Shown here: positions 1 through 64,000 of the stretch, in pieces | Layout: each line of letters opens with the position of its first letter | Position numbering within the stretch: the first letter of the stretch is position 1 | NCBI RefSeq assembly: GCF_008727875.1 | Contig: NZ_VTWS01000005.1 | Coordinates: 62,001-126,000, forward strand | From: Larkinella humicola | Lineage (GTDB): Bacteria > Bacteroidota > Bacteroidia > Cytophagales > Spirosomataceae | Length of the DNA: 64,000 nucleotides | Reading direction: 5' to 3' | Notes under the pieces: generated by a model | What the model saw: only the letters and a program-made list of their open reading frames with translations | Told to the model about the DNA's origin: nothing | Database searches by the model: none | Translations under genes and position numbers: made by a program

Positions 1-1581
1 GTTGGTGGCCGCCCCGTTGGTGGCAAAACCGTCGCCACTGTAGGGGTTCCGAAACTCCTTGTTTTCAACCACATAGTTATCAATCCCGTAGACGGTTTTC
101 AATTTCAGGTCTTTCAGAATTTCAAATTCGGCGAAGACGCTGCCGATCAGGGTGTTGTTTTCGGATGAGTTTTTGTCCAGATCCAGAATCGTTTGCAGGT
201 TGTAGGCATTGAAAACTCCGAGGGCCGAACTGTTGGGGCCGTAGCCGATGTTGCCGTTGGCGCGGTTGATGTTGTAAGATCCGTCCGCGTTGTAAACCGG
301 CACGTTGGGGGGCAGAATGTAGGTCAGCCGCGCCAGGGGTTGCAGGCCGATGTACTGGGTGTTGACGCTGTTTCCGGACGAAGACGCCACCGAGTTGGGA
401 CCAATCGCGCCCGAATTGGGTCCGGCATTGACTGATTTGCTGTATGTTAAGCTGGTTCCGATGCTGATGCTGCGGTTCAGTTTGTGCTCCAGATTCAGGC
501 GGGCCGACTGCCGTTTGAACGTATTGGTTTTCAGAATCCCGTTCTGGTCGGAATGATTGAGCGACAGGAAGTAATTGGTCGCGTCGTTGGCGCCCGAAAC
601 GCTGACGGTATGGTTTTGCGATACGCCGGTCTGATACGCGACATCGTTCCAGTCGGTGCCCACGTCGCTGCCATCCGCATTTTTCCCCAGCACAAAACCG
701 GGGGTCAAACCGGCGTTGACGCGCGCTTCGTTTTTGATCGTCACGTAATCGGCCGGGTTCAGCAGCGGCAACAGATTGAACGGTTTACTAAAGCTCACCC
801 AACCGTCGTAGCTCACCTTGGTCCGGCCTTTTTTTCCCTTTTTAGTCGTAATCACCACCACACCGTTGGCGGCCCGGGAACCGTAAATAGCCGTGGCCGA
901 GGCATCTTTCAGAATATCAATCGTCTCAATATCACTGGGATTGATGTCGGCCAGCGGGTTGTTACCCACCGCTCCACCGGCGGAGCCCGTAAAAACCGTC
1001 ACCCCATCGACCAGAATCAGCGGGTACACCGACGACGTGATTGAGTTGATCCCCCGGATGCGAAAAACCGGCGTTGCGTTCAGGGCACTGCTGGGCTGAA
1101 CGATGTTGACCCCGGCAGCCTGCCCCCCTAGAAGTTGGTCGAGGCTTTGGGCCGGACGGTTTTCCAGTTGCGTTGCCGAAACCTTGGAGGCCGAACCCGT
1201 AAACGCTTTTTTGCTTTCGCTGGAATAGCCGGTAACAATCACTTCATTTAACTGACGGGTGTCGGCCGTCAGGGTAATAGCAAACGACGTCTGATTGCCG
1301 ATGAGCAATTCCTTTGTGACGTAACCGATGGACGTAATAACCAGCGTTTTGCCCGTCGGTGGCACCGAAAGCGAGAATGTACCGCCCGCGTCGGTTTGTG
1401 AACCGATAGTGGTTCCCAGCACCACGATGTTGACACCGGGCAGGGGTTGGTTATCGTCCTGGCCAATCACGGTGCCGGTAATCAGCCGGGCCTGGGAAAA
1501 GGCAATGGAGGGTGTTAAAAACAGCAGCAAGGCGGTTTTTAACACCGGGATGATTCGACGGAGTAACGGAGTTGTTTCCAT
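1..1581 (-). CDS. SusC/RagA family TonB-linked outer membrane receptor, 5' part (cut by window edge)
   Basis: Reading leftward from the ATG at 1581 stays open to the window edge, giving about 527 residues. There is a signal peptide (about 1-30), a carboxypeptidase-like regulatory domain (about 34-115, beginning RLITGTVIGQDD), then a plug domain with the SusC signatures VFRIRGINS, PLILVDG and the TonB-linked hallmark IETIDILKDASATAIYGSRAANG. The family imports oligosaccharides or other large substrates through the outer membrane with a SusD lipoprotein. The barrel C-terminus and any SusD partner lie off the left edge. A 280-bp leader contains a cysteine-rich micro-ORF on the same strand. The family call is firm; the substrate is unknown. 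Confidence 0.95.
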   Translation of the reverse strand, partial: METTPLLRRIIPVLKTALLLFLTPSIAFSQARLITGTVIGQDDNQPLPGVNIVVLGTTIGSQTDAGGTFSLSVPPTGKTLVITSIGYVTKELLIGNQTSFAITLTADTRQLNEVIVTGYSSESKKAFTGSASKVSATQLENRPAQSLDQLLGGQAAGVNIVQPSSALNATPVFRIRGINSITSSVYPLILVDGVTVFTGSAGGAVGNNPLADINPSDIETIDILKDASATAIYGSRAANGVVVITTKKGKKGRTKVSYDGWVSFSKPFNLLPLLNPADYVTIKNEARVNAGLTPGFVLGKNADGSDVGTDWNDVAYQTGVSQNHTVSVSGANDATNYFLSLNHSDQNGILKTNTFKRQSARLNLEHKLNRSISIGTSLTYSKSVNAGPNSGAIGPNSVASSSGNSVNTQYIGLQPLARLTYILPPNVPVYNADGSYNINRANGNIGYGPNSSALGVFNAYNLQTILDLDKNSSENNTLIGSVFAEFEILKDLKLKTVYGIDNYVVENKEFRNPYSGDGFATNGAATN

Positions 1582-1685
1582 GTAAAACAGAGGAATTGAA
1601 TTGGATCAAATTGCGGGAATGTAACGCCACTTTTCGCCCGTTGAAACGGAAAAGCAGTTCGTTCAAAAGAATTAAACTAGTATTT

Positions 1686-1702
1686 CTATATACTTTATAT
1701 AG
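1686..1702. promoter_or_regulatory. AT-rich perfect palindrome CTATATA-CTT-TATATAG
   Basis: A perfect 7-bp inverted repeat with a 3-nt centre, about 105 bp upstream of the truncated SusC gene. It resembles the CTAT-N7-ATAG boxes elsewhere in the window but has a 9-nt spacer between CTAT and ATAG. It may be an operator or part of the SusC promoter; this is a sequence observation only. Confidence 0.4.
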
Positions 1703-1740
1703 TAATAGTGCGTCATATAATTTCTGGCGGGAAACCCGAT

Positions 1741-1808
1741 AGACAGGCCGACAGGCCCATAAGAATAATCAACCACCGAAAAATCAGATAAGCCTGACGG
1801 GCCTGTCT
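1741..1808. repeat. GC-rich imperfect inverted repeat (hairpin)
   Basis: Arms beginning AGACAGGCC at 1741 and ending GGCCTGTCT at 1808 pair across about 33 nt of loop, with further imperfect pairing inside. It lies between the cysteine-rich micro-ORF and SusC on the minus strand. It could be a transcript-level structure such as an attenuator or pause, or an interspersed palindromic element. Confidence 0.45.
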
Positions 1809-1858
1809 ACCGGGGTATCAGCCAAAAAAACACGTGAAGTCAGATGAGAGAATGGCGC

Positions 1859-1975
1859 TTAACAACAACAGCCATTGGGGCAACGCAGAAGGGCACAATC
1901 AGCCTCTACCGGATCAAAAAAAACCACCTGTGCCATCGGGGTCAATGGCGAAAAAGACGTAGATATCCCTTTCAT
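1859..1975 (-). CDS. 38-aa cysteine-rich micro-ORF upstream of SusC
   Basis: A short reading frame starts at ATG 1975 and stops with TAA at 1859-1861. The product begins MKGISTSFSPL and ends LLRCPNGCCC, so five of its last twelve residues are cysteines or directly follow RC. Three consecutive TGT codons immediately precede the stop. It sits on the same strand as the SusC gene, with about 280 bp between its stop and the SusC start, and that spacer holds a GC-rich hairpin. This layout is what one expects of a leader peptide that senses cysteinyl-tRNA. It resembles the two RCC micro-ORFs at 2602 and 19870 only in its terminal Arg-Cys composition. No strong Shine-Dalgarno is visible. Existence as a translated peptide is inferred. 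Confidence 0.5.
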   Translation of the reverse strand: MKGISTSFSPLTPMAQVVFFDPVEADCALLRCPNGCCC

Positions 1976-2433
1976 TGTCGTAAATGAAAAAAGTTAGTTG
2001 CTTCCGACGCTTCTGCTGGTGGTTAACAAAAGTCCGGGTGAATAGTCATTCTACTTAATCAGCAGACAAAGTAAACTACTCTCTGGACTACAATCCAAAT
2101 CCTTTTGTTTTTTTTTGAAAAAAAGGACTAAAAAAACATTATAATTCTATTTTACACCTAAAATATTCTACTCAATAACTGTGACAAACCTTCGCCTTCA
2201 TCGAACGCTTGTGGTTTGCGGCCAACACCCCGCTTCAGCAATTGAAAAGCAAGGCAAATCCTGAAAACTGGAACGCCTGTCAGGCAGTCGCCTTCCGGCC
2301 GCAGTTCGGTTGAAAGATACCGGAAACCGGATTGGGTGGCCTTTGCCAAAGCCGTTCAGGCAGTATACTGGTTAAAAAATCACAACCGAACTGACCAGAA
2401 CTAGTAAACAGCAGCACCAAATCTATACTATGC
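1976..2433. other. Intergenic stretch without a recognisable gene
   Basis: I see no convincing protein gene here. It holds a perfect inverted repeat TATTTTA-CACC-TAAAATA (2148-2165) and an A/T-rich run around 2100-2135 with CCTTTT/AAAAGG complementarity. A 63-codon minus-strand frame at 2158-2349 has no family resemblance and is probably chance. Confidence 0.5.
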
Positions 2434-2488
2434 CTATAAATAATATAGAATAATTTTTGGAAATACGAAATTGCCGTTCTTATCTTTA
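2434..2488 (+). promoter_or_regulatory. Promoter with CTAT-N7-ATAG box for the micro-ORF/TlpA-like operon
   Basis: The 15-nt palindrome CTATAAATAATATAG (2434-2448) lies directly before a TTTG -33 element (2456-2459). After exactly 21 nt comes TATCTTTA (2481-2488), close to the Bacteroidota -7 consensus TAnnTTTG. The same arrangement, with the same 21-nt spacing and the same -7 sequence, stands upstream of the paralogous gene at 19718. The conservation argues that box and promoter are functional. The box has the T-N11-A form typical of LysR-type regulators. Confidence 0.7.
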
Positions 2489-2601
2489 CAGCGTCTTACA
2501 ATTACTACCTGCAAAGTAGTTTCGGACCGCCATCGCGGTGGATTTACATCAAAAGGGAAAACCGACTCGTTGCCCCTGAGGAACTATACCTTTGCAACCC
2601 C

Positions 2602-2694
2602 ATGCCTACCCATTCTATTCTGTCCCGCTGCGAGCCTGCTCAGGCCCGGCCCCTTGCCCTCCGATGTTGTCAAACCACCGGACAACGCGGTTAG
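2602..2694 (+). CDS. 30-aa Cys-Cys micro-ORF (putative leader peptide), copy 1
   Basis: A 31-codon frame (ATG 2602, TAG 2692-2694) encodes a peptide whose core ALRCCQ and ending TGQRG match the paralogue at 19870-19962. The two peptides have equal length and share 16 of 30 residues, including R9-C10 and R21-C22-C23-Q24. The 18 nt encoding ALRCCQ are identical. The gap from the micro-ORF stop to the downstream TlpA-like start is 152 bp here and 151 bp in the other copy. The paired TGT codons lie in or next to the 5' arm of a small stem GTTGTC...GACAAC, so ribosome position could change folding. I infer a cysteine-responsive or redox-responsive leader peptide. An RNA element conserved for another reason is the alternative. 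Confidence 0.6.
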   Translation: MPTHSILSRCEPAQARPLALRCCQTTGQRG

Positions 2695-2794
2695 ACCTGC
2701 GTATCCGTTTCCCGGTTTTTCTCGATAGCCTGCGTCGCTAACGACCCCGAACGGAGTCAGCTTTATCTTTTTCGCCCAGTACTATACTTATTCT

Positions 2795-2809
2795 CTATGA
2801 ATACTATAG
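2795..2809. promoter_or_regulatory. Second CTAT-N7-ATAG box between micro-ORF and TlpA-like gene
   Basis: CTATGAATACTATAG sits inside a longer imperfect palindrome spanning about 2780-2811. It is conserved base for base in the paralogous leader (19756-19770). No promoter element follows it before the gene at 2847, so it may be a downstream operator or an RNA hairpin in the leader. Confidence 0.5.
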
Positions 2810-2846
2810 TAAATCCAACTCTTCACAATTTTAAAAAACAGGTACC

Positions 2847-4142
2847 ATGAAAGTAAAACCATTCCTTGCTCTGTGCAGCGTCGGCGCTGCGATCCTGACG
2901 GGCAACGGCGCGCAGGCTCAGGACAAAACCATCAAAACCGGCATCTGGCGGGGCGAATTCGTTATCAGCGAGACCAAAATTCCGTTCAATTTTGAGTATA
3001 CCGCTCAGGACAGGGTGCAGCCGATTCTGACGCTACTCAACGGAACGCGTCGCGACGACTTCAAAGTGCAGCAAATCGGCCCGGATTCGATCTTTGTCAA
3101 AATGAACACCTACGACGCAGCCTTGGTAGCCCGCGTAGAATCCGACGGCAAAATTACCGGCGAATACCGGAGTCTGGTTCCCGGTTTTCGGGGAAATTCG
3201 CTTCCGTTTGTGGCCGAACACGGGAAAAACTACCGCTTTGTCGAATACGGAAAAGAACAGCCTACGAACCACAACCTGACGGGCAAGTGGGACCTGAAAA
3301 TCTACAGCAAAGCCAAACTACCGGACAACGTGGCGCTGTTGAAACAGGAAGGCAATAAGCTAACCGGCGTGGTGATGTCGACAGTGGGCGACAGCCGCGA
3401 ACTGGAAGGCGTTGTGCAAGGTGATGAGTTTGTGCTCTCGCATTTCTCCGGCCCGAATCCGCGCGTTTACCGGGGCAAAATCAACGAAGACGGTTCCATC
3501 ACCGGCGAGCTGAGTTCCGGCATTTATAACAGCACCAAGTTTGAAGGCATTCCCAGCAAAACCGTTGAGTTGCCCGACCCGTATAAGATTACCTACCTGA
3601 AAGAAGGCTACAAGAAGCTGGATTTTACACTGCCCGATCTGGATGGAAAGCAAGTCTCATTGTCGGACAACAAGTACAAAGGCAAGGTGGTCATTGTCGA
3701 AATCATCGGAACCTGGTGCCCGAACTGCACCGATCAGACGGCATTCCTCTCACCCTGGTTCAAGGCCAACAAAAACCGGGGCGTGGAAGCCATTGCCATT
3801 GGATTTGAGCAGAAAGACGACCTGGCCTACGCCAAATACACGCTCGGTACGCTTCGGAAAAAATACGGCATCGAGTACGATATCCTGTTCGGTGGCATTG
3901 CCGACAAGAAGGTGGCTTCCGAAAAACTGCCCGCACTGAACCAAATGATGGCTTTTCCGACCACGATCATCATCGACCGGAAGGGCGAGGTTCGGCAGAT
4001 TCATACCGGCTACACGGGCGAAATCACGGGTGAGTATTTTAAAAACTACGTTACCAAGTGGAACCAGGATCTGGATGCCCTGATCGCCGAACCGGTTCCG
4101 GCCGACCTGTCAAAAGCCCGGGCATCGAGACAATCGGAATAA
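2847..4142 (+). CDS. TlpA-like periplasmic thioredoxin with duplicated N-terminal beta domains, paralogue 1
   Basis: The 431-residue protein has a signal peptide (1-24, ending AQA). Two similar beta-rich domains follow (about 30-138 and 145-240; the first begins GIWRGEF, the second GKWDLKI). The C-terminal redoxin/TlpA domain (about 255-410) carries WCPNC with Cys291 and Cys294 and the cis-proline region FPTTIII. TlpA-like proteins reduce or shuttle disulfides in the periplasm. The beta domains are not ones I can name. Two close paralogues lie at 18441 and 22937. Its signal-peptide DNA is identical to that of the 18441 copy. It is followed by a DsbD N-terminal-like gene and preceded by a Cys-Cys micro-ORF, suggesting thiol or sulfur stress as the context. 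The redox fold is firm; the substrate is unknown. Confidence 0.9.
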   Translation: MKVKPFLALCSVGAAILTGNGAQAQDKTIKTGIWRGEFVISETKIPFNFEYTAQDRVQPILTLLNGTRRDDFKVQQIGPDSIFVKMNTYDAALVARVESDGKITGEYRSLVPGFRGNSLPFVAEHGKNYRFVEYGKEQPTNHNLTGKWDLKIYSKAKLPDNVALLKQEGNKLTGVVMSTVGDSRELEGVVQGDEFVLSHFSGPNPRVYRGKINEDGSITGELSSGIYNSTKFEGIPSKTVELPDPYKITYLKEGYKKLDFTLPDLDGKQVSLSDNKYKGKVVIVEIIGTWCPNCTDQTAFLSPWFKANKNRGVEAIAIGFEQKDDLAYAKYTLGTLRKKYGIEYDILFGGIADKKVASEKLPALNQMMAFPTTIIIDRKGEVRQIHTGYTGEITGEYFKNYVTKWNQDLDALIAEPVPADLSKARASRQSE

Positions 4143-4167
4143 GGAACGGCAACCGTATTCGTATCCC

Positions 4168-4207
4168 GTTTCGAACGCCGGTGAAGAACAAGGCCGGCGT
4201 TCGAAAC
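4168..4207. repeat. Perfect 14-bp intercistronic hairpin
   Basis: GTTTCGAACGCCGG (4168-4181) pairs perfectly with its complement at 4194-4207 across a 12-nt loop, between the TlpA-like gene and the DsbD-N-like gene. There is no T-run after it, so it is more likely an mRNA processing or stability structure than a strong terminator. Confidence 0.6.
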
Positions 4208-4225
4208 CCTCTTCTCACAAGCATC

Positions 4226-4705
4226 ATGAATCCGTTTACAATAAGACGTCTTTGCCGAAATTCAGGCGCCATCCTGCTGTTCGTTTCCACGGTTGCCTGT
4301 GCGCAGGAGGCCGCAGACATTACCAAATGGAACGTTCGGCTATCAAAACCTACGGCCAAACCGGGTGAGGTGGTGGATATCATCTTTTCGGCAACCATCA
4401 ATGATACCTGGAAGTTATACTCTTCTGATTTTGCGAGTGATATTGGCCCGCTACCGACGGAATTCAACTTCGACAAGGCCACTTCCTACGCGTTGGTCGG
4501 GTCGGTTCAGGCCATCCATCCGAAGAAAACCGTTGATCCGGCCTGGGATCAACCCTACACGTATTTTGCAAAGAAGGCCGAATTCCGGCAGAGAGTCAAG
4601 GTGCTCACCACCGGCTATCAGGTTAAAGGTACGATTAAGGGCCTGCTTTGCAGTTCTAAAAATGGCCTTTGCATTCCGTTTTCGGAACCGTTTTCGGTGC
4701 AGTAG
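4226..4705 (+). CDS. Secreted DsbD N-terminal-domain-like protein (both cysteines present)
   Basis: A 159-residue product with a signal peptide (about 1-27, ending VACAQ) and a single immunoglobulin-like domain. It resembles the N-terminal periplasmic domain of thiol:disulfide interchange protein DsbD, with LYSSDF early and LLCSSKNGLCIPF near the C-terminus supplying the two cysteines. The membrane and C-terminal thioredoxin domains of DsbD are absent, so it is a stand-alone domain. I chose ATG 4226 because it begins the signal peptide; an upstream in-frame extension runs back into the TlpA-like gene and looks non-coding. A paralogue at 17150 lacks one cysteine. It may exchange electrons with the adjacent TlpA-like protein (inference). 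Confidence 0.8.
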   Translation: MNPFTIRRLCRNSGAILLFVSTVACAQEAADITKWNVRLSKPTAKPGEVVDIIFSATINDTWKLYSSDFASDIGPLPTEFNFDKATSYALVGSVQAIHPKKTVDPAWDQPYTYFAKKAEFRQRVKVLTTGYQVKGTIKGLLCSSKNGLCIPFSEPFSVQ

Positions 4706-4740
4706 CCAACCCGCTTAAACCAGTGCTACCAGACGGTCAC

Positions 4741-4807
4741 CAAGCTACCTTTGGGCTACCTTGTCAGCGGTCAAAAACCCTGACAGCGGTAGCCCAAATG
4801 TAGCTTG
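4741..4807. repeat. Long two-tier hairpin (20-bp outer stem)
   Basis: Outer arms 4741-4760 and 4788-4807 pair over 20 bp with one mismatch, and an inner GTCAG/CTGAC stem (4763-4767, 4780-4784) closes the loop. It follows the DsbD-N-like stop codon by about 35 bp and may end that transcript, though there is no T-run. It could also be a palindromic interspersed element. Confidence 0.65.
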
Positions 4808-4913
4808 TACATTAACAGGAACAAGTAGTAAAAAAACAACAATTCATTCGCCTTCGCTATTTTGTGTGGATTAGATTTAGTCAATTAGGAGAAGATCGCT
4901 TTTATTTGAATAT

Positions 4914-4928
4914 CTATTTAATCAATAG
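4914..4928. promoter_or_regulatory. CTAT-N7-ATAG box upstream of SusC
   Basis: CTATTTAATCAATAG has 5-bp arms and lies 72 bp before the SusC start at 5000. It matches the box form seen at 2434, 2795, 19756 and 25120. No clear -33/-7 pair at the conserved spacing follows, so its role here is less certain. Confidence 0.4.
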
Positions 4929-4999
4929 ACAATACCTACTTTTTTTCTATTTTTCTCCTTTTACGTGGCACGATACACCATTTACCAATCAAAACACCT

Positions 5000-7900
5000 A
5001 TGACAGTACTTGTATCACCCAGCAAATTACGGGTTTGGTTACTGGCGATCTGGCTGCTGCCGCTGCTGGCCAGAGCCCAGGATCGAACCATCTCGGGAAC
5101 CATCCGGGACGAAAAAAATGAAGCCATTCCGGGCGCTTCGGTCATCGTTAAAAATAGCCAGACCGGTTTGACCTCGGGAACCCTCAGCGATGCAACCGGT
5201 GCGTTCAAGGTCAGTAACCTGCCCACCGGCAACGCCTTCTCCGTGATCATTTCCTTTATTGGTTACGAAACGCAGACCCTGCCCAACGTCCGGCCCGGAC
5301 AAGCGCCCCTGTCGGTCCAGTTGAAAGAATCGGCGTCTGTTCTGGAACAGGTCGTCGTGATTGGGTATGGTAGCCAGCGGAGACGCGAAATTACCGGCGC
5401 CATTGCCTCCGTTCGGGCCGCCGAGTTGAAAGACCAGCCCGTTGCCAATCTGGAACAGGCCATCGCCGGCAAACTGGCGGGGGTGCAGGTGCTGCAAAAT
5501 TCCGGGGCACCCGGTGGCAGCATGAGCATCCGGATTCGGGGACTCAATTCCATTTCGGCCGGCACCGATCCGCTGTACGTAATCGACGGTTTTCCGATTT
5601 CCAACGACCTGAAAAACCTGCAGGGCAGCACGGACCTGATCAATATTTCCGGCATCTCTTCCTTCCAGAAATCGCCGAACCCGATGAGCACACTGAACCC
5701 CGACGACATCGAGTCGATCGAGGTACTGAAAGATGCGTCGGCCGCGTCCATTTACGGGTCGCGGGCGTCCAACGGCGTCATTCTGGTGACGACCAAACGG
5801 GGCAAAAAAGACGGCAAACCGACGTTCAGCTACAGTTCATACGGCGGGGTGCAACAGGCGAGTCATACGATCAAACTCATGGATGCCTACCAGTGGTCAC
5901 AGTTGGTGCTGGATGGCAAAAACAACGCGTACCTGGATGCCAACCCACGGGCCAGCATCAACGATGACAATACGGTTCGGGCTAGTTCCACCTACCAGAT
6001 TCCGCCGGAAATCCTCCCCTACCTCGCCAAAACGCCCGGTTTGACCACTACCGACTGGCAGGACGCCATTTTCCGCAATGCCGCCATTCAGAACCATACC
6101 CTTTCGGCGTCGGGCGGAACCGACAAGGTCCAGTATTACATCTCCGGCAATTATTTTGATCAGCAAGGAATTGTCATCGCATCCGGGTACAAGCGCTACG
6201 GCGTCCGCACCAACCTGACGGCCAGTCTGACCTCCAAATTGAAGGTAGGTCTGGGGTTCAACCCGACGGTCGATCACTACGATCTGGTGAACACGGAAGG
6301 GCCGTTTATCTACGACGGCATTATCGACAACGCCCTCAAAGCCGCTCCTATTTTCCCGGTTTATAACCCGGACGGATCGGTCGCCATCAACAAGCAAAAC
6401 GCCATTGCCTACGGTTTTTCGGGCGGTGAAAACCCGGTTGCTCTGGCTACGCAGATCAAAGACAAACTCAACCACGTCCGCTTGCTGGGCAATATTTTTG
6501 GTGAATACGAAATCATCAACGGTTTGACGTTCAAGACTTATTTTGCGTCCGACCTCAACTATTTCGGCCGAAACTACTACCGCCCGTCTACCCTCGGAGC
6601 CTACCGCCCGATCCAGCAGAATGCTCCGACCATTCCCAAAGGCTCGGCGCAGAACGCCAGCGCCCGGAACTGGCTGTGGGAAAACACATTGACGTATGCG
6701 TTCACGTTAAAAGAAGCGCATAGGTTTAATGTGTTACTGGGCTATACCTCCCAGAAAAACCGGACGGACGCCAGCCAGGTCGATGGTACGGGTTTCCCCA
6801 ACGATGCGGTTCAGACCATCAATGCGGCCACCATCACGAGCGGCACGTCCTCGGCTTCGGAGTGGTCACTCCTGTCCTATTTGGGACGCATCAACTACAA
6901 TTTTTCCGATCGGTATTTCCTTTCCGCCAGCCTGCGCCGGGATGGTTCGTCGCGGTTTGGAGCCAACAACAAATGGGGCTATTTTCCGTCGGTTTCGGGG
7001 GCCTGGCTGATCAGCGGGGAGAATTTCTTCAAGATTCCGGCCATCACCGAACTGAAGCTGCGCGCCAGCTACGGATTAACCGGCAATTTCCAGATCGACA
7101 ACTACGGTTCGCTCGATTTACTCCGGGCCAACAACTACATTCTGGGTGCCGGAACGGGCACGACCAACAACGGCGTCGGGTTGTCGCAACCGGCCAATCC
7201 GGATCTAACCTGGGAAAAGACTTCGCAGTTCAACGCCGGTCTGGACCTGGGGCTGTTCCGGGGGCGGATTTACCTGTCGGCGGATTTTTACAAGAGTGTC
7301 ACCAAAGACCTGCTGCTGTCGGTGAATGTGCCGTTGAGCTCCGGTTTTGCGACGGCGCTGCGGAATGTCGGCAGTGTACAGAATACCGGTGTGGAACTGG
7401 GTTTGACCACCCACAACCTGGAAGGTGCGTTTAAATGGAACACCAATTTCAACATCTCGGCCAACCGGAACAAAGTCCTGCAGCTCGGCCCGAACGGCGC
7501 ACCGATCATTTCCGACGGCGGGGTTGCCAGCATTTTTATCACGCAAATTGGTTCGCCGATCGGCAATTATTACGGCTACGTCAACGGGGGCGTCTTTAAA
7601 AACCAGTCCGAAATCGATGCCTATCCACACTACGCCACCACCAAACCGGGCGACCGGAAGTTCATCGACGTGAACGGCGACGGCAAAATTGACGCCAACG
7701 ACCGGACCATCATCGGCAGTTATTTTCCCAAATTTATCTGGGGGCTGACCAACGACTTCCGGTACAAAGGGGTTGACCTGGCGGTTTCGCTGCAAGCCGT
7801 GCAGGGCAGCAAAATTCTGAACCTGCAACGCCGGTATATCTACAACCTGGAAGGCAACGCCAACCAGATGATCGAAGCGTTGAACTACTGGAAATCGCCC

Positions 7901-8230
7901 ACCGAACCGGGCGACGGCAACACCACGCGGGCGAATCGGGTGACCAATGCCAACAGCGGCCAGATCAGCTCGTTCCACGTCGAAGATGGATCGTATGTCC
8001 GGCTGCGGAACGTAACGCTGGGGTATAGCCTCAACCGAAAATGGTTTTCTGACAAAATCAGCACCGCCCGGATTTATTTCACCGCCCAGAATCTGCACAC
8101 CTGGACGAAGTACACCGGCTACAATCCGGAGGTGAACGCCCGGCCGGAAAGCCCCCTGTCGCAAGGCGAAGACTACGGAACCTATCCCCTGTCGCGAACC
8201 TACACACTGGGCCTCAATCTTTCATTCTAA
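5000..8230 (+). CDS. SusC/RagA family TonB-linked outer membrane receptor
   Basis: A full-length 1076-residue SusC. It has a signal peptide (1-27, ending ARAQ), a carboxypeptidase-like regulatory domain (about 30-112), a plug with SIRIRGLNS, PLYVIDG and IESIEVLKDASAASIYGSRASNG, and a beta-barrel ending in an aromatic residue (LGLNLSF). It forms the barrel of an outer membrane importer energised by TonB. The SusD partner gene follows after 11 bp, so the two are surely co-transcribed. No glycoside hydrolase, sulfatase or regulator is adjacent, so the substrate cannot be guessed from context. A CTAT-N7-ATAG box lies just upstream, raising the possibility of co-regulation with the neighbouring thiol genes. 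Confidence 0.97.
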   Translation: MTVLVSPSKLRVWLLAIWLLPLLARAQDRTISGTIRDEKNEAIPGASVIVKNSQTGLTSGTLSDATGAFKVSNLPTGNAFSVIISFIGYETQTLPNVRPGQAPLSVQLKESASVLEQVVVIGYGSQRRREITGAIASVRAAELKDQPVANLEQAIAGKLAGVQVLQNSGAPGGSMSIRIRGLNSISAGTDPLYVIDGFPISNDLKNLQGSTDLINISGISSFQKSPNPMSTLNPDDIESIEVLKDASAASIYGSRASNGVILVTTKRGKKDGKPTFSYSSYGGVQQASHTIKLMDAYQWSQLVLDGKNNAYLDANPRASINDDNTVRASSTYQIPPEILPYLAKTPGLTTTDWQDAIFRNAAIQNHTLSASGGTDKVQYYISGNYFDQQGIVIASGYKRYGVRTNLTASLTSKLKVGLGFNPTVDHYDLVNTEGPFIYDGIIDNALKAAPIFPVYNPDGSVAINKQNAIAYGFSGGENPVALATQIKDKLNHVRLLGNIFGEYEIINGLTFKTYFASDLNYFGRNYYRPSTLGAYRPIQQNAPTIPKGSAQNASARNWLWENTLTYAFTLKEAHRFNVLLGYTSQKNRTDASQVDGTGFPNDAVQTINAATITSGTSSASEWSLLSYLGRINYNFSDRYFLSASLRRDGSSRFGANNKWGYFPSVSGAWLISGENFFKIPAITELKLRASYGLTGNFQIDNYGSLDLLRANNYILGAGTGTTNNGVGLSQPANPDLTWEKTSQFNAGLDLGLFRGRIYLSADFYKSVTKDLLLSVNVPLSSGFATALRNVGSVQNTGVELGLTTHNLEGAFKWNTNFNISANRNKVLQLGPNGAPIISDGGVASIFITQIGSPIGNYYGYVNGGVFKNQSEIDAYPHYATTKPGDRKFIDVNGDGKIDANDRTIIGSYFPKFIWGLTNDFRYKGVDLAVSLQAVQGSKILNLQRRYIYNLEGNANQMIEALNYWKSPTEPGDGNTTRANRVTNANSGQISSFHVEDGSYVRLRNVTLGYSLNRKWFSDKISTARIYFTAQNLHTWTKYTGYNPEVNARPESPLSQGEDYGTYPLSRTYTLGLNLSF

Positions 8231-8241
8231 CGAAACCGATC

Positions 8242-9723
8242 ATGAACTATACACGAATGATCCGATTGCTTTGGCTGGTCGGAACCGCCGGAATCCTGGG
8301 TTCCTGCCAGGACGATTTCATCAATCTGGCGTCCATTTCCAACCAGACCAGTTCCACCTTTTTCAAGTCCGCGTCTGATTTTCAGCAGGGCGTCAATGCC
8401 ATTTATGATGGGTTGCAAAGCCCGCAGACGTATGGAAAAGCCTATTATTACCTGATGGAAGTCCGCAGTGACAACACCGACATTGGCGACCGGGGGGCCA
8501 ACGCCGGAATCGCTTCACAGGTGGATCTGTTCACCGAAATCACCAGCAATCCGTTCGTGCTGGACGCTTACGCGGGTTCGTATGTGATCATTGCCCGGGC
8601 CAATGCGGTGCTGGATCGGATCGACGGAGCCACCATCGACGAAACGGCGAAAAAACAGTTTAAAGGAGAAGCCCTGTTTCTGAGATCATTAGCCTACTTC
8701 AATCTCGTGCGCTTATACGGAAAAGTGCCGCTGGTGGTTCGGACGGAGTCGCCCAACGAATCGTTGAATGCCCGGCGGAACGAGGTGTCGGAAATCTACG
8801 CCCAAATCGAAACCGACCTCAAAACGGCAGCCGGTTTGTTACCCGTTTCCTATACCGCAGCCACCGACCTGGGTCGGGCCACCAGCGGGAGTGCCAGCGC
8901 CTTGCTGGGCAAAGTGTATGTGACGGAGAAAAAATGGAGTGATGCCACCACCGTATTAAAAACCGTGTTGCCCACCTATTCGCTGCTGCCCACTTATGCC
9001 GATTTGTTCAGAGCGGAAAGCCCGATTACCGCCGAAACCATCTTTGCCGTTCGGTTCCGGAAAGGCCAAAGCCCCTCGGAAGGAAACCTGTATTTCAACG
9101 ACATGATGCCGTTGATCTATGTGAACGGCATTTCGTATTCCGGGGCCGGAAACAACCGCCCCACCGCCAACATCGCCAAAGCCTACGAACCGGGTGACAA
9201 ACGGTTTGCGGCTTCGCTGGATACGTTGTATAACCGGACAGCCACGACCGTTGTGAAAGGGAATTACGTCAAAAAATACTTCGATCTGCCCGCAACGACC
9301 GGCGACGAAGGCAACAGTTTTCCGGTCTTGCGGTATGCCGACGTGTTGCTGTTGCTGGCCGAAGCCCTCAACGAACAGGGTTATTCGGCCGCAACGGCGG
9401 AAGGCAGTGCGCTGGGGTATTTGAATAAAGTTCGCAGCCGGGCGGGGCTGGCCGCCAAAACCGCTGCGGATTTACCGGGTCAGGAGGCCGTGCGGGACGC
9501 TATTTTTAAGGAACGACGGGTAGAACTGGCCTTTGAAAACGACCGCTGGTTCGATCTGATTCGAAATTCGAAAGCGTTGCCGGTTTTGCAAACGCACCTG
9601 GCGACGGAATACGGTTTAACAACGCCGGTTTTGACGGCCAACCGGTTGCTGTATCCGATTCCGCAACGTGAAATCGACGTTCACAACGATCTGACAGCGT
9701 TTCCACAGAATCCGGGCTACTAA
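8242..9723 (+). CDS. RagB/SusD family nutrient-binding outer membrane lipoprotein
   Basis: The 493-residue product begins with a lipoprotein signal peptide (lipobox LGSC, Cys22). It shows the SusD pattern: an N-terminal DDFINL segment, TPR-like helices in the first half (ALFLRSLAYFNLVRLYGKVPLV), and a C-terminal RagB segment with ERRVELAFENDRWFDLIRN and YPIPQREIDVHN. SusD caps the SusC barrel on the cell surface and binds substrate. It is the partner of the SusC gene 11 bp upstream and ends the operon as far as visible, since the next gene has its own spacing of about 120 bp. The family call is firm. Confidence 0.96.
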   Translation: MNYTRMIRLLWLVGTAGILGSCQDDFINLASISNQTSSTFFKSASDFQQGVNAIYDGLQSPQTYGKAYYYLMEVRSDNTDIGDRGANAGIASQVDLFTEITSNPFVLDAYAGSYVIIARANAVLDRIDGATIDETAKKQFKGEALFLRSLAYFNLVRLYGKVPLVVRTESPNESLNARRNEVSEIYAQIETDLKTAAGLLPVSYTAATDLGRATSGSASALLGKVYVTEKKWSDATTVLKTVLPTYSLLPTYADLFRAESPITAETIFAVRFRKGQSPSEGNLYFNDMMPLIYVNGISYSGAGNNRPTANIAKAYEPGDKRFAASLDTLYNRTATTVVKGNYVKKYFDLPATTGDEGNSFPVLRYADVLLLLAEALNEQGYSAATAEGSALGYLNKVRSRAGLAAKTAADLPGQEAVRDAIFKERRVELAFENDRWFDLIRNSKALPVLQTHLATEYGLTTPVLTANRLLYPIPQREIDVHNDLTAFPQNPGY

Positions 9724-9841
9724 TAACGACCGGAAAGGTAAAGTGGATACCAAAGGTGAAATCCGTTCTAGTTTTCGACGGCCAACGGGTGTTTTTTTGT
9801 ACCCAAAGTTCCGGGAGCAACAAGCGGAATTTTGGGCTACC

Positions 9842-10987
9842 ATGAAAGCACCCGTTTCGTATTCACTAATTGAATTGGTCCGTTATTTCCTGCGCCTGGG
9901 GACCCTCGGTTTCGGCGGACCACCGGCTTTGGTGAGCGCGATGCACCGCGATCTGGTGGTGGAGCGGGGGTGGATCACAGAAGCCGACTACCGGGAAGGG
10001 ATGGCGCTTGCCCAACTGGCTCCCGGCCCGCTGGCGGCCCAACTGGCGATTTACCTCGGTTATGTTCACTACGGAATCTGGGGAGCAACCCTGACGGGCG
10101 TGGCTTTCGTGCTGCCCTCGTTCGTGATCGTGCTCGCCCTGAGCTGGCTTTACGTCCGGTTTGAAGGGCTTCCCGGGCTACAGGCTAGCTTCTACGGCAT
10201 TGGAGCCGCCGTTATTGGAATCATTGCCATCGGCACTTATCGATTAACCATCAAAACCGTTGGAAATGACCGCCTGGGCTGGACACTCTTTTGTCTGTCT
10301 GCCCTGGCAACGGCGATTGCCGAATCAGAACTGCTGTGGCTGGTGCTGTTGTCGGGCGGTATTTACTGGTTCGTGAAAGCGCCCCCCGCGTTCATCCGGC
10401 CGGGCGTGGGCGGTAGTCTGGCCCCTTTTCTGACGCAGGTGCTGGCACTACCCCCGGATTCCGTGTTGTGGAAACTGGCGGTTTTCTTTACCAAAGCCGG
10501 GGCTTTTGTGTTTGGCAGCGGACTGGCCATTGTGCCGTTTTTATACGGTGGTGTCGTTAAAGAAAATGGCTGGCTGACCGAGCAGCAGTTTCTGGACGCG
10601 GTTGCCGTTGCAATGATTACGCCCGGCCCCGTTGTCATCACGGTTGCGTTTATCGGGTATCTGGTTGCGGGCTTGCCCGGTGCCTGTGTAGCGGCTCTGG
10701 CTACGTTTCTGCCCTGTTATGTGCTGACCATCCTGCCAGCACCTTACTTCAAACGGTGGGGCAAACACCCCGGCATCAAGGCGTTTGTGGACGGCGTAAC
10801 CGTGGCCGCCGTTGGAGCCATTGCCGGTGCCGTGTTCGTCTTGGGGCGTCGGCAACTGGTTGATGTGCCCGCCATGCTGATCGCGATCGGAACCGTTGGA
10901 GTGCTTTACCGGTTTAAGAAAATCCCCGAAATCGGTTTGATTGGAGCCGCTGCGGCAATAGGTTTGCTGCTTCGGTCTCTTCCCTGA
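9842..10987 (+). CDS. chrA: Chromate transporter, ChrA family (two CHR domains)
   Basis: About 381 residues with ten or so hydrophobic segments and a duplicated CHR domain. The first half has LGFGGPPALVSAM and LAPGPLAAQLAIYLGY; the second has FGSGLAIVPFLYGG and MITPGPVVITVAFIGYL. ChrA proteins extrude chromate and are related to sulfate uptake physiology. I chose ATG 9842 over the GTG at 9743, because the sequence between them shows no family resemblance and the first CHR domain starts right after 9842. A hairpin with a T-rich tail follows. The neighbouring cysteine desulfurase is convergent. Real substrate may be chromate or a related oxyanion. Confidence 0.9.
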   Translation: MKAPVSYSLIELVRYFLRLGTLGFGGPPALVSAMHRDLVVERGWITEADYREGMALAQLAPGPLAAQLAIYLGYVHYGIWGATLTGVAFVLPSFVIVLALSWLYVRFEGLPGLQASFYGIGAAVIGIIAIGTYRLTIKTVGNDRLGWTLFCLSALATAIAESELLWLVLLSGGIYWFVKAPPAFIRPGVGGSLAPFLTQVLALPPDSVLWKLAVFFTKAGAFVFGSGLAIVPFLYGGVVKENGWLTEQQFLDAVAVAMITPGPVVITVAFIGYLVAGLPGACVAALATFLPCYVLTILPAPYFKRWGKHPGIKAFVDGVTVAAVGAIAGAVFVLGRRQLVDVPAMLIAIGTVGVLYRFKKIPEIGLIGAAAAIGLLLRSLP

Positions 10988-11056
10988 CGAACCCGGAATG
11001 GTCTGCCTTGCCGGGCTTGAAAATCGTTTCGGATAAAGCGAAGTAAAAACAACGAA

Positions 11057-11092
11057 AATCCGCCCATGATTTGATGGACGGATTCTATTTTT
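11057..11092 (+). terminator. Rho-independent terminator after chrA
   Basis: AATCCG-CCCAT pairs with ATGG-ACGGATT around a short loop, and CTATTTTT follows. It lies 70 bp after the chrA stop and before the convergent cysteine desulfurase. Confidence 0.7.
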
Positions 11093-11171
11093 CTAATCAC
11101 TTCTGTCAATTTCGAAATCCTGTATTTTCTTCGAAAAGCGGGTATTTTGTTTGGTTAACGTAATTCAGGGT

Positions 11172-12317
11172 TCAAACCGGTTCCTGTTCGGGAATCGGAG
11201 CGTAGATTTCCTTCAATACGGAAATCAGAAAATCGACTTCGGCATCCGAATTATATTTCCCCAGTGAAATACGAATGTTCTCACGGTTGGTCGGGGTGCC
11301 GAGGGCTTCCAGCACGTGCGAACCCGCCCCGGCGGTACAGGCACTGCCGCCCGAAACCGCAATACCGGCTTCATCCAGCAACTCGACCAGCGATTTTTCC
11401 GCTACTGCAGGCAAGCCGACATTGACGACGGTCGCCAGGCTTTCGTCCGGCAAACCGCTGGTTCCGTTGAAAACCACCCCCGGCAAAGCATTCAGCAGCT
11501 TCTCAATCAGGCGGTTTTTCAGGCCCAGACTGTGCTTGTGAATGGCTTTCCGATTCCGGCAACTGATTTCCAGGGCTTTGGCCAATCCCACAATCCCCGC
11601 GACGTTTTCTGTACCCGGTCGCCAGCCGCGTTCCTGACTGCCGCCGTGCAGCAGGGCCGGAACGCGGTAGGCCCGGCGGGCAAACAAAAAGCCGACGCCT
11701 TTGGGACCGTGGAATTTGTGGGCAGACCCTACCAGAAAATCAACCGGTAGCTGGGCCAGATCGTAGCCGTATTGCCCCATCGTCTGGACGGTATCGGAAT
11801 GAAAAACCGCCTGATAGTACCGACTCAGCCAGCCGATGCGCTCCAGGTCGTTGAGGGTGCCAATTTCGTTGTTGCCGTGCATTAGGCTAACCAGCGCACG
11901 CGGATACTGCCGGAGGTACAATTCCAGATCGGCCCAGTCAAGTCGCCCCTGCGCATCCAGGTGCAACCAATGGGTTTGCACATAACAGTCTTTTTCCAGG
12001 TGATGAAGCGTTTGTACAACGGCTTTGTGCTCGATCGGACTGGAGACCGCGTGCCGGATTCCCAGCCCGCGAATGCTGCCGACCAGTGCCATGTTGTCCG
12101 ATTCGGTAGCACCGGACGTAAAAATGATCTCATCCGGCTGGGCATTCAGCAGATCCGCTACGGTTCGCCGGGCGGTCTCAATCGCCCGGCGGGTTTCCCG
12201 GCCTTTGTGGTGTGCCGAAGAAGGATTTCCGTAGTGTTGGGTCAGGTACGGAAGCATGGCTTCCAGGACCTCCGGATCGAGTGCCGTCGTGGCAGCATTG
12301 TCAAAATAAACTTCCAT
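11172..12317 (-). CDS. Cysteine desulfurase (IscS/NifS family)
   Basis: A 381-residue class V aminotransferase-fold PLP enzyme that removes sulfur from cysteine as a persulfide for Fe-S clusters or thio-modification. Family marks are all present: YFDNAATT at the start, TSGATESDN, the His of SPIEHK (97), GNNEIGT, the PLP lysine in GSAHKFHGPKG (Lys201), RPGTENV, and the catalytic loop SGGSACTAG with Cys327. The SSGSACTSG-like loop suggests the IscS/NifS group rather than SufS. No scaffold gene (iscU, sufE) is next to it. It fits the sulfur theme of the neighbourhood, though it is probably a housekeeping or accessory copy. Confidence 0.95.
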   Translation of the reverse strand: MEVYFDNAATTALDPEVLEAMLPYLTQHYGNPSSAHHKGRETRRAIETARRTVADLLNAQPDEIIFTSGATESDNMALVGSIRGLGIRHAVSSPIEHKAVVQTLHHLEKDCYVQTHWLHLDAQGRLDWADLELYLRQYPRALVSLMHGNNEIGTLNDLERIGWLSRYYQAVFHSDTVQTMGQYGYDLAQLPVDFLVGSAHKFHGPKGVGFLFARRAYRVPALLHGGSQERGWRPGTENVAGIVGLAKALEISCRNRKAIHKHSLGLKNRLIEKLLNALPGVVFNGTSGLPDESLATVVNVGLPAVAEKSLVELLDEAGIAVSGGSACTAGAGSHVLEALGTPTNRENIRISLGKYNSDAEVDFLISVLKEIYAPIPEQEPV

Positions 12318-12393
12318 ACAGACAACAGGGAATTTTAAGTGGGTCGAAAGCGGATTTCATCGTCAGAGAAGGTGAAGTAAAAAAAGGTTGTGT

Positions 12394-13224
12394 TTATTGA
12401 ACCACGGGATGCTCCAGCAATTGAGCCCCAAAAGCCGGGTTGCTCCCCGCCAGACCGTGGGTAAAAACCGTATAAATTTTTCCGGCCTGCAACGTCAGCA
12501 CACCGGAATTTCCGACCGATGCTCCATTGGCCCGCGTGAAGGTGAGCGTGACCGTTCCCGGATCAACGGATGCAAACGGCCCCAGCGAGAAAGCACTCAG
12601 GGCTTCGCCCGACAACGCCGAGTTGGCCGCCCGCCCGTAGGCCACATTCGTAAACAAAGCCGTTCCGTTCGCCAGCGACGCATTCAACTCTCCAACGCCC
12701 GGCGACAGATTGACAAACCGAAGTTTGGCTTTTCCGGCGGCTGGTGCTTTCAGATCGTCGTAAAAAAGAATCAGTGTATCCGCCGTCGCTTTAGCATTTC
12801 GGGCGGCAAAGACCGTATGGCGATAGGTGGCAATCGGGCCGTTGGGCCGACCCGATGCCGAGAAGGTCGCGCTGTTGCCAAACTGGAGCGAGGCTTTGTA
12901 ACTGGTATTGGTGCCTTCCGTCACGTTGATCTGGACGTTGCCAAAAACCGTCGGCAGGTACGCCGAAGCCTGATTCGGCGCGATGGGTGTTGTGGTCACC
13001 TGCGTCGTGAAGGTCCAGAATTGCAAGCCTGCCGGGATGGGCCGGGCGTTCACAAAACTGATGTAGGCACTCAAGGGCGGCCGTTCAGACGCGTTGATGT
13101 CGAGGTAGTCGGTTTTGTCGCACCCGGCCAGAACCAGCAGGGAAGCGCCAGCCAGTACGAATGTTTTCAGTTGTTGAAAACCGGCCTGTTGATAAAGGTT
13201 GCGTCGATTTTGTTGCGTTTTCAT
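12394..13224 (-). CDS. DUF4397 domain lipoprotein
   Basis: The 276-residue protein has a basic N-terminus and a lipoprotein signal ending VLAGC (Cys35). The mature part is beta-rich with the DUF4397 pattern: AYISFVNARP, then RFVNLSPGVGELNASLANGTALFTNVAYG and a final LQAGKIYTVFTHG. DUF4397 proteins are surface or periplasmic lipoproteins of unknown role that are common in Bacteroidota. It follows the TonB-dependent receptor at 13235-15988 after 10 bp on the same strand, so the two form an operon. The lipoprotein may be an accessory to that receptor (inference). Confidence 0.85.
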   Translation of the reverse strand: MKTQQNRRNLYQQAGFQQLKTFVLAGASLLVLAGCDKTDYLDINASERPPLSAYISFVNARPIPAGLQFWTFTTQVTTTPIAPNQASAYLPTVFGNVQINVTEGTNTSYKASLQFGNSATFSASGRPNGPIATYRHTVFAARNAKATADTLILFYDDLKAPAAGKAKLRFVNLSPGVGELNASLANGTALFTNVAYGRAANSALSGEALSAFSLGPFASVDPGTVTLTFTRANGASVGNSGVLTLQAGKIYTVFTHGLAGSNPAFGAQLLEHPVVQ

Positions 13225-13234
13225 GAGAAAGGAG

Positions 13235-15988
13235 TTACAGTTTGGCGGCTAGCCGAATGAAAGGTTGAATACCGGCGCTGCCGTTTTGAATACCGATGAC
13301 GGTTGGGTTGCGCAAACCCGCCAGCTTGGGATCGGTGTAGTCGCCGACGTTATTGAACGCGTTGTTGACACCGACCGTGGCCTGAACGGCGGGTGAAATG
13401 GTGTAGCTCACGGAGGCATCCGTCACCCAGATCGGTTTCAGCGTCTGGTAGAAATAATCCGGTTTGGGAAAGTTGGCATTCTGGGCCGACGCCGTGGTAA
13501 CGGAACCGAGATAGACCGTTCGCAGGAGGTACGTAAACCGCCCTTCGCGGAAGATGGCCTGCGCCGTAAGCTTCTGTCCGGGAATATTCGTCGTCACCCG
13601 CGCTTTTTCGCCGTCGTTGAAAATAATGTACTGATACGCTTCCAGCCCTTTCGGCGTATTGACCTGGATCACTTCGTTTTTCACAAAATTACCGCCCAGC
13701 AACACGTGGAGGTTGCCGTTTCGGAACGGCGTTCGGTAACTGCCTGTAAACTCGATGCCTTTGGTGCGGGTGCTGAACGAATTGTAGAAGAATTTTGCCT
13801 GAACCGTTCCGGTCTGGACAAACAGGTTACGCACTTCGAGAGGCAGATTGGCATCCGTTGCCGAAAAGTTGCCGGTATTTCCCACGCGGTTATCAACATC
13901 CACCCAATAAGCATCCGCCGTAAGTTCCAGATTCCGAACGGGTTGAGCCGTAAAACCAGCCGTATAGCCTTTCGATTTTTCCGGGGTCAGACTCGGAAAA
14001 CCCAGCGAGCGCGTGGCCGCACTTTTGTTGGATGCCGTGACGAGGTCGATGGCGCGGCCCTGCTGAAAGGTGGTCGACGTTTCGGTGTAATAGAACTGGG
14101 CCAGATCGGGCGCGCGAAACCCGGTGTTCAACGACCCCCGAATGCCGAGCCAGTCCGTAAAGCTGTACCGGGTAGCCACTTTATACGTCGTTACGTTCCC
14201 GAAATCCGAGAAATTCTCCACCCGCAACGCACCCGACAGCAGCCATTTTCGGGTAATATTCGCTTCCAGATCCAGGTAACCCGCCACAATTGCCCGATCG
14301 ACATTGACTTCATTGGAAGGCCGAAAACCGGCGTGAATCTGCGAACCGGGCGACAACCCGTTCAGGCCGATGCTACCGGTGGTGTTCAGGTACGTAATGC
14401 CGCCGGTAGTCGTATCCACGCGATATACCGGGCGCAAATCGGCTTTCGAGTACGAGGCTTCTTCACCCGCAATAATCTGGTAGGTTTCGACCCGGTATTG
14501 CGCACCAAAAGCCACGTTCACGCCCCGCAGTGCTTTGTCGAAATACCGGCTGAAATCCAGGCTGCCCGTGTTCTGGCTGGCGTTGTATTTTCCGGCGTCG
14601 AAGGTTGTAGGGCTTTTCAGACCCAGGCTGGCATTGATGGAGTTGGTGATGTAATTCCCGAAATCGTTCCGGCCGTAGACGTTCGACACATCGACGTTCC
14701 AGTTCCTGATGGTACCCTTGATGCCCACCGCCAGCGATTTGTCGGTAATGACATTTTCCATGGCGGGCAAAAAACCGTCGGGATACAGAAAGGCGTTGGT
14801 TCGCTCGGTCCAGCCCGGCAGCCGATACACCGCCGTAAACTGGGAAGTCCGGTGACTGATGCCGCCAAAGGCGTAGACCTCCGCGTCTTTCCGCAACGGA
14901 ATGGCCGAGTTGAAGAACAGCAGGGCGTCTTTCGCCTTGTTGGAACCGCCCCCCCGTTGATCGAAATGATGCCGGTCGAGCCCCCGGCTGGCCAGAATGG
15001 CATCGTCGATTTCTTGGGTATAAATGGCGTCGAAGGGGCGGGTGTTGGCTCCTCCGCCGTAGGCCGGGCCGTTGTACAAACCGGCCTCATCGCGGCCCGG
15101 TGGCAGCGAAATGCCCTGGGTGGCAAATTCGGCCGTTGCGTTCAGAAAACCGCCTTCTTTGCCCAGCGCAAACCCGTAGTTGGCGTTGGTGCGGGTGGTG
15201 ATGCCGTCGCCCCGGCGTCGGGCGCTGGCCGTGGTGCTAACGGCCAGTTCTTCGGTCGTTTTTCGCAACACGATGTTGATGACCCCCGCAATGGCGTCGG
15301 AACCGTATTGAGCGGCTGCCCCGTCGCGCAAAATCTCCACCCGCTCGATGGCCGCCGTCGGCAGCGAATTCAGGTCGTAGCCCGTTGTTCCGTTGCCCAA
15401 GCCGCCCCAGTTGACATTCGAGGATTTATGCCGCCGTTTGCCATTGACCAGAACGAGCACCTGATCGACCCCCAACCCGCGCAATTGCGACAGACTCAGA
15501 GCCGAACCCGCATCTCCGGCGTTGGTGCCGTTGACCGAGTGGTACGAAGGCGACACGTATTGCAGCAACTGGGTTATGCTCACCTGCGGAGCCGATTCGC
15601 GCAGCGGTTTCAGGTCGATCACATCGACCGGCACCGGCGAATCCAGCTTGGTCCGGTTGGCATTGCGGGAACCCACCACCTGAACTTCACCCAGAATCTG
15701 CGAAGCCACCACCAAGCGGATGTCGAGGGGGGAATCCGTGCGAACCTCCACCTCGCGGCTGTTAAACCCGATAAACGAGAAAACCAAAACCGAACCCCGG
15801 CCGGCCCGAATCGCAAACAGACCCGCTCCGTCGGTGGTGGTGCCCTGATTGGCTCCCTTAACCGTTACCGAAACCCCCGCCAGCGCAACGCCGTCTTCTG
15901 CCGCCGTTACTTTGCCGGTTATCGTGCGGTTCTGCCCCCAAGCAGCAAATGAAGTCAATATAATCAATAGAAGTAGTAGATTTTTCAT
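13235..15988 (-). CDS. TonB-dependent receptor with N-terminal carboxypeptidase-like domain
   Basis: 917 residues: signal peptide (1-18, ending AWGQ), a carboxypeptidase-like regulatory domain (about 20-105), a plug (about 115-240) with LGVDQVLVLVNGKRRH and IERVEILRDGAAAQYGSDAIAGVINIVLRK, then a barrel. The plug is of the classical TonB-dependent receptor type rather than SusC, and there is no SusD. Such receptors import siderophores, cobalamin, peptides or oligosaccharides. A DUF4397 lipoprotein gene follows 10 bp downstream. Upstream lie a di-haem peroxidase and DsbD-N-like gene on the same strand, separated by a palindromic repeat. Family certain, substrate unknown. Confidence 0.95.
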   Translation of the reverse strand: MKNLLLLLIILTSFAAWGQNRTITGKVTAAEDGVALAGVSVTVKGANQGTTTDGAGLFAIRAGRGSVLVFSFIGFNSREVEVRTDSPLDIRLVVASQILGEVQVVGSRNANRTKLDSPVPVDVIDLKPLRESAPQVSITQLLQYVSPSYHSVNGTNAGDAGSALSLSQLRGLGVDQVLVLVNGKRRHKSSNVNWGGLGNGTTGYDLNSLPTAAIERVEILRDGAAAQYGSDAIAGVINIVLRKTTEELAVSTTASARRRGDGITTRTNANYGFALGKEGGFLNATAEFATQGISLPPGRDEAGLYNGPAYGGGANTRPFDAIYTQEIDDAILASRGLDRHHFDQRGGGSNKAKDALLFFNSAIPLRKDAEVYAFGGISHRTSQFTAVYRLPGWTERTNAFLYPDGFLPAMENVITDKSLAVGIKGTIRNWNVDVSNVYGRNDFGNYITNSINASLGLKSPTTFDAGKYNASQNTGSLDFSRYFDKALRGVNVAFGAQYRVETYQIIAGEEASYSKADLRPVYRVDTTTGGITYLNTTGSIGLNGLSPGSQIHAGFRPSNEVNVDRAIVAGYLDLEANITRKWLLSGALRVENFSDFGNVTTYKVATRYSFTDWLGIRGSLNTGFRAPDLAQFYYTETSTTFQQGRAIDLVTASNKSAATRSLGFPSLTPEKSKGYTAGFTAQPVRNLELTADAYWVDVDNRVGNTGNFSATDANLPLEVRNLFVQTGTVQAKFFYNSFSTRTKGIEFTGSYRTPFRNGNLHVLLGGNFVKNEVIQVNTPKGLEAYQYIIFNDGEKARVTTNIPGQKLTAQAIFREGRFTYLLRTVYLGSVTTASAQNANFPKPDYFYQTLKPIWVTDASVSYTISPAVQATVGVNNAFNNVGDYTDPKLAGLRNPTVIGIQNGSAGIQPFIRLAAKL

Positions 15989-16087
15989 AAATGCGTTTGC
16001 CTGTTCAATACTCCCTCATGCCGACTCCCAAATGGAAGTCGGATGAAGAAGTGGGTACTACCAAATTTAAACCAACTAGATTTTTTT

Positions 16088-16170
16088 AGACAAGAGAGGA
16101 GAGACAAGAGAATAAAGACGCTCTATTACCCTGAAATTCAGCAAATTTCCCTACCCTTGCTCTCTTGTCT
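16088..16170. repeat. Imperfect palindrome with AGACAAGAGAG arms
   Basis: AGACAAGAGAG (16088-16098) pairs exactly with CTCTCTTGTCT (16160-16170). Further loosely paired purine/pyrimidine text includes a direct AGACAAGAGA copy at 16103. The right arm runs into the stop codon of the di-haem peroxidase. The form is like the palindromes at 57149 and 63915. Confidence 0.55.
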
Positions 16171-17153
16171 CACTTCTTTATTCTTTTCACAAACCGTTCA
16201 TCGGTCAGAGCGTGGAGGAACGCTTCCAGATCGGTGAGATCGTTTTCTGACAGATTCAGGGGTGTACTCAGCGACAGATCCCGGTTGTGGCCATTTCTGA
16301 CAAAATCATCCGGTTTGTTGTAATACTCAAGCACTTGCCGGAGTGTTTTGAACATCCCATTGTGCATATACGGCGCAGTTAACGCCACGTTTCTCAAACC
16401 CGGCACCTTGAAATGACCCAGTTGCGAACTGTCTTTGGTGACCGCAAACCGGCCCGGATCGGTTAATTTTTTACCATCGTACAACCCGATGTTCTTAAAC
16501 CGGTCGGCCGTAAAGTCTTCTCCCGCGTGACAATTGGCACAGTTGGCCCTACCGATGAACACTATACGTCCCCGTTGGGCGGCTGGCGACAGGGCGGTAT
16601 CGTCACCATTGATAAACCGGTCATACGGCGTATCGCTCGTCTCCAGCGTTCGCTCATACGTCGCCAGGGCGTCTGCCAGGGTCTTCTCCGACGCATTCGT
16701 ACGAAAGACGTTCCGGAAAGCCCGGGCATAATACGGATCGGCATTCAGACGGGATACGGCTTCGGCGATGGGCAGGTTCATTTCGTTCGGGGCGGCAATC
16801 GGCTGTAGAGCCTGCATTTCCAGAGACGACGCGCGCCCGTCCCAAAATAAATGAATTCGTCCTGCCAGATTCATCGCCGAAGGCGTATTTCGGTCCGTTA
16901 CCTGACCATTCACGCCCAGGCTCAAAACCATCGTGTCGGCAAAGGCAAACTCCGGTTTGTGGCAGGAGGCACAGCTAATGGTGCGGTTGGACGACAAAAT
17001 CGGATCGAAGAATAACTTTTCGCCCAGTTTGCTTTTCGTGAGCGGTTCGTCACCGGATTGATTTTCAGCAGGCCGGGGGGCAAAACTCAGTACAAAGAAT
17101 CCCGCACTGGCCAACAGGAAAATCTTTTTTTGCCAGGTTACCAAAGCTCTCAT
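16170..17153 (-). CDS. Di-haem cytochrome c peroxidase (CcpA/MauG family)
   Basis: 327 residues with an N-terminal signal segment (about 1-26) and two CxxCH haem c sites: CASCH at 61-65 and CANCH at 205-209. Other family marks are LGEKLFFDPILS, FWDGRASSLEMQA, and RNVALTAPYMHNGMFKTL near the C-terminus. The family reduces hydrogen peroxide in the periplasm or, in MauG-like members, oxidises other substrates. Its ATG overlaps the stop of the DsbD-N-like gene by 4 bp (ATGA), so the two are translationally coupled. That links peroxide removal and thiol chemistry in one operon. A second, longer paralogue is at 36248. Confidence 0.93.
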   Translation of the reverse strand: MRALVTWQKKIFLLASAGFFVLSFAPRPAENQSGDEPLTKSKLGEKLFFDPILSSNRTISCASCHKPEFAFADTMVLSLGVNGQVTDRNTPSAMNLAGRIHLFWDGRASSLEMQALQPIAAPNEMNLPIAEAVSRLNADPYYARAFRNVFRTNASEKTLADALATYERTLETSDTPYDRFINGDDTALSPAAQRGRIVFIGRANCANCHAGEDFTADRFKNIGLYDGKKLTDPGRFAVTKDSSQLGHFKVPGLRNVALTAPYMHNGMFKTLRQVLEYYNKPDDFVRNGHNRDLSLSTPLNLSENDLTDLEAFLHALTDERFVKRIKK

Positions 17154-17623
17154 TGGATTGAAAAAACAAACAGTTGTTCAAACGGCAGGCTCAGTCCTTT
17201 TTTTTCGCTGCAATACCGCCCCCGAATCACGCCTTTCACGATGTAGTCGGGACTCAGAACCCGAATGCGCTGCCGGAACTCGGCTTTCGACTCAAAGTAA
17301 GAAACCTCCACGCCCCCGGTTCGGTCTTTTTTTCGCCGGGGATCAACGGACCGGATTCCCCCCACCGTTTCGAATGAATCGTCAGGAATAATCTCGAACG
17401 TGGTCGGCGGAGGCCCCGCATCGGCCGAAAAATCGGACGAATAGACGAGCCATTCCGGGTCCAGGGTGGCCGTAAAAATCAAATCGATTTCGTCGCCCGG
17501 TTCCAGTTCCGCCGGGGCCAGCGTCGATGGGGTCGTTTTGAAAGTCCAATAGGCTACCGGCTTATCCGCCACGGCGCCCGCCAGCAGGAGGACCAGGGGA
17601 ATAAGAACAAGGAATCGTTTCAT
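17150..17623 (-). CDS. Secreted DsbD N-terminal-domain-like protein lacking the second cysteine
   Basis: A 157-residue paralogue of the 4226 gene with a signal peptide (about 1-19). Shared blocks are DLIFTATLDPEWLVYSSDF, KAEFRQRIRVLSPDYIVKG and a C-terminal LPFEQLF. Where the 4226 protein has C...GLCIPF, this one has RYCSEKKGLSLPF, so one of the two redox cysteines is replaced by serine/leucine context. Disulfide exchange by the classical DsbD-N mechanism should therefore be impossible; ligand binding or a mixed-disulfide role remains possible. It is coupled by a 4-bp overlap to the downstream di-haem peroxidase and lies next to YceI and a TlpA-like gene. Confidence 0.75.
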   Translation of the reverse strand: MKRFLVLIPLVLLLAGAVADKPVAYWTFKTTPSTLAPAELEPGDEIDLIFTATLDPEWLVYSSDFSADAGPPPTTFEIIPDDSFETVGGIRSVDPRRKKDRTGGVEVSYFESKAEFRQRIRVLSPDYIVKGVIRGRYCSEKKGLSLPFEQLFVFSIQ

Positions 17624-17647
17624 GCGAATGCCGTGGGTTTTGTTAGG

Positions 17648-17686
17648 GATTCTTCGGGAGCAGTTCGATCGATCTCCCGAAGAATC
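17648..17686. repeat. Perfect 13-bp intercistronic hairpin
   Basis: GATTCTTCGGGAG (17648-17660) pairs exactly with 17674-17686 across 13 nt, between YceI and the DsbD-N-like gene. There is no T-run on either side. It is comparable in position and form to the hairpin at 4168-4207. Confidence 0.6.
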
Positions 17687-17697
17687 TCCCGCCCTGA

Positions 17698-18324
17698 TCA
17701 GCGACTGGCTTTCAGCTCCGGATTGGTGGCAACCAGCGATACATCCAGCGTAAAATTGTCGTCGATGGCTTTGTCACCCAGGTTTTCGAAGAAGTTTTTC
17801 GATCGGAATTTGATGTCGTATTTCGTCCGGTCAACGGTCACTTTGGCCGTAGCCGTCAGCTTGTCTTTGTCGGTTCTGACCAGTGCCGGGAATTTCACTT
17901 CGTTGGTGATGCCTTTGATGGTCAATTTCCCGACGACGTCATAGTTGCCATCACCGGACGGACTCGCCGATGTGATGACCAGTTTGGCCGTCGGGTGTTT
18001 CTCTACCGAAAAGAAATCGTCACTTTTCAGGTGCGTCGTCAATTTGGCATTGTAGTCGGGGTCCGTCAAATCCGTCACGGTCAACGCTTTCAGGTTGACA
18101 TCAATGGAACCGCCTTTGAGCCGGCCGCCATCAAGCACGACAGAACCGCTGCTAACCGGTGCCAGGCCTGCGTGTTCGCCCGTTACTTTTTTAGCGTTCC
18201 AGACCAGCTTACTCTGCTGGGGATCGACCTTGTAGGTGGTTTCTTTGACTTTTTTGTCGCCGGGGTTCGTAAACGAAACAAACGAAAGAGCGGCCAGACC
18301 GAGGAGTACGAATGTGTTTTTCAT
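17698..18324 (-). CDS. YceI family periplasmic lipocalin-like protein
   Basis: 208 residues from ATG 18324, with a signal peptide (about 1-20). The mature domain follows the YceI pattern: TYKVDPQQSKLVWNAKKVTGEHAG, a central DLTDPDYNAKLTTHLKSDDFF, GKLTIKGITNEVKFP, and a final RTKYDIKFRSKNFFENLGDKAIDDNFTLDV. YceI proteins bind polyisoprenoids and are often induced by stress. A longer upstream frame to 18507 is only an open extension through the terminator and is rejected. The gene sits between a TlpA-like gene (upstream, separated by a terminator) and the DsbD-N/di-haem peroxidase pair. Confidence 0.92.
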   Translation of the reverse strand: MKNTFVLLGLAALSFVSFTNPGDKKVKETTYKVDPQQSKLVWNAKKVTGEHAGLAPVSSGSVVLDGGRLKGGSIDVNLKALTVTDLTDPDYNAKLTTHLKSDDFFSVEKHPTAKLVITSASPSGDGNYDVVGKLTIKGITNEVKFPALVRTDKDKLTATAKVTVDRTKYDIKFRSKNFFENLGDKAIDDNFTLDVSLVATNPELKASR

Positions 18325-18360
18325 GAGAATGCAGGTTTTATGCGTAAATTGGTTTGATTC

Positions 18361-18430
18361 AAAAAAGCCGGGAGGAGCCGCGACGACGAACCGTCGACCA
18401 CTCGGGCGCTGTCTGACGGCACTCCCGGCG
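18361..18430 (-). terminator. Terminator after the second TlpA-like gene
   Basis: On the minus strand GCCGGGAG and CTCCCGGC close a long stem containing an inner GACGG/CCGTC-type pairing, and TTTTTT follows. It lies immediately after the stop codon at 18441, so the TlpA-like gene is probably monocistronic apart from read-through to YceI. Confidence 0.75.
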
Positions 18431-18440
18431 GCAGATACCG

Positions 18441-19718
18441 TTAGCGTGCGGCCAGGGCATCCTTTGGAGCAGGTTCGGCAATGTATTTGTCGAGATCCCG
18501 GTTCCATTTCTTCACGTATTGCTTGAAATACTTGCCGGTAACTTCTCCGGTATAGCCGGTGTGAATTTGCCTGACGGTTCCATCGCGGCCAATGATGATG
18601 GTGGTAGGAAAAGCCATCATGCGGTTGAGCGACGGGAATTTCCCGGAGGCCACCTTCTTGTCGGCAATGCCGCCAAACAGAATGTCATACTCGATCTTGT
18701 ACTTATCCCGCAGCTTGCCGAGCGTATAGCGGGCGTATTCCAGGTCGTCTTTCTGTTCGAAACCGACCGCAATCGCTTCCACGCCCCGGTTTTTGTTTTC
18801 CCTGAACCAGGGCGAGAGAAAGGCCGTCTGATCGGTGCAGTTCGGGCACCAGGTTCCGATGATTTCGATGATCACCACTTTGCCTTTGTATTTGGCATCA
18901 CTCAGCGAAACCGGATTACCGTTCAGATCCGGCAATGAAAAATCAAACGTGGAAACGCCCTCTTTCAGGTGCGTCAGCGCATACGGATCGGGCAAATCGG
19001 CTTTCCGGTCTTTTACGCCTTCAAATTTCTGGTTGAGGTAAATGCCAAACCCCATTTCGCCCGACAGCGATTTATCGTCGTTGATCGTCCCCCGAACAAT
19101 TATGGGTGATGGGCCCGTAAAACCGGATAGCACAAAGTTTTTACCCTGCACGGTTCCCTCCAGTTCGCGGGTATCGCCCACCACCGACATGATTACACCG
19201 GTCAGTTTGTTGCCTTTCTGTTCCAGCAGGGCCAGGCGGCCCGGTGTGGCGTCCTTGCTGATGATGTTCAGCTTCCATTTACCCGACAGGTTTGCTGCGG
19301 GTTCCTGATCTTTGCCCGGTTCAACGAAGCGGTAGGATTTGCCGTGTTCGGCCACGAACGGGAGCGAATTGCCCCGCAAGCCCGGAACCAGACTCTTGTA
19401 GGCTCCCGTCAGCGTGCCATCGTCTTCGATCTTTGCCACCAGAGCCGCATCGTAGGTATTCATTTTGATGAACAGCGAATCCGGAGTGGTCTGTTTGACA
19501 ACAAAATAATCCCGGCGCGTGCCGTTGAGGAGCGCGAAGGAAGCCTCCGACGCTTTTTGTCCTTTTACCTCAAAATTGAACGGAACCTGCACTTCGTTGA
19601 CGGTGAATACCCCCCGCCAGATGCCTTCTTTGATGAATTTGTCCTGAGCCTGCGCGCCGTTGCCCGTCAGGATCGCAGCGCCGACGCTGCACAGAGCAAG
19701 GAATGGTTTTACTTTCAT
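18441..19718 (-). CDS. TlpA-like periplasmic thioredoxin with duplicated N-terminal beta domains, paralogue 2
   Basis: 425 residues, same build as the 2847 protein: signal peptide (1-24), two beta domains (about 30-135 and 143-238) and a redoxin domain with WCPNC (Cys291, Cys294) and FPTTIII. The first 27 codons and the 14 nt before them are identical in DNA to the 2847 copy, whereas the remainder has drifted. It is preceded by a paralogous micro-ORF and promoter. Downstream, beyond a terminator, lie YceI, DsbD-N-like and di-haem peroxidase genes. The function is expected to be periplasmic disulfide reduction, perhaps with the stand-alone DsbD-N domains. Biological partner is inferred only. 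Confidence 0.9.
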   Translation of the reverse strand: MKVKPFLALCSVGAAILTGNGAQAQDKFIKEGIWRGVFTVNEVQVPFNFEVKGQKASEASFALLNGTRRDYFVVKQTTPDSLFIKMNTYDAALVAKIEDDGTLTGAYKSLVPGLRGNSLPFVAEHGKSYRFVEPGKDQEPAANLSGKWKLNIISKDATPGRLALLEQKGNKLTGVIMSVVGDTRELEGTVQGKNFVLSGFTGPSPIIVRGTINDDKSLSGEMGFGIYLNQKFEGVKDRKADLPDPYALTHLKEGVSTFDFSLPDLNGNPVSLSDAKYKGKVVIIEIIGTWCPNCTDQTAFLSPWFRENKNRGVEAIAVGFEQKDDLEYARYTLGKLRDKYKIEYDILFGGIADKKVASGKFPSLNRMMAFPTTIIIGRDGTVRQIHTGYTGEVTGKYFKQYVKKWNRDLDKYIAEPAPKDALAAR

Positions 19719-19755
19719 GGTACCTGTTTTTTGAAATTATGGCGAGTTTGATTTA

Positions 19756-19770
19756 CTATAGTATTCATAG
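19756..19770. promoter_or_regulatory. CTAT-N7-ATAG box between micro-ORF and TlpA-like gene (copy 2)
   Basis: On the minus strand it reads CTATGAATACTATAG, identical to the box at 2795-2809. It lies in a longer imperfect palindrome 38-62 bp before the gene at 19718. Conservation between the two otherwise diverged leaders suggests function. Confidence 0.5.
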
Positions 19771-19869
19771 CGAATAAGTATAGTAATAGGGCAAAAAATA
19801 GAACTGTTTCCGTTCGAGGAATTTAGCGACGCAGGCAATCGGTAAAAACCGGAAAAGGGAAAAACAGGT

Positions 19870-19962
19870 CTAACCGAGTTGACCGGTGGCTTGACAACAT
19901 CGGAGGGCAACAGACTGGTCCTGATCAGGCGCGCAGCGGTATTGGAAAAGAGACGTAGACAT
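19870..19962 (-). CDS. 30-aa Cys-Cys micro-ORF (putative leader peptide), copy 2
   Basis: A 31-codon frame from ATG 19962 to TAG at 19870, encoding a peptide with YRCAPD, VALRCCQ and a TGQLG ending. Differences from copy 1 (2602-2694) preserve length and reading frame. The gap to the TlpA-like start (151 bp) also matches. Arg-Cys at 9-10 and Arg-Cys-Cys at 21-23 are invariant. The region around the TGT TGT codons can form a small stem with the sequence just before the stop, with one mismatch here. I infer a leader peptide that regulates the downstream thiol-redox gene. Translation is unproven. Confidence 0.6.
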   Translation of the reverse strand: MSTSLFQYRCAPDQDQSVALRCCQATGQLG

Positions 19963-20062
19963 GGAGGTTGTAAATTTATAATTCTCAGGGATCAGCAAGT
20001 TCGTTGCTCCCTTTCCGATATAAATCCACAAGTACTTTGCAGGTAGTAATTGTAAGACGCTG

Positions 20063-20116
20063 TAAAGATAAGGGCATGAATTTTGATTTTCCAAACTTAT
20101 TCTACAAAATTTATAG
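20063..20116 (-). promoter_or_regulatory. Promoter with CTAT-like box for the second micro-ORF/TlpA-like operon
   Basis: On the minus strand CTATAAATTTTGTAG (20116-20102, one arm mismatch) is followed by TTTG (20095-20092), a 21-nt spacer and TATCTTTA (20070-20063). This repeats the order and spacing of the promoter at 2434-2488. The box also stands 28 bp before a perfect TAnnTTTG element of the divergent AhpD-like gene. Confidence 0.7.
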
Positions 20117-20143
20117 AACAAGTATTTTTTTGATCAAATTCAT

Positions 20144-20151
20144 TACTTTTG
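20144..20151 (+). promoter_or_regulatory. -7 element for the AhpD-like gene
   Basis: TACTTTTG matches the Bacteroidota -7 consensus TAnnTTTG exactly, 36 bp before the ATG at 20187. A good -33 partner at the usual distance is not visible, and the palindromic box at 20102-20116 lies where an activator would bind. Confidence 0.5.
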
Positions 20152-20152
20152 C

Positions 20153-20174
20153 GCATCGTATCCACGGACTTTAA
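20153..20174. repeat. Degenerate CCACGGATT-type palindromic repeat
   Basis: CGTATCCACGGACTTTAATCCACG is a decayed inverted repeat, here given by its core CCACGGA/TCCACG. It is related in sequence to the perfect palindrome at 47898-47915 and the half copy at 61884-61897. It lies in the leader of the AhpD-like gene. Confidence 0.4.
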
Positions 20175-20186
20175 TCCACGATCGCC

Positions 20187-20735
20187 ATGTCCCGCGTAAC
20201 ACCACTGCCCCGCGAGGTGGCCCCACCCGACGTTCAGGCGGCCTACGACCAGCACGTAGCCGATTATCCGGGTAGCCGGATTACCAATATGAAAGCCACG
20301 CTGGGCCGGTCGCTCCTTAGTTTTGAGGTGTATATGCAGTGGTATCCGCTCTACGAACAGATCAGGGAGATTCTGGGCAACCGGCTGGCGTATCTGTACG
20401 CCCACGCGATTTCGCAGGGTTCAAACTGTCCGCTGTGCACAACCTTTTTCCGACGGATTATGATCGACAACGGTGAAAAACCCGAAGATCTGCTGCTCAG
20501 CTCACACGAGCAGCTTCTGGTTGATTTCGGCAGCGAAATTGCCCGTAGCAAAGGTGAGGTTCCCGACCTCCTTTTCGATCCGGTTCAGGCTTTGTATTCG
20601 GACGCGCAACTGGTGGCGTTAGTGGCTTTTGCCGGACAGATGATCGCGACCAACGTCTTCAACAATGTCCTGGAAGTAGAGATTGATCCCTATTTATTTC
20701 CTTATCTGTCCCTAACGACGCCATCAGAGACGTAA
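20187..20735 (+). CDS. Carboxymuconolactone decarboxylase / AhpD-like protein
   Basis: 182 residues, largely helical, with the AhpD-type core LAYLYAHAISQGSNCPLCTTFFRR. The CPLC pair (about residues 85-88) is the expected redox centre. AhpD-like proteins are thiol peroxidase partners or small decarboxylases; the CxxC favours the former. The gene is divergent from the second micro-ORF/TlpA-like operon and shares its palindromic box, so joint redox control is plausible. It has a perfect TAnnTTTG element. The exact substrate is not evident. Confidence 0.8.
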   Translation: MSRVTPLPREVAPPDVQAAYDQHVADYPGSRITNMKATLGRSLLSFEVYMQWYPLYEQIREILGNRLAYLYAHAISQGSNCPLCTTFFRRIMIDNGEKPEDLLLSSHEQLLVDFGSEIARSKGEVPDLLFDPVQALYSDAQLVALVAFAGQMIATNVFNNVLEVEIDPYLFPYLSLTTPSET

Positions 20736-20835
20736 GCCCTTTTTTAGTCTATTACCATACCAAATCTATATACAAACAAATTTTTAATATCACCCTTTTC
20801 GAAATCGACCAAACACGTTAACGACTTCACAACGC

Positions 20836-21768
20836 ATGGAAGAGTTTGAAACACCCGCCGAAACGCCCACGAAATACTATCGTCAATTTGTACTGCTCTG
20901 GCTGCTGGCGCTGGTTGGTTCCGTTAGTTTCCGCCGGAGCGAAGACCCATCGGTTTACAAAGCTCAACTGGATCAGTGGCATGCCGAACGAATCACTGCC
21001 CTAAAAAAGGAAAGTGGCTGGCTGAATCTGGCCGGGTTGTTCTGGCTGAAAGAAGGTGACAATACCGTTGGTGGCCCGGGCAGTGCCGTTGCCTTCCCTT
21101 CGGGGAAAACACCTGCGCATCTCGGCACCTTTCGTTTAAAAGATGGAACCGTCTCCTTTACAAGCGCACCTGGGGCGGATGTTCGGGTGGATGGAAAACC
21201 GCTCAGCGAATCCGTTACGCTCTTTTCGCCTTCTCTGGTTAAACCGGTCGTTGTCCAGTACGGTTCCTTGCGGTGGTTTGTCATCAAGCGGGGCAATCAG
21301 TACGGAATCCGGCTGCGGGATCTGGAAAGTGCCCGGTTAAAATCGTTCCGGGGCATCGATCGTTTTCCGGTCGATGGCTCCTGGCAGGTGAAGGCCCGGG
21401 TGAACGTGCCCGACCAACCCAAAACCATGGCCATTACGGACGTGTTGGGCCTGACCCACCAGCAACCCCTGGCCGGAACGCTGGTTTTTGAACTCAACGG
21501 TTCAACTGTTCGGCTGGATGCGGTTGGCGAAGGCGAAAAACTGTTTGTGCTGTTTGCCGATGTTACGAACGGCCATGAAACCTACGGAGCAGGGCGCTTC
21601 CTGTATGTCGACAAACCGGGTCCGGACGGCACTACGATCGTGGATTTTAACAAAGCCATCAATCCACCCTGTGCCTTCACGGCCTACGCGACCTGTCCGT
21701 TACCCCCCAAACAGAACCGGCTGGCCGTTCGGATAACCGCCGGGGAAAAGAACACCGAAAATCATTGA
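20836..21768 (+). CDS. DUF1684 domain protein
   Basis: 310 residues with one hydrophobic segment near the N-terminus (about 18-33, LLWLLALVGSVSF), which suggests membrane anchoring or export. The rest follows the DUF1684 pattern: a basic/acidic QWHAERITALKKESGWLNLAGLFWLKEGDN opening, GIRLRDLESARLKSFRGIDRFPVD in the middle, and a late GRFLYVDKP....VDFNKAINPPCAFTAYATCPLPP. DUF1684 is widespread and has no established biochemical role that I know. A small unknown gene follows 22 bp later on the same strand. Confidence 0.85.
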   Translation: MEEFETPAETPTKYYRQFVLLWLLALVGSVSFRRSEDPSVYKAQLDQWHAERITALKKESGWLNLAGLFWLKEGDNTVGGPGSAVAFPSGKTPAHLGTFRLKDGTVSFTSAPGADVRVDGKPLSESVTLFSPSLVKPVVVQYGSLRWFVIKRGNQYGIRLRDLESARLKSFRGIDRFPVDGSWQVKARVNVPDQPKTMAITDVLGLTHQQPLAGTLVFELNGSTVRLDAVGEGEKLFVLFADVTNGHETYGAGRFLYVDKPGPDGTTIVDFNKAINPPCAFTAYATCPLPPKQNRLAVRITAGEKNTENH

Positions 21769-21790
21769 ATTTACACCGCCGTGTTAGCCC

Positions 21791-22066
21791 ATGAACCGTA
21801 AACACCTGAGCCAGGCACTTTCCCACTTCCACGCACTATCGTATCAGGATCAGCTCAACAGCGTCTGGCAGCAGGGCAAACTGCTGGAAGCCCGGCGCAT
21901 ACCCGGCTTCTGGCTCCATCTGTATGCCGTAAATACCTTTTTTGTTGAAATGTGGATTTGCCAGCGCCGGTATGAAGTAACCCTGCTGCGCGGTTTTCTG
22001 AACACCGAAGACCTGGAGCCCTACCTGGACAAGATTTCCCTGAACGGTATTCTTCAGGATTTATAA
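21791..22066 (+). CDS. Small conserved-looking protein of unknown function
   Basis: A 91-residue protein beginning MNRKHLSQALSHFHALSYQDQ, predicted mostly helical, with aromatic residues FWLHLYAVNTFFVEMWI in the centre and RRYEVTLLRGF after it. There is no signal peptide and no cysteine pair. It starts 22 bp after the DUF1684 stop, so it is probably in the same transcript. The composition and codon use look like those of a real gene, but I do not recognise a family. Confidence 0.6.
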   Translation: MNRKHLSQALSHFHALSYQDQLNSVWQQGKLLEARRIPGFWLHLYAVNTFFVEMWICQRRYEVTLLRGFLNTEDLEPYLDKISLNGILQDL

Positions 22067-22082
22067 CCGTCAACGCTGCGGT

Positions 22083-22886
22083 TTACCGGGAGAGCAAGCC
22101 GGCATCCAGCACAAACTGAGAACCCGTCACGTAGCGGGCTTTGTCGGACACCAGATACAGCACCATTTCTGCCACATCGTTGGGTTCGACCCACGGAACC
22201 GGCAGCAGATTACCGGCCGAGCGTTCGGCAATTTCTTCCGTAGTGGCCCCTTCCAGAGCCGCCAGCCCATCGTTCATCGGCGTGTTGACCCCCGTTGGAT
22301 GAATGGAATTGACACGAATGTGGTGCGGAGCGAGTTCAATGGCCCACGATTTGGTCAGCCCGACCAGCCCCCATTTGGATGCCGCATAGTGACTCAACCG
22401 GTTCATGCCCCGCAGCCCGGCAATGGAGGAATTGTTGAGAATGACGCCGGACTGCTGGGCGATCATGACGGGAATAACCGAACGGGCAACAAGCCAGGCT
22501 CCTTTCAGGTTGGTGTCCAGCATGGCGTCCCATTCCTCTTCCGACAGTTCGTGCGCCAGTCCGTAGGCACAAATTCCGGCATTGTTGAACAGAATATCGA
22601 TCTTTCGAAAGTTACGCAGGGCCGATGCCACCGCCCGCTCGACATCCGCCCGGCACCGGACATCACCCTGTACCGTCAAACACCAGACACCCAGTGCTTC
22701 GCATTCCTGCTGCAGGGATTCCAGCTCACTAACCGACCCCAGCGGATAGCCGGGATAGGTCAGGGACTGAGCAACATCAAAGGCAACAATGTGAGCACCC
22801 TCTTTGGCCAGGGCCAGGGCGACGGCCCGCCCCTGTCCGTGGGCGGCTCCGGTAATAAAAGCTACTTTGTCGGTTAAATCAGGCAT
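22083..22886 (-). CDS. SDR family NAD(P)-dependent oxidoreductase
   Basis: 267 residues with the classical short-chain dehydrogenase layout: nucleotide loop TGAAHGQGRA (13-21), NNAG (101-104), Ser153/154, and the catalytic Tyr167-xxx-Lys171 in LSHYAASKWG, then HPTGVNTPM. The GAAxGQGR loop and long insertion after the second strand resemble the mycofactocin-linked and carveol-dehydrogenase-like SDR subfamilies, though no mycofactocin genes are near. Substrate unknown. It is convergent with the small gene at 21791 and lies 50 bp beyond the third TlpA-like gene on the same strand. Confidence 0.9.
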   Translation of the reverse strand: MPDLTDKVAFITGAAHGQGRAVALALAKEGAHIVAFDVAQSLTYPGYPLGSVSELESLQQECEALGVWCLTVQGDVRCRADVERAVASALRNFRKIDILFNNAGICAYGLAHELSEEEWDAMLDTNLKGAWLVARSVIPVMIAQQSGVILNNSSIAGLRGMNRLSHYAASKWGLVGLTKSWAIELAPHHIRVNSIHPTGVNTPMNDGLAALEGATTEEIAERSAGNLLPVPWVEPNDVAEMVLYLVSDKARYVTGSQFVLDAGLLSR

Positions 22887-22936
22887 GGGAAACCACCCAA
22901 CGAGGGATTCAAAGCACGAGTAAAATGCCGCCGGTT

Positions 22937-24175
22937 TTATTTACCGGATTGACGGGTTACGGTTTTCTGGGAAGTTTCTTTCAGTAGTTGGTCGACGTCG
23001 GTGTTGAATTCCTTCACAAACTCGTCGTAGTACTTGCCCGTCGCGGGACCGGAATACCCCGTGTGAATCTTGGCAATTTCACCCTGACGGTTGACGTAAA
23101 TGGTGGTCGGGAACGACAGCACTTCACTCAGAGCAGGCAACGCGGCTGAGGCATATTTTTTATCGGCCAGGCCCGAAAAGAGAATGTCATACTCGACCCC
23201 AAACCGCTTCTTCAGCGTTTCGAGCCGGGTTTTGGCGAAGGCCGGATCATTCTTGCGTTCGAAAGCCAGCCCGATGATTTCGATACCCCGGTCTTTATTG
23301 GCCTTATACCACGGCGCCAGAAAACCGGTTTCGTCTATGCAATTCGGGCACCAGCTCCCCAGAATGGTAACAATCACCACCTTCCCTTTGTACTTAGGAT
23401 CTTTCAGCGATACCGGTTTTCCGGTAAACGCATCGGGAAAGGTGAAATCGAACGGAACTCCTTCCTTGCTTTTGGTCAGCGTATACGCATCGGGCAGGGC
23501 CGCCTGGTCGTTGCGAAGGCCTTTGATGGGTTGCGCCCCGCGCGCGCCAATGAATTCGGCGGTTAACTCGTTCCCTTCAATGGTCCCTTTAATCAGCGTT
23601 GGACTGGAACCGCTGAAGGTCGATAAGGCAAACGCATTGCCCTGTACCGATCCTTCAAAATACCGGTAATCACCCGTCGTCGAAAGGAATGTCCCCGTTA
23701 GCTTGCTGCCACTTTGTTCAAAAACACCCACAACTTTGCTCCCTTTGCCAATCGTAACGTCCCAGTTTCCCTGCAAACTGGCGGTGGCAGCGGCCGGTTT
23801 TTCAACAAACCGGTAGCGTTTCCCCCATTCGGCCCGAAACGGAATGTCGGCAACGGGCGTGGTGGTTCCGAGTCGTTTAAAGACGCCCGTCAGCGTTTGG
23901 TTTGTCTCGATTTTTGCCGCCAGTACCGCGTCATAAATAGCGACGGGAAAGAACAGCGAGTCGCCTTTCTGGTGAACGCCTGTGATCTCAAAGCGTTCGG
24001 AACCGTTGAGCAACCAGGCGTTCCGGCCTTTCAGTTCAAAATTAAAGGGAGACTCCTGCCCATCGGCAACGGTAAACGTACCGCGCCAAAAACCGTCCTG
24101 CGGGCGGGTGTCAGCTCTGGTAACGAAGCCCGCCAGGAGCATACCGGCCACGGCGAGAATGGACATGCGTTTCAT
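22937..24175 (-). CDS. TlpA-like periplasmic thioredoxin with duplicated N-terminal beta domains, paralogue 3
   Basis: About 412 residues from ATG 24175 (an upstream TTG at 24184 is possible). It has a signal peptide (about 1-22), two beta domains (DGFWRGTF and QGNWDVTI openings) and a redoxin domain with SWCPNC (Cys276, Cys279) and FPTTIYV. It is clearly homologous to the 2847 and 18441 proteins but the most diverged of the three, and it lacks a Cys-Cys micro-ORF. It starts 32 bp after a TauE/SafE exporter gene on the same strand, so the two are an operon, which ties the protein to sulfur-anion or thiol handling. Confidence 0.9.
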   Translation of the reverse strand: MKRMSILAVAGMLLAGFVTRADTRPQDGFWRGTFTVADGQESPFNFELKGRNAWLLNGSERFEITGVHQKGDSLFFPVAIYDAVLAAKIETNQTLTGVFKRLGTTTPVADIPFRAEWGKRYRFVEKPAAATASLQGNWDVTIGKGSKVVGVFEQSGSKLTGTFLSTTGDYRYFEGSVQGNAFALSTFSGSSPTLIKGTIEGNELTAEFIGARGAQPIKGLRNDQAALPDAYTLTKSKEGVPFDFTFPDAFTGKPVSLKDPKYKGKVVIVTILGSWCPNCIDETGFLAPWYKANKDRGIEIIGLAFERKNDPAFAKTRLETLKKRFGVEYDILFSGLADKKYASAALPALSEVLSFPTTIYVNRQGEIAKIHTGYSGPATGKYYDEFVKEFNTDVDQLLKETSQKTVTRQSGK

Positions 24176-24207
24176 AAAGTACAATTCATTTTAGGTTGTC
24201 GATGTCA

Positions 24208-25089
24208 TTAAAAAAGACCCCAGATGTTGCGCAGGCTCAGACCGATGATGACGAGTCCGACAATGACCATCAGGATTTTGGGATTTACTTTTCCGCAGAT
24301 AAAAGCTGCAAACGGCGAGGCCAGCACCCCACCCAGCAGCAAACCGGCTGTGATCGGCCAGTTCCCCGTGCCAATCATGAGAATAAAGGTTCCGGCTCCG
24401 GCGGCTGCAATGAAAAACTCGGCCAGGTTGACCGAACCAATCGTGTAGCGCGGATTGCGGCCCTGCCCCAGCAGCGAGGACGTTACGACCGGCCCCCAGC
24501 CCCCTCCGCCAACGGCGTCGATGAAGCCGCCCAGCAATGCCAGCGGACCGACAAACCGGGTTTTCTGTTTCGCCGTCTTCCCGATCAGTGCTTTGCGAAT
24601 GATTACCAACCCCATGACAATCAGGTAGACGGAGATGTATGGTTTGAGAAAGGCTCCGTCGAATGAACTGAGGAGATACGCTCCCGTTACGGCCCCGATA
24701 ATGCCCGGAATGACCAGAATTTTAAAGAGTTTCTTATTGACATTCCCGAATTTCCAGTGCGACAAACCAGATGCCCCGGTCGTAAACACTTCGGCGATGT
24801 GTACACTGGCACTGGCCGCAGCCGGGCTAACACCCAGACTCAGCAGCAGCGAATTTGAACTAATTCCGTAGGCCATTCCCAAAGCACCATCGATGGTTTG
24901 CGCCAGAAAACCCGCCCCGACACACAGCCAGAACGTGGGGGTAACGAGTTCGGTGACGACCGGAGTCAGCGCCGGTCCAAACGCATACCAGACCGCAATT
25001 CCGCCCCCGATGAGCAGCACCAGCGACAAGGTCAAAACCGGGATTGGATTCGTGGCAACGAGCGTACGGGGTTGTTGTTCAGTCATCAT
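24208..25089 (-). CDS. TauE/SafE family sulfite/sulfur-anion exporter
   Basis: 293 residues with about eight hydrophobic helices. TauE/SafE repeat marks are visible: GFLAQTIDGALGMAYGISSNSLLLSLGVSPAAASASVHIAEVF in the first half and GFIDAVGGGGWGPVVTSSLLGQGRNPRYTIGSVNLAEFF in the second. The family exports sulfite, sulfoacetate or related anions. It heads an operon with the third TlpA-like gene. A CTAT-N7-ATAG box lies 31 bp before its start. A sulfatase remnant stands upstream. The N-terminal 22 residues are hydrophilic. The family is clear; the transported anion is inferred. Confidence 0.93.
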   Translation of the reverse strand: MMTEQQPRTLVATNPIPVLTLSLVLLIGGGIAVWYAFGPALTPVVTELVTPTFWLCVGAGFLAQTIDGALGMAYGISSNSLLLSLGVSPAAASASVHIAEVFTTGASGLSHWKFGNVNKKLFKILVIPGIIGAVTGAYLLSSFDGAFLKPYISVYLIVMGLVIIRKALIGKTAKQKTRFVGPLALLGGFIDAVGGGGWGPVVTSSLLGQGRNPRYTIGSVNLAEFFIAAAGAGTFILMIGTGNWPITAGLLLGGVLASPFAAFICGKVNPKILMVIVGLVIIGLSLRNIWGLF

Positions 25090-25119
25090 TTTTTACAGCA
25101 ATTCATTAATACACTTATC

Positions 25120-25134
25120 CTATATATTTTATAG
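25120..25134. promoter_or_regulatory. CTAT-N7-ATAG box upstream of TauE/SafE gene
   Basis: On the minus strand it reads CTATAAAATATATAG, very close to the box at 2434-2448. Unlike that site it lies so near the start codon (31 bp) that the conserved 21-nt promoter spacing would place the transcript start inside the gene. A repressor or roadblock role is as likely as activation. Confidence 0.5.
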
Positions 25135-25144
25135 ACATTTTACT

Positions 25145-25175
25145 AAAAAACAGAGCCAGAGATGCTGCTCTGGCT
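25145..25175 (-). terminator. Rho-independent terminator after the sulfatase remnant
   Basis: AGCCAGAG (25154-25161) pairs with CTCTGGCT (25168-25175), and on the minus strand a CTGTTTTTT tail follows. It separates the sulfatase remnant from the TauE/SafE operon, or could attenuate the latter's leader. Confidence 0.7.
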
Positions 25176-25315
25176 TTGGAGTACAAACGTGGCATATTTT
25201 TCTTAGAGTAAAAAATATTTTACCCTCAATTTTCTGCTGTAGCCAGGAATTTAGATGAATCAAAATACCATTCTTCCCGTCTGCCCGGCCGGTGGGCCGG
25301 AAGTAGCCCGTGGGT

Positions 25316-25690
25316 TTACTCCAGAAATTTCCACTCCGCAACGTGCGGAGGACGGTGTTCTTTTTTGACAATGGCATCAAACTGCGCAAGTGAAGCGGGA
25401 TTCGATACCGCCAGATAGGTGGTTTCCTTCCGGTCTTTTGCCAGATCGTAAAGTTGCCAGCGGGCGTTTGGATTTTTCCTTAGATCCCGCTTCACCGCTT
25501 TCCAATTTCCCATCCGAATCGCCAGTTGCCCGCCTTTTTCGGGATATTCCCAAGAGATGTATTCGTGTTTTTCCTGCCGCTTTTCTTTCCCCAGCAGGGT
25601 GGGTAAATACGAAATTCCGTCACTGGCGACCGGTTTTCCGCCGGCGACATCAACCCCGGAGGGAACGATGGGTATTGTACCTTGCCTCAA
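25316..25690 (-). pseudogene. Sulfatase C-terminal remnant
   Basis: About 110 residues match the C-terminal part of arylsulfatase-type enzymes: DVAGGKPVASDGISYLPTLLGK, EKHEYISWEYPEKGGQLAIRMGNWKAVK and the closing QLYDLAKDRKETTYLA. The catalytic N-terminal domain with the CxPSR formylglycine site is absent, and nothing recognisable precedes about 25660. The start codon is therefore accidental. It is a 5'-truncated relic, next to a sulfur-anion exporter, suggesting loss of a sulfate-ester use gene. A frame from an ancestral fusion is unlikely. Confidence 0.75.
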
Positions 25691-25812
25691 TCACCGCTGG
25701 ACTGCATGATCATTAATGGATGAATGCTGACCGGTTCTTCCTGCAGGTCACAGTTGATCAACCTTCATCTTCAACCCATTTGCTTCGTCGAAATGGTAGA
25801 GCGAGCGAAGTT

Positions 25813-25848
25813 ATAGATTTTAACTATTTAAATATAGAATTTATCGAT
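25813..25848. promoter_or_regulatory. OxyR-like operator upstream of katG
   Basis: The first half-site is ATAG-ATTTTAA-CTAT (25813-25827), an exact match to the E. coli OxyR half-site pattern ATAGnTnnnAnCTAT. After 6 nt (7 expected) comes ATAG-AATTTAT-CGAT (25834-25848), one mismatch in the last block. It lies 89 bp before the katG start and abuts a -33 element. Confidence 0.65.
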
Positions 25849-25879
25849 TGGTATTATTTCTCCCAATAACATAATTTTA
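25847..25879 (+). promoter_or_regulatory. katG promoter
   Basis: ATTG (25847-25850) as -33, a 21-nt spacer, and TAATTTTA (25872-25879) as -7. Spacing and the TAnnTTTA form are the same as at the two TlpA-like promoters (2456-2488 and 20095-20063). The CTAT block of the operator begins 48 bp before the -7, against 46-47 bp at the other two. Confidence 0.6.
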
Positions 25880-25915
25880 TCCCGCTGCACCCAATCCGGT
25901 GCAGGCAGGTATTGA

Positions 25916-28210
<2,295 letters not shown>

Positions 28211-28230
28211 TCAACGTCCTACCGTTTCGA

Positions 28231-28266
28231 AAAAGCCCGTCCCAGTTTACCTGAGACGGGCTTTCT
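28231..28266 (+). terminator. Rho-independent terminator after katG
   Basis: AAAGCCCGTC-CCAG pairs with CTGAGACGGGCTTT and is followed by CTT. It lies 20 bp after the katG stop and can act in both directions, also serving the convergent gene. Confidence 0.85.
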
Positions 28267-28293
28267 TATGACTGGTTTGCTTTTCGCTCGTCC

Positions 28294-29036
28294 TTACCCT
28301 TTCAGAATCGCTTCGATCTGGGCGAGGTGGTTGAGATCGTGTCCTGCATAATACCGGACTATATCCAGAATCGTTTCTTTCCCCCGCTCGGCATGCTGCC
28401 CGTACAGCAGGTGAATCACCAACGTTTCGACGCCACCTACCACTAGCAAAGTGATGCCCAAGGCCGTCACGCCTGACTCCCGGTAAAGGGTATAGGCAGA
28501 CTGATCCGGCTTGACTTCGGGTTTGAGCCAGGGTCCCAGCAAGGCATATCGTAGCACCGCTACTTCGCCTACCAGCCAGCCAAGGGCGGGCAGTTTCCCG
28601 ACCACCTCAGTGAGAGCCTGCTGCAGATTGGCGGTAAAATCAGGTTGATGGGTATTCAGCCGGTGGTAGGCTGTTACGGTTTTTTTCAGATTAATGACCG
28701 CGATGATCATGAGGCCTAGCTCAGCCAGCATCAGCACCCGCTCCGCCAAGTGTACATACTGCCGGTGGGCTGGCGGTAACAACGGGCTAATCCCACGGCG
28801 GCTAAAAAAATGGCAACCAGCGTTAGGGGCGTTACTGACAAGGGACGAACAATGAGCAGGTAGTAAAGAATAGGGATGCCCAGCAGCAGATCTGCCGAGA
28901 TTGCCCAAGCCAACCGGTCGGGTTGAGCCTGGAAGACCGTGGATGTGACGATGCCGTATTCGATCCAACCCAACAGGCCGGTCAGTACCAGAAAGCTGGC
29001 TATCCATCGATAGCGAGTTGTTAACGAAATAGCCAT
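28294..29036 (-). pseudogene. Frameshifted membrane protein of unknown function
   Basis: The N-terminal part (29036 to about 28790) begins MAISLTTRYRW and has three hydrophobic helices. The C-terminal part continues in another frame from about 28795 (LLPPAHRQYVHLAERVL) to 28294, with further helices and a closing YYAGHDLNHLAQIEAILKG. The two parts overlap near 28775-28800 and would join with a single-base change. The C-terminal DLNHLAQIEAIL is reminiscent of DinB-type helices but I do not assign it. Either the gene is broken or the sequence has a one-base error. Confidence 0.6.
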
Positions 29037-29129
29037 GGCACACAGATGAAAATGGAGAGCTAAGGTACAAAAGGCGTGTTACTTTCTTTTAAGCATCCCC
29101 TGGCTTTAATTTGACATTTGAGCAGGCTT

Positions 29130-30272
29130 TCAGCGGTTGGCCGCTACGTACTCCCCGGGCGACTGATCGGTCAGTTTCTTAAACGCCCGATTAAACGTCG
29201 CTTTGGAATTGAAGCCACAATCCAGCGCTACGCCAAGTAAACTCAGGTGCGCATTGGCCGGCAATAAGACCGCTCGTTTAAATTCGTCAATCCGGTAGGC
29301 GTTGATAAAGTCATTGAAATTCTTGCCCCCCTCGCTATTAATCGTCTGCGATAAGATAGTTGCGTTTAACTTCATACGCCGGGCCAGATCAGCCAGCGAT
29401 AATTCGGCGTCCAGATACGGCTTTTCGGTATGCATCAGCGTCAGGAGTCGCTGATAAACTTCCGCTAACTCAGCCGAAACTGGTTTTTGCGGTTCGGCTG
29501 GCACCAGGTCAGGAAGTGCAGGCGCAGACTCCACAAAAGCCAGTGGCCGACTAGGTTGGCGTTGCCCATACCCCGTGATACTAACGTAGTAGATCAAGAC
29601 TACACCAGCCAGGTTGTTCCACCAATCCTGCCAGAAGCTTAGATTTAGCCACAGGTCCAGCACCGTCATGCTAAAATCAATGGTTACCATCAAAGCCAGG
29701 GCTAGCAGGAAATTGCGAAACCAGCGAAAACTAAGGGTGTCCGTATCGGAATACTGGGTTCCAATCCAGGTGCGATAGTGACGATAAAGCTGGAAAGACC
29801 AATACAGGTAAAGCATATGCTGGCCCGTATTGGCTAGAAAAGTCAGATCATCAACGTGGTAGGGATTGTGCACGTCCGCTTCCCAAGCCTTTACGAAATC
29901 AGACCCGCGTCCAAATACGATCAGGTGGTAGAGGGCATCCAGCCCGAAGGGCAGCGCGTGCGGCCAATCACTCCAACGAAGCCGAAACATACCGTCAAAC
30001 TGACTACGCAGATAGAAGTAGTAAAGGGGCGGTAGCAGAAAGCTGAGGGTCCGGGGAAAAAAGTTGAGTTCCTTCCAAAGAATTTCGATGCCCCCAAACC
30101 CCAGCATGTAAATCCAGATATTGAAGCACAAAGCCACGAGAACCCAGCCCAGCAAGTAATCGGACAACCGCTCCGCTCGCCAGCCCCGAATCCACAGCAA
30201 CACCGCGTAAATCCAGCCCTGAATAAAGCCAAACAGCAGGGGCGTTGAATAAGCACTAAAGTAGAAATTCAT
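29130..30272 (-). CDS. Membrane-anchored AraC family transcriptional regulator
   Basis: 380 residues. The first 235 or so hold about six hydrophobic helices (starting LLFGFIQGWIYAVLLWI), then a linker rich in Pro and Ala. The C-terminal 100 residues are an AraC-type double helix-turn-helix with LSLADLARRMKLNATILSQTINSEGGKNFNDFINAYRIDEF and LGVALDCGFNSKATFNRAFKKLTDQSPGEY. This architecture is common in Bacteroidota and suggests direct signalling from a membrane event to DNA. It lies 10 bp beyond a small secreted protein and a TonB receptor, all on the minus strand, so it could control them. Confidence 0.93.
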   Translation of the reverse strand: MNFYFSAYSTPLLFGFIQGWIYAVLLWIRGWRAERLSDYLLGWVLVALCFNIWIYMLGFGGIEILWKELNFFPRTLSFLLPPLYYFYLRSQFDGMFRLRWSDWPHALPFGLDALYHLIVFGRGSDFVKAWEADVHNPYHVDDLTFLANTGQHMLYLYWSFQLYRHYRTWIGTQYSDTDTLSFRWFRNFLLALALMVTIDFSMTVLDLWLNLSFWQDWWNNLAGVVLIYYVSITGYGQRQPSRPLAFVESAPALPDLVPAEPQKPVSAELAEVYQRLLTLMHTEKPYLDAELSLADLARRMKLNATILSQTINSEGGKNFNDFINAYRIDEFKRAVLLPANAHLSLLGVALDCGFNSKATFNRAFKKLTDQSPGEYVAANR

Positions 30273-30281
30273 CCGGTAATC

Positions 30282-30671
30282 CTACATTGATAACTTAAAG
30301 GTACGGCCTTGATCGCGCATCGTTAAAACCGCCAGCAAATAAACGGTTTCTGGGCGGCCCTGCAAGTCAACACGCTGGACGCATTCCACTTTTGTGCCAA
30401 CCGGATACGTAAACGTTTGCGTACTGAACGGCCCAAACCGATACTGATGGATCATGAGAGGATGAATCGGCGGTCCAGGTTTTTGGAAACAAATCATCTG
30501 ATTGATGGAACGCAGACTCGTATTCCGAATGCTGAAGGTAATCCAGGCAGTAGGTACCGATGAAGTGGCTATTCGTTGACCGCTGCAAGGAGTTGCCAAC
30601 CTGAGCAGGACGAGGATCAAAAGGAGCAGTCGATGGAAACGGTTCATGAGTCGGGTCTTTCCGTTGATCAT
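30282..30671 (-). CDS. Small secreted protein of unknown function
   Basis: 129 residues with an N-terminal signal peptide (hydrophobic LLLLILVLLRLA, cleavage near CSGQ). The mature part of about 95 residues is probably beta-rich, with FGPFSTQTFTYPVGTKVECVQRVDLQG. The ATG at 30671 overlaps the stop codon of the upstream TonB receptor by 4 bp (ATGA), indicating translational coupling. An internal ATG at 30647 would also give a good signal peptide. The family is not recognised; a periplasmic accessory to the receptor is a reasonable guess. Confidence 0.7.
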   Translation of the reverse strand: MINGKTRLMNRFHRLLLLILVLLRLATPCSGQRIATSSVPTAWITFSIRNTSLRSINQMICFQKPGPPIHPLMIHQYRFGPFSTQTFTYPVGTKVECVQRVDLQGRPETVYLLAVLTMRDQGRTFKLSM

Positions 30672-33076
30672 AAATTATCTTTTGTTTTGATCCGACCCGC
30701 ATCGACGCCCGTTTGCCGGTCCCGAGCGCCCGCGATCTCACGGCGGCCAAAGCGGTAGGCAAACCGCAAGGCCACCCGGCGACTTTCCCACTTCCGCTCG
30801 ACGCTGAACTGCTGGGAAGCAAAGGCCGCCGACTGACGCCAACGCATCGTGTTCAGCATATCGTCGACGCTCAGGGTGAGCTTACCTCGTTCGCCGAACA
30901 CTTTCGTTTCCAGACTCATATTCAGCGCGCCAAGTCCACCGATGCGATAAATGGTTTGGGTCGTCGGGGCATTCCAGAAGCCCGACACCTGGGCCGTCCA
31001 GCGTTTGGAAAGCGTAAAGGAGTGTTGCATGTAGCCGTCGAACCCGAAGCCCCGTTCGTTGAACGGTTGGTCGGCGGTGAAACGCCCCCGAAAATGATTC
31101 CAGGTGGCACCCATATAGAGATACGTGTTCCACCACTTTGTGATGGTGTAGGGCGTACTTAGCGAAATATTCAGGGCATTGACCCGGCCCACGTTGGCCA
31201 CGGTCTGGTAGGCTGTCAACCCCGTTTGTTGAATCACGTCCGTCGAAAAGTCATTCGTCCTGGTGTAGGTCAGTTTAAGCGTGGTTGCCCATTTGTAGGT
31301 GTAAGCCAGGCTACCATTATGGCTGTAGGCAGGTCGCAGAAACGGATTTCCCCGTTGACTGGTGTACGGATCAAGCTGGTAGATGAACGGGTTTAAATCC
31401 TGGTAGTTCGGTCGGCCAATGCGCCAGCCGTAATTGAGCGCAAACTGACTTTTGCCGGTGGCCTGATACTGAACAAAACCGGTCGGAAACAGATTGAAAT
31501 AAGCCGTATCCGGCCGGTTAATCGTACGCCCTGCCAAATCAACTGACTGACCCCGGATAGTCGATTTTTCGCCACGTAACCCCGCCTGAATCGCCCATTT
31601 TCCCACGGACCGATTTAAGGAAGCATACACTGCGCTGACCATTTCCTGGTATCGAAACCGGTTGGTTCGCGTGACATCGGCTTGCTGCTCAGCACCCGTG
31701 TAAGCCAGCAAATCGTTATCCGTTGCTACGTTCGTATGCTTGAGACCCGCTTCCAGCTTTAGGTGACTCGGTTTCCACTCTTTAACCCCATCCGCTTTTA
31801 GAGCAACGATGTTGATGTCGGTCGTTGGGTCGAACCGGTACTGTCGCGTGAGTAAAGCCTGGCCGTCCTGACCCAAATAGTCACTACGAATCCGGCTGGG
31901 AGACGTGTAGTTGAAACGCGTTACATCCACATCGACCATCACTTCCAGCCCCAACGTATCGGCATATCGATAGTTGAAGGCGGCATTAATGCGGTTATTC
32001 TGATTCGGATTATCCACCCGATTGACAATGCTGGAATCTACCCGGTTTTGCTCCGCGACGACGGCGGTTTTGGTATAGGTTCCAAACCGGTTCGCCGACC
32101 GGTTGCCCGATATAATCAGGCCGATTGTCTCTTTGGAATTGATAAAGTAATCGAATCCTGCTTTGTAGACCACCGCCCGGGTGCCATCCCGGTCATACCC
32201 TCGTTGCAGAAACTGGGCTCCACCCGCCTGTCGATCAAATTGCACGTTGGTTCGTTGATAATTATCGGATCCCGACACGTTCCCGTATACATTTACTTTC
32301 TTAGCCCGGTAATTCAGGTCGAGTGCCAAATTCGAGCGGTAGTGATCGCTTCTGGCGTAGCTACCCGATACATTCCCATTCAAACCCAGGTTTCCGGCTC
32401 GCCGGAATCGGATGTTGATAATGCCCGCTCCACCCTGGGCATCATACCGGGCAGACGGATTAGCAATCAGGTCAATCCGGTCGATGTTGCTGGCTGGCGT
32501 AGCGCGCAGCAGATTCGCCAAATCGGTCGTCGATAAGTTGGTTGGTTTCCCATCGATGAACACATTGACGCCTTGTTTACCGGCCATGCGCAGATTATCA
32601 TTCGGATCAATAACCACGCCGGGGGCTTGCTGCAGGACTTCGTAAACCGTTTTACTCTGAGCGCTGGCATCCGCAGCGACGTTCAGCACGGTTTTATCAA
32701 TCTCCTGGTCGACGTACGATTTACGAGCCCGTACGGTGACGACCGCCAGGGTCTGATCTGCGGGTTGAAAGGTGAGCGGCTCCATCACCACTGTCTCGCC
32801 CGGGCGAACGCCCACAACCCGACTGGTGAGCGTTCTCATAGCAACGAGCGAAAGTTGCAGGCAATACGTGCCGGGGGCCACGTCCGGAAAGTGATACTGC
32901 CCCAGGTCGTTGGTTGCCGTACCTCGAATCAGCGTTGAATCTGTTGCCTTGAGTAGTTTAACGACGGCCAGGGGCGCGGGCTGCCGGTCAGGATCGAGAA
33001 CCGTACCGGTAATCGTTTGGGCGGAGATGGACCGGGCGATGAGGAACAGGAAAGCAATTAGTGTATACCGTGCCAT
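30668..33076 (-). CDS. TonB-dependent receptor, outer membrane beta-barrel family
   Basis: 802 residues: signal peptide (1-19), a carboxypeptidase-like regulatory domain (about 20-105, TITGTVLDPDRQPAPLAVVKLL), a plug (about 120-225, VYEVLQQAPGVVIDPNDNL, VNVFIDGKPTNL, ASNIDRIDLIANPSARYDAQGGAGIINI) and a barrel ending in YRFGRRE followed by a hydrophilic tail. It belongs to the receptors with the outer membrane beta-barrel type 3 region and is not a SusC. Downstream, coupled by ATGA, is a small secreted protein, then an AraC regulator. The substrate is unknown. Confidence 0.93.
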   Translation of the reverse strand: MARYTLIAFLFLIARSISAQTITGTVLDPDRQPAPLAVVKLLKATDSTLIRGTATNDLGQYHFPDVAPGTYCLQLSLVAMRTLTSRVVGVRPGETVVMEPLTFQPADQTLAVVTVRARKSYVDQEIDKTVLNVAADASAQSKTVYEVLQQAPGVVIDPNDNLRMAGKQGVNVFIDGKPTNLSTTDLANLLRATPASNIDRIDLIANPSARYDAQGGAGIINIRFRRAGNLGLNGNVSGSYARSDHYRSNLALDLNYRAKKVNVYGNVSGSDNYQRTNVQFDRQAGGAQFLQRGYDRDGTRAVVYKAGFDYFINSKETIGLIISGNRSANRFGTYTKTAVVAEQNRVDSSIVNRVDNPNQNNRINAAFNYRYADTLGLEVMVDVDVTRFNYTSPSRIRSDYLGQDGQALLTRQYRFDPTTDINIVALKADGVKEWKPSHLKLEAGLKHTNVATDNDLLAYTGAEQQADVTRTNRFRYQEMVSAVYASLNRSVGKWAIQAGLRGEKSTIRGQSVDLAGRTINRPDTAYFNLFPTGFVQYQATGKSQFALNYGWRIGRPNYQDLNPFIYQLDPYTSQRGNPFLRPAYSHNGSLAYTYKWATTLKLTYTRTNDFSTDVIQQTGLTAYQTVANVGRVNALNISLSTPYTITKWWNTYLYMGATWNHFRGRFTADQPFNERGFGFDGYMQHSFTLSKRWTAQVSGFWNAPTTQTIYRIGGLGALNMSLETKVFGERGKLTLSVDDMLNTMRWRQSAAFASQQFSVERKWESRRVALRFAYRFGRREIAGARDRQTGVDAGRIKTKDNL

Positions 33077-33680
33077 TGCGTATTGCGTGTTACGTGATCA
33101 ATGGCTCAAAGGTGTCCTGATACACCCCTCATTTCGACTCACAACGGATTTGAGACGACTCAGATCATAATTTGATACGCCTTTGGGGCGTATTGGTCGG
33201 GCTATCCTTTATCAGGTGACGGATCTGAGCGGCTAATGGCGGTTGCAGAGGCAGGCGACTCTGAAGTGGTAACGAATGAGACTATCGACCATACTGAATG
33301 AAAAACAGCCTTCTGCCCTCATTTTTCGGGTGCCTGTGACTCCTGTTGAGTGGCCTGCGAAAAGCGAACGGCCTGTCGCTTCTTGGCACTCATCTCAAAA
33401 ACGGGTATTAACTTTTTAGACATAACCCGGCTGGGTTCGGAAATTTACCGGCAGAGGCTAACCACATCTTTTTTTGTTCTGCCTGATAGGCTCACAAAAC
33501 CGCTGCTATTTCTAAGGTGACGAGTGTTCAACCATACCATGGTTTACAAGTTATCCGGCTTGAAAAATCGGTCAATGCCCCCTTTGGTTGTCTCTGCTTC
33601 GAATACTGGTTAAGGGATACACTGTATCCCGAAAGAGGCCCACTCAGGAAAATGCGGGGGTTTAGCCTGTTTGACGTTTC
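33077..33680. other. Intergenic stretch without a recognisable gene
   Basis: I see no supported gene in this 604-bp stretch. A small hairpin ATACGCC/GGCGTAT lies at 33175-33193, about 100 bp before the TonB receptor start. A 69-codon plus-strand frame at 33517-33726 shows no family resemblance and overlaps the next gene's end. Confidence 0.5.
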
Positions 33681-34403
33681 TTACATCAAGGTGAATCGAA
33701 TATTCCGGATGGCCACGGGTCCATGATCGCCCTGAAACATCAGAGGACCTAAGAGCCGCTCATCGTTAAATGCCGCTGATCGGGTGGGGCCGGTCACTTC
33801 GACATTCTCGTGGACCACGACGTCATTGAGCACGACTTTAACGAATCGCGCATTCTCGGTTTTTCGGCCATTTTTGTCAAATCGAGGGGCCCGGAATACG
33901 ATCCTGAAATGCTGCCACGCGCCCGGGGCTTTGCTGGCATTCCGAGCAGGAGCCTGGCCTTCAAAGCCTTTTTTAGCAACTCGATTTTCATCCCAGCGTT
34001 GGTAGATTCCCCCGCAATCATAAAAAGCGGGCGTCTCAACGCCCCAGCTATCGTAGATCTGAACTTCGTAACGCCCCTGAAGGTAGACCCCTGAATTCGA
34101 CTTCCGGGCGATGACAAAGTCAAATTCCAGTTCGATATCACCATGCTGCATTTTCGTAAACAAATGCCCGGTATCGGGTTTAACGGGCAAATCGAGAACG
34201 ATTCCTTTTCCCGGTTCAAAGCTATTTTCATCCGAAGACGGACTGAAGTGAACCGCATTGGCCAGCTTCCAGTTGCTCGTTACCGGATTGAATTCGTTCA
34301 GACTATTGAGTGAAATCGAATGGGAAGGGGCTTTTTTTGGGGCTTCGTTTTCCCACGAACCGAAAAAAGCAACGCAACATAGACCGATAAAAGAAAATTT
34401 CAT
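33681..34403 (-). CDS. DUF1080 / 3-keto-disaccharide hydrolase family protein (secreted)
   Basis: About 240 residues from ATG 34403, with a signal peptide (about 1-16, ending FFGSW). A longer TTG start at 34451 is possible but adds a hydrophilic leader before the signal. The concanavalin-like domain has LFTKMQHGDIELEFDFVIARKSNSGVYLQGRYEVQIYDSWG, the central block GGIYQRW, and the closing GPLMFQGDHGPVAIRNIRFTLM. Members act on 3-keto sugars or bind carbohydrates. It lies about 57 bp after the Gfo/Idh oxidoreductase on the same strand, a pairing common in Bacteroidota sugar loci. Its paralogue is at 57219. Confidence 0.9.
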   Translation of the reverse strand: MKFSFIGLCCVAFFGSWENEAPKKAPSHSISLNSLNEFNPVTSNWKLANAVHFSPSSDENSFEPGKGIVLDLPVKPDTGHLFTKMQHGDIELEFDFVIARKSNSGVYLQGRYEVQIYDSWGVETPAFYDCGGIYQRWDENRVAKKGFEGQAPARNASKAPGAWQHFRIVFRAPRFDKNGRKTENARFVKVVLNDVVVHENVEVTGPTRSAAFNDERLLGPLMFQGDHGPVAIRNIRFTLM

Positions 34404-34460
34404 TTTCTGTGGAATCAAAGGGCGGGTTTCGTTTTCGTTCCGCGTTGTCAAGGAAATAGC

Positions 34461-35837
34461 TTACACTTTGTATTTTCGGTAGAGCGCTCCCCACGGTTCC
34501 CGCATGACGCGGGAACGCAATTGATTCGCAGCGAAATTCGCTACAAACTCCTCTTTTTCCGGGTTCCATTTCAGATCCTGGTTGAGCAGCAAGGCCATGT
34601 TTCCGAGGTGAGCAAGGGTGACCGAACGATGGCCAATCTCCGCCGGAGCTGCGGTCGGTTGCCGGGAAATTACACAGTCTATAAAGTTGCGGTAGTGATT
34701 GTCACTTTTGTACAGGTGGATTTCCTGCTCGCCAATTACCGTGCTGTCGATTTTTTCAGGAGTCACCTTGTAACTGCCTCTCGACACCCAGATGTTCCCT
34801 TCCGAACCGTGAAACGTAATGCCGCGGGGTGCCCGGGATGCATCCGACCCCACAATTAACTGAACGCCGTTTTTATAGATACACTCAAAATAGAATTCCA
34901 CCGCCGTATTCCAGACCGGATCGTTCGACCACTTCGCGCTGGGGTTTCTGATTTCCACCGGGCCGGTATGATCTGTACCGATTCCCCATTGGGCAATGTC
35001 GAGGTGGTGCGCTCCCCAATCCGTTACCATACCTCCCGAATAATCCAGATTCCACCGAAAGTTAACGTGGGTTCGCGCCGGACAGTACGGAGCCTCGGGG
35101 GCCGGACCCAGCCAGGTCTGGTAGTCAAAATCCTTCGGAACGGCAGTTGGAGCCGTCAAATGGCCGGTTTTACCAAAATCAGGCGTTCCTCCGGGTAAGC
35201 CGCAAACTACTTTTTCCAATTTGCCGATTCGACCATTCCGAACCAATTCGCAGGCCCGCAGAAACTCGGGTCCCGATCGTTGCTGACTGCCGGTTTGAAA
35301 AACGACCCCGTATTTCTTGACGGCATCACTCATGGCCCGGCCTTCCGAGATCGTAAGCGACAGCGGTTTTTGACAGTACATTGCTTTGCCCGCCCGGGCC
35401 GCCATCAACACCGGGATGGAATGCCAGTGGTCCGGGGTTAGCACCGCCACCGCATCGATGTCTTTGCGATCGATGACTTCTCTGAAATCAAGGTATCCTT
35501 TGGTTGATTTGTACGATTTGGTGTTCTCCTTGCTGTAAAAATCATTGACCAGCTCCATGATGTACTCACGACCGCCAACCCGTCCGTCCCAATACCCCGT
35601 GCTTTTCTTGTTGAGGTCGCAAATGGTGGTTACCTGTACCCGCTTGTCGGGGAGGAAACCTTTTACGTCATTCTCAGCCTGATTGCCCGCTCCGATAAAT
35701 GCCAGATTGATCCGGTCTGACGGACTGACAAATCCGTTCTTCCCCAGGGCCGAAGCGGGAATCAAGGTGGGGAGCGCTATTGCCGAGGTTACCACACCAG
35801 CGGCATTTTTGATAAAAGCTCTTCTTTTCAAGTTCAT
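34461..35837 (-). CDS. Gfo/Idh/MocA family oxidoreductase with export signal
   Basis: 458 residues starting MNLKRRAFIKNAAGVV, a twin-arginine-like signal, then a Rossmann NAD(P) domain (INLAFIGAGNQAENDVKG at about 42) and the Gfo/Idh dehydratase fold. AVAVLTPDHWHSIPVLMAARAGKAMYCQKPLSLTISEG holds the family EKP-type loop in the form QKP. GGMVTDWGAHHLDIAQWGIGTDHTGPVEI carries the conserved catalytic histidines. Such exported members oxidise sugars to 3-keto forms. The following DUF1080 gene could hydrolyse the product, which fits a 3-keto-disaccharide pathway (inference). Confidence 0.93.
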   Translation of the reverse strand: MNLKRRAFIKNAAGVVTSAIALPTLIPASALGKNGFVSPSDRINLAFIGAGNQAENDVKGFLPDKRVQVTTICDLNKKSTGYWDGRVGGREYIMELVNDFYSKENTKSYKSTKGYLDFREVIDRKDIDAVAVLTPDHWHSIPVLMAARAGKAMYCQKPLSLTISEGRAMSDAVKKYGVVFQTGSQQRSGPEFLRACELVRNGRIGKLEKVVCGLPGGTPDFGKTGHLTAPTAVPKDFDYQTWLGPAPEAPYCPARTHVNFRWNLDYSGGMVTDWGAHHLDIAQWGIGTDHTGPVEIRNPSAKWSNDPVWNTAVEFYFECIYKNGVQLIVGSDASRAPRGITFHGSEGNIWVSRGSYKVTPEKIDSTVIGEQEIHLYKSDNHYRNFIDCVISRQPTAAPAEIGHRSVTLAHLGNMALLLNQDLKWNPEKEEFVANFAANQLRSRVMREPWGALYRKYKV

Positions 35838-35850
35838 CTATTTTTTATGA

Positions 35851-36117
35851 TCAAGGGTCCGGATGCAATTCAAAACTGTTAATATCCGGAGTTTTATCCA
35901 CTTTTACGCATTTAGGTTTGTTATCCATCGCAGATAGTGGAATCGGCAAATGCATACCGACATCAAATCCCCAAAGCGAATCATCGTGTTGGGTCCCCAT
36001 ACCAAAGTCCGTTTTTGTCCAGGTTCCGCAAACTGCCGTAAAGTCTCCCTTAAACAGCCTTACTTTTTTCCGACAATGAATTTTTCGTTCACCTTCGGCA
36101 TTTTTGTTACCATGCAA
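35851..36117 (-). CDS. Short unassigned frame, possibly a gene remnant
   Basis: An 88-codon frame of which the last 65 (FKGDFTAVCGTWTKTDFGMG through DNKPKCVKVDKTPDINSFEL) look protein-like, while the first 20 are basic and unlike a usual start. It ends 13 bp before the Gfo/Idh start. I do not recognise a family. It could be the C-terminal remnant of a lost gene or a chance frame. Confidence 0.3.
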   Translation of the reverse strand: MHGNKNAEGERKIHCRKKVRLFKGDFTAVCGTWTKTDFGMGTQHDDSLWGFDVGMHLPIPLSAMDNKPKCVKVDKTPDINSFELHPDP

Positions 36118-36247
36118 ATGCGTAATAAGATAACGTACCTGAAATGGCGTTTAATTTGCGTAACTTGGTATTGAAGTTCGCGTAAATCAAAGGAAATAGA
36201 TTTAGCTAGATCAAAAATATGTTGCCTCTGTTTTATCCGCTTTAACG

Positions 36248-37414
36248 ATGCGCAAAAATATACTAGCCCTGCTCACGATTATTTGTTTATTCACCGTCAT
36301 TATCCAAGCCTGTACAAAAGATGATCGCAGCGCGGCCATAGGTCCTTCAGTCAGTCCCTCCCCCGGTACAACCAGCAGCCCAGTCAGTAACCCACTTACC
36401 AATGATACGGCTGCGCTTGGCCAGCTCCTGTTTTGGGACCCAATCCTGTCAGGCGGGAAAGACGTAGCCTGTGCTACCTGTCATCACCCCAACAATGCCT
36501 ATACCGATGGATTGGACCTGTCACTGGGTCCCAATGCCGTGGGCTATGGGCAAAACCGCCGGTTTCTGCGGCCTAATGATGTGCCTCTTACAAAGCGAAA
36601 TACGCAAACCCTACTCAATGCGGCCTTCAATGGCATGGGTGGTAGCGGAACTTATGAGCCATTGACTGCGCCGATGTTTTGGGATTCGCGTATCCAAAGT
36701 CTGGAGAATCAGGTTACCAGCCCAATCCTGGGCTTTGAGGAAATGCGCGGTCATGCCTTTAGTGAAGCCGTTACGTTAGACAGTCTGGTAGCGCGTTTGA
36801 CAACCATTGCGGAGTACCGACAACGGTTTCAGACCGTCTTTGGTAACGGCAAAGCCATTACTGCGGCCAACATCAGCAAAGCCATTGCGGCTTTCGAACG
36901 TACCTTAATTGCGATGAATTCCCCCTTCGACCGCTACCAGAAAGGCAATAAAGCGGCCCTTACTGACCAACAAGTTCAAGGGATGCAGCTCTTTAAGGAC
37001 GAGGGTTGTCCCCTTTGCCATTCGGGACCGATGTTTTCCGACTACCAACTGCACGTGATGTCGGTGCCTGACAATACCCAACTGACAAGTTCTGACGCGG
37101 GTGCGGGGGGAACTTATGCGTTTCGGACTCCCTCCTTGCGAAACGTAGGACTGACGGCTCCCTATATGCATAGCGGGGTGTTTCAGACTCTACAGGAGGT
37201 ACTTAAGTTTTATGACGATATTGGTGAGCCTATTTCGCAAAATCCGCATGTGCCGGTTCAACAAATGGACGTAAAAATACAGCGAGTTGCCTTGCGCGAC
37301 TTCGAGCAGGAGCAACTCATTTCGTTTTTAAAAGCCCTGACAGATCCTGGTTTTGATAAGACCATCCCGGTTCGTGTCCCTAGTGGTCTCAATCCAGGTG
37401 GGAGCATCCGGTAA
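36248..37414 (+). CDS. Di-haem cytochrome c peroxidase, lipoprotein form
   Basis: 388 residues with a lipoprotein signal (IIQAC, Cys22) and a Ser/Pro-rich linker (about 32-50). Two haem c sites are CATCH (75-79) and CPLCH (254-258). Other CcpA/MauG marks are LGQLLFWDPILSGGKDVACA, MFWDSRIQSLENQ, FERTLIAMNSPFDRY and RNVGLTAPYMHSGVFQTL. It probably acts on the periplasmic face of a membrane. It is more distant from the 16170 paralogue than a recent duplicate would be. There is no obvious operon partner; a hairpin with T-run follows. Confidence 0.93.
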   Translation: MRKNILALLTIICLFTVIIQACTKDDRSAAIGPSVSPSPGTTSSPVSNPLTNDTAALGQLLFWDPILSGGKDVACATCHHPNNAYTDGLDLSLGPNAVGYGQNRRFLRPNDVPLTKRNTQTLLNAAFNGMGGSGTYEPLTAPMFWDSRIQSLENQVTSPILGFEEMRGHAFSEAVTLDSLVARLTTIAEYRQRFQTVFGNGKAITAANISKAIAAFERTLIAMNSPFDRYQKGNKAALTDQQVQGMQLFKDEGCPLCHSGPMFSDYQLHVMSVPDNTQLTSSDAGAGGTYAFRTPSLRNVGLTAPYMHSGVFQTLQEVLKFYDDIGEPISQNPHVPVQQMDVKIQRVALRDFEQEQLISFLKALTDPGFDKTIPVRVPSGLNPGGSIR

Positions 37415-37437
37415 TAGTGATGTTAGAGCAGCAAAAC

Positions 37438-37483
37438 AAAATGCCTTACAAGAGGCTTAATATCAGCAACTTATAAGGCATTT
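37438..37483 (+). terminator. Terminator-like hairpin after the second di-haem peroxidase
   Basis: AAATGCCTTA-CAAG pairs with CTTATAAGGCATTT across a 17-nt loop, 24 bp after the stop codon. It is near-symmetric, so it may also act for the tRNA-Leu on the opposite strand. Confidence 0.6.
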
Positions 37484-37487
37484 AACG

Positions 37488-37573
37488 TACCGGGAGCGGG
37501 AATCGAACCCGCACGAACATTACTGCTCACAGGATTTTAAGTCCTGCGCGTCTACCTATTCCGCCATCCCGGC
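37488..37573 (-). tRNA. tRNA-Leu (anticodon TAA)
   Basis: An 86-nt gene on the minus strand. GCCGGGA pairs with TCCCGGT and A is the discriminator. The anticodon arm is CAGGA-CTTAAAA-TCCTG with anticodon TAA, there is a long variable arm as in class II tRNAs, and the T arm GCGGG-TTCGATT-CCCGC is standard. CCA is not encoded. Confidence 0.96.
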
Positions 37574-37595
37574 GTGGTAGCAACCACATTCTACA

Positions 37596-37621
37596 AAAAA
37601 AGCACCGCGGTGGGTGCTTTT
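37596..37621 (-). terminator. Terminator between the two tRNA genes
   Basis: AAAAGCACC and GGGTGCTTTT form a 9-bp stem, with seven T residues following on the minus strand. It ends the tRNA-Gly transcript before tRNA-Leu. Confidence 0.75.
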
Positions 37622-37622
37622 G

Positions 37623-37695
37623 AGCGAAAGACGGGGTTCGAACCCGCGACCTCGACCTTGGCAAGGTCGCGCTCTACCAGCTGAGCTACTTTCGC
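37623..37695 (-). tRNA. tRNA-Gly (anticodon GCC)
   Basis: A 73-nt gene on the minus strand. Acceptor GCGAAAG pairs with CTTTCGC, the D arm AGCTCAGCTGGTAGAGC is standard, the anticodon arm is CGACC-TTGCCAA-GGTCG with anticodon GCC, and the T arm contains GGGTTCGAACCC. CCA is not encoded. Confidence 0.97.
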
Positions 37696-37813
37696 GTTCT
37701 ATGCCAGAACGTTGGCGTTTTGTGGATGCAAATATAAGGGGTCTGCGCCGTTTGGCAAGTACTTTCCTGAAAAAAAATTAGCAGGATCACCCATAACGCC
37801 ACTTATATTCTGA

Positions 37814-38692
37814 TTATGAATCGGTTAAAACCAACAAAAAAAGAAAGAAAACATTCAGTCCCGTGCCCGCCAGCAGCGTCATCGTCATCGCCGACCGAAA
37901 ATCAGCCTGCCGTTCGTCCCGAAAAACCCGGTTTGCCCAGAACAGAAAATACAACACCCCCGGCAACAAACACACGGGGAACAGCCAGAATACCGTCTCG
38001 CCCCGGAAATACGCGTAAAAACCGGCCAGCGACAGCGTGAACCAGATCAGCGTATTCAGAAAGGTACCGCGAACCCCCAGCAAACGGCTCATCGTCAAAT
38101 CGCCCCGACGACCGTCTTCCTCGTGCTGATACACCTGCGTGATCGGGTAAATGGCCAGCAGGTTCAGCGTACAGAGCAGAGCCGCCAGCAGAGGCCGGGG
38201 CTTTGCTAATTCCAGAATCGGCAGCCCATCGATGGCCTGAAGCGACATCAGGTAGGTAAAACCGCCCTGAAACAACCCGATCACGAGCCAACTGGCAATG
38301 GGGTACTTTTTTAAGCGAATAATTGGATGACTATACGCTTTGGAAATCAATCCGTAAATGAGTAAATAGGCCACGAATGGCCACCCGATCCAGACGCCAA
38401 TCACCAACGCCAGCAGGTCCAGCGCCCAGGCGACGTAAAACAGGGTCTTATCGACCGGCGGGGGCGTTTCCAGAATACCGATACTGCCTTCGTCTTTGTC
38501 GAAATAACTGTTGTAGGCATTGCTGGCCGGATAGAGCAGGAGGTGAATAACCGCCCCGATCACGGCTACCCGCCCCCAATCCAGCGTACCCCGATGAAGC
38601 TGTTCCGACTGACTCAGCGCAAAGAGAAAAACCGGCAATAGAAAAAACGAAAACGGCACCCGCAAATGGAGCCAGACGGTCCGAAAGGTCAT
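37814..38692 (-). CDS. UbiA family prenyltransferase
   Basis: 292 residues with about eight or nine membrane helices. The first aspartate-rich motif is NAYNSYFDKDEGSIG (about 58-72), the NxxxDxxxD form of UbiA proteins. The second, YQHEEDGRRGD (about 189-199), is a DxxxD-like site partly altered. UbiA enzymes attach prenyl chains to aromatic acceptors in the membrane. It is divergent from a type III polyketide synthase 113 bp away, a partner that makes phenolic acceptors. A shared pathway to a prenylated phenol or quinone-like product is therefore plausible. A role in homogentisate or menaquinone-type biosynthesis cannot be excluded. Confidence 0.88.
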   Translation of the reverse strand: MTFRTVWLHLRVPFSFFLLPVFLFALSQSEQLHRGTLDWGRVAVIGAVIHLLLYPASNAYNSYFDKDEGSIGILETPPPVDKTLFYVAWALDLLALVIGVWIGWPFVAYLLIYGLISKAYSHPIIRLKKYPIASWLVIGLFQGGFTYLMSLQAIDGLPILELAKPRPLLAALLCTLNLLAIYPITQVYQHEEDGRRGDLTMSRLLGVRGTFLNTLIWFTLSLAGFYAYFRGETVFWLFPVCLLPGVLYFLFWANRVFRDERQADFRSAMTMTLLAGTGLNVFFLFLLVLTDS

Positions 38693-38805
38693 ACCGGGAG
38701 AGGAAGGATAGAGGGTACAGTTTTCATCATCGAAAGTCTAACATTCAAGTGAACCGTTGGTTATAGAAAAGTCCGGATCGCTCCGGCAACCCTGAACAGG
38801 ACTAA

Positions 38806-39975
38806 ATGGATAGCTACATTACCGCCATCGGCACGGCCGTTCCGCCATACGGCTTCTCGCAGTTGCAAATTGCTTCGTTTATGGCGCAGGCTCTCCAGCT
38901 CGATGAACACAACCGGCGAAAATTGCAGGCCCTCTACCGACTGACCCGCATCGACCAGCGGCATTCGGTGCTGCCCGACTACGGCGCTTTGCCCGGTGAA
39001 TATACATTTTTTCCGAATACGCCTGATCTTGAACCGTTTCCGACCGTCGGAACCCGGATGGAATTGTACCGCAACGAAGCCCTCCCGCTGGCGGTGGCCG
39101 CTATTCAGGATTTATATTGCGACGAAAAACGAACCGTTCAGCCCACGCACCTGATTACGGTGAGTTGCACGGGTATGTATGCGCCGGGGCTGGACATTGA
39201 CTTGATCGAAGCCCTCGCCCTGCCCACCACCACGCAACGCACGGCCATCAATTTTATGGGTTGCTACGGTGCTTTCAACGCGCTGAAAACCGCCGACGCC
39301 TTCGTCCGCGCCGATCCGTCGGCCTGCGTGCTGATCGTTTGCCTGGAATTGTGTACGATTCATTTTCAGAAGAAAACTGACGAAGATCATCTGCTGTCCA
39401 ACGCCCTCTTCGCCGACGGAGCCGCTGCGGTGTTGGTGGAAGGTCGACCCAACCGGGAAAAACCGGTTCCTTCCTTCCGGATGCGGACGTTCTTCTGCGA
39501 TTTATTACCCGATGGAAAAAACGACATGGGCTGGATCATCAACGACTACGGTTTTGAAATGACGCTGACATCGGACGTGCCAGCGGTGATCCGGCAGGGC
39601 ATCGGCCAGGCACTCTCCCGCTTGCTGGAACACAGCGGACTGGCCATCGAAGACATCACCCACTACGCTCTGCACCCCGGCGGACGCAAAATTCTGGAAG
39701 TGATTGAGCAGCAATTGGGCATTGAACCGCACGAAAACCGCTTTGCCTACGAGGTGCTGCGAAAATACGGCAACATGTCGTCGGCGACGGTTCTGTTTGT
39801 GCTGAAAGAAATCCGCAATCACCTGCGCCCGGAGTCGGGGGCAGGCAACATTCTGAGTTGCGCTTTCGGGCCGGGCCTGACCCTGGAGTCGATGATTCTG
39901 GAAATTATACCGGCGGTTTTGCCGGTCACCGAGCAGGCAATGGCCGAATCTATTGCAATACCTTCCAACGCATAA
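38806..39975 (+). CDS. Type III polyketide synthase (chalcone synthase-like)
   Basis: 389 residues with the complete Cys-His-Asn triad: Cys153 in NFMGCYGA, His290 in YALHPGGRKIL, and Asn323 in YGNMSSATVLFVL. Other marks are LITVSCTGMYAPGLDIDLI and LFADGAAAVLVEG. Such enzymes condense malonyl-CoA on a starter CoA and cyclise the chain to a resorcinol, pyrone or similar ring. Its 3' end overlaps the convergent glycosyltransferase gene by 26 bp. A UbiA gene is divergent upstream. No methyltransferase or FAD hydroxylase of the usual bacterial type III clusters is adjacent. The starter unit cannot be read from sequence. Confidence 0.95.
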   Translation: MDSYITAIGTAVPPYGFSQLQIASFMAQALQLDEHNRRKLQALYRLTRIDQRHSVLPDYGALPGEYTFFPNTPDLEPFPTVGTRMELYRNEALPLAVAAIQDLYCDEKRTVQPTHLITVSCTGMYAPGLDIDLIEALALPTTTQRTAINFMGCYGAFNALKTADAFVRADPSACVLIVCLELCTIHFQKKTDEDHLLSNALFADGAAAVLVEGRPNREKPVPSFRMRTFFCDLLPDGKNDMGWIINDYGFEMTLTSDVPAVIRQGIGQALSRLLEHSGLAIEDITHYALHPGGRKILEVIEQQLGIEPHENRFAYEVLRKYGNMSSATVLFVLKEIRNHLRPESGAGNILSCAFGPGLTLESMILEIIPAVLPVTEQAMAESIAIPSNA

Positions 39976-40690
39976 GCCCCCAGCGGTGAAGCCGGTAGCG
40001 CATCGACACCGCCAAAACGCCCAGACCATAGATGCTGCTCCGCCGGAAATTGATCGATGATGCTTCCTTGAAGTATTTCGTCGGGCAGGTTACCTCGGCA
40101 ATTTCGAAGCCTTTCTGAAAAATCTGCGCGATCATTTCATTGTCAAAAATGAAGTCGTCGGAGTTGTGCGTAAAATCCAGACTGCGCAGCACCTCGCCCG
40201 AAAACGCCCGGTAACCGGTGTGGTATTCCGACAGTTTCTGGTTCATCAGCACATTCTGCGTCAGCGTCAGGAAGCGGTTGGCCACGTACTTATACAGCGG
40301 CATTCCGCCTTTCAACGCCCCTTTCCCCAAAATTCGGGAGCCAAACACCACCGGGTACAAATCATTGCCAATCAGGCTGACCATCGCCACAATCAGCTTG
40401 GGCGTATACTGATAATCAGGGTGTAACATCACAACAATATCGGCCTTCAGCTCCAGCGCTTTGCGGTAGCAGGATTTCTGATTGCCGCCGTAGCCTTTGT
40501 TTCTTTCGTGCCGGATCACATGCCGGATGCCCAGGCGGTTTGCTTCATCGACGGTATTGTCCGGACTGGCGTCATCGACCAGAATGACCTCATCAACGAT
40601 ATCGAACGGGATTTCACGGTAGGTACGTTCCAGCGTCAGGGCGGCCCGATAGGCCGGTAATACAACTACGACTTTCTTATCATGATACAT
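39950..40690 (-). CDS. Glycosyltransferase family 2 (DPM1-like)
   Basis: 246 residues, GT-A fold: VVVVLPAYRAALTLERTYREIP at the start, VDDASPDNTVDEA for nucleotide binding, and MLHPDYQYTPKLIVAMV carrying the D-x-D-like site. The C-terminal part has ISAFSGEVLRS-like and RRSSIYGLGV segments without membrane helices. It resembles polyprenol-phosphate sugar transferases or polysaccharide synthesis enzymes. It overlaps the type III polyketide synthase by 26 bp in convergent orientation, which is unrelated to function as far as can be told. Whether it glycosylates the product of that synthase is open. Confidence 0.9.
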   Translation of the reverse strand: MYHDKKVVVVLPAYRAALTLERTYREIPFDIVDEVILVDDASPDNTVDEANRLGIRHVIRHERNKGYGGNQKSCYRKALELKADIVVMLHPDYQYTPKLIVAMVSLIGNDLYPVVFGSRILGKGALKGGMPLYKYVANRFLTLTQNVLMNQKLSEYHTGYRAFSGEVLRSLDFTHNSDDFIFDNEMIAQIFQKGFEIAEVTCPTKYFKEASSINFRRSSIYGLGVLAVSMRYRLHRWGLMRWKVLQ

Positions 40691-40879
40691 ATTTGCAAAA
40701 ATAAGGAATCAACCGAAATCATAACCTGTTACTTAATAGAGCTATATTGCAATCAGTTTCACAAATCGATTTGTTTGGTTCTACAACTCACCGATCTTCC
40801 GGCGAATTTTGTGCCAAAATTCAATTAAACAGTTCTATTTAAACACTCGTTATACGCTAAATTTCATTGTTTTCGACTC

Positions 40880-41953
40880 ATGAGTTACGAAACCATATTT
40901 TTTGTTTGCTTTGCGCTCTTTGTTCTGCTGGTGATGGCCTTCGATTTGGGGGCGTTTACGAAGCAGAAAAGCCACATTGTCAGTTTTAAAGAAGCCGGTA
41001 CCTGGAGTGCGGTTTGGGTCGCGTTGTCGATTGGCTTCTACTTTTTCATTAAAAACTTCGGGTACCTCGTTCACGGCATCACCGACATGGCGCGGCTGGA
41101 AGAAGTCCGCAGCCTGTATGCTGATCACCTCAAACTGATTCCGGGCAACTTCGAGCAGAGTCTGGCCATTTTCCAGAACAACATGGCGCTGGAGTACATC
41201 ACCGGTTATCTGGTGGAGTATTCCCTGTCGGCTGATAATATTTTCGTCTTCATCATGATTTTCGCGTCGTTCGGCGTACGTCAGAAGTTCTACAAGAAGA
41301 TTCTGGTCTGGGGCATCCTGGGGGCCATCGTCCTGCGGTTTATTTTTATTTTCGTCGGCTCGGCGCTGCTGCAACGGTTCGACTGGATCATCTACATTTT
41401 CGGGGCGTTTCTGGTTTATACCGGCGTTAAACTCTTCTTCGAAAAAGATGAAGACCAGCAGATGGAGCCAAAAAACCACCCGGTGGTCAAGCTCACGGCC
41501 AAGTACATGAACGTTTACCGCCGGAACGTCATCGACCACTTTTTTGTCCGCCGGAAATCCGACCGCAAGCTGTTCGTCACGCCCCTGTTCATTGTCGTCA
41601 TCGTGGTCGCGTTCACCGATCTGGTGTTTGCCGTCGACTCCATTCCGGCCATTTTCTCGATCACCAAAGACCCTTACATCGTCTTTTTCTCCAATGTTTT
41701 TGCCATCATGGGGCTGCGGTCGATGTTCTTCTTCCTCTCCAGCATCATGAGCCAGTTCCGTTTCCTGAAAACCGGTCTGGCGGCCCTGCTGACGTTCATC
41801 GGATTGAAAATGATCTTCCACAGTTGGCTGGAAGATCACGGTTTTGAGACGGTTTACTCGCTGTACGTCATTCTGACCATTCTGGGCGTTAGCATTCTGG
41901 CCTCCTGGCTGATTCCGGAAAAGAAGAAGGAACCGGAGGAAGTCCAGGTGTAG
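40880..41953 (+). CDS. TerC/Alx family integral membrane protein
   Basis: 357 residues with about nine hydrophobic segments. TerC marks are GYLVEYSLSADNIFVFIMIF (about 112-131) and, in the second half, VVAFTDLVFAVDSIPAIFSITKDPYIVFFSNVFAIMGLRS. The family includes tellurite-resistance-associated proteins and the pH/manganese-responsive Alx exporter. Here there are no other ter genes, so manganese or metal-ion homeostasis is the more likely role (inference). It is monocistronic, with a strong hairpin terminator 40 bp downstream shared with the convergent SusD gene. Confidence 0.93.
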   Translation: MSYETIFFVCFALFVLLVMAFDLGAFTKQKSHIVSFKEAGTWSAVWVALSIGFYFFIKNFGYLVHGITDMARLEEVRSLYADHLKLIPGNFEQSLAIFQNNMALEYITGYLVEYSLSADNIFVFIMIFASFGVRQKFYKKILVWGILGAIVLRFIFIFVGSALLQRFDWIIYIFGAFLVYTGVKLFFEKDEDQQMEPKNHPVVKLTAKYMNVYRRNVIDHFFVRRKSDRKLFVTPLFIVVIVVAFTDLVFAVDSIPAIFSITKDPYIVFFSNVFAIMGLRSMFFFLSSIMSQFRFLKTGLAALLTFIGLKMIFHSWLEDHGFETVYSLYVILTILGVSILASWLIPEKKKEPEEVQV

Positions 41954-41994
41954 ATACCACCGGATCAGGCATTCTTTTCAGCACGACATAGAAT

Positions 41995-42041
41995 AAAAAA
42001 GCAGGCCATGCGGAGTGATCTCGCATGGCCTGCTTTTTTAA
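41995..42041. terminator. Bidirectional terminator between TerC and SusD genes
   Basis: AAAAAAGCAGGCCATGCG pairs with CGCATGGCCTGCTTTTTT around an 11-nt loop. A and T runs on both sides make it effective on either strand for the convergent genes. Confidence 0.92.
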
Positions 42042-42053
42042 TACGAAAAGCGC

Positions 42054-43730
42054 TTACCAGGGCTTGGAAGTTCCCTGCAACAGCCACATTTTGCCGTATG
42101 GATGGTCTTTGCTCTGCCCGGCCGGAATGTAAGCCGACGTCTCGAGCCGACTGACAGCCTGGTTGTAATTGACCAGGTAGCTGGGGTCCAGATTCGGAGT
42201 CGGATACATAAAACGAATCGGCAGAGCCGCGCCCGATTGCGCTACAGGACCGGTTTTCAGGTTCGGGTAGCCCGTGCGTCGCCAGTCAAACCACGACTGG
42301 ACGGTAAGCCAGCCCGCAATCCATTTCTGCTCCAGAATCCGTTCAAGTTTCGTGGTCGCGGCTGCATAACTCACCCCGGGCTGCGCGTAAAACTTCTCGA
42401 AATCAAACCCGGTGGCGCCCAAAGCCGCTACCTTTTCCAGGGAGGCTTTGATGCCTTTCTTATAATGCTCTTCCGCTGTTCCCGCTACCCCAAAATTTCC
42501 CGCCAAAGCCGCTTCGGCCAGAATGAATTCCACTTCAGCGTACGTCATCCAGTTGATGTTGACGTAGGGGTCCGTGTTCTTCCGGTAGCGATCGTGGATA
42601 AACGAGATATACGGATTCCGCTCGGGGTTGTAGGTGGCGGCATCGGTTCCTTTGTTGTAGGCCATGGCCTGAACCACCGGCAGCCCGATGGGCAGCCCTA
42701 CGTAGAGCGAGGTATCGACACTGCTGGCCGTGGCCGGAATGAATTTAACGGTAAACGAGTCGCCGAAGCGGTTTTTTACGGTGGAGTCAACGGTTTTCTT
42801 CACGCGCGAATCCCATTTGTTCAACACCGGCTGGGCCCAGCGCTCCAGCCGTGGATCGCCCGTGGACAGTAGTTTGCTCACAAACGTCCTGGAAGGCTTG
42901 ATGAAATACTTGGGACTCGGGCTGTTTAATAAACCGCCCAGAGCCGAGTTTTCGCCATTGGTGCCCAGAAAGTTGATCAGCGCATCGTCCGCGTTGCTGG
43001 TAAAAACGGCGCTCGCGGCATTTTTGAACTCCTCTTCAAGGTTGATCCCGGCGGCACTCATCTCGGCTTTTTTACTCGAAACCCGCAGGCAATACCGCAG
43101 GCGGAGGGAGTTGGCAAACTTTTTCCATTTAGCCGCATCACCTTTGTATAACACATCCGAGGTCGCATTGATGGCGTCTTTTGCCGTTAGTGCGGACAAC
43201 AACGTATTGGCTTCCTGTAAATCCTTCAAGACGCCTTTGTAGACGTCCAGTTGCGGATCGTATTTCGGGAAAAACGTCCCGGTTTTGGCATTCAGTGCTT
43301 CTGAATACGGAATGTCGCCGTACAAATCCGTCAACAGCCCGAAAAGCGACGCACGAATGGTGAGGGAAACCGCCTTGAAAAAGTTGTTGTTGTCGCGAAC
43401 GGCATTGTCGTAGATGATCTTGTTGTTCCGGAGAATGTCGTAATACTCATTCCATGACTCCTGACCCCAGCCGTACTGGTTGACGGCCGCAGCGTCCAGA
43501 TCGGTGCCGACCTGGTTGTATTGCATGGCCCCGGCGATCTTCGAGCCTTCGGCACCCAGGTTATAATATACCCGGGCCGACCGGGTCAGGACGTACGTCA
43601 GAACGTAATTGGACGATACTTCTTCGGCAGCATTGGGGTTTTTATTGACTTCGTTCAGGTTTTCGCAGGAAGTCATTACCAAACCCAGCGTAGCGATCAG
43701 CGTGATCAGAATAGTTTTTGCAGCGTTCAT
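42054..43730 (-). CDS. SusD/RagB family outer membrane lipoprotein
   Basis: 558 residues with a lipoprotein signal (VMTSC, Cys22). The SusD-like group shown by NKNPNAAEEVSSNYVLTYVLTRSARVYYNLGAE and the helical FKAVSLTIRASLFGLLTDLYGDIPYSEAL is the longer SusD-like type, with a C-terminal KLERILEQKWIAGWLTVQSWFDWRRTGYP and YPTPN. It binds substrate above the SusC barrel. It is 14 bp after the SusC gene on the same strand and ends at the bidirectional terminator. No enzyme genes accompany the pair, so the substrate is unknown. Confidence 0.95.
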   Translation of the reverse strand: MNAAKTILITLIATLGLVMTSCENLNEVNKNPNAAEEVSSNYVLTYVLTRSARVYYNLGAEGSKIAGAMQYNQVGTDLDAAAVNQYGWGQESWNEYYDILRNNKIIYDNAVRDNNNFFKAVSLTIRASLFGLLTDLYGDIPYSEALNAKTGTFFPKYDPQLDVYKGVLKDLQEANTLLSALTAKDAINATSDVLYKGDAAKWKKFANSLRLRYCLRVSSKKAEMSAAGINLEEEFKNAASAVFTSNADDALINFLGTNGENSALGGLLNSPSPKYFIKPSRTFVSKLLSTGDPRLERWAQPVLNKWDSRVKKTVDSTVKNRFGDSFTVKFIPATASSVDTSLYVGLPIGLPVVQAMAYNKGTDAATYNPERNPYISFIHDRYRKNTDPYVNINWMTYAEVEFILAEAALAGNFGVAGTAEEHYKKGIKASLEKVAALGATGFDFEKFYAQPGVSYAAATTKLERILEQKWIAGWLTVQSWFDWRRTGYPNLKTGPVAQSGAALPIRFMYPTPNLDPSYLVNYNQAVSRLETSAYIPAGQSKDHPYGKMWLLQGTSKPW

Positions 43731-43744
43731 CGGGTTGGGTGAAT

Positions 43745-46700
43745 TTAAAAGTCAACGTTTACTTTAAAGCCAAGTGAACCGGTCCAGGGCATGACGTTGT
43801 AGTATTCTACGCCCTGCGACCAGGTGGCTCCGTTCTGGCGGAATGCCCGCTCCGGATCGACGTCGATGCCGGCCGCCGTCCATTCGAACAGGTTGTTGCC
43901 AACCACCGAAACCGAGGCATTCTGGATTCTTAGCCGGTTGACAAACGATTTGGGTAAATGATACGTCACGGCAATTTCACGAAGTTTGACATAGGTGGCG
44001 CTATACAGGTTCCGATCCGGGAAAGGACGGTTGGCGTAGCGGTAGGCATTGAACGGATCAAGCCATTTGGTGGTTGCACCGCCTAGGTTCTCGACGTAGG
44101 TCGTTTTGCCGTCGGCCCCTTTCACCTCCCGAACACCGACGTTAAAACTGGCATCCTGCTTCCGGACCGAAGCCTCGGCACCCGTCCAGGCAAAACCGCC
44201 GTATTCGGCGTTGCGCCCCCCCACCCAGTTGCCCAGAAAAGCCCCGGGGTTTTCTTTGATCTGCTCCTCGATGCTCCGGTTTTTGTCGTAAGCAACGCCC
44301 GACAGGGTTTCTTCCAACTGGCCGTTGTTCCCCAAAAACATCATCGTATTGGAATAAAACGATCCGCCCTGCCGCCAGTCGATGTTGGCAAAAACGCTGA
44401 ACGACTTGTAGGTAAACGTGGGCTGAATGCCCAGGAGAAAATCGTGGTTGAAATTCCCGATTTTCACCAGGTTGTTCACGTCATTATCCGTCTGGTAGAG
44501 CCCCCCGCTGGTGAGGATGGGGTAGCCATAATACGGTGACGCTTTGTCTTTAACGGTGAGCATGGGTCTCATAAACAGGTCGCCAATCTGTCCTCCTTCG
44601 TAGGTCCGGACTTCGGCTCCGTTGTAGGAGTCGAACGCAAAATACTTGATGCCATCCGCCAGCTTTTTCAGGTACGTGCGGTTGCGGGTTAGCGTCAGGT
44701 TGAGGTCCCAGCGGAAATCTCCGGCCACCACCGGCGTCGTCACGATTCCCACTTCAAAGCCCTTGCTTTGCACCATCCCGGCGTTGATCAGCTTGTTGCT
44801 GGCTCCCGATTCAATGGGAATGCCGATGGACAGGACCTGATTGCGGTTTTGGCGTTCATAATACGTGGCCTCCAGCCCCAGGCGGTTGTTGAAAAACTTG
44901 AGGTCAACACCCACTTCATTCGAGGTCGAAATTTCCGGTTTCAGGGTCGCATTCCGCAGTAAACCGTCCTGGAACATTCGTTTGGCCGAACCCCAGTCGG
45001 GTGCCGTGGAGAAGGTCTGGCGCAGGCTGTAGGGCGCCACGTCGTTCCCAACCTGAGCTGATCCGGCCCGAACTTTGGCAAAAGTAAGCCAGGACGGCAT
45101 TTTCAGCATTTCCGAAACAATGACGCTCAAGGAAGCCGACGGATAAAAGTAGGAGCGGTTTTCTTTCGGCAAGGTGCTCGACCAGTCATTCCGCGCCGTC
45201 AGGTCCAGGTAGACCCGGTCCTTAAACCCGATCGAGGTCGAGCCATAGACCCCATACAGGATTTTCCGCGCCAGCGAACTGGTGTAAATCACCGTACCCG
45301 GCGCCCCGTTGCCAATGGTATACAGCCCCGGAACCGTTAGCTCCGACGTGGCATTGTCGATGGAGCGGAAGTTCTGATCCAGCCGGTTAGCGCCGGCAAT
45401 GGCATTAATGTTCCAGGCTTCATTCAGCGTTTTTTTGTACGAAAGAATCAGGTCGATGTTCGATTCCTTGCGGTAGTTGGTGGCAACCTGATAGGCTCCT
45501 TTCAGAGCCTCGAAGTTGCTGTACGCTTTTTTGGCTTCCAGAATTTCTTCGTACGAATCCCGGGCGTAGCGGCCCATGAGCGAAAAATCATCGGAAATGT
45601 CGTAATCCAACTGAATTTTACTCACCGTCCGGTCGCGGTTGAAGCTTGTCGGATTTTCGTTGACCAGAAAATAGGGATTGTTTTGTTTGTCCTTGTATTT
45701 CCGTTGCTGAATGCCTTCCGAACCGGGAAGCCAATAGTCCTTCAGATCCAGAATATTGACCTGAGCGCCCGTTTCATACAGACTCCGAACGGGCGAGTTG
45801 CGGCTGCCATCGATCAGGGGCCGGTTTTTGGACCCGGATTCGGTAATGTTAAAATTGGCCGTCGCCCGCAGCCGGTCGGTCAGGTTATACGTCGTATTGA
45901 GCGCTAGGGTCAGGCGCGAAAGATCGGTATTCGGAATGATGCCCCGGTTGGCCATGTTACCCACCGACAGCCGGAAATTACCCTTCTCGTAATTCCCGTT
46001 TACCGATACGTTATTGGTATTGGTGGTTCCGGTCTGGAAGAAATCCTTGAACCGGTTCGGATACGACACCAGCGGAGCTTTCTGGCCGTTGCTGTTCCAG
46101 AGCACCCACTGCTCGCCCACATCCAGTTGCGGACCCCAGTTTTCGTTCTCACTTTCTTCGAGCACATGCGCGCCCGTTTTTCCGTTCCCAAATTTGTTCT
46201 GAACGGGCAGATACCGGTACGGTATTTCCAGCACCACGGCGGTGTTCAATGAAACGCCAATGCCTTTCTTACCGCCCTTGCCCGATTTGGTCGTGATCAG
46301 AATAACGCCATTGCCCGCCCGCGATCCATAGAGGGCAGCTGCGCTGGGTCCTTTCAGAATCGAGACGTTGGCAATGTCTGCGGGGTTGATATCCGAAATC
46401 GGATTGCCCATATCGGCCCCACCAAAAGCATTGTTCAGTTTGTTGGCCACAGGGACCCCATCGATAACAAACAGCGGCTGATTATCATTGTTGAGGGAGT
46501 TGGCCCCCCGAATGATGATGTTGACCGACGACCCCGCTGTGCCATCCATCTGCGAGACCTGCACCCCGGCCACCTTCCCCGAAAGGGCGTTCAGGACGTT
46601 ATTCTGCGGGGTTTCGGTGAGAGCTTTGCTGTCAATGTTGCCCACCGAATACCCCAGGGATCGCTTTTCACGCTTGATGCCGAGGGCCGTCACGACGGCT

Positions 46701-47050
46701 TCCTGCAAGGTAGCGACGCTTTCCACCAGACGGACGTCAATGTTCTTTTTCGTGCCCACCGGGATTTCCTGCGGACTAAAACCGATGTAGGAAAAAACCA
46801 GAACCGGCTCGCTGCCGTCGACATCCACGGAATAGTTGCCATCGGTCGTTGTGGTGGTGCCCACCTGTGTTCCTTTCAAAACAACGTTTACGCCCGGAAT
46901 GGGAGTGCCGTCGGTGGCCGAGGTGACTTTGCCACGAACCAGTTGCCGGGCTGCCCGCTGCGCCCAGCCTGTCCCAAGTGCCGGGCCGATGAGGAAGGTT
47001 AAAAGCAGGCCGTACGGAAGAAGAAGCCTGACGGTAGCGTTTGTTTTCAT
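43745..47050 (-). CDS. SusC/RagA family TonB-linked outer membrane receptor
   Basis: 1101 residues: signal peptide (about 1-32), carboxypeptidase-like domain (about 37-122, QLVRGKVTSATDGTPIPGVNVVLKG), plug with VNIIIRGANSLN, PLFVIDGVPV and IANVSILKGPSAAALYGSRAGNG, and a barrel ending GFKVNVDF. It pairs with the SusD gene 14 bp downstream. Upstream on the same strand lies a small protein resembling only region 2 of a sigma factor, an unusual arrangement because SusCD loci normally carry a complete ECF sigma with anti-sigma. Family certain. Confidence 0.97.
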   Translation of the reverse strand: MKTNATVRLLLPYGLLLTFLIGPALGTGWAQRAARQLVRGKVTSATDGTPIPGVNVVLKGTQVGTTTTTDGNYSVDVDGSEPVLVFSYIGFSPQEIPVGTKKNIDVRLVESVATLQEAVVTALGIKREKRSLGYSVGNIDSKALTETPQNNVLNALSGKVAGVQVSQMDGTAGSSVNIIIRGANSLNNDNQPLFVIDGVPVANKLNNAFGGADMGNPISDINPADIANVSILKGPSAAALYGSRAGNGVILITTKSGKGGKKGIGVSLNTAVVLEIPYRYLPVQNKFGNGKTGAHVLEESENENWGPQLDVGEQWVLWNSNGQKAPLVSYPNRFKDFFQTGTTNTNNVSVNGNYEKGNFRLSVGNMANRGIIPNTDLSRLTLALNTTYNLTDRLRATANFNITESGSKNRPLIDGSRNSPVRSLYETGAQVNILDLKDYWLPGSEGIQQRKYKDKQNNPYFLVNENPTSFNRDRTVSKIQLDYDISDDFSLMGRYARDSYEEILEAKKAYSNFEALKGAYQVATNYRKESNIDLILSYKKTLNEAWNINAIAGANRLDQNFRSIDNATSELTVPGLYTIGNGAPGTVIYTSSLARKILYGVYGSTSIGFKDRVYLDLTARNDWSSTLPKENRSYFYPSASLSVIVSEMLKMPSWLTFAKVRAGSAQVGNDVAPYSLRQTFSTAPDWGSAKRMFQDGLLRNATLKPEISTSNEVGVDLKFFNNRLGLEATYYERQNRNQVLSIGIPIESGASNKLINAGMVQSKGFEVGIVTTPVVAGDFRWDLNLTLTRNRTYLKKLADGIKYFAFDSYNGAEVRTYEGGQIGDLFMRPMLTVKDKASPYYGYPILTSGGLYQTDNDVNNLVKIGNFNHDFLLGIQPTFTYKSFSVFANIDWRQGGSFYSNTMMFLGNNGQLEETLSGVAYDKNRSIEEQIKENPGAFLGNWVGGRNAEYGGFAWTGAEASVRKQDASFNVGVREVKGADGKTTYVENLGGATTKWLDPFNAYRYANRPFPDRNLYSATYVKLREIAVTYHLPKSFVNRLRIQNASVSVVGNNLFEWTAAGIDVDPERAFRQNGATWSQGVEYYNVMPWTGSLGFKVNVDF

Positions 47051-47157
47051 AAAAGGAGTATATGTGAAGGGTTAGGATTTGTAAAATTGCACGACTGCCC
47101 GAACGGATTTAGTCCGGGTATGAACCAGAAATAAAAGGGTATTCGCTGATGAGGAGA

Positions 47158-47502
47158 TTACAATCGGATCAAGGAATGATTGATTCGATTGCCAGTGGAT
47201 TGGGGTTCTGACGGGCCACCGGCCAATTCGCTCTTCGCGCGGGTTTTCAGGTAATGAAAAACCTGGTTCCGCAGCCTGATGAACAAAAAAGCTTTAAAAT
47301 CCGGGTCAGACTGGGGTTCTGATCCGCAGTCCTGAAGTTCACTAAAAACAGCACAAACCATTTTCTCAGCTTCTCCCTTGTTCTTAATCAGGGACTCACA
47401 AAATTTGAGAGAAGCCGGTCGATACTGTACATAGAGAGCTTCGTGGGTCTTCGGGGCCCTCCGGATCATTTCACCAGGCATATGCTTGTCAGTCGGAGCC
47501 AT
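47158..47502 (-). CDS. Sigma-70 region 2-like small protein upstream of SusCD
   Basis: 114 residues from ATG 47502. The core ALYVQYRPASLKFCESLIKNKGEAEKMVCAVFSELQ, followed by DFKAFLFIRLRNQVFHYLKTRAKSEL, has the pattern of ECF sigma region 2 (core binding and -10 recognition). No region 4 follows; the C-terminus is a short hydrophilic tail. It may be a truncated relic, a sigma-like inhibitor of core polymerase, or part of a split regulator. It is 107 bp upstream of the SusC gene on the same strand. An in-frame extension to 47613 is possible but looks non-coding. Confidence 0.6.
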   Translation of the reverse strand: MAPTDKHMPGEMIRRAPKTHEALYVQYRPASLKFCESLIKNKGEAEKMVCAVFSELQDCGSEPQSDPDFKAFLFIRLRNQVFHYLKTRAKSELAGGPSEPQSTGNRINHSLIRL

Positions 47503-47613
47503 TGCGTTATCGGTGCATCCACACGTCAGAAAGACCTGTTTATAAGGTCTTGAAATGAAGTTAAGCGTACAGTATCTATGATAACAATTGCTACTTATAT
47601 AATTATATCGCAA

Positions 47614-47897
47614 TATTATACTAATATTTTGTTGTTTTAGTATACATTTATAGCCATTCGATGTACGATTTTACCACAATGAAGTCCTGAAAAATTCCTG
47701 GCTAATCAGCGCGGCCCTCCGCCCCGATCAGTTACGCCGGGCTGTCCCGTTGCGAACCCTGTGTTTTTACGGCTTTTTGGGTAGTTTTGTAGGGGCAGCG
47801 ATGGGGAATGGGCTTCGTTTTTTGCACGATCAGGTGCATTCACTCTTCGGTGGCGTTTTCATTCGCTCCCTATTTTCAGTCAGTTTTCCGGACAAAA
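47614..47897. other. Intergenic stretch without a recognisable gene
   Basis: I see no supported gene. The first part (to about 47660) is AT-rich with TTATATAATTATAT text and likely holds the promoter of the sigma-like gene. The remainder is GC-richer with no pattern except the palindrome that follows at 47898. Confidence 0.4.
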
Positions 47898-47915
47898 CAC
47901 GGATTCAAATCCGTG
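47898..47915. repeat. Palindrome CACGGATT-CA-AATCCGTG
   Basis: A perfect inverted repeat with 8-bp arms, immediately before the helicase start at 47923. The same core appears as a decayed copy at 20153 and half copy at 61884, all with a CGTA[C/T]CCACGGA flank. A shorter relative, CGGATT-ACA-AATCCG, lies inside the helicase gene at 51431. Confidence 0.65.
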
Positions 47916-47922
47916 GGTACGT

Positions 47923-50900
47923 ATGCTATCCCCAACGGTTCTTAAAGCTTACCTCAAACGCCTGACCAACCTCAGCAGCCGCAACCGGTCGCTGCTGCTG
48001 ACCAACCTGCCCGTCGAGCAGTTTCTGGATCTGCACGAGCTTGATTTTCTGGACAACAAACCGTCGTTCGATCTCGTCCGCCAGCTAATGGCCCGCCGAC
48101 CCGCCATTCCGCTCTGCGATGTGATGGATAGCCGACTGGAAAAAGGCAACGAGGTCAGTAAAAAACTCCGGAAAATTGCCCGAACCGACCGGTTTATCGA
48201 AGAAGAACGCGGTTCGGAAGACTTGTACGTGGGGTATCCCTTCGTGCGTGGCAAGCTGGCCGACGGAACGGTGATTCACGGGCCACTGGTTTTCTTCCCG
48301 GTTCACCTCGAACCCCAGGGCAATAAATGGATGCTCGTTCGCCGGGCGGATGAGTCCATCATGCTCAACCGCAGTTTTCTGATGGCGTATGGGTACTACA
48401 ACCAGTTCATTCTGCCCGATGCCGTGTTGGAACACACGCTGGATGAGTACGACAAAGACGCTACGGTTTTTCGCACCCAACTCTACGAGTGGCTGAAAGC
48501 CAGCCCGTTGGAAATCAATTTCAACCAGAATCTTTTTACGGATCAGCTCCAGTGGTTCGATCCGGTTAAAAAAACTGATCTGGATAAACTGGAGCGCAAC
48601 GGCGAATTGAAGCTGTATTCCGAAGCCGTGCTGGGCATTTTTCCGCAGGCGGGTTCGTATCTGGTACCCGATTATGAGGTGTTGCTGGAAGGCGAAGCCG
48701 TGCAATTCCTGCAAACCGACGAGCTGCCGGAGCCATCCTCCGAAGCGTTGATGGCCGGTTTGCTCCCCGATTTCAACGCGTCTCAGAAACCGGTTTCGGT
48801 CCGGGAAGAAACGCTGCACACGCCCCTGGCCCTGGACGCATCGCAGGAGGAAGCCATCCGACGCATCAAAGCCGGGGAGTCGATGGTGGTGCAGGGTCCT
48901 CCGGGAACCGGCAAATCGCAGTTGATTGGAAATCTGATGGCCGATTTTGCCGCACAGGGCAAGCGGGTTTTGCTGGTTTGTCAGAAACGGGCGGCATTGG
49001 ATGTGGTCTACGAACGACTGCGTCAGGTCGGGATGCAGCCCTTTTCGGCCCTGATTCACGATTTCAAGAACGACCGCAAGGCACTTTACGACCAGATCGC
49101 CGGTCAGATTGAGCGGGTGGAAGAATACCGCAAACAGAATTACGGCCTGGATGCGATTTTACTGGAACGCAATTTCGATCAGGAAAGCCGCCGGATCGAT
49201 CAGACGCTGGCGGAATTACAAGCCTTCAAAGAAGCCCTGTTTAACGAAACAGAAGCGGGAATTTCCGTCAAACAGTTGTACCTGAGCAGCGATCCCACTG
49301 CCGAAACCATTCCACTTGCCGATGTGTATACCCAGTTTCGGCCCGATTCGGTGGCTGGTTTTGTGGAAAAATTGCGGGAATACGGTGCTTATATAAACCG
49401 CCTGGGTCCCGATCATCCGTGGGCCGACCGGATTTCCTTCGCTCCCTTCTCGTTTGGCCAGCTCCCGACACTCAAAAAAATGCTGCGAGAACTGCCGGTT
49501 TTCGTTAAAACCGTAACCGAACAGGCGCAAATGCTCACCCATCGTACGTTTTCGTTCGCCGACTGGGAAACCGTGCAGGAGGACGAATGGGAAACCACCG
49601 CCTTGCTGACCTTGCTGAATGCCGACCCTTCGGCCCCCCGCTGGCAGTGGGTTCGGCGATTGCAACAACAGTCCGGCCATCCGCTGTTCCGGACCGAACC
49701 GGAGGAACTGGAACGCATGGAAGCCGAACTCAGTGACTGCCTGGGCGGAACCGGCATCGAAAAAAGCCTTCCGGTGACCGACCTGCCCAACATGGCCCAC
49801 CGGTTGCAGGAAGCCATTCAAAGCCATTCGTCGTTTGTCGGACGTACAGTTTGGGGCTGGTTCAGCAAGGACAAAACCGGGTTGCAGCAACTCGCAGCCG
49901 CCAACGGCCTGGCCCTTTCCGACGAAACGCTGCCGGTTTTGCTCGAAAAAGTACAGCGTCGAATCCGCTTTGAGATCCTTCGTCAGCAAATCGAAAAGAC
50001 CGTCGATCAGGACGTTACCGCCGAAAATGCCGTTCTGACCGTTCGTCTGGCCCGCCAGGCGCTCGACGCGGTCCGCCGGTTGAACGCCATTTCCTGGTTG
50101 AATACCCTGCCCGAATCCCGGCTGGAAACCGTCGGTGTTTTTTCAAAAACCGTAGCGCAATTGCTGGAAACCGGTCGTGGTGTGGCGGCTCAACGCAGCC
50201 GGTGGCAATCGTTTCTGAGCGAATCGCAAATCCAAAGGTTGTGGCAGGAACCGGCCCAAACCGATGCGCTGATTCGCACCCTCGAACAGGACATCGACCT
50301 GTTGATTGAAACCGATCGGCTGACCGACAATTTCACGGTTGCGGAACGGGACATTGTGCAACGGCTGGGCGATACGGGAACGGTCGGGCTGTTTTTAAAC
50401 AGTCTGCACCTGGCCTGGATTGAACATCTTGAGAGCTTATACCCCATTCTACGTGGTGTTTCTTCTTTAAAAATCAGCCAGTTAGAAACCGCTTTGCAGG
50501 AGAGTGTCCGGAAGAAACAGACGCTGAGCCGCCAGATCTTGCTGGTTAAACTTCGCGAAAAAGCGTACCAGAATCTGGCTTTCAACCGCCTGAACAACCT
50601 TGTTACATACCGGGAATTGAGCCATCAGGTGACCAAAAAACGCAACATCTGGCCGGTTCGGAAACTGATGGAGCAGCACTCGGACGAGGTTTTTCAACTG
50701 GTTCCGTGCTGGATGGCGTCGCCGGAATCGGTTTCGGCCATTTTTCCGATGAAACCGGGGCTTTTCGATCTGGTGATTTTCGATGAAGCGTCGCAGTGTT
50801 TTGCCGAAAACGGCATTCCGGCGATGTATCGCGCCAGGCAGGTGGTCATCACCGGCGACAGCAAGCAGCTTCAACCGAGCGATTTATACCGCATCCGGTT

Positions 50901-52098
50901 TGAAACCGAACCCAATGAGGAAACGTCCGCTGCGCTGGAAGTGGAATCGCTGCTCGATCTGGCCACGCATTATTTCCCGCAAACGCAGTTGCGCGGCCAC
51001 TACCGCAGTCGCTCGATTGATCTGATAGATTTTTCAAACCGGCTTTTCTACAAAAATTCGCTCCATCTCCTCCCCGATTTCCACCAGCTCAACCGCCGGG
51101 AGCCTGCCATCCGGTATTCGAACGTGAAAGGAATCTGGGAAAATAACACCAACGAAACCGAAGCCCGCGCCGTGGTTGCCCTGATCGATCAACTGGCGAA
51201 CGAGTTGCCGGGGCGTTCCATCGGCGTGGTGACGTTCAACTTCCAGCAGCAGCAGTTGATTCAGGAATTGCTGGAGGAACACGCACTGGCAGGGCGCATT
51301 GTTCCAGGTTTGCAATCCGCTGTTCCAGATCGCCGGGCGACCCCGTTGCAATCGCCGGGCGACCCCGCTGGAATTTCATCTGTTTCGGATCGCCGGGCGA
51401 CCCCGTTGCAATCCGAAGTAAGTAAAAATGCGGATTACAAATCCGAAACAGATCAAGATGCAGATTTCAAATCTGCATCAGCGTCCCCCACTTCCACCGA
51501 AACCACTTTCGTCAAAAACATCGAAAATGTACAGGGCGACGAGCGCGATGTGATTATTTTTTCCATCGGCTACGCACCCGATGTTGGCGGAAAACTGTCG
51601 GCCCAGTTCGGTAGTTTGAACGCCAAAGGGGGCGAAAACCGCCTGAATGTGGCCGTGACGCGGGCGCGGGAACGGATTTACGTAGTCACGAGTATATATC
51701 CACAACAGCTTGCCGTTGAAAACACCGCCAACGAAGGGCCGAAAGTGTTGAAGCAATACCTCGAGTATGCCCTCTCCGTGGCCGACGGTTCGTATGCCCC
51801 GCAACCCCGCCGAACCGACCGCGTTCCGGGTGCGCGTTTGCTGAAAGATGCGCTGAAAGACACCAAAACCGGTCTGGTGGAAGAACTTCCCTTTGCCGAT
51901 CTGACCCGTAAAACCGCCGATTTGTACGAAGGGCTGGTGTTGACCGACGATGATTTGTACTATGAAAGCACGCTCAAAGACGCTCACGCCTACACGCCGT
52001 TTGCCTTACAGATGAAAAACTGGCCGTTCCTGCGGGTCTACAGCCGTGAATTCTGGCGCGGGCGGATTACGATTCCGTCGGATCCACCAAAGGCGTAG
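47923..52098 (+). CDS. Superfamily 1 DNA/RNA helicase, AAA_11/AAA_12 type, with in-frame repeat insertion
   Basis: 1391 residues. The helicase core starts near 305: Walker A MVVQGPPGTGKSQLIG (about 322-337), the DEAS Walker B in FDLVIFDEASQCF (about 948-960), GDSKQLQPSDLYR (about 983), and motif VI LNVAVTRARERIYVV (about 1240-1255). Between motif I and II lies a long helical insert (about 380-910), as in DUF4011-type helicases. Residues about 1129-1186 are encoded by tandem and palindromic repeats, with DRRATPLQS occurring twice, plus NADYKSE and DADFKSA. The exact role is unknown; relatives occur singly and in defence or repair loci. Its last 32 bp overlap the convergent permease. Confidence 0.92.
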   Translation: MLSPTVLKAYLKRLTNLSSRNRSLLLTNLPVEQFLDLHELDFLDNKPSFDLVRQLMARRPAIPLCDVMDSRLEKGNEVSKKLRKIARTDRFIEEERGSEDLYVGYPFVRGKLADGTVIHGPLVFFPVHLEPQGNKWMLVRRADESIMLNRSFLMAYGYYNQFILPDAVLEHTLDEYDKDATVFRTQLYEWLKASPLEINFNQNLFTDQLQWFDPVKKTDLDKLERNGELKLYSEAVLGIFPQAGSYLVPDYEVLLEGEAVQFLQTDELPEPSSEALMAGLLPDFNASQKPVSVREETLHTPLALDASQEEAIRRIKAGESMVVQGPPGTGKSQLIGNLMADFAAQGKRVLLVCQKRAALDVVYERLRQVGMQPFSALIHDFKNDRKALYDQIAGQIERVEEYRKQNYGLDAILLERNFDQESRRIDQTLAELQAFKEALFNETEAGISVKQLYLSSDPTAETIPLADVYTQFRPDSVAGFVEKLREYGAYINRLGPDHPWADRISFAPFSFGQLPTLKKMLRELPVFVKTVTEQAQMLTHRTFSFADWETVQEDEWETTALLTLLNADPSAPRWQWVRRLQQQSGHPLFRTEPEELERMEAELSDCLGGTGIEKSLPVTDLPNMAHRLQEAIQSHSSFVGRTVWGWFSKDKTGLQQLAAANGLALSDETLPVLLEKVQRRIRFEILRQQIEKTVDQDVTAENAVLTVRLARQALDAVRRLNAISWLNTLPESRLETVGVFSKTVAQLLETGRGVAAQRSRWQSFLSESQIQRLWQEPAQTDALIRTLEQDIDLLIETDRLTDNFTVAERDIVQRLGDTGTVGLFLNSLHLAWIEHLESLYPILRGVSSLKISQLETALQESVRKKQTLSRQILLVKLREKAYQNLAFNRLNNLVTYRELSHQVTKKRNIWPVRKLMEQHSDEVFQLVPCWMASPESVSAIFPMKPGLFDLVIFDEASQCFAENGIPAMYRARQVVITGDSKQLQPSDLYRIRFETEPNEETSAALEVESLLDLATHYFPQTQLRGHYRSRSIDLIDFSNRLFYKNSLHLLPDFHQLNRREPAIRYSNVKGIWENNTNETEARAVVALIDQLANELPGRSIGVVTFNFQQQQLIQELLEEHALAGRIVPGLQSAVPDRRATPLQSPGDPAGISSVSDRRATPLQSEVSKNADYKSETDQDADFKSASASPTSTETTFVKNIENVQGDERDVIIFSIGYAPDVGGKLSAQFGSLNAKGGENRLNVAVTRARERIYVVTSIYPQQLAVENTANEGPKVLKQYLEYALSVADGSYAPQPRRTDRVPGARLLKDALKDTKTGLVEELPFADLTRKTADLYEGLVLTDDDLYYESTLKDAHAYTPFALQMKNWPFLRVYSREFWRGRITIPSDPPKA
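51307..51480 (+). repeat. In-frame block of interspersed repeats inside the helicase gene
   Basis: Three copies of ATCGCCGGGCGACCCCG (around 51329, 51352 and 51390) are followed by the palindromes CGGATT-ACA-AATCCG (51431-51445) and GATGCAGATTT-C-AAATCTGCATC arms (51457-51479). The stretch is a multiple of three and has no stop, so the host frame stays open. Related CACGGATT palindromes are intergenic. Confidence 0.8.
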
Positions 52099-53455
52099 CG
52101 GATTGGTCCACGGCTCCGAACGGCCACTGCTTGCGAATGCGGGCCGTAATCAGGAACACGATAATCCCCAGCGCAATCACCGTCAGACCCGACAGCATAA
52201 ACGTCCAGCCGGTGGAAATGAAGATGAAGGTCCAGATGGCGATGGCCAGCAAAACCGGCAACGGATAGAGCGGCATTTTGAACGGAAACGCGCTGGTTTG
52301 CTTGCGTTTGTGCAACAGCAGCAAGCCAACGGCCTGTCCGATAAATTGCACCACAATCCGCATCGCCAGAATGGCCGTAATGACGTCGGACAGGCGAAAC
52401 AGCAAACTAAAACCGAAACCCAGCCCACCCAGAAACAACAGCGAGACATATGGAAAATGCCGGGTGGGGTGCAGTTTGGCGAAGATCCGGAAAAACTGAC
52501 CGTCGGCGGCAGCCGCGTAGGGAACCCGCGAATACCCCAGCAAAACCGCAAATAAGGACGAAAAGGCCACGATTAACACCATAAACGTCGCGATCGTACC
52601 CGCCTGCGAACCGTAAAGCCGCTCAATCACGGCACTGATGATAAACTCGCTGTGCTGGGCTTCCTGCCAGGGAATGACACTGACGACGCTCCAGTTCATG
52701 GACAGATACAAAACCGCAATGCCGACCACCGAAATCAACATACTCAACGGAATGTTGCGCGACGGATTGCGGATTTCGCCACCCAGGTGACACACATTAT
52801 AGTAGCCTAAATAGCAATAAATCGTTTTCACGGACGCAATTCCCAGACCGGCGCCAAACAATCCGGATAGGGATTCGCCCGACGGCAACGCGAACGAAAC
52901 CGTCTGTTGCCCGCCCGTCAGACCACCCCAGATGATCCAGCCCAGCGTGGCTAGTACACAAACCCACAGCAAAATGCTGATGCGGCCAATGGATTCAATT
53001 TTGCGGTATAACAGCATCGTAATCAGGATCACCACACCCCCGGAAACGGCCTTTCGTTCCCAGCCCTCCAACGGGATCAGATACGAAGCATACTGCGCAA
53101 AACCGATGGCTCCCGAAGCCACCACCAGCGGGGCCTGAATCATGGTTTGCCAGACATACAGAAACGACAGCATCTTGCCCCAGCGTTGTTCACCGTAGGC
53201 AATTTTCAGAAAGTTATAGCTCCCCCCGGCCTGCGGATAAGCGGCCCCCAATTCGGCCCAGACCAGGGCGTCGATCAGCGAAATAACCGCTCCCAGAATC
53301 CACGCCCAGAGGAAATGCGGCCCGCCAATGATGTGAATAACCAGGGGCAACACCACGAACGGGCCGATACCGACCATATCGATCATATTCAAGGCCGTAG
53401 CTTGCCACAATCCCAGCCGTCGGGGCAAGGGCGTCGAATCAGTAGAAGTAGACAC
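52067..53455 (-). CDS. APC superfamily amino acid permease
   Basis: 462 residues with twelve predicted helices. The APC opening LGLWQATALNMIDMVGIGPFVVLPLVIHIIGG and the later GGEIRNPSRNIPLSMLISVVGIAVLYL (with the conserved GEIRNP turn) are visible. The family imports amino acids or polyamines with protons. The only good start is GTG 53455, just before the first helix and 66 bp after the LysR-type regulator on the same strand. The regulator's MetR-like character makes an amino-acid cargo likely. Its 3' end overlaps the helicase gene by 32 bp. Confidence 0.9.
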   Translation of the reverse strand: MSTSTDSTPLPRRLGLWQATALNMIDMVGIGPFVVLPLVIHIIGGPHFLWAWILGAVISLIDALVWAELGAAYPQAGGSYNFLKIAYGEQRWGKMLSFLYVWQTMIQAPLVVASGAIGFAQYASYLIPLEGWERKAVSGGVVILITMLLYRKIESIGRISILLWVCVLATLGWIIWGGLTGGQQTVSFALPSGESLSGLFGAGLGIASVKTIYCYLGYYNVCHLGGEIRNPSRNIPLSMLISVVGIAVLYLSMNWSVVSVIPWQEAQHSEFIISAVIERLYGSQAGTIATFMVLIVAFSSLFAVLLGYSRVPYAAAADGQFFRIFAKLHPTRHFPYVSLLFLGGLGFGFSLLFRLSDVITAILAMRIVVQFIGQAVGLLLLHKRKQTSAFPFKMPLYPLPVLLAIAIWTFIFISTGWTFMLSGLTVIALGIIVFLITARIRKQWPFGAVDQSATPLVDPTES

Positions 53456-53521
53456 AATCAGGTTGAGTAAGAAAACAGTTGTCTGATAAAATAACCCGGA
53501 TCGGGCAAAAACCGGCTGGCT

Positions 53522-54430
53522 TTAGGCCGGGCAAAGAACGGCATAACCGTCAAGTTCTTTCATATAGGACGCCAGTTTCTCGATGAACGCATCGGTATAC
53601 GGGGCGTGTTGTTTGTTTTTCAGCGTCGCGGCATACCACGTCCGCAGGAACCGCTTCCGGGTGAGCGAAACGGCGGACAATTCGCCGGATTTCAGATACG
53701 GTTTGACAATCCAGTTGGGCAGCAGCGCCACGCCCATGCCGGCTTTTACCATTTCCAGAATGGCTTCGGTCAACGTCATTTTATAAACCCGTTGGGGACG
53801 ACTGTTTTTGTAAAGCATCTTAAAATTGGAGCTTTCTTCATCCGGGATATTATACATGACGTAATTCTGGTCGGCAAATTCATCGATTTCTACCCACTCG
53901 CGCCCCGCCCATTCGTGGTCAGGGGCCACAATCACCATAAACTCGTCCTGAAAAAGTGGCGTGTAGGTCAATTTGGGATTTTCAGAATCTTCGAGAATGG
54001 CGACGTCGATCTTGTTTTCAAGCAGGTGTTGCTCGGCGTAGTGCGTAGCTTCGATGTCGATTTTTACATCCACTTTCGGGTAAATATCCCGGTAGGCTCG
54101 CAGAAATCCCGACAGCCAGTGGTAGGAGGTGTAGCATTCCGTGCAGAGCCGTACCTCACCGGACTCTTTGTCGGTCAGGCACTTGACTTTAGCTTTGGTT
54201 TCGGCCACTTCCCGCAGAATTTTCTCGGCGGCCTCCAACACCACCGTTCCGGCATCCGTCAGCCGCATCTGCTTTTTGTCGCGGATGAACAACTGGGTAT
54301 TAAAAAAGCCCTCAATTTCTTTCAACTGATGGCTCAGTGCCGACTGGGTCAGGTACAGCCGATCGGCGGCTTTGGTGAGGTTGCCGCAGGTAGCCACCTC
54401 TTTCACCATTTGCAGATGCCGGATTTCCAT
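53522..54430 (-). CDS. LysR family transcriptional regulator, MetR-like
   Basis: 302 residues with an N-terminal winged helix-turn-helix (GNLTKAADRLYLTQSALSHQLKEIE, about 16-40) and a periplasmic-binding-type effector domain. The effector domain resembles E. coli MetR by eye: CTECYTSYHWLSGFL, KAGMGVALLPNWIVKPYL, and TWYAATLKNKQHAPYTDAFI. MetR responds to homocysteine and controls methionine genes. Here the gene lies 66 bp upstream of an amino acid permease on the same strand and divergent from a secreted protein, either of which it may regulate. The MetR label is by resemblance only. Confidence 0.88.
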   Translation of the reverse strand: MEIRHLQMVKEVATCGNLTKAADRLYLTQSALSHQLKEIEGFFNTQLFIRDKKQMRLTDAGTVVLEAAEKILREVAETKAKVKCLTDKESGEVRLCTECYTSYHWLSGFLRAYRDIYPKVDVKIDIEATHYAEQHLLENKIDVAILEDSENPKLTYTPLFQDEFMVIVAPDHEWAGREWVEIDEFADQNYVMYNIPDEESSNFKMLYKNSRPQRVYKMTLTEAILEMVKAGMGVALLPNWIVKPYLKSGELSAVSLTRKRFLRTWYAATLKNKQHAPYTDAFIEKLASYMKELDGYAVLCPA

Positions 54431-54525
54431 GATGAATAATTTTCATGATTTCGACAAAAATAATTCGTTTTGCTAATATTCCAAAACACTGCACCTTTGT
54501 CACAGAAACGAAACAACACAAACTC

Positions 54526-54927
54526 ATGAAAACGATTGCACAACACGTACTGATGACACTTTTAGTCGGTTTACTCGTAACGGTTTCGAATGCCCAGGTA
54601 ACCGCAGCCAACGATCCAAAGGCCAGCCAGTCGGCCTTTGATGTGAACATGTTTCTGGGCACCCAGGAGAAGATTAATGTGATGCTGGCCGTTCGGGAGC
54701 CCCGAAAAGTGACCATCCGGCTGAAAGATGCCAACAGCACGGTTCTTTACCGGGAAGCCCTGAGCAAAACCCCCGCCAACCACTGGCGCAAATTTGATTT
54801 TGAAGGCATGAAAACCGGCGTTTACTACCTGGAAATCACCGACGGCAACCAGAAAATCGTTCGCCAGATCGAGATTGGTGCCTTGCCTGCGGTGCAGTCG
54901 CAGCGGTTTATTACGTATGCTCAGTAA
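54526..54927 (+). CDS. Small secreted protein of unknown function
   Basis: 133 residues from ATG 54526, with a signal peptide (1-23, ending SNAQ). The mature part is a single beta-sandwich-like domain (EKINVMLAVREPRKVTIRLKDANSTVLYREAL, then GMKTGVYYLEITDGNQKIVRQIEIG) that resembles the C-terminal sorting or carbohydrate-binding-like folds of Bacteroidota but is not assigned. It is divergent from the LysR-type regulator and has a promoter-like CACCTTTG 36 bp upstream. A terminator follows. An upstream frame to 54445 uses a non-ATG start and is rejected. Confidence 0.75.
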   Translation: MKTIAQHVLMTLLVGLLVTVSNAQVTAANDPKASQSAFDVNMFLGTQEKINVMLAVREPRKVTIRLKDANSTVLYREALSKTPANHWRKFDFEGMKTGVYYLEITDGNQKIVRQIEIGALPAVQSQRFITYAQ

Positions 54928-54946
54928 ACAACAATTCTACTTTTAT

Positions 54947-54985
54947 AACACCGGATTCTTCATGCGTGGGGAAGCCGGTGTTTTG
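54947..54985 (+). terminator. Terminator after the small secreted protein gene
   Basis: AACACCGG-ATTC pairs with GAA-GCCGGTGTT around a short loop, followed by TTTG. It lies 20 bp after the stop codon, before the convergent nuclease gene. Confidence 0.7.
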
Positions 54986-55008
54986 TTTATTAGCTTATGC
55001 CGAGAGTG

Positions 55009-56103
55009 TCAGCCAAGTAATTTTTTAAGAGCTTCCGGGTCAGGCAAGACATCACGCAAATGCGCCGGCAAGTCCGAACTGAGTTGGTAGGTTGCTACGC
55101 CCATCGGATTGTGAATAGCCTGAAAAGCATACTCAACCGTCTTATCATTTTTAGCCGAGCAGAGCATAATGCCAACAGCCGGGTTTTCATCGGCTAACCG
55201 CTCCTGGTCGTTGAGTACGTTCAGGTAAAAGTTTAATTGTCCGGCATAAGCGGGTCTGAACTTCCCTTTCTTCAGTTCAATCGCAATTAAACACTTTAGG
55301 TGGCGGTTATAAAAAAGCAGGTCTACGAAAAACTCCTCGTCATCGACTAAAAGGCGATGCTGGTTTCCGATAAAGGCAAAACCTTTGCCCGCTTTGAGAA
55401 TAAAATCCTTGATATTTTGTACGATGCCTTTTTCAACGACTCGTTCATCGTCGGTTTCGACATTGATAAAATCCAGCAGATATTCGTCCTTGAAGGCTTG
55501 TAAAGCAGTGTCACGCAACGTTTCGGGTAATGTCCGGGCAAAATTGCTGCTTAATTTTTGATCCTGTTTCTGGTACGCTTTGGCTTTGATTTGCCAGTCA
55601 AGCATTTCAACCGTCCATTGGTTTTTAACGGATTCTTGTATGTAAAACTGGCGTTCATTCCAGGCTGTGCAGCGATTCAGTAATAAAATATGATGTGTAA
55701 AACTCACTCCAAAGAAAACATCACTTTTGAAGTCGCCAAATTGTGCCATTGCTAACGGCATAATCCTATCTATTTGATTATTAGCATCTTCCATTTGGGC
55801 AGTTGTTAACTGCCCAATTAGCTCGACATATTCTTCGGCAAACTGCCGCATATTTTTCAAGTTCCGATGCGAGAATCCCCGCAGCCCCGGCAGTTTTTTC
55901 TGCAAATCATCCGCAAGCTGCTCTAAAACCTTTGCGCCCCATTTCTCGGCAGCAATCTTCTCAGATAAGCGTTTTCCAACAGCATAGTAAAGCAGCAATA
56001 ATTCGCGATTGACGAGCTTAGCCGCCCGGTAACGGCTTTGCAAAATCTGGTGGCTGATGTCGCCCAGCAGCTTGCTGTACTGGTCTGGCATTTCGGTGTT
56101 CAT
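55009..56103 (-). CDS. DUF1016/YhcG family PDDEXK nuclease
   Basis: About 364 residues from ATG 56103 (another at 56091). A helical N-terminal DUF1016 part (about 1-150, YSKLLGDISHQILQSRYRAAKLVNRELLLLYYAVGKRLSE, FSHRNLKNMRQFAEEYVE) is followed by the PDDEXK-type domain. In the latter, Asp261 of EEFFVDLLFYNRHLKCLIAIELK and the Glu276-Leu-Lys278 end form the expected catalytic set, then GKFRPAYAGQLNFYLNVL. YhcG proteins are DNA endonuclease-like and often associated with restriction systems. No restriction or other defence gene lies next to it here. Confidence 0.9.
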   Translation of the reverse strand: MNTEMPDQYSKLLGDISHQILQSRYRAAKLVNRELLLLYYAVGKRLSEKIAAEKWGAKVLEQLADDLQKKLPGLRGFSHRNLKNMRQFAEEYVELIGQLTTAQMEDANNQIDRIMPLAMAQFGDFKSDVFFGVSFTHHILLLNRCTAWNERQFYIQESVKNQWTVEMLDWQIKAKAYQKQDQKLSSNFARTLPETLRDTALQAFKDEYLLDFINVETDDERVVEKGIVQNIKDFILKAGKGFAFIGNQHRLLVDDEEFFVDLLFYNRHLKCLIAIELKKGKFRPAYAGQLNFYLNVLNDQERLADENPAVGIMLCSAKNDKTVEYAFQAIHNPMGVATYQLSSDLPAHLRDVLPDPEALKKLLG

Positions 56104-56161
56104 AGGTAGTGGATTTTCAGGATACGGTCTTCGATGCTGTACCCTAATCCTACCTAGACGC

Positions 56162-56196
56162 AAAAAGGCTTCCCCGGTCACAGAGAAGCCTTTTTA
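56162..56196 (-). terminator. Terminator between sugar isomerase and nuclease genes
   Basis: AAAAAGGCTTC pairs with GAAGCCTTTTT around a 12-nt loop. On the minus strand it follows the isomerase gene by 40 bp and has a good T-run. Confidence 0.85.
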
Positions 56197-56235
56197 AACA
56201 ATTCTATTCACAGACTTTAGCCCAAACCACCTAAG

Positions 56236-57117
56236 CTACACGTCACAAATCGCAATACTCTCCCGCAACGACGTCAGCGGATCACGCTTCGGAATGAACT
56301 CCTGCGCCACAAAGCCTTTGTAGCCCGTGTCGACGATGGCCTGCATAATGGCCGGGTAATACAGTTCCTGCCCGTTGTCGATCTCGTTGCGACCCGGATT
56401 CCCGCCGGTATGGTAGTGAGCAAAATACTGGTGATCCCGCCGGATGGTGCGGATGATGTCGCCCTCCATGATCTGCATGTGGTAGATGTCATACAGCATC
56501 TTGAAGTTTTCGGAGCCGACCATTTTGCACAGTTCCACACCCCAGGCCGACTTGTCGCACATGTAATCTTTATGATCGACCCGGCTGTTGAGCAACTCCA
56601 TCACCATCACCACGCCGTGCTTTTCGGCACTGCTCATGAGCCGTTTCAGGCCCACCGCGCAGTTTTCCATGCCCTTCTGATCGTCCATACCGCGTCGGTT
56701 TCCCGAAAAGCAGATGACGTTTTTCAGCCCGGCTTCCTTCAGTTTCGGGAAAATGGCCTCGTAACTCGCCACCAGTTCGTCGTGCAGTTTCGGATCATTG
56801 AAACCGTCGTTGATGCCCTTCCCGGCTCCCTGCGCCATCGAGCAGGTCAGACCGTACTTTTTAACGATCGGCCATTCGTTTGGTCCCAGCAGATCGATGC
56901 CGGTCAGGCCAATTTCCTTAGCGGCTTTGGCAAAGTCTTCCAGCGGAATTTTTCCGTAGCACCATTTGCAGGCGGAGTGATTGATCCGGCCTTTCAAGGC
57001 CGGGAAAGCGGTTTTCCGGGTTTCTTCCATTTGAGCGGCTAAGGAGTCGATAACAGAAAAGGTCAGGGCGGTTCCGGCCAGGGTTTTGATGGCCGAACGG
57101 CGGGAAGGAGTTTTCAT
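56236..57117 (-). CDS. TIM-barrel sugar isomerase/epimerase (hydroxypyruvate isomerase-like), exported
   Basis: 293 residues, beginning MKTPSRRSAIKTLAGTALTFSV, a twin-arginine-like signal. The barrel has HSACKWCYGKIPLEDFAKAAKEIGLTGIDLLGPNEWP, a central VMVMELLNSRVDHKDYMCDKSAWGVEL and the closing FVAQEFIPKRDPLTSLRESI, consistent with the xylose isomerase-like superfamily and hydroxypyruvate isomerase (metal ligands Glu, His, Asp visible by pattern). It lies 102 bp after a DUF1080 gene on the same strand, a common combination in Bacteroidota sugar loci. Confidence 0.9.
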   Translation of the reverse strand: MKTPSRRSAIKTLAGTALTFSVIDSLAAQMEETRKTAFPALKGRINHSACKWCYGKIPLEDFAKAAKEIGLTGIDLLGPNEWPIVKKYGLTCSMAQGAGKGINDGFNDPKLHDELVASYEAIFPKLKEAGLKNVICFSGNRRGMDDQKGMENCAVGLKRLMSSAEKHGVVMVMELLNSRVDHKDYMCDKSAWGVELCKMVGSENFKMLYDIYHMQIMEGDIIRTIRRDHQYFAHYHTGGNPGRNEIDNGQELYYPAIMQAIVDTGYKGFVAQEFIPKRDPLTSLRESIAICDV

Positions 57118-57148
57118 GTGGGAAGGGAATAATGAATATCGAACACCT

Positions 57149-57195
57149 AATAACGACTATCGAAATAAAACAGCATTCCTTCGATAGTCGTTATT
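57149..57195. repeat. Palindrome with 16-bp perfect arms (TATCGAA-type)
   Basis: AATAACGACTATCGAA (57149-57164) pairs exactly with 57180-57195 across 15 nt. Flanking text (from about 57128 and to 57220) extends the symmetry imperfectly through ATATCGAA/TTCGATAT blocks. It lies between the isomerase and DUF1080 genes. Confidence 0.75.
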
Positions 57196-57218
57196 CAACA
57201 TTCGTTATTCGATATTAT

Positions 57219-57932
57219 TTATAATTCTTTGATTCGGATATTCCGATACCATACTTTGTCGCCGTGATCCTGGAGGGCGATGTGGCCTTTGCTGAACTGG
57301 TTGAAACCCTCCCAGCCTTTGAACTTGCTTTCGCTCACCATTTTATCCCATTCCGGACCGCTGGTGCGGTATTCAACCACTTTCTTGCCGTTCAGGTAAT
57401 GCTCGACTTTCCCGTTGTTGACCACCAATTTAACCTTATTCCATTCACCGGCCACTTTCTGGGCCGAAAAATCCGAAGGTGGCAGCATATCGTAGAGCGA
57501 TCCGGAGGTCCGGTTTCCGTTTTTGCCCGCCTTGGCGTCCTTATGCCGCTCGTTATCAAGCACCTGCATCTCCGGACCGGAGTTATACGTGCTCTTGTAT
57601 TTCGGATCTTCGTGAACGCGGTAGATGATTCCGCTGTTGCCGCCTTCCGAAATCTTCCATTCCAGTTCCAGTTCGTAGTTTTCGTATTCTTTGTCGGTTA
57701 CGAGGTCGCCCCCGCCCCGGCTGGTCAACACAATGGCCCCATCTTCCACCTGCCATTTGTCAGACGCTTCCTTTTTCAGGTAGCTGTGCCAACCCGTCAA
57801 CGTTTTTCCATCAAAAAGTTTGACCCATTTTCCTTTTTTGGGGCCTGATGCGTCGGTTTGAGACGAATTGACGACGTTTAAAACCAGAGCCAACAAGGCC
57901 ACCCGGGCCAGCGCGTTGAGCGTAATCTTCAT
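57219..57932 (-). CDS. DUF1080 / 3-keto-disaccharide hydrolase family protein (secreted)
   Basis: About 237 residues from ATG 57932 with a signal peptide (about 1-22). The domain is well conserved: KLFDGKTLTGWHSYLKKEASDKWQVEDGAIVLTS, NYELELEWKISEGGNSGIIYRV, GPEMQVLDNERHKDAKAGKNGNRTSGSLYDM, and the closing KGHIALQDHGDKVWYRNIRIKEL. It has fuller family marks than the paralogue at 33681. Members hydrolyse 3-keto-disaccharides in the periplasm. It precedes the exported sugar isomerase on the same strand, a likely functional pair. Confidence 0.95.
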   Translation of the reverse strand: MKITLNALARVALLALVLNVVNSSQTDASGPKKGKWVKLFDGKTLTGWHSYLKKEASDKWQVEDGAIVLTSRGGGDLVTDKEYENYELELEWKISEGGNSGIIYRVHEDPKYKSTYNSGPEMQVLDNERHKDAKAGKNGNRTSGSLYDMLPPSDFSAQKVAGEWNKVKLVVNNGKVEHYLNGKKVVEYRTSGPEWDKMVSESKFKGWEGFNQFSKGHIALQDHGDKVWYRNIRIKEL

Positions 57933-58107
57933 AAAAATGTAATTTGAGTTCACGATTGGTTTGCTGTAAAGCTACAACGTAACAATATTAGAAAACCGGG
58001 ACCGATGCGGCAACTTTTTTAGTAAAAAGCTTCCATAAAATGCGTTTTTTACAAGATGATAGATTTTTACACCTGATTTCACCCGGATTGCCACCACCTT
58101 TGCAGGT

Positions 58108-58662
58108 ATGACGACGCGAATCGAACTTGACTGCGAAAACGGCATCACACTGGCCAGCCTGAAAGCCGGGGATGCCGAAACCATTGCCCAACTGGCCAAT
58201 AACCGCGCCATCTGGCTCAATTTGCGGGATTCCTTTCCGCATCCGTATTCGCTCAACGACGCGGTGTATTTCATCGAAGCCGCTCAGGACGGTACCATGG
58301 GCCTGGTTTTAGGAATCTATCTGGACGGAAAGCTGGCGGGTATTACCGGCGTGATTCCGCAAACGGACATTCATCAATTGTCGGGTGAAATTGGCTACTG
58401 GCTCGGCGAACCCTATTGGGGTCGGGGAATGGCCACGGTCGCCATTCGTCACTTCGTTCAGTATACGTTTGAAACCACCCGGCTGATCCGGCTTTTTGCG
58501 GGCATCATGGCCTACAATAAACCGTCGATGCGGGTGTTGGAAAAAAATGGATTTGTGCTGGATGTCATTCAGAAAGCGGCTGTCTACAAGGACGGTAAAG
58601 TCGTGGATGAATACCGGTATAGTCTCGTTGATGAGGAGAAAGTAACTGCGCTGCTGTCATGA
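58108..58662 (+). CDS. GNAT family N-acetyltransferase (RimJ/RimL type)
   Basis: 184 residues with the GNAT core: LKAGDAETIAQLANNRAIWLNLRDSFPHPYSLNDAVYFI at the start, the ISGEIGYWLGEPYWGRGMATVAIRHFVQYTFE acetyl-CoA loop region, and IMAYNKPSMRVLEKNGFVLD. It transfers acetyl groups to protein N-termini or small amines. Its stop overlaps the next ATG by 4 bp, starting a three-gene operon (58108-60403). A CCACCTTTG promoter-like element is 10 bp upstream. Confidence 0.93.
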   Translation: MTTRIELDCENGITLASLKAGDAETIAQLANNRAIWLNLRDSFPHPYSLNDAVYFIEAAQDGTMGLVLGIYLDGKLAGITGVIPQTDIHQLSGEIGYWLGEPYWGRGMATVAIRHFVQYTFETTRLIRLFAGIMAYNKPSMRVLEKNGFVLDVIQKAAVYKDGKVVDEYRYSLVDEEKVTALLS

Positions 58663-59591
58663 CCATTGTCGAGAAAATCCTGAACCGAATCAACCGACCG
58701 GATCTGGTGCAGATTCTGTCGGACGAACTGACGCCCTCGGAACTGAATTCGCTGTTGCTGGAGGTATTCAACCGGCAAACCGGGCGGCTGGCCCCGACGG
58801 AATTGCTGCAACACTACCAGAAAAACCGCTTCGTTAAACCGGCCGACACCAACTTTCTGGCTTTGCGCGGGCTGGAAACCAAGCTTTTGCAGCTATTCGA
58901 GACGTTTCTGTTCAAACCCATCGAACTGTCGCCGGTGGCCCCCCTGGGTTCCTGCTCGGTGGTAGCAACCGCCGATCAGCAGAAAATCCTGTCGGCCCTA
59001 CGCGGCACCGAAGTGCTGGCCGACGCCACCAACGCACTCGCGCTGCACGTTAGCGACTTAAAAAAAAGCGGACAATGGAAACCGGTTTCGCCCACCGATC
59101 AACTCCGGTTCAGCACCATTCAGCGGCACGTTCGGACGCCCAGAGTGGCCGTTGCGGGGCATACCCAACACTTTAAAATCGGTTGTCTGGTCTCGTCGGG
59201 ACGCGATACCGGCAGTTTTCAGTTTGAGCGCGAAAGTCTGGCCGAACACATCTCGGTGATGACGGCCGTTTTGCGCGACGCCCTGCGGATGGATACGCTC
59301 CGGTTCAAACTCATTCAACGAAGTGAGGACGGTCGATTGCTGGAACAAGTGAAAGACCATCTCCTGCAACGTCGGCCCGACCTCGTCATCGAAACCGAAA
59401 CTGCACCCAATCGGGAAAACCACTATTACAAAGGACTACAATACAAGATATTGATCACAGTTGGTGGTCAGGACTACGAAATTGGCGACGGCGGTTTTGT
59501 CGACTGGACGCAGCAATTGTTGCAAAACAAAAAAGAGCGGTTTCTGATCACCGGCCTGGGGGTCGAACTGCTGTTTCGATTGGTGTCATGA
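58659..59591 (+). CDS. Protein of unknown function, possibly class II aminoacyl-tRNA-synthetase-like fold
   Basis: 310 residues, no signal peptide or membrane helix. The stretch LSPVAPLGSCSVVATADQQKILSALRGTEVLADATNALAL (about 89-128) reminds me of the histidyl-tRNA synthetase or HisZ core, and SFQFERESLAEHISVMTAVLRDALRM (about 187-212) resembles its motif-2 region. The end QDYEIGDGGFVDWTQQLLQNKKERFLITGLGVELLFRLV resembles the GGG...GFGVGLERL motif-3 region. Positions are approximate and the match is by eye. It is coupled by ATGA overlaps to GNAT and AraC genes. The function is unknown. Confidence 0.7.
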   Translation: MTIVEKILNRINRPDLVQILSDELTPSELNSLLLEVFNRQTGRLAPTELLQHYQKNRFVKPADTNFLALRGLETKLLQLFETFLFKPIELSPVAPLGSCSVVATADQQKILSALRGTEVLADATNALALHVSDLKKSGQWKPVSPTDQLRFSTIQRHVRTPRVAVAGHTQHFKIGCLVSSGRDTGSFQFERESLAEHISVMTAVLRDALRMDTLRFKLIQRSEDGRLLEQVKDHLLQRRPDLVIETETAPNRENHYYKGLQYKILITVGGQDYEIGDGGFVDWTQQLLQNKKERFLITGLGVELLFRLVS

Positions 59592-60403
59592 ACAAAGGAC
59601 GGGTTATTTATGAAGACGAAGCAGAACCGCATTTTCGGCTGGCCTACCCCAGCCCGGCACTGACGGTTTTTGTCGACTATTATTTTGAAGTAAATCAACC
59701 TGCCACCTTATCGAATCCACTGTATTTGAATGGCTTACCGAACCTTTCAAATTTACTGTGCATCAGTCTGAATCCGCAAAAATGGCTGTCGATCAACCAG
59801 AAAACTGGCGCGATCAAAACCGGACACGGTTCCCGGCTGCTCGGAAATCTGACGGATTTACACACGTCCATCTACCCCGCTGGCGTTCACGAATTTTACG
59901 TCAAATTCAAACCGGGAATGCTGGGTAAACTGTTTCATTTCCAGACTCAGGAAATAGAAAATGCCCATGCGGACTTAAGTATTTCGATCCACCCGGACGG
60001 ACTGGAAGAGCAATTGCAAACCGCTCCTGTTTTTCACGAACGCGTCCGCCTGATGGAGACTCGGTTGCTGAAGCGAATTCAGCGGGTAGAAGTGAATTAC
60101 AAGTTAAAAATCGTGCAGGCGGTTTTGCAGAAATTTGGACCAAAAACCGCAAACCGGGATCAGCACTTGAGCAAGATCTGTCGCGAACTCGGCGTTTCGT
60201 ACCCTTCACTTCACCGGTATTTCAACGAAACACTGGGTTATTCACCCAAATATTGCCAGAAACTTGTTCGGTTTAAGAACGCGCTTCAGTTGTATCAACG
60301 CTATGGAAGCCGGTATCCGTTCGAAGAGGTCGGCTACACCGATTTCTCCCATTTTTCGAAAGACGCTCGTCAGTTGACGCAGCGTTCGCCATCCGAATTA
60401 TGA
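59588..60403 (+). CDS. AraC family transcriptional regulator
   Basis: 271 residues. An N-terminal domain with the PSPALTVFVDYYFEVNQP opening and SRLLGNLTDLHTSIYPAGVHEFYVKFKPG resembles the DUF6597-type regulatory domain of some AraC proteins. The C-terminal AraC DNA-binding part has LSKICRELGVSYPSLHRYFNETLGYSPKYCQKLVRFKNAL and FEEVGYTDFSHFSKDARQLTQRSPSEL. It is coupled by ATGA overlap to the upstream unknown gene and is the last gene of the operon; a perfect terminator follows 8 bp after the stop. The target genes are unknown. Confidence 0.9.
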   Translation: MNKGRVIYEDEAEPHFRLAYPSPALTVFVDYYFEVNQPATLSNPLYLNGLPNLSNLLCISLNPQKWLSINQKTGAIKTGHGSRLLGNLTDLHTSIYPAGVHEFYVKFKPGMLGKLFHFQTQEIENAHADLSISIHPDGLEEQLQTAPVFHERVRLMETRLLKRIQRVEVNYKLKIVQAVLQKFGPKTANRDQHLSKICRELGVSYPSLHRYFNETLGYSPKYCQKLVRFKNALQLYQRYGSRYPFEEVGYTDFSHFSKDARQLTQRSPSEL

Positions 60404-60407
60404 AAAA

Positions 60408-60440
60408 AAAACGGCCTGCTAAGATCAGCAGGCCGTTTTC
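60408..60440 (+). terminator. Rho-independent terminator after the AraC gene
   Basis: AAACGGCCTGCT and AGCAGGCCGTTT form a perfect 12-bp stem with an AAGATC loop, followed by TT. It separates this operon from the convergent acidic-protein gene. Confidence 0.93.
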
Positions 60441-60459
60441 GCAAAGATTCAACTTTATT

Positions 60460-60960
60460 TTACGACTTATCTTTTTTCTCATCATCGTCGCCATCGCCAT
60501 ACCCCATATGGTGCGGGTCGTAGCTTTCCGACGGTTTATCGCCTTCTTCCAGGTAGGTAGCGCCTTTGCGGACAAACAGTGCTTCGTCCGATGGATTATC
60601 GGGCAATCCCTCGATGCTGCTGGGCAAACCGCTTTCAACGCTATCCGGCGCATGGGCCGCATCCTGCCGGTTTTCAGCAATCACATTGGGATCTACATCC
60701 CATTCCTGTGTCGATCCGTGGCTGTCCGGGCGGGCTTCATGTTCAAAATTACCCCGGTTGTCTTCCCGGTCGGCACTGATGTCGTGGGCAACTTCGCCCC
60801 CATCAGCCGACGGAACCACCATTTCGCCGGTTCCTACGCCCTCACTCGGTTTCCCGTAATCGGACGTTCCGTGTTGATACGGGTTTTTAGAATAATATGA
60901 TTCGTCCCGGGCCTGCGGGTCGAAGGTTTCCTGATTTTCGTTTTCGTTCGTGTCCATCAT
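60460..60960 (-). CDS. Acidic, probably disordered protein of unknown function
   Basis: 166 residues rich in Asp, Glu, Asn, Ser, Gly and Pro, almost without hydrophobic runs, ending GDGDDDEKKDKS. There is no signal peptide or cysteine. Low-complexity but not repetitive composition suggests a disordered protein, perhaps stress-related. Two consecutive ATG codons (60960, 60957) can serve as start. A plus-strand frame overlapping it is a shadow. The gene is between a terminator and an SDR gene. I do not recognise a family. Confidence 0.6.
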   Translation of the reverse strand: MMDTNENENQETFDPQARDESYYSKNPYQHGTSDYGKPSEGVGTGEMVVPSADGGEVAHDISADREDNRGNFEHEARPDSHGSTQEWDVDPNVIAENRQDAAHAPDSVESGLPSSIEGLPDNPSDEALFVRKGATYLEEGDKPSESYDPHHMGYGDGDDDEKKDKS

Positions 60961-61023
60961 GGTGAGGGTTGTTTCCTTCCATAACTGCGAAACGGATCCG
61001 AATGTTTACGGTTTTCGGTCAAC

Positions 61024-61797
61024 CTATCGCCCCATCCACCCGCCATCGACGGTCAGAATCGTTCCCTGCACGTAGTTGGAAGCCTGCGAGGCCAGATAAA
61101 CGACGGCACCCTGCAAGTCATCGGCTTCGCCCCAGCGTCCGGCGGGAATGCGCGCCAGAATGGCCGGATTGCGGTCGGCATCGGCCCGGAGCGCGGCCGT
61201 GTTGTCGGTGGCGATGTAGCCCGGCGCAATGGCGTTGACGTTGATGCCTTTCGATGCCCATTCGTTCGCCAACGCTTTGGTCAGCGACCCGATGGCGCCT
61301 TTGCTAGCCGCATAGCCCGGCACCGTCATGCCACCCTGAAAGGTGAGCAGGGAAGCCGTAAAAATGATTTTTCGGTTGTAGTCCACCTCCCGGGCCAGCA
61401 TCTCGCGACCGATTTCCCGGCTGATGATGAACTGGGCGTTGAGGTTGATGTCGATGATTTCGTCCCAGTATTCGTCCGGATGTTCGGCCGCTGGTTTTCG
61501 GCGAATGTTCCCGGCATTGTTAACCAGAATATCGATGGGCGGACACTCGTCGCGGACGGTTTCGAGAAAGGTATACAGCGCGGACCGATCCGTAAAATCG
61601 ACCGGAAACGGATAAAACTTGCGGCCCAGTGCGGTTACGGCGGTTTCCACCTCGCTACCCGGTTCGAGCGTGGCCGACACCCCGATGATGTCGGCACCGG
61701 CTTCGGCCAGCGCAATGGCCATCGCTTTACCAATCCCGCGTTTGGCGCCGGTTACCAGTGCCGTTTTGCCCTGAAGGGAGAAAAGATCAAGAATCAT
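61024..61797 (-). CDS. kduD: SDR family oxidoreductase, KduD-like (2-deoxy-D-gluconate 3-dehydrogenase type)
   Basis: 257 residues with the classical SDR pattern: TGAKRGIGKAMA (16-27), NNAG (93-96), Ser149, Tyr162 and Lys166 in YAASKGAIGSLTKALANEWASKGINVNAIAPGYIATDNT, and the KduD-like close GRWGEADDLQGAVVYLASQASNYVQGTILTVDGGWMGR. KduD converts 2-dehydro-3-deoxy-gluconate-type intermediates of pectin or uronate breakdown. No kduI or pectate genes lie in this window, so the assignment to uronate catabolism is by sequence only. A secreted FAD oxidoreductase gene lies upstream on the same strand. Confidence 0.85.
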   Translation of the reverse strand: MILDLFSLQGKTALVTGAKRGIGKAMAIALAEAGADIIGVSATLEPGSEVETAVTALGRKFYPFPVDFTDRSALYTFLETVRDECPPIDILVNNAGNIRRKPAAEHPDEYWDEIIDINLNAQFIISREIGREMLAREVDYNRKIIFTASLLTFQGGMTVPGYAASKGAIGSLTKALANEWASKGINVNAIAPGYIATDNTAALRADADRNPAILARIPAGRWGEADDLQGAVVYLASQASNYVQGTILTVDGGWMGR

Positions 61798-61883
61798 GAA
61801 GGAATAAAATGAAGATTGCTAACCGTGTAAAGCTCCGATCAGGCTTTCCTCTACTGTCAACCAGCCACCAAATTGAAATTAAA

Positions 61884-61897
61884 CGTACCCACGGATG
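61884..61897. repeat. Half copy of the CCACGGATT-type repeat
   Basis: CGTACCCACGGATG directly precedes the stop codon complement of the FAD oxidoreductase. It equals the right half of the palindrome at 47898-47919 read on the other strand. Confidence 0.4.
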
Positions 61898-63895
61898 TTA
61901 AAACGCCGGTACGAACAAAACCGCATCAGCCACCACCGGACCGTCGGTTTGCTTGACCGCAATTTCAACCGAGGCCGTTTTCCCTTTCGGCAGGTCGTAT
62001 TCCCCAAGCGACACCCACTCGCCGGACGTTTGCCCAACCACCACAATATCAGCGGGTTTGATCGGAATAGACTTCTGGCTTTTTCCGTCCGAAACCGTTA
62101 CCCCCAACTCCGAAGCACTTTTAGCCAGTCGCGGGAAATAGGTGTAAATGCGGTATTTGCCCGCTTTGACAATGTTCGGCGTAAACCGCACCGACGCGGC
62201 TTCGGTGCCCTGTCCTTCGTGGATCAGATACGACGGGCCATAGCCGCCTTTGCTCTTGCTTTCCAGCCGCCACGGGCCGGTTGCCGCCGTCGATACCTGG
62301 TCGTCATTATCGACCAGAATTTCGGGTGTACTTTTATCCGCTAACGGATTCATTTTCAGTTCCTGCTGCAATTTGGCGATATCCACTTTCTGTACACTGG
62401 TTTTCGCATCGATCGCCATCGAAGCCGCCAGCGCGGTCGATTGGCCCAGCACCATAAAAACCGGCTCCATCCGAATCGATCCGTAGGCAATGTGGGATGC
62501 TGACAGGCAAACCGGCACCAGCAGATTCCGGCACTCGGTTTCTTTCGGAATGAGGGCGCGGTACGCAATCGGGTACGGCCCAAAACCACCCACCTCGACG
62601 TTACCCTCGTTCTTCGCCATTTTCTTGCCGTCTTTTTCGATCACAATCCGCTGAATGTTATGCGAATCCATCGTGTAAGCCGCCATGCCAACCCCATCGG
62701 TCACGACCTCTTTTCCCTGGCAATTGGCCTGCGTCATCACGTAGGCACCGACCATCCGACGCGCTTCCCGGACGTAGAGTTGCGGTGACCAGTTGCCGGT
62801 GTCGGTATACTCATCTTTGGGATACCCCCATTTCAGCATCTGCTGTTGAAGTTCCTGCGGAACCCGTGAATCGTGGCCGAAGAAATACAGTAATCCCTTG
62901 GTATACAGCTCGTGATCGCGAATAATCTGCGCCCGTTTCTCGTAGCTTCCGTCCGGATACTCGTAATTCATGCCAATCATATCCGTCGAAAAACCGTTCC
63001 GGTTGTTGATGTCGGTTTTCTTGTTGGGCATTCCGCTCCAGATGAAATAGTCGTTGAGCGTGCGCTTCTGCGGCTGGGCCTCAATTAGCCGGGCGAGCAG
63101 GTCAAACCGGGTGGAATCGTAGCCCACCGGGCGTGTAATGGGCACCTGATTGGCCGGATCGGACGACAGGCAAATGCGGTAATTATACGCCTGGACTTTA
63201 TTGTCGCCGGTTCCATCCGGTTCCAGTTTCGCCGGACTAACGCCCCAGAGCAAGCCGGATTCCGGTTTGCCGGGGGTTTTGAACGGGTCGATGCCATCGG
63301 GAAGCTGGTGTCCTTTCATGAGTTGCACTCCACTGATGGTTTCGTTGTACTTTGAATTATCCTCCCGCCCAACGGTGTACGAAACCCCGGCTTTCGCCAT
63401 CAAATCGCCCTCATACGAGCAGTCGATGAACATTTTGGCCCGAACGGTGCGTTTGGCAGCCGGTTTTCCTGAGTCTTCCAAAACGATTTCCTGAATGGTT
63501 CCATTCGTCTTTTTCACACTCGAAAGCCGGTGCGACAACAGCACATCGACCTGGCCGCGCTTGACGTAGTCGTTGAAAAGATTTTCGGCTACGTGCGGTT
63601 CAAAAATCCACTGCTCGAACTTGCCATAGTGTTGTCCGATGCGCCGGTAATAGTCGCGGGAGATGCCCGTAATGGCGTATTTGTTGCCAATGTCGGTGAG
63701 GCCCAAGCCACCGGAGGTCATGCCGCCGAGGTGTTTGCCGGGTTCGATCAGCAACACGGTTTTTCCCAGTTTCCGGGCCGTGTAAGCCGCAATGACGCCC
63801 CCGGATGTGCCGCCGTAGACGCAGACATCCACCTGTTGCTGGGCAATGGCGGAGGTGATGAGAAGTAGATTGAGGCAAAGTAGTATGTATCGCAT
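61898..63895 (-). CDS. Secreted FAD-dependent oxidoreductase with C-terminal golvesin/Xly CBD-like domain
   Basis: 665 residues. It has a signal peptide (1-18), then an FAD-binding beta-alpha-beta with DVCVYGGTSGGVIAAYTARKLGKTVLLIEPGKHLGGMTSGGLG (about 24-65). A central oxidoreductase part includes DCSYEGDLMAKAGVSYTVGRED. A C-terminal beta domain from about 540 (RLESKSKGGYGPSYLIHEG, YFPRLAKSASELGVTVSDG, VSLGEYDLPKGKTASVEIAVKQTDGPVVADAVLFVP) resembles the xanthan lyase-type CBD-like domain. It is likely an exported enzyme in polysaccharide metabolism, upstream of KduD on the same strand. Substrate unknown. Confidence 0.9.
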   Translation of the reverse strand: MRYILLCLNLLLITSAIAQQQVDVCVYGGTSGGVIAAYTARKLGKTVLLIEPGKHLGGMTSGGLGLTDIGNKYAITGISRDYYRRIGQHYGKFEQWIFEPHVAENLFNDYVKRGQVDVLLSHRLSSVKKTNGTIQEIVLEDSGKPAAKRTVRAKMFIDCSYEGDLMAKAGVSYTVGREDNSKYNETISGVQLMKGHQLPDGIDPFKTPGKPESGLLWGVSPAKLEPDGTGDNKVQAYNYRICLSSDPANQVPITRPVGYDSTRFDLLARLIEAQPQKRTLNDYFIWSGMPNKKTDINNRNGFSTDMIGMNYEYPDGSYEKRAQIIRDHELYTKGLLYFFGHDSRVPQELQQQMLKWGYPKDEYTDTGNWSPQLYVREARRMVGAYVMTQANCQGKEVVTDGVGMAAYTMDSHNIQRIVIEKDGKKMAKNEGNVEVGGFGPYPIAYRALIPKETECRNLLVPVCLSASHIAYGSIRMEPVFMVLGQSTALAASMAIDAKTSVQKVDIAKLQQELKMNPLADKSTPEILVDNDDQVSTAATGPWRLESKSKGGYGPSYLIHEGQGTEAASVRFTPNIVKAGKYRIYTYFPRLAKSASELGVTVSDGKSQKSIPIKPADIVVVGQTSGEWVSLGEYDLPKGKTASVEIAVKQTDGPVVADAVLFVPAF

Positions 63896-63914
63896 GTTTT
63901 TTGGATTATTATTT

Positions 63915-64000
63915 CGCGGAGTTGAGCGGAGTAAAAGAGAGTTAAGCGGAGAACTTACAAAAAACTCTGCTCAACTCCTTTTCCTCTGCTAAACTCCGCG
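63915..64000. repeat. Long imperfect palindrome (CGCGGAGTT-type), cut by the window edge
   Basis: The 40-nt left arm beginning CGCGGAGTTGAGCGGAG is roughly the complement of the right arm ending CTAAACTCCGCG at the window end, with several mismatches and a small loop near AAAAAACT. It stands upstream of the FAD oxidoreductase gene. It resembles the palindromes at 16088 and 57149 in form, not in sequence. Confidence 0.65.

Follow-up and report, generated by a model that had tools for sequence, protein, structure and literature searches.

Polycysteine leaderless ORFs of mycobacteria were reportedly described by Canestrari and colleagues in 2020 (cited in PMC13236596). Cysteine-codon leader peptides are known from the Actinobacteria (PMC1262725), where, as far as the available portion of that source goes, a short ORF with cysteine codons, placed near its stop, precedes sulfur genes. 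In the Rhodobacterales, ribosome-mediated attenuation has been proposed for a cysteine-codon leader, the uORFC-8-2 motif before cysS, whose uORF has two tandem Cys codons and which carries its own terminator-like stem with a U run, the available text mentioning no riboswitch (PMC8632094). For the Bacteroidota, the accessible part of one report suggests leader-peptide attenuation of amino-acid operons in Flavobacterium psychrophilum (PMC9723704). A different kind of upstream ORF is represented by the CutF-type copper-sensing protein, which is exported, has a copper site and, according to the available text, regulates the next gene by translation (PMC9973294). Cysteine leaders are known elsewhere, and their combination with a SAM riboswitch is apparently undescribed, since no account that pairs a Bacteroidota SAM riboswitch with a Cys leader was found in the part of the open-access literature that was searched.

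The window analysed here, a stretch of 64,000 nucleotides from Larkinella humicola, contains a pair of micro-ORFs that resemble these systems in part. As the original prediction stated, two 30-codon frames with 16 of 30 residues identical are present, one at 2602-2694 on the forward strand (copy 1, MPTHSILSRCEPAQARPLALRCCQTTGQRG, with cysteines at codons 10, 22 and 23 and the motif RCEPAQAR) and one at 19870-19962 on the reverse strand (copy 2, MSTSLFQYRCAPDQDQSVALRCCQATGQLG, with RCAPDQDQ and RCC), and the distance from the micro-ORF stop to the ATG of a TlpA-like gene is indeed 152 bp in copy 1 and 151 bp in copy 2. They are like the actinobacterial leaders in being short ORFs with Cys codons in a sulfur-linked setting and like uORFC-8-2 in their tandem Cys codons; unlike the former they belong to another phylum and encode different peptides, and the available actinobacterial and mycobacterial descriptions mention no riboswitch in front, while uORFC-8-2 differs in its terminator-like stem and in controlling cysS. 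With CutF they would share the control of a next gene by an upstream ORF, but the window has a micro-ORF in a sulfur setting.

Comparison of positions 2450-2846 with the organism's own genome (7.86 Mb) matches the query itself and copy 2, the latter aligning with query bases 7-397 (of 397), 77% of them identical. The equal length and spacing of the two frames were correctly measured, but since the whole upstream region is a duplication they were inherited with it and do not count as independent evidence. Aligned with each other, the two copies share their promoter and hairpin, the leader, a gene-proximal dyad and the codons of the signal peptide. In copy 1 (forward strand) a palindromic operator (2434-2449, CTATAAATAATATAGA) lies directly upstream of a promoter (2456-2488, TTTG ... 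TATCTTTA, by eye) that we take to be of the Bacteroidota type; a 5' UTR hairpin (2499-2522, AATTACT..AGTAGTT, by eye) follows near the presumed transcript start, and between leader and gene there is a near-perfect dyad (2780-2811) that may be either operator-like, with two mismatches, or an RNA hairpin. The TlpA-like (AhpC-TSA) gene identified by domain search (2847-4142) is followed by a gene for a DsbD_N-like protein (4226-4705; 27.4 bits, cut-off 25) and by a SusC/SusD outer-membrane uptake pair (5000-9723; SusC 5000-8230, SusD 8242-9723). The reverse-strand counterparts are the operator (20101-20116, CTATAAATTTTGTAGA), an identical promoter -7 element (20063-20070, TATCTTTA, by eye), the 5' UTR hairpin (20030-20052, by eye), the dyad (19753-19786) and a TlpA-like gene (18441-19718) whose protein is 71% identical to that of copy 1, with genes for YceI, a DsbD_N-like protein (20.8 bits, below the cut-off of 25), a di-haem peroxidase and a TonB receptor downstream (13235-18507). 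By eye, the first 27 codons of the TlpA paralogues, encoding the signal peptide, are identical in DNA (2847-2927 and 19718-19638), although the identity of the whole proteins is only 71%, which suggests gene conversion of the 5' ends.

We consider it probable, though well short of certain, that the micro-ORFs encode cysteine-responsive leader peptides in a sulfur-uptake locus that has been duplicated, and that they derive from a module of SAM riboswitch and leader peptide; the responsiveness itself we infer. The parts of the locus that would serve uptake of sulfur compounds are the TlpA-like thiol-redox protein, its DsbD-like partner and the SusC/D importer. If charged tRNA-Cys became scarce, a ribosome translating the leader would slow at Cys10 and at Cys22-Cys23, the RNA between leader and gene would shift, and the TlpA operon would be expressed, the effect being exerted perhaps through translational control or Rho. 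A regulator binding the palindrome would form a second, transcriptional layer.

The stem GTTGTC...GACAAC proposed earlier exists in copy 1, but copy 2 reads GTCAAC and the stem is not conserved; there a different hairpin folds across the same Cys codons. Two further candidates, an intrinsic terminator in the copy 1 leader and unusually stable folding, were rejected, the first by a scan of that leader that found none and the second by comparison of the folds of both leaders with shuffled sequences (z from -0.08 to -1.07). Terminators are missing from the actinobacterial cys leaders too, and the mycobacterial ones likewise have no conserved terminator hairpin, in the available part of the literature on them (PMC1262725).

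Substitutions between the copies had been put forward as coding evidence, and this argument fails. The pair differs by 5 synonymous and 16 non-synonymous changes in the micro-ORF frame (pS 0.219, pN 0.238; no synonymous excess), mismatches fall on the three codon positions as 7/9/5, and pN/pS is even lower in each of the remaining two frames (0.215/0.280 and 0.191/0.329). The window pair by itself does not prove coding. The equality of pS and pN favours an explanation in which the ORFs are non-functional, mere frames left by duplication or conversion of a leader with a decayed riboswitch, and the operator alone regulates. Such an outcome seems to us unlikely, given that both frames have stayed open with Cys-Cys, start and stop intact despite divergence to 77%, and that the Cys codons lie within the longest identical run of the ORF; the loss of the riboswitch core with retention of the operator, described below, speaks on its side.

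The descent of the cysteine-responsive leaders that we propose is indicated by another locus of the same genome. Both window leaders align with the SAM-I locus L187 over the operator, the promoter, the AATTACT hairpin, the GATTTA sequence and the micro-ORF start, and the alignment also keeps part of the P2 purine tract and the 3' P1 flank; the riboswitch interior is missing. Flanks and P1 can thus be aligned with a bona fide member of the SAM-I family (RF00162). The remnant in copy 1 (2541-2589, forward) comprises the 5' flank GATTTA, a purine tract and the 3' flank CTATA, with the core lost, and that in copy 2 (19973-20026, reverse) comprises P1 (TTTATA/TATAAA) and a P2-like hairpin fold, with the rest of the core lost. 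The window leaders therefore look like decayed SAM riboswitch leaders tied by a common operator to a SAM locus, a relationship that the original prediction had missed. The ancestral module would have consisted of operator, promoter, 5' hairpin, SAM-I riboswitch and a short ORF about 10 nt after the aptamer; it is still intact elsewhere in the genome and in relatives, the core having gone and the ORF having stayed in the window copies. A hidden SAM riboswitch in the window was rejected: the Rfam SAM-I model gave no match there at gathering score, cmscan of both leaders, with E values as high as 10 allowed, returned nothing for SAM, the core string GTGC[TC] is absent from both copies, and AGCAAC occurs in copy 2 only. 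In this the window copies differ from relatives that match the model fully at the homologous place and often have a micro-ORF after the aptamer.

Three SAM-I sites were found in the genome, none of them on the window's contig. One (L188) lies before metY, with the micro-ORF MTNIRCCMPPAGY starting 6-14 nt after the aptamer, and at L187 the riboswitch is followed by MKTQTTQQRCDPDQDWHLCPIR, by a terminator-like hairpin (by eye) and by a convergent gene. The pattern RC[AD]PDQD, searched for in 222 family genomes, occurs at 11 sites distributed over 10 of them and at none in the reversed control, namely one in each of the 9 genus genomes, window copy 2 and one in genome G220. Nine of the ten sites outside the window are contained in our set of SAM loci, and the tenth (in G008) was judged by its similar-looking flanks. 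At the nine, an RCDPDQDWHL ORF of 22-29 codons stands after a SAM-I riboswitch. Of the 8 genus loci read farther downstream, 7 have a hairpin (by eye) and the same convergent gene after the ORF, the exception being L284 (G006), and in G220 a same-strand gene takes the place of the convergent one. We regard the ORF in this position as a candidate SAM-controlled micropeptide gene.

Protein-level selection, not seen between the two window copies, is strong in this homologous core. All ten residues of RCDPDQDWHL are identical in the 10 homologues outside the window, encoded by 8 distinct DNA versions whose variable columns fall on codon positions as 1/0/9. As far as sequence can tell, the RCDPDQDWHL ORF is translated and selected, and the window ORFs accordingly derive from a coding element. 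Invariance of the whole core, beyond its Cys, together with a hairpin and a convergent gene that leave no obvious cis target in 7 of 8 genus loci, is what one might expect of a peptide that acts by its sequence, through nascent-chain arrest or as a small peptide in trans, and not through Cys-tRNA supply. We think this improbable for the window, where the copies hold part of the core only (RCEPAQAR and RCAPDQDQ) and have RCC, and where comparison with other lineages shows the Cys cluster only.

The peptides of the homologues differ from those of the window. No copy of ALRCCQ beyond the two was found in the organism's own genome, where the coding pattern LRCCQxxGQ has exactly two matches, both window copies; what the homologues' peptides have in common is Cys clusters or the RC-PDQD motif. 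A looser 15-nt LRCCQ pattern was uninformative (68 matches against 65 in the reversed control, in 9 same-genus genomes), and an NCBIfam search with both peptides gave 0 hits.

Cysteine-rich micro-ORFs as such do recur before TlpA-like genes. Homologous loci were taken from named genomes (67) and from 9 genus and 222 family genomes (44 more, some of them the same places), and 40 further stretches were added; of the 151 TlpA loci, 136 were kept after removal of those alike in their last 200 nt, and the loci within a 62% identity cut of our own choosing, 86 loci including both window copies, are called close homologues. A Cys cluster was defined as at least four Cys in six residues of an ATG ORF of 5-60 codons within 520 nt upstream. 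It is found in 14 of the 86 unique close homologues, against 0 of 86 on the antisense strand (even at three Cys) and 0.07 expected from shuffles. When up to 2.4 kb upstream are considered, the cluster is present in 28 of 86 close homologues in sense and in 0 of 86 antisense, and 58 of 86 have none within that distance; a control of 294 kb running from the gene start onwards has one such locus per strand. Such recurrence in part of these relatives, in other Bacteroidota, supports the original prediction in this respect. More distant TlpA groups have a cluster of four in 0 of 19 and 0 of 31 loci; at three Cys there is one sense locus in each group and one antisense locus in the group of 31. The window copies, with one Cys pair and one further Cys, hold no such cluster even at three, which counts against our reading. 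In 12 of 18 Cys-cluster rows the distance from the leader stop to the gene is 118-136 nt, which argues against the view that the window frames are non-functional leftovers.

The Cys-rich micro-ORFs of relatives are mutually unrelated in sequence, CCCMCM and CTCCC being among their clusters; examples are MNAKLFACNARCCTCCC from Siphonobacter, MYNFLRSSGCMPCCCR from Chitinophaga, MKNLKFCCCMCM from Pedobacter and one with RCCCCVQFAFWF from Mucilaginibacter. Eleven loci have more Cys-rich micro-ORFs, of other sequence, 1.4-2.3 kb upstream of the TlpA-like gene, where they precede whichever gene comes before TlpA; ..MRCCCCCI and ..FCCYCHC are examples from Mucilaginibacter.

SAM-I riboswitches were found by Rfam in 14 of 20 hand-picked homologous loci. 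In 8 of these the riboswitch starts no more than about 370 nt before the TlpA-like gene, and in the rest it lies more than 1.5 kb upstream, past another gene-sized stretch. The setting is sulfur-linked, in support of the original prediction: such riboswitches occur before some TlpA, SusC, YceI, metY and nifS genes of relatives. The riboswitch directly precedes the Cys micro-ORF in Siphonobacter (L003) and in Mucilaginibacter (L043), and in Pedobacter (L054) the Cys ORF precedes the riboswitch instead of following it. Of the 14 TlpA loci whose Cys cluster lies no farther than 520 nt upstream, at least two also have a SAM element in that stretch, as judged by a regular expression that missed L054 and L064.

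The position of the micro-ORF relative to the aptamer was compared in 120 SAM loci, reduced to 114 non-redundant ones. Sixty of the loci were extra ones hand-picked for genus spread among the matches listed, so that class frequencies are not unbiased; the classes metY, metH, metB, nifS, SusC, TlpA and YceI were set by short recognised sequence motifs, and 19 of 114 loci stay 'other', some of which, L238 among them, carry a leader of the same type. In this partly picked sample 29 of 34 metY and 9 of 9 RCDPDQD loci have the ATG of a micro-ORF 6-14 nt after the aptamer, so that the leader start beside the aptamer is fixed in these two classes; the same spacing is found in 3 of 4 TlpA, 2 of 7 SusC, 1 of 2 YceI, 2 of 5 nifS, 0 of 3 metB, 0 of 31 metH and 3 of 19 other loci; three more SusC loci and one more YceI locus have the ATG at +23. 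Cysteine is concentrated in the reading frame of the SAM-linked TlpA leaders (four ORFs; fraction 0.212 against 0.032 and 0.065 in the other forward frames), SusC leaders (five ORFs; 0.151 against 0.035 and 0.009) and YceI leaders (two ORFs; 0.140 against 0.055 and 0.055), and is hardly enriched in the 29 metY ORFs (0.072 against 0.062 in frame +1 and 0.028). Across these 40 SAM-linked ORFs, the Cys content is above the mean of the other five frames in 32 and below it in 6. The RCDPDQD ORFs have one or two spaced Cys only, and one reverse frame holds 18 Cys against 16 in the ORF frame; at three Cys the metY leaders give clusters in 6 of 34 antisense against 5 of 34 sense, in stretches of 300 nt that can run into metY. 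Eight metY-type leaders have a conserved hairpin, ACGAAAACCGGGAGGGTTTGTCGT with small changes, after the micro-ORF, which is possibly part of an attenuator; RNAalifold, run on ten metY leaders, yielded a weak consensus that contains a single modest hairpin.

We propose, more tentatively than the cysteine-responsive leaders of the window and with some doubt outweighing our belief, that the Bacteroidota have a two-input RNA device in which P1 of a SAM-I riboswitch gates a Cys-rich leader. Where relatives have kept the aptamer intact, SAM would be expected to shut P1 beside the leader start codon and the leader would be read at low SAM only, so that sulfur genes (metY and the TlpA/SusCD importers) would be expressed only under a joint shortage of SAM and charged tRNA-Cys. 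The orphan SAM-controlled RCDPDQDWHL micropeptide gene would be one subclass, and the window would represent the device minus its SAM half. If this is true, one Bacteroidota transcript reads two linked metabolites, SAM by aptamer and cysteine by translation, and the device offers a way into the regulation of TlpA/SusCD loci whose substrate is unknown, pointing to organosulfur uptake. The clustered Cys, and the TlpA/DsbD-like thiol-redox genes and TonB receptors downstream, would also suit a cluster that responds to thiol stress or to a metal, for instance copper, in the manner of CutF-type upstream proteins; this we hold to be very improbable, as the SAM riboswitches and the association with metY and nifS point to sulfur amino acids and the leaders have no obvious signal peptide (by eye).

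The palindromic operator links the window leaders to the SAM loci from another side. The pattern CTATARANNNTRTAGA has three sites in 7.86 Mb, at both window leaders and at L187, but it was widened after the window sites were known and is thus fitted, an earlier form ending in ATT having matched L187 only. When up to two mismatches are allowed, all 9 RCDPDQD loci have the operator in the 150 nt before the aptamer, as do 3 of 4 TlpA, 2 of 5 nifS, 1 of 2 YceI and 1 of 7 SusC loci; none of the 34 metY, 31 metH, 3 metB and 19 other loci has it there. Anywhere within 650 nt, with near-gene dyads included, it is present in 40 of 86 close TlpA homologues. The operator without cluster or SAM element is the commonest arrangement (29 of the 48 close homologues with any of the three), which lends some weight to regulation by the operator alone; 38 of 86 have no operator, SAM element or Cys cluster in the nearer stretches, a count that speaks against our reading.

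Within the window, a looser search with up to three mismatches gave 28 operator matches against 5.4 expected, many of them being both strands of one dyad. The sites include a weak one with three mismatches upstream of SusC (4914-4929, forward), another weak one over the 5' end predicted for the gene of the second TonB receptor, and one with a single mismatch (25119-25134, reverse) that precedes by 30 bp the TauE gene and a gene for a third redoxin. At 22937-25089 this third, more distant TlpA-like redoxin has the TauE/SafE exporter gene as its neighbour, with a gene for a short-chain dehydrogenase close by. A gene of the chromate-transporter family, whose carriers can move sulfate, follows SusC/D at 9743-10987.
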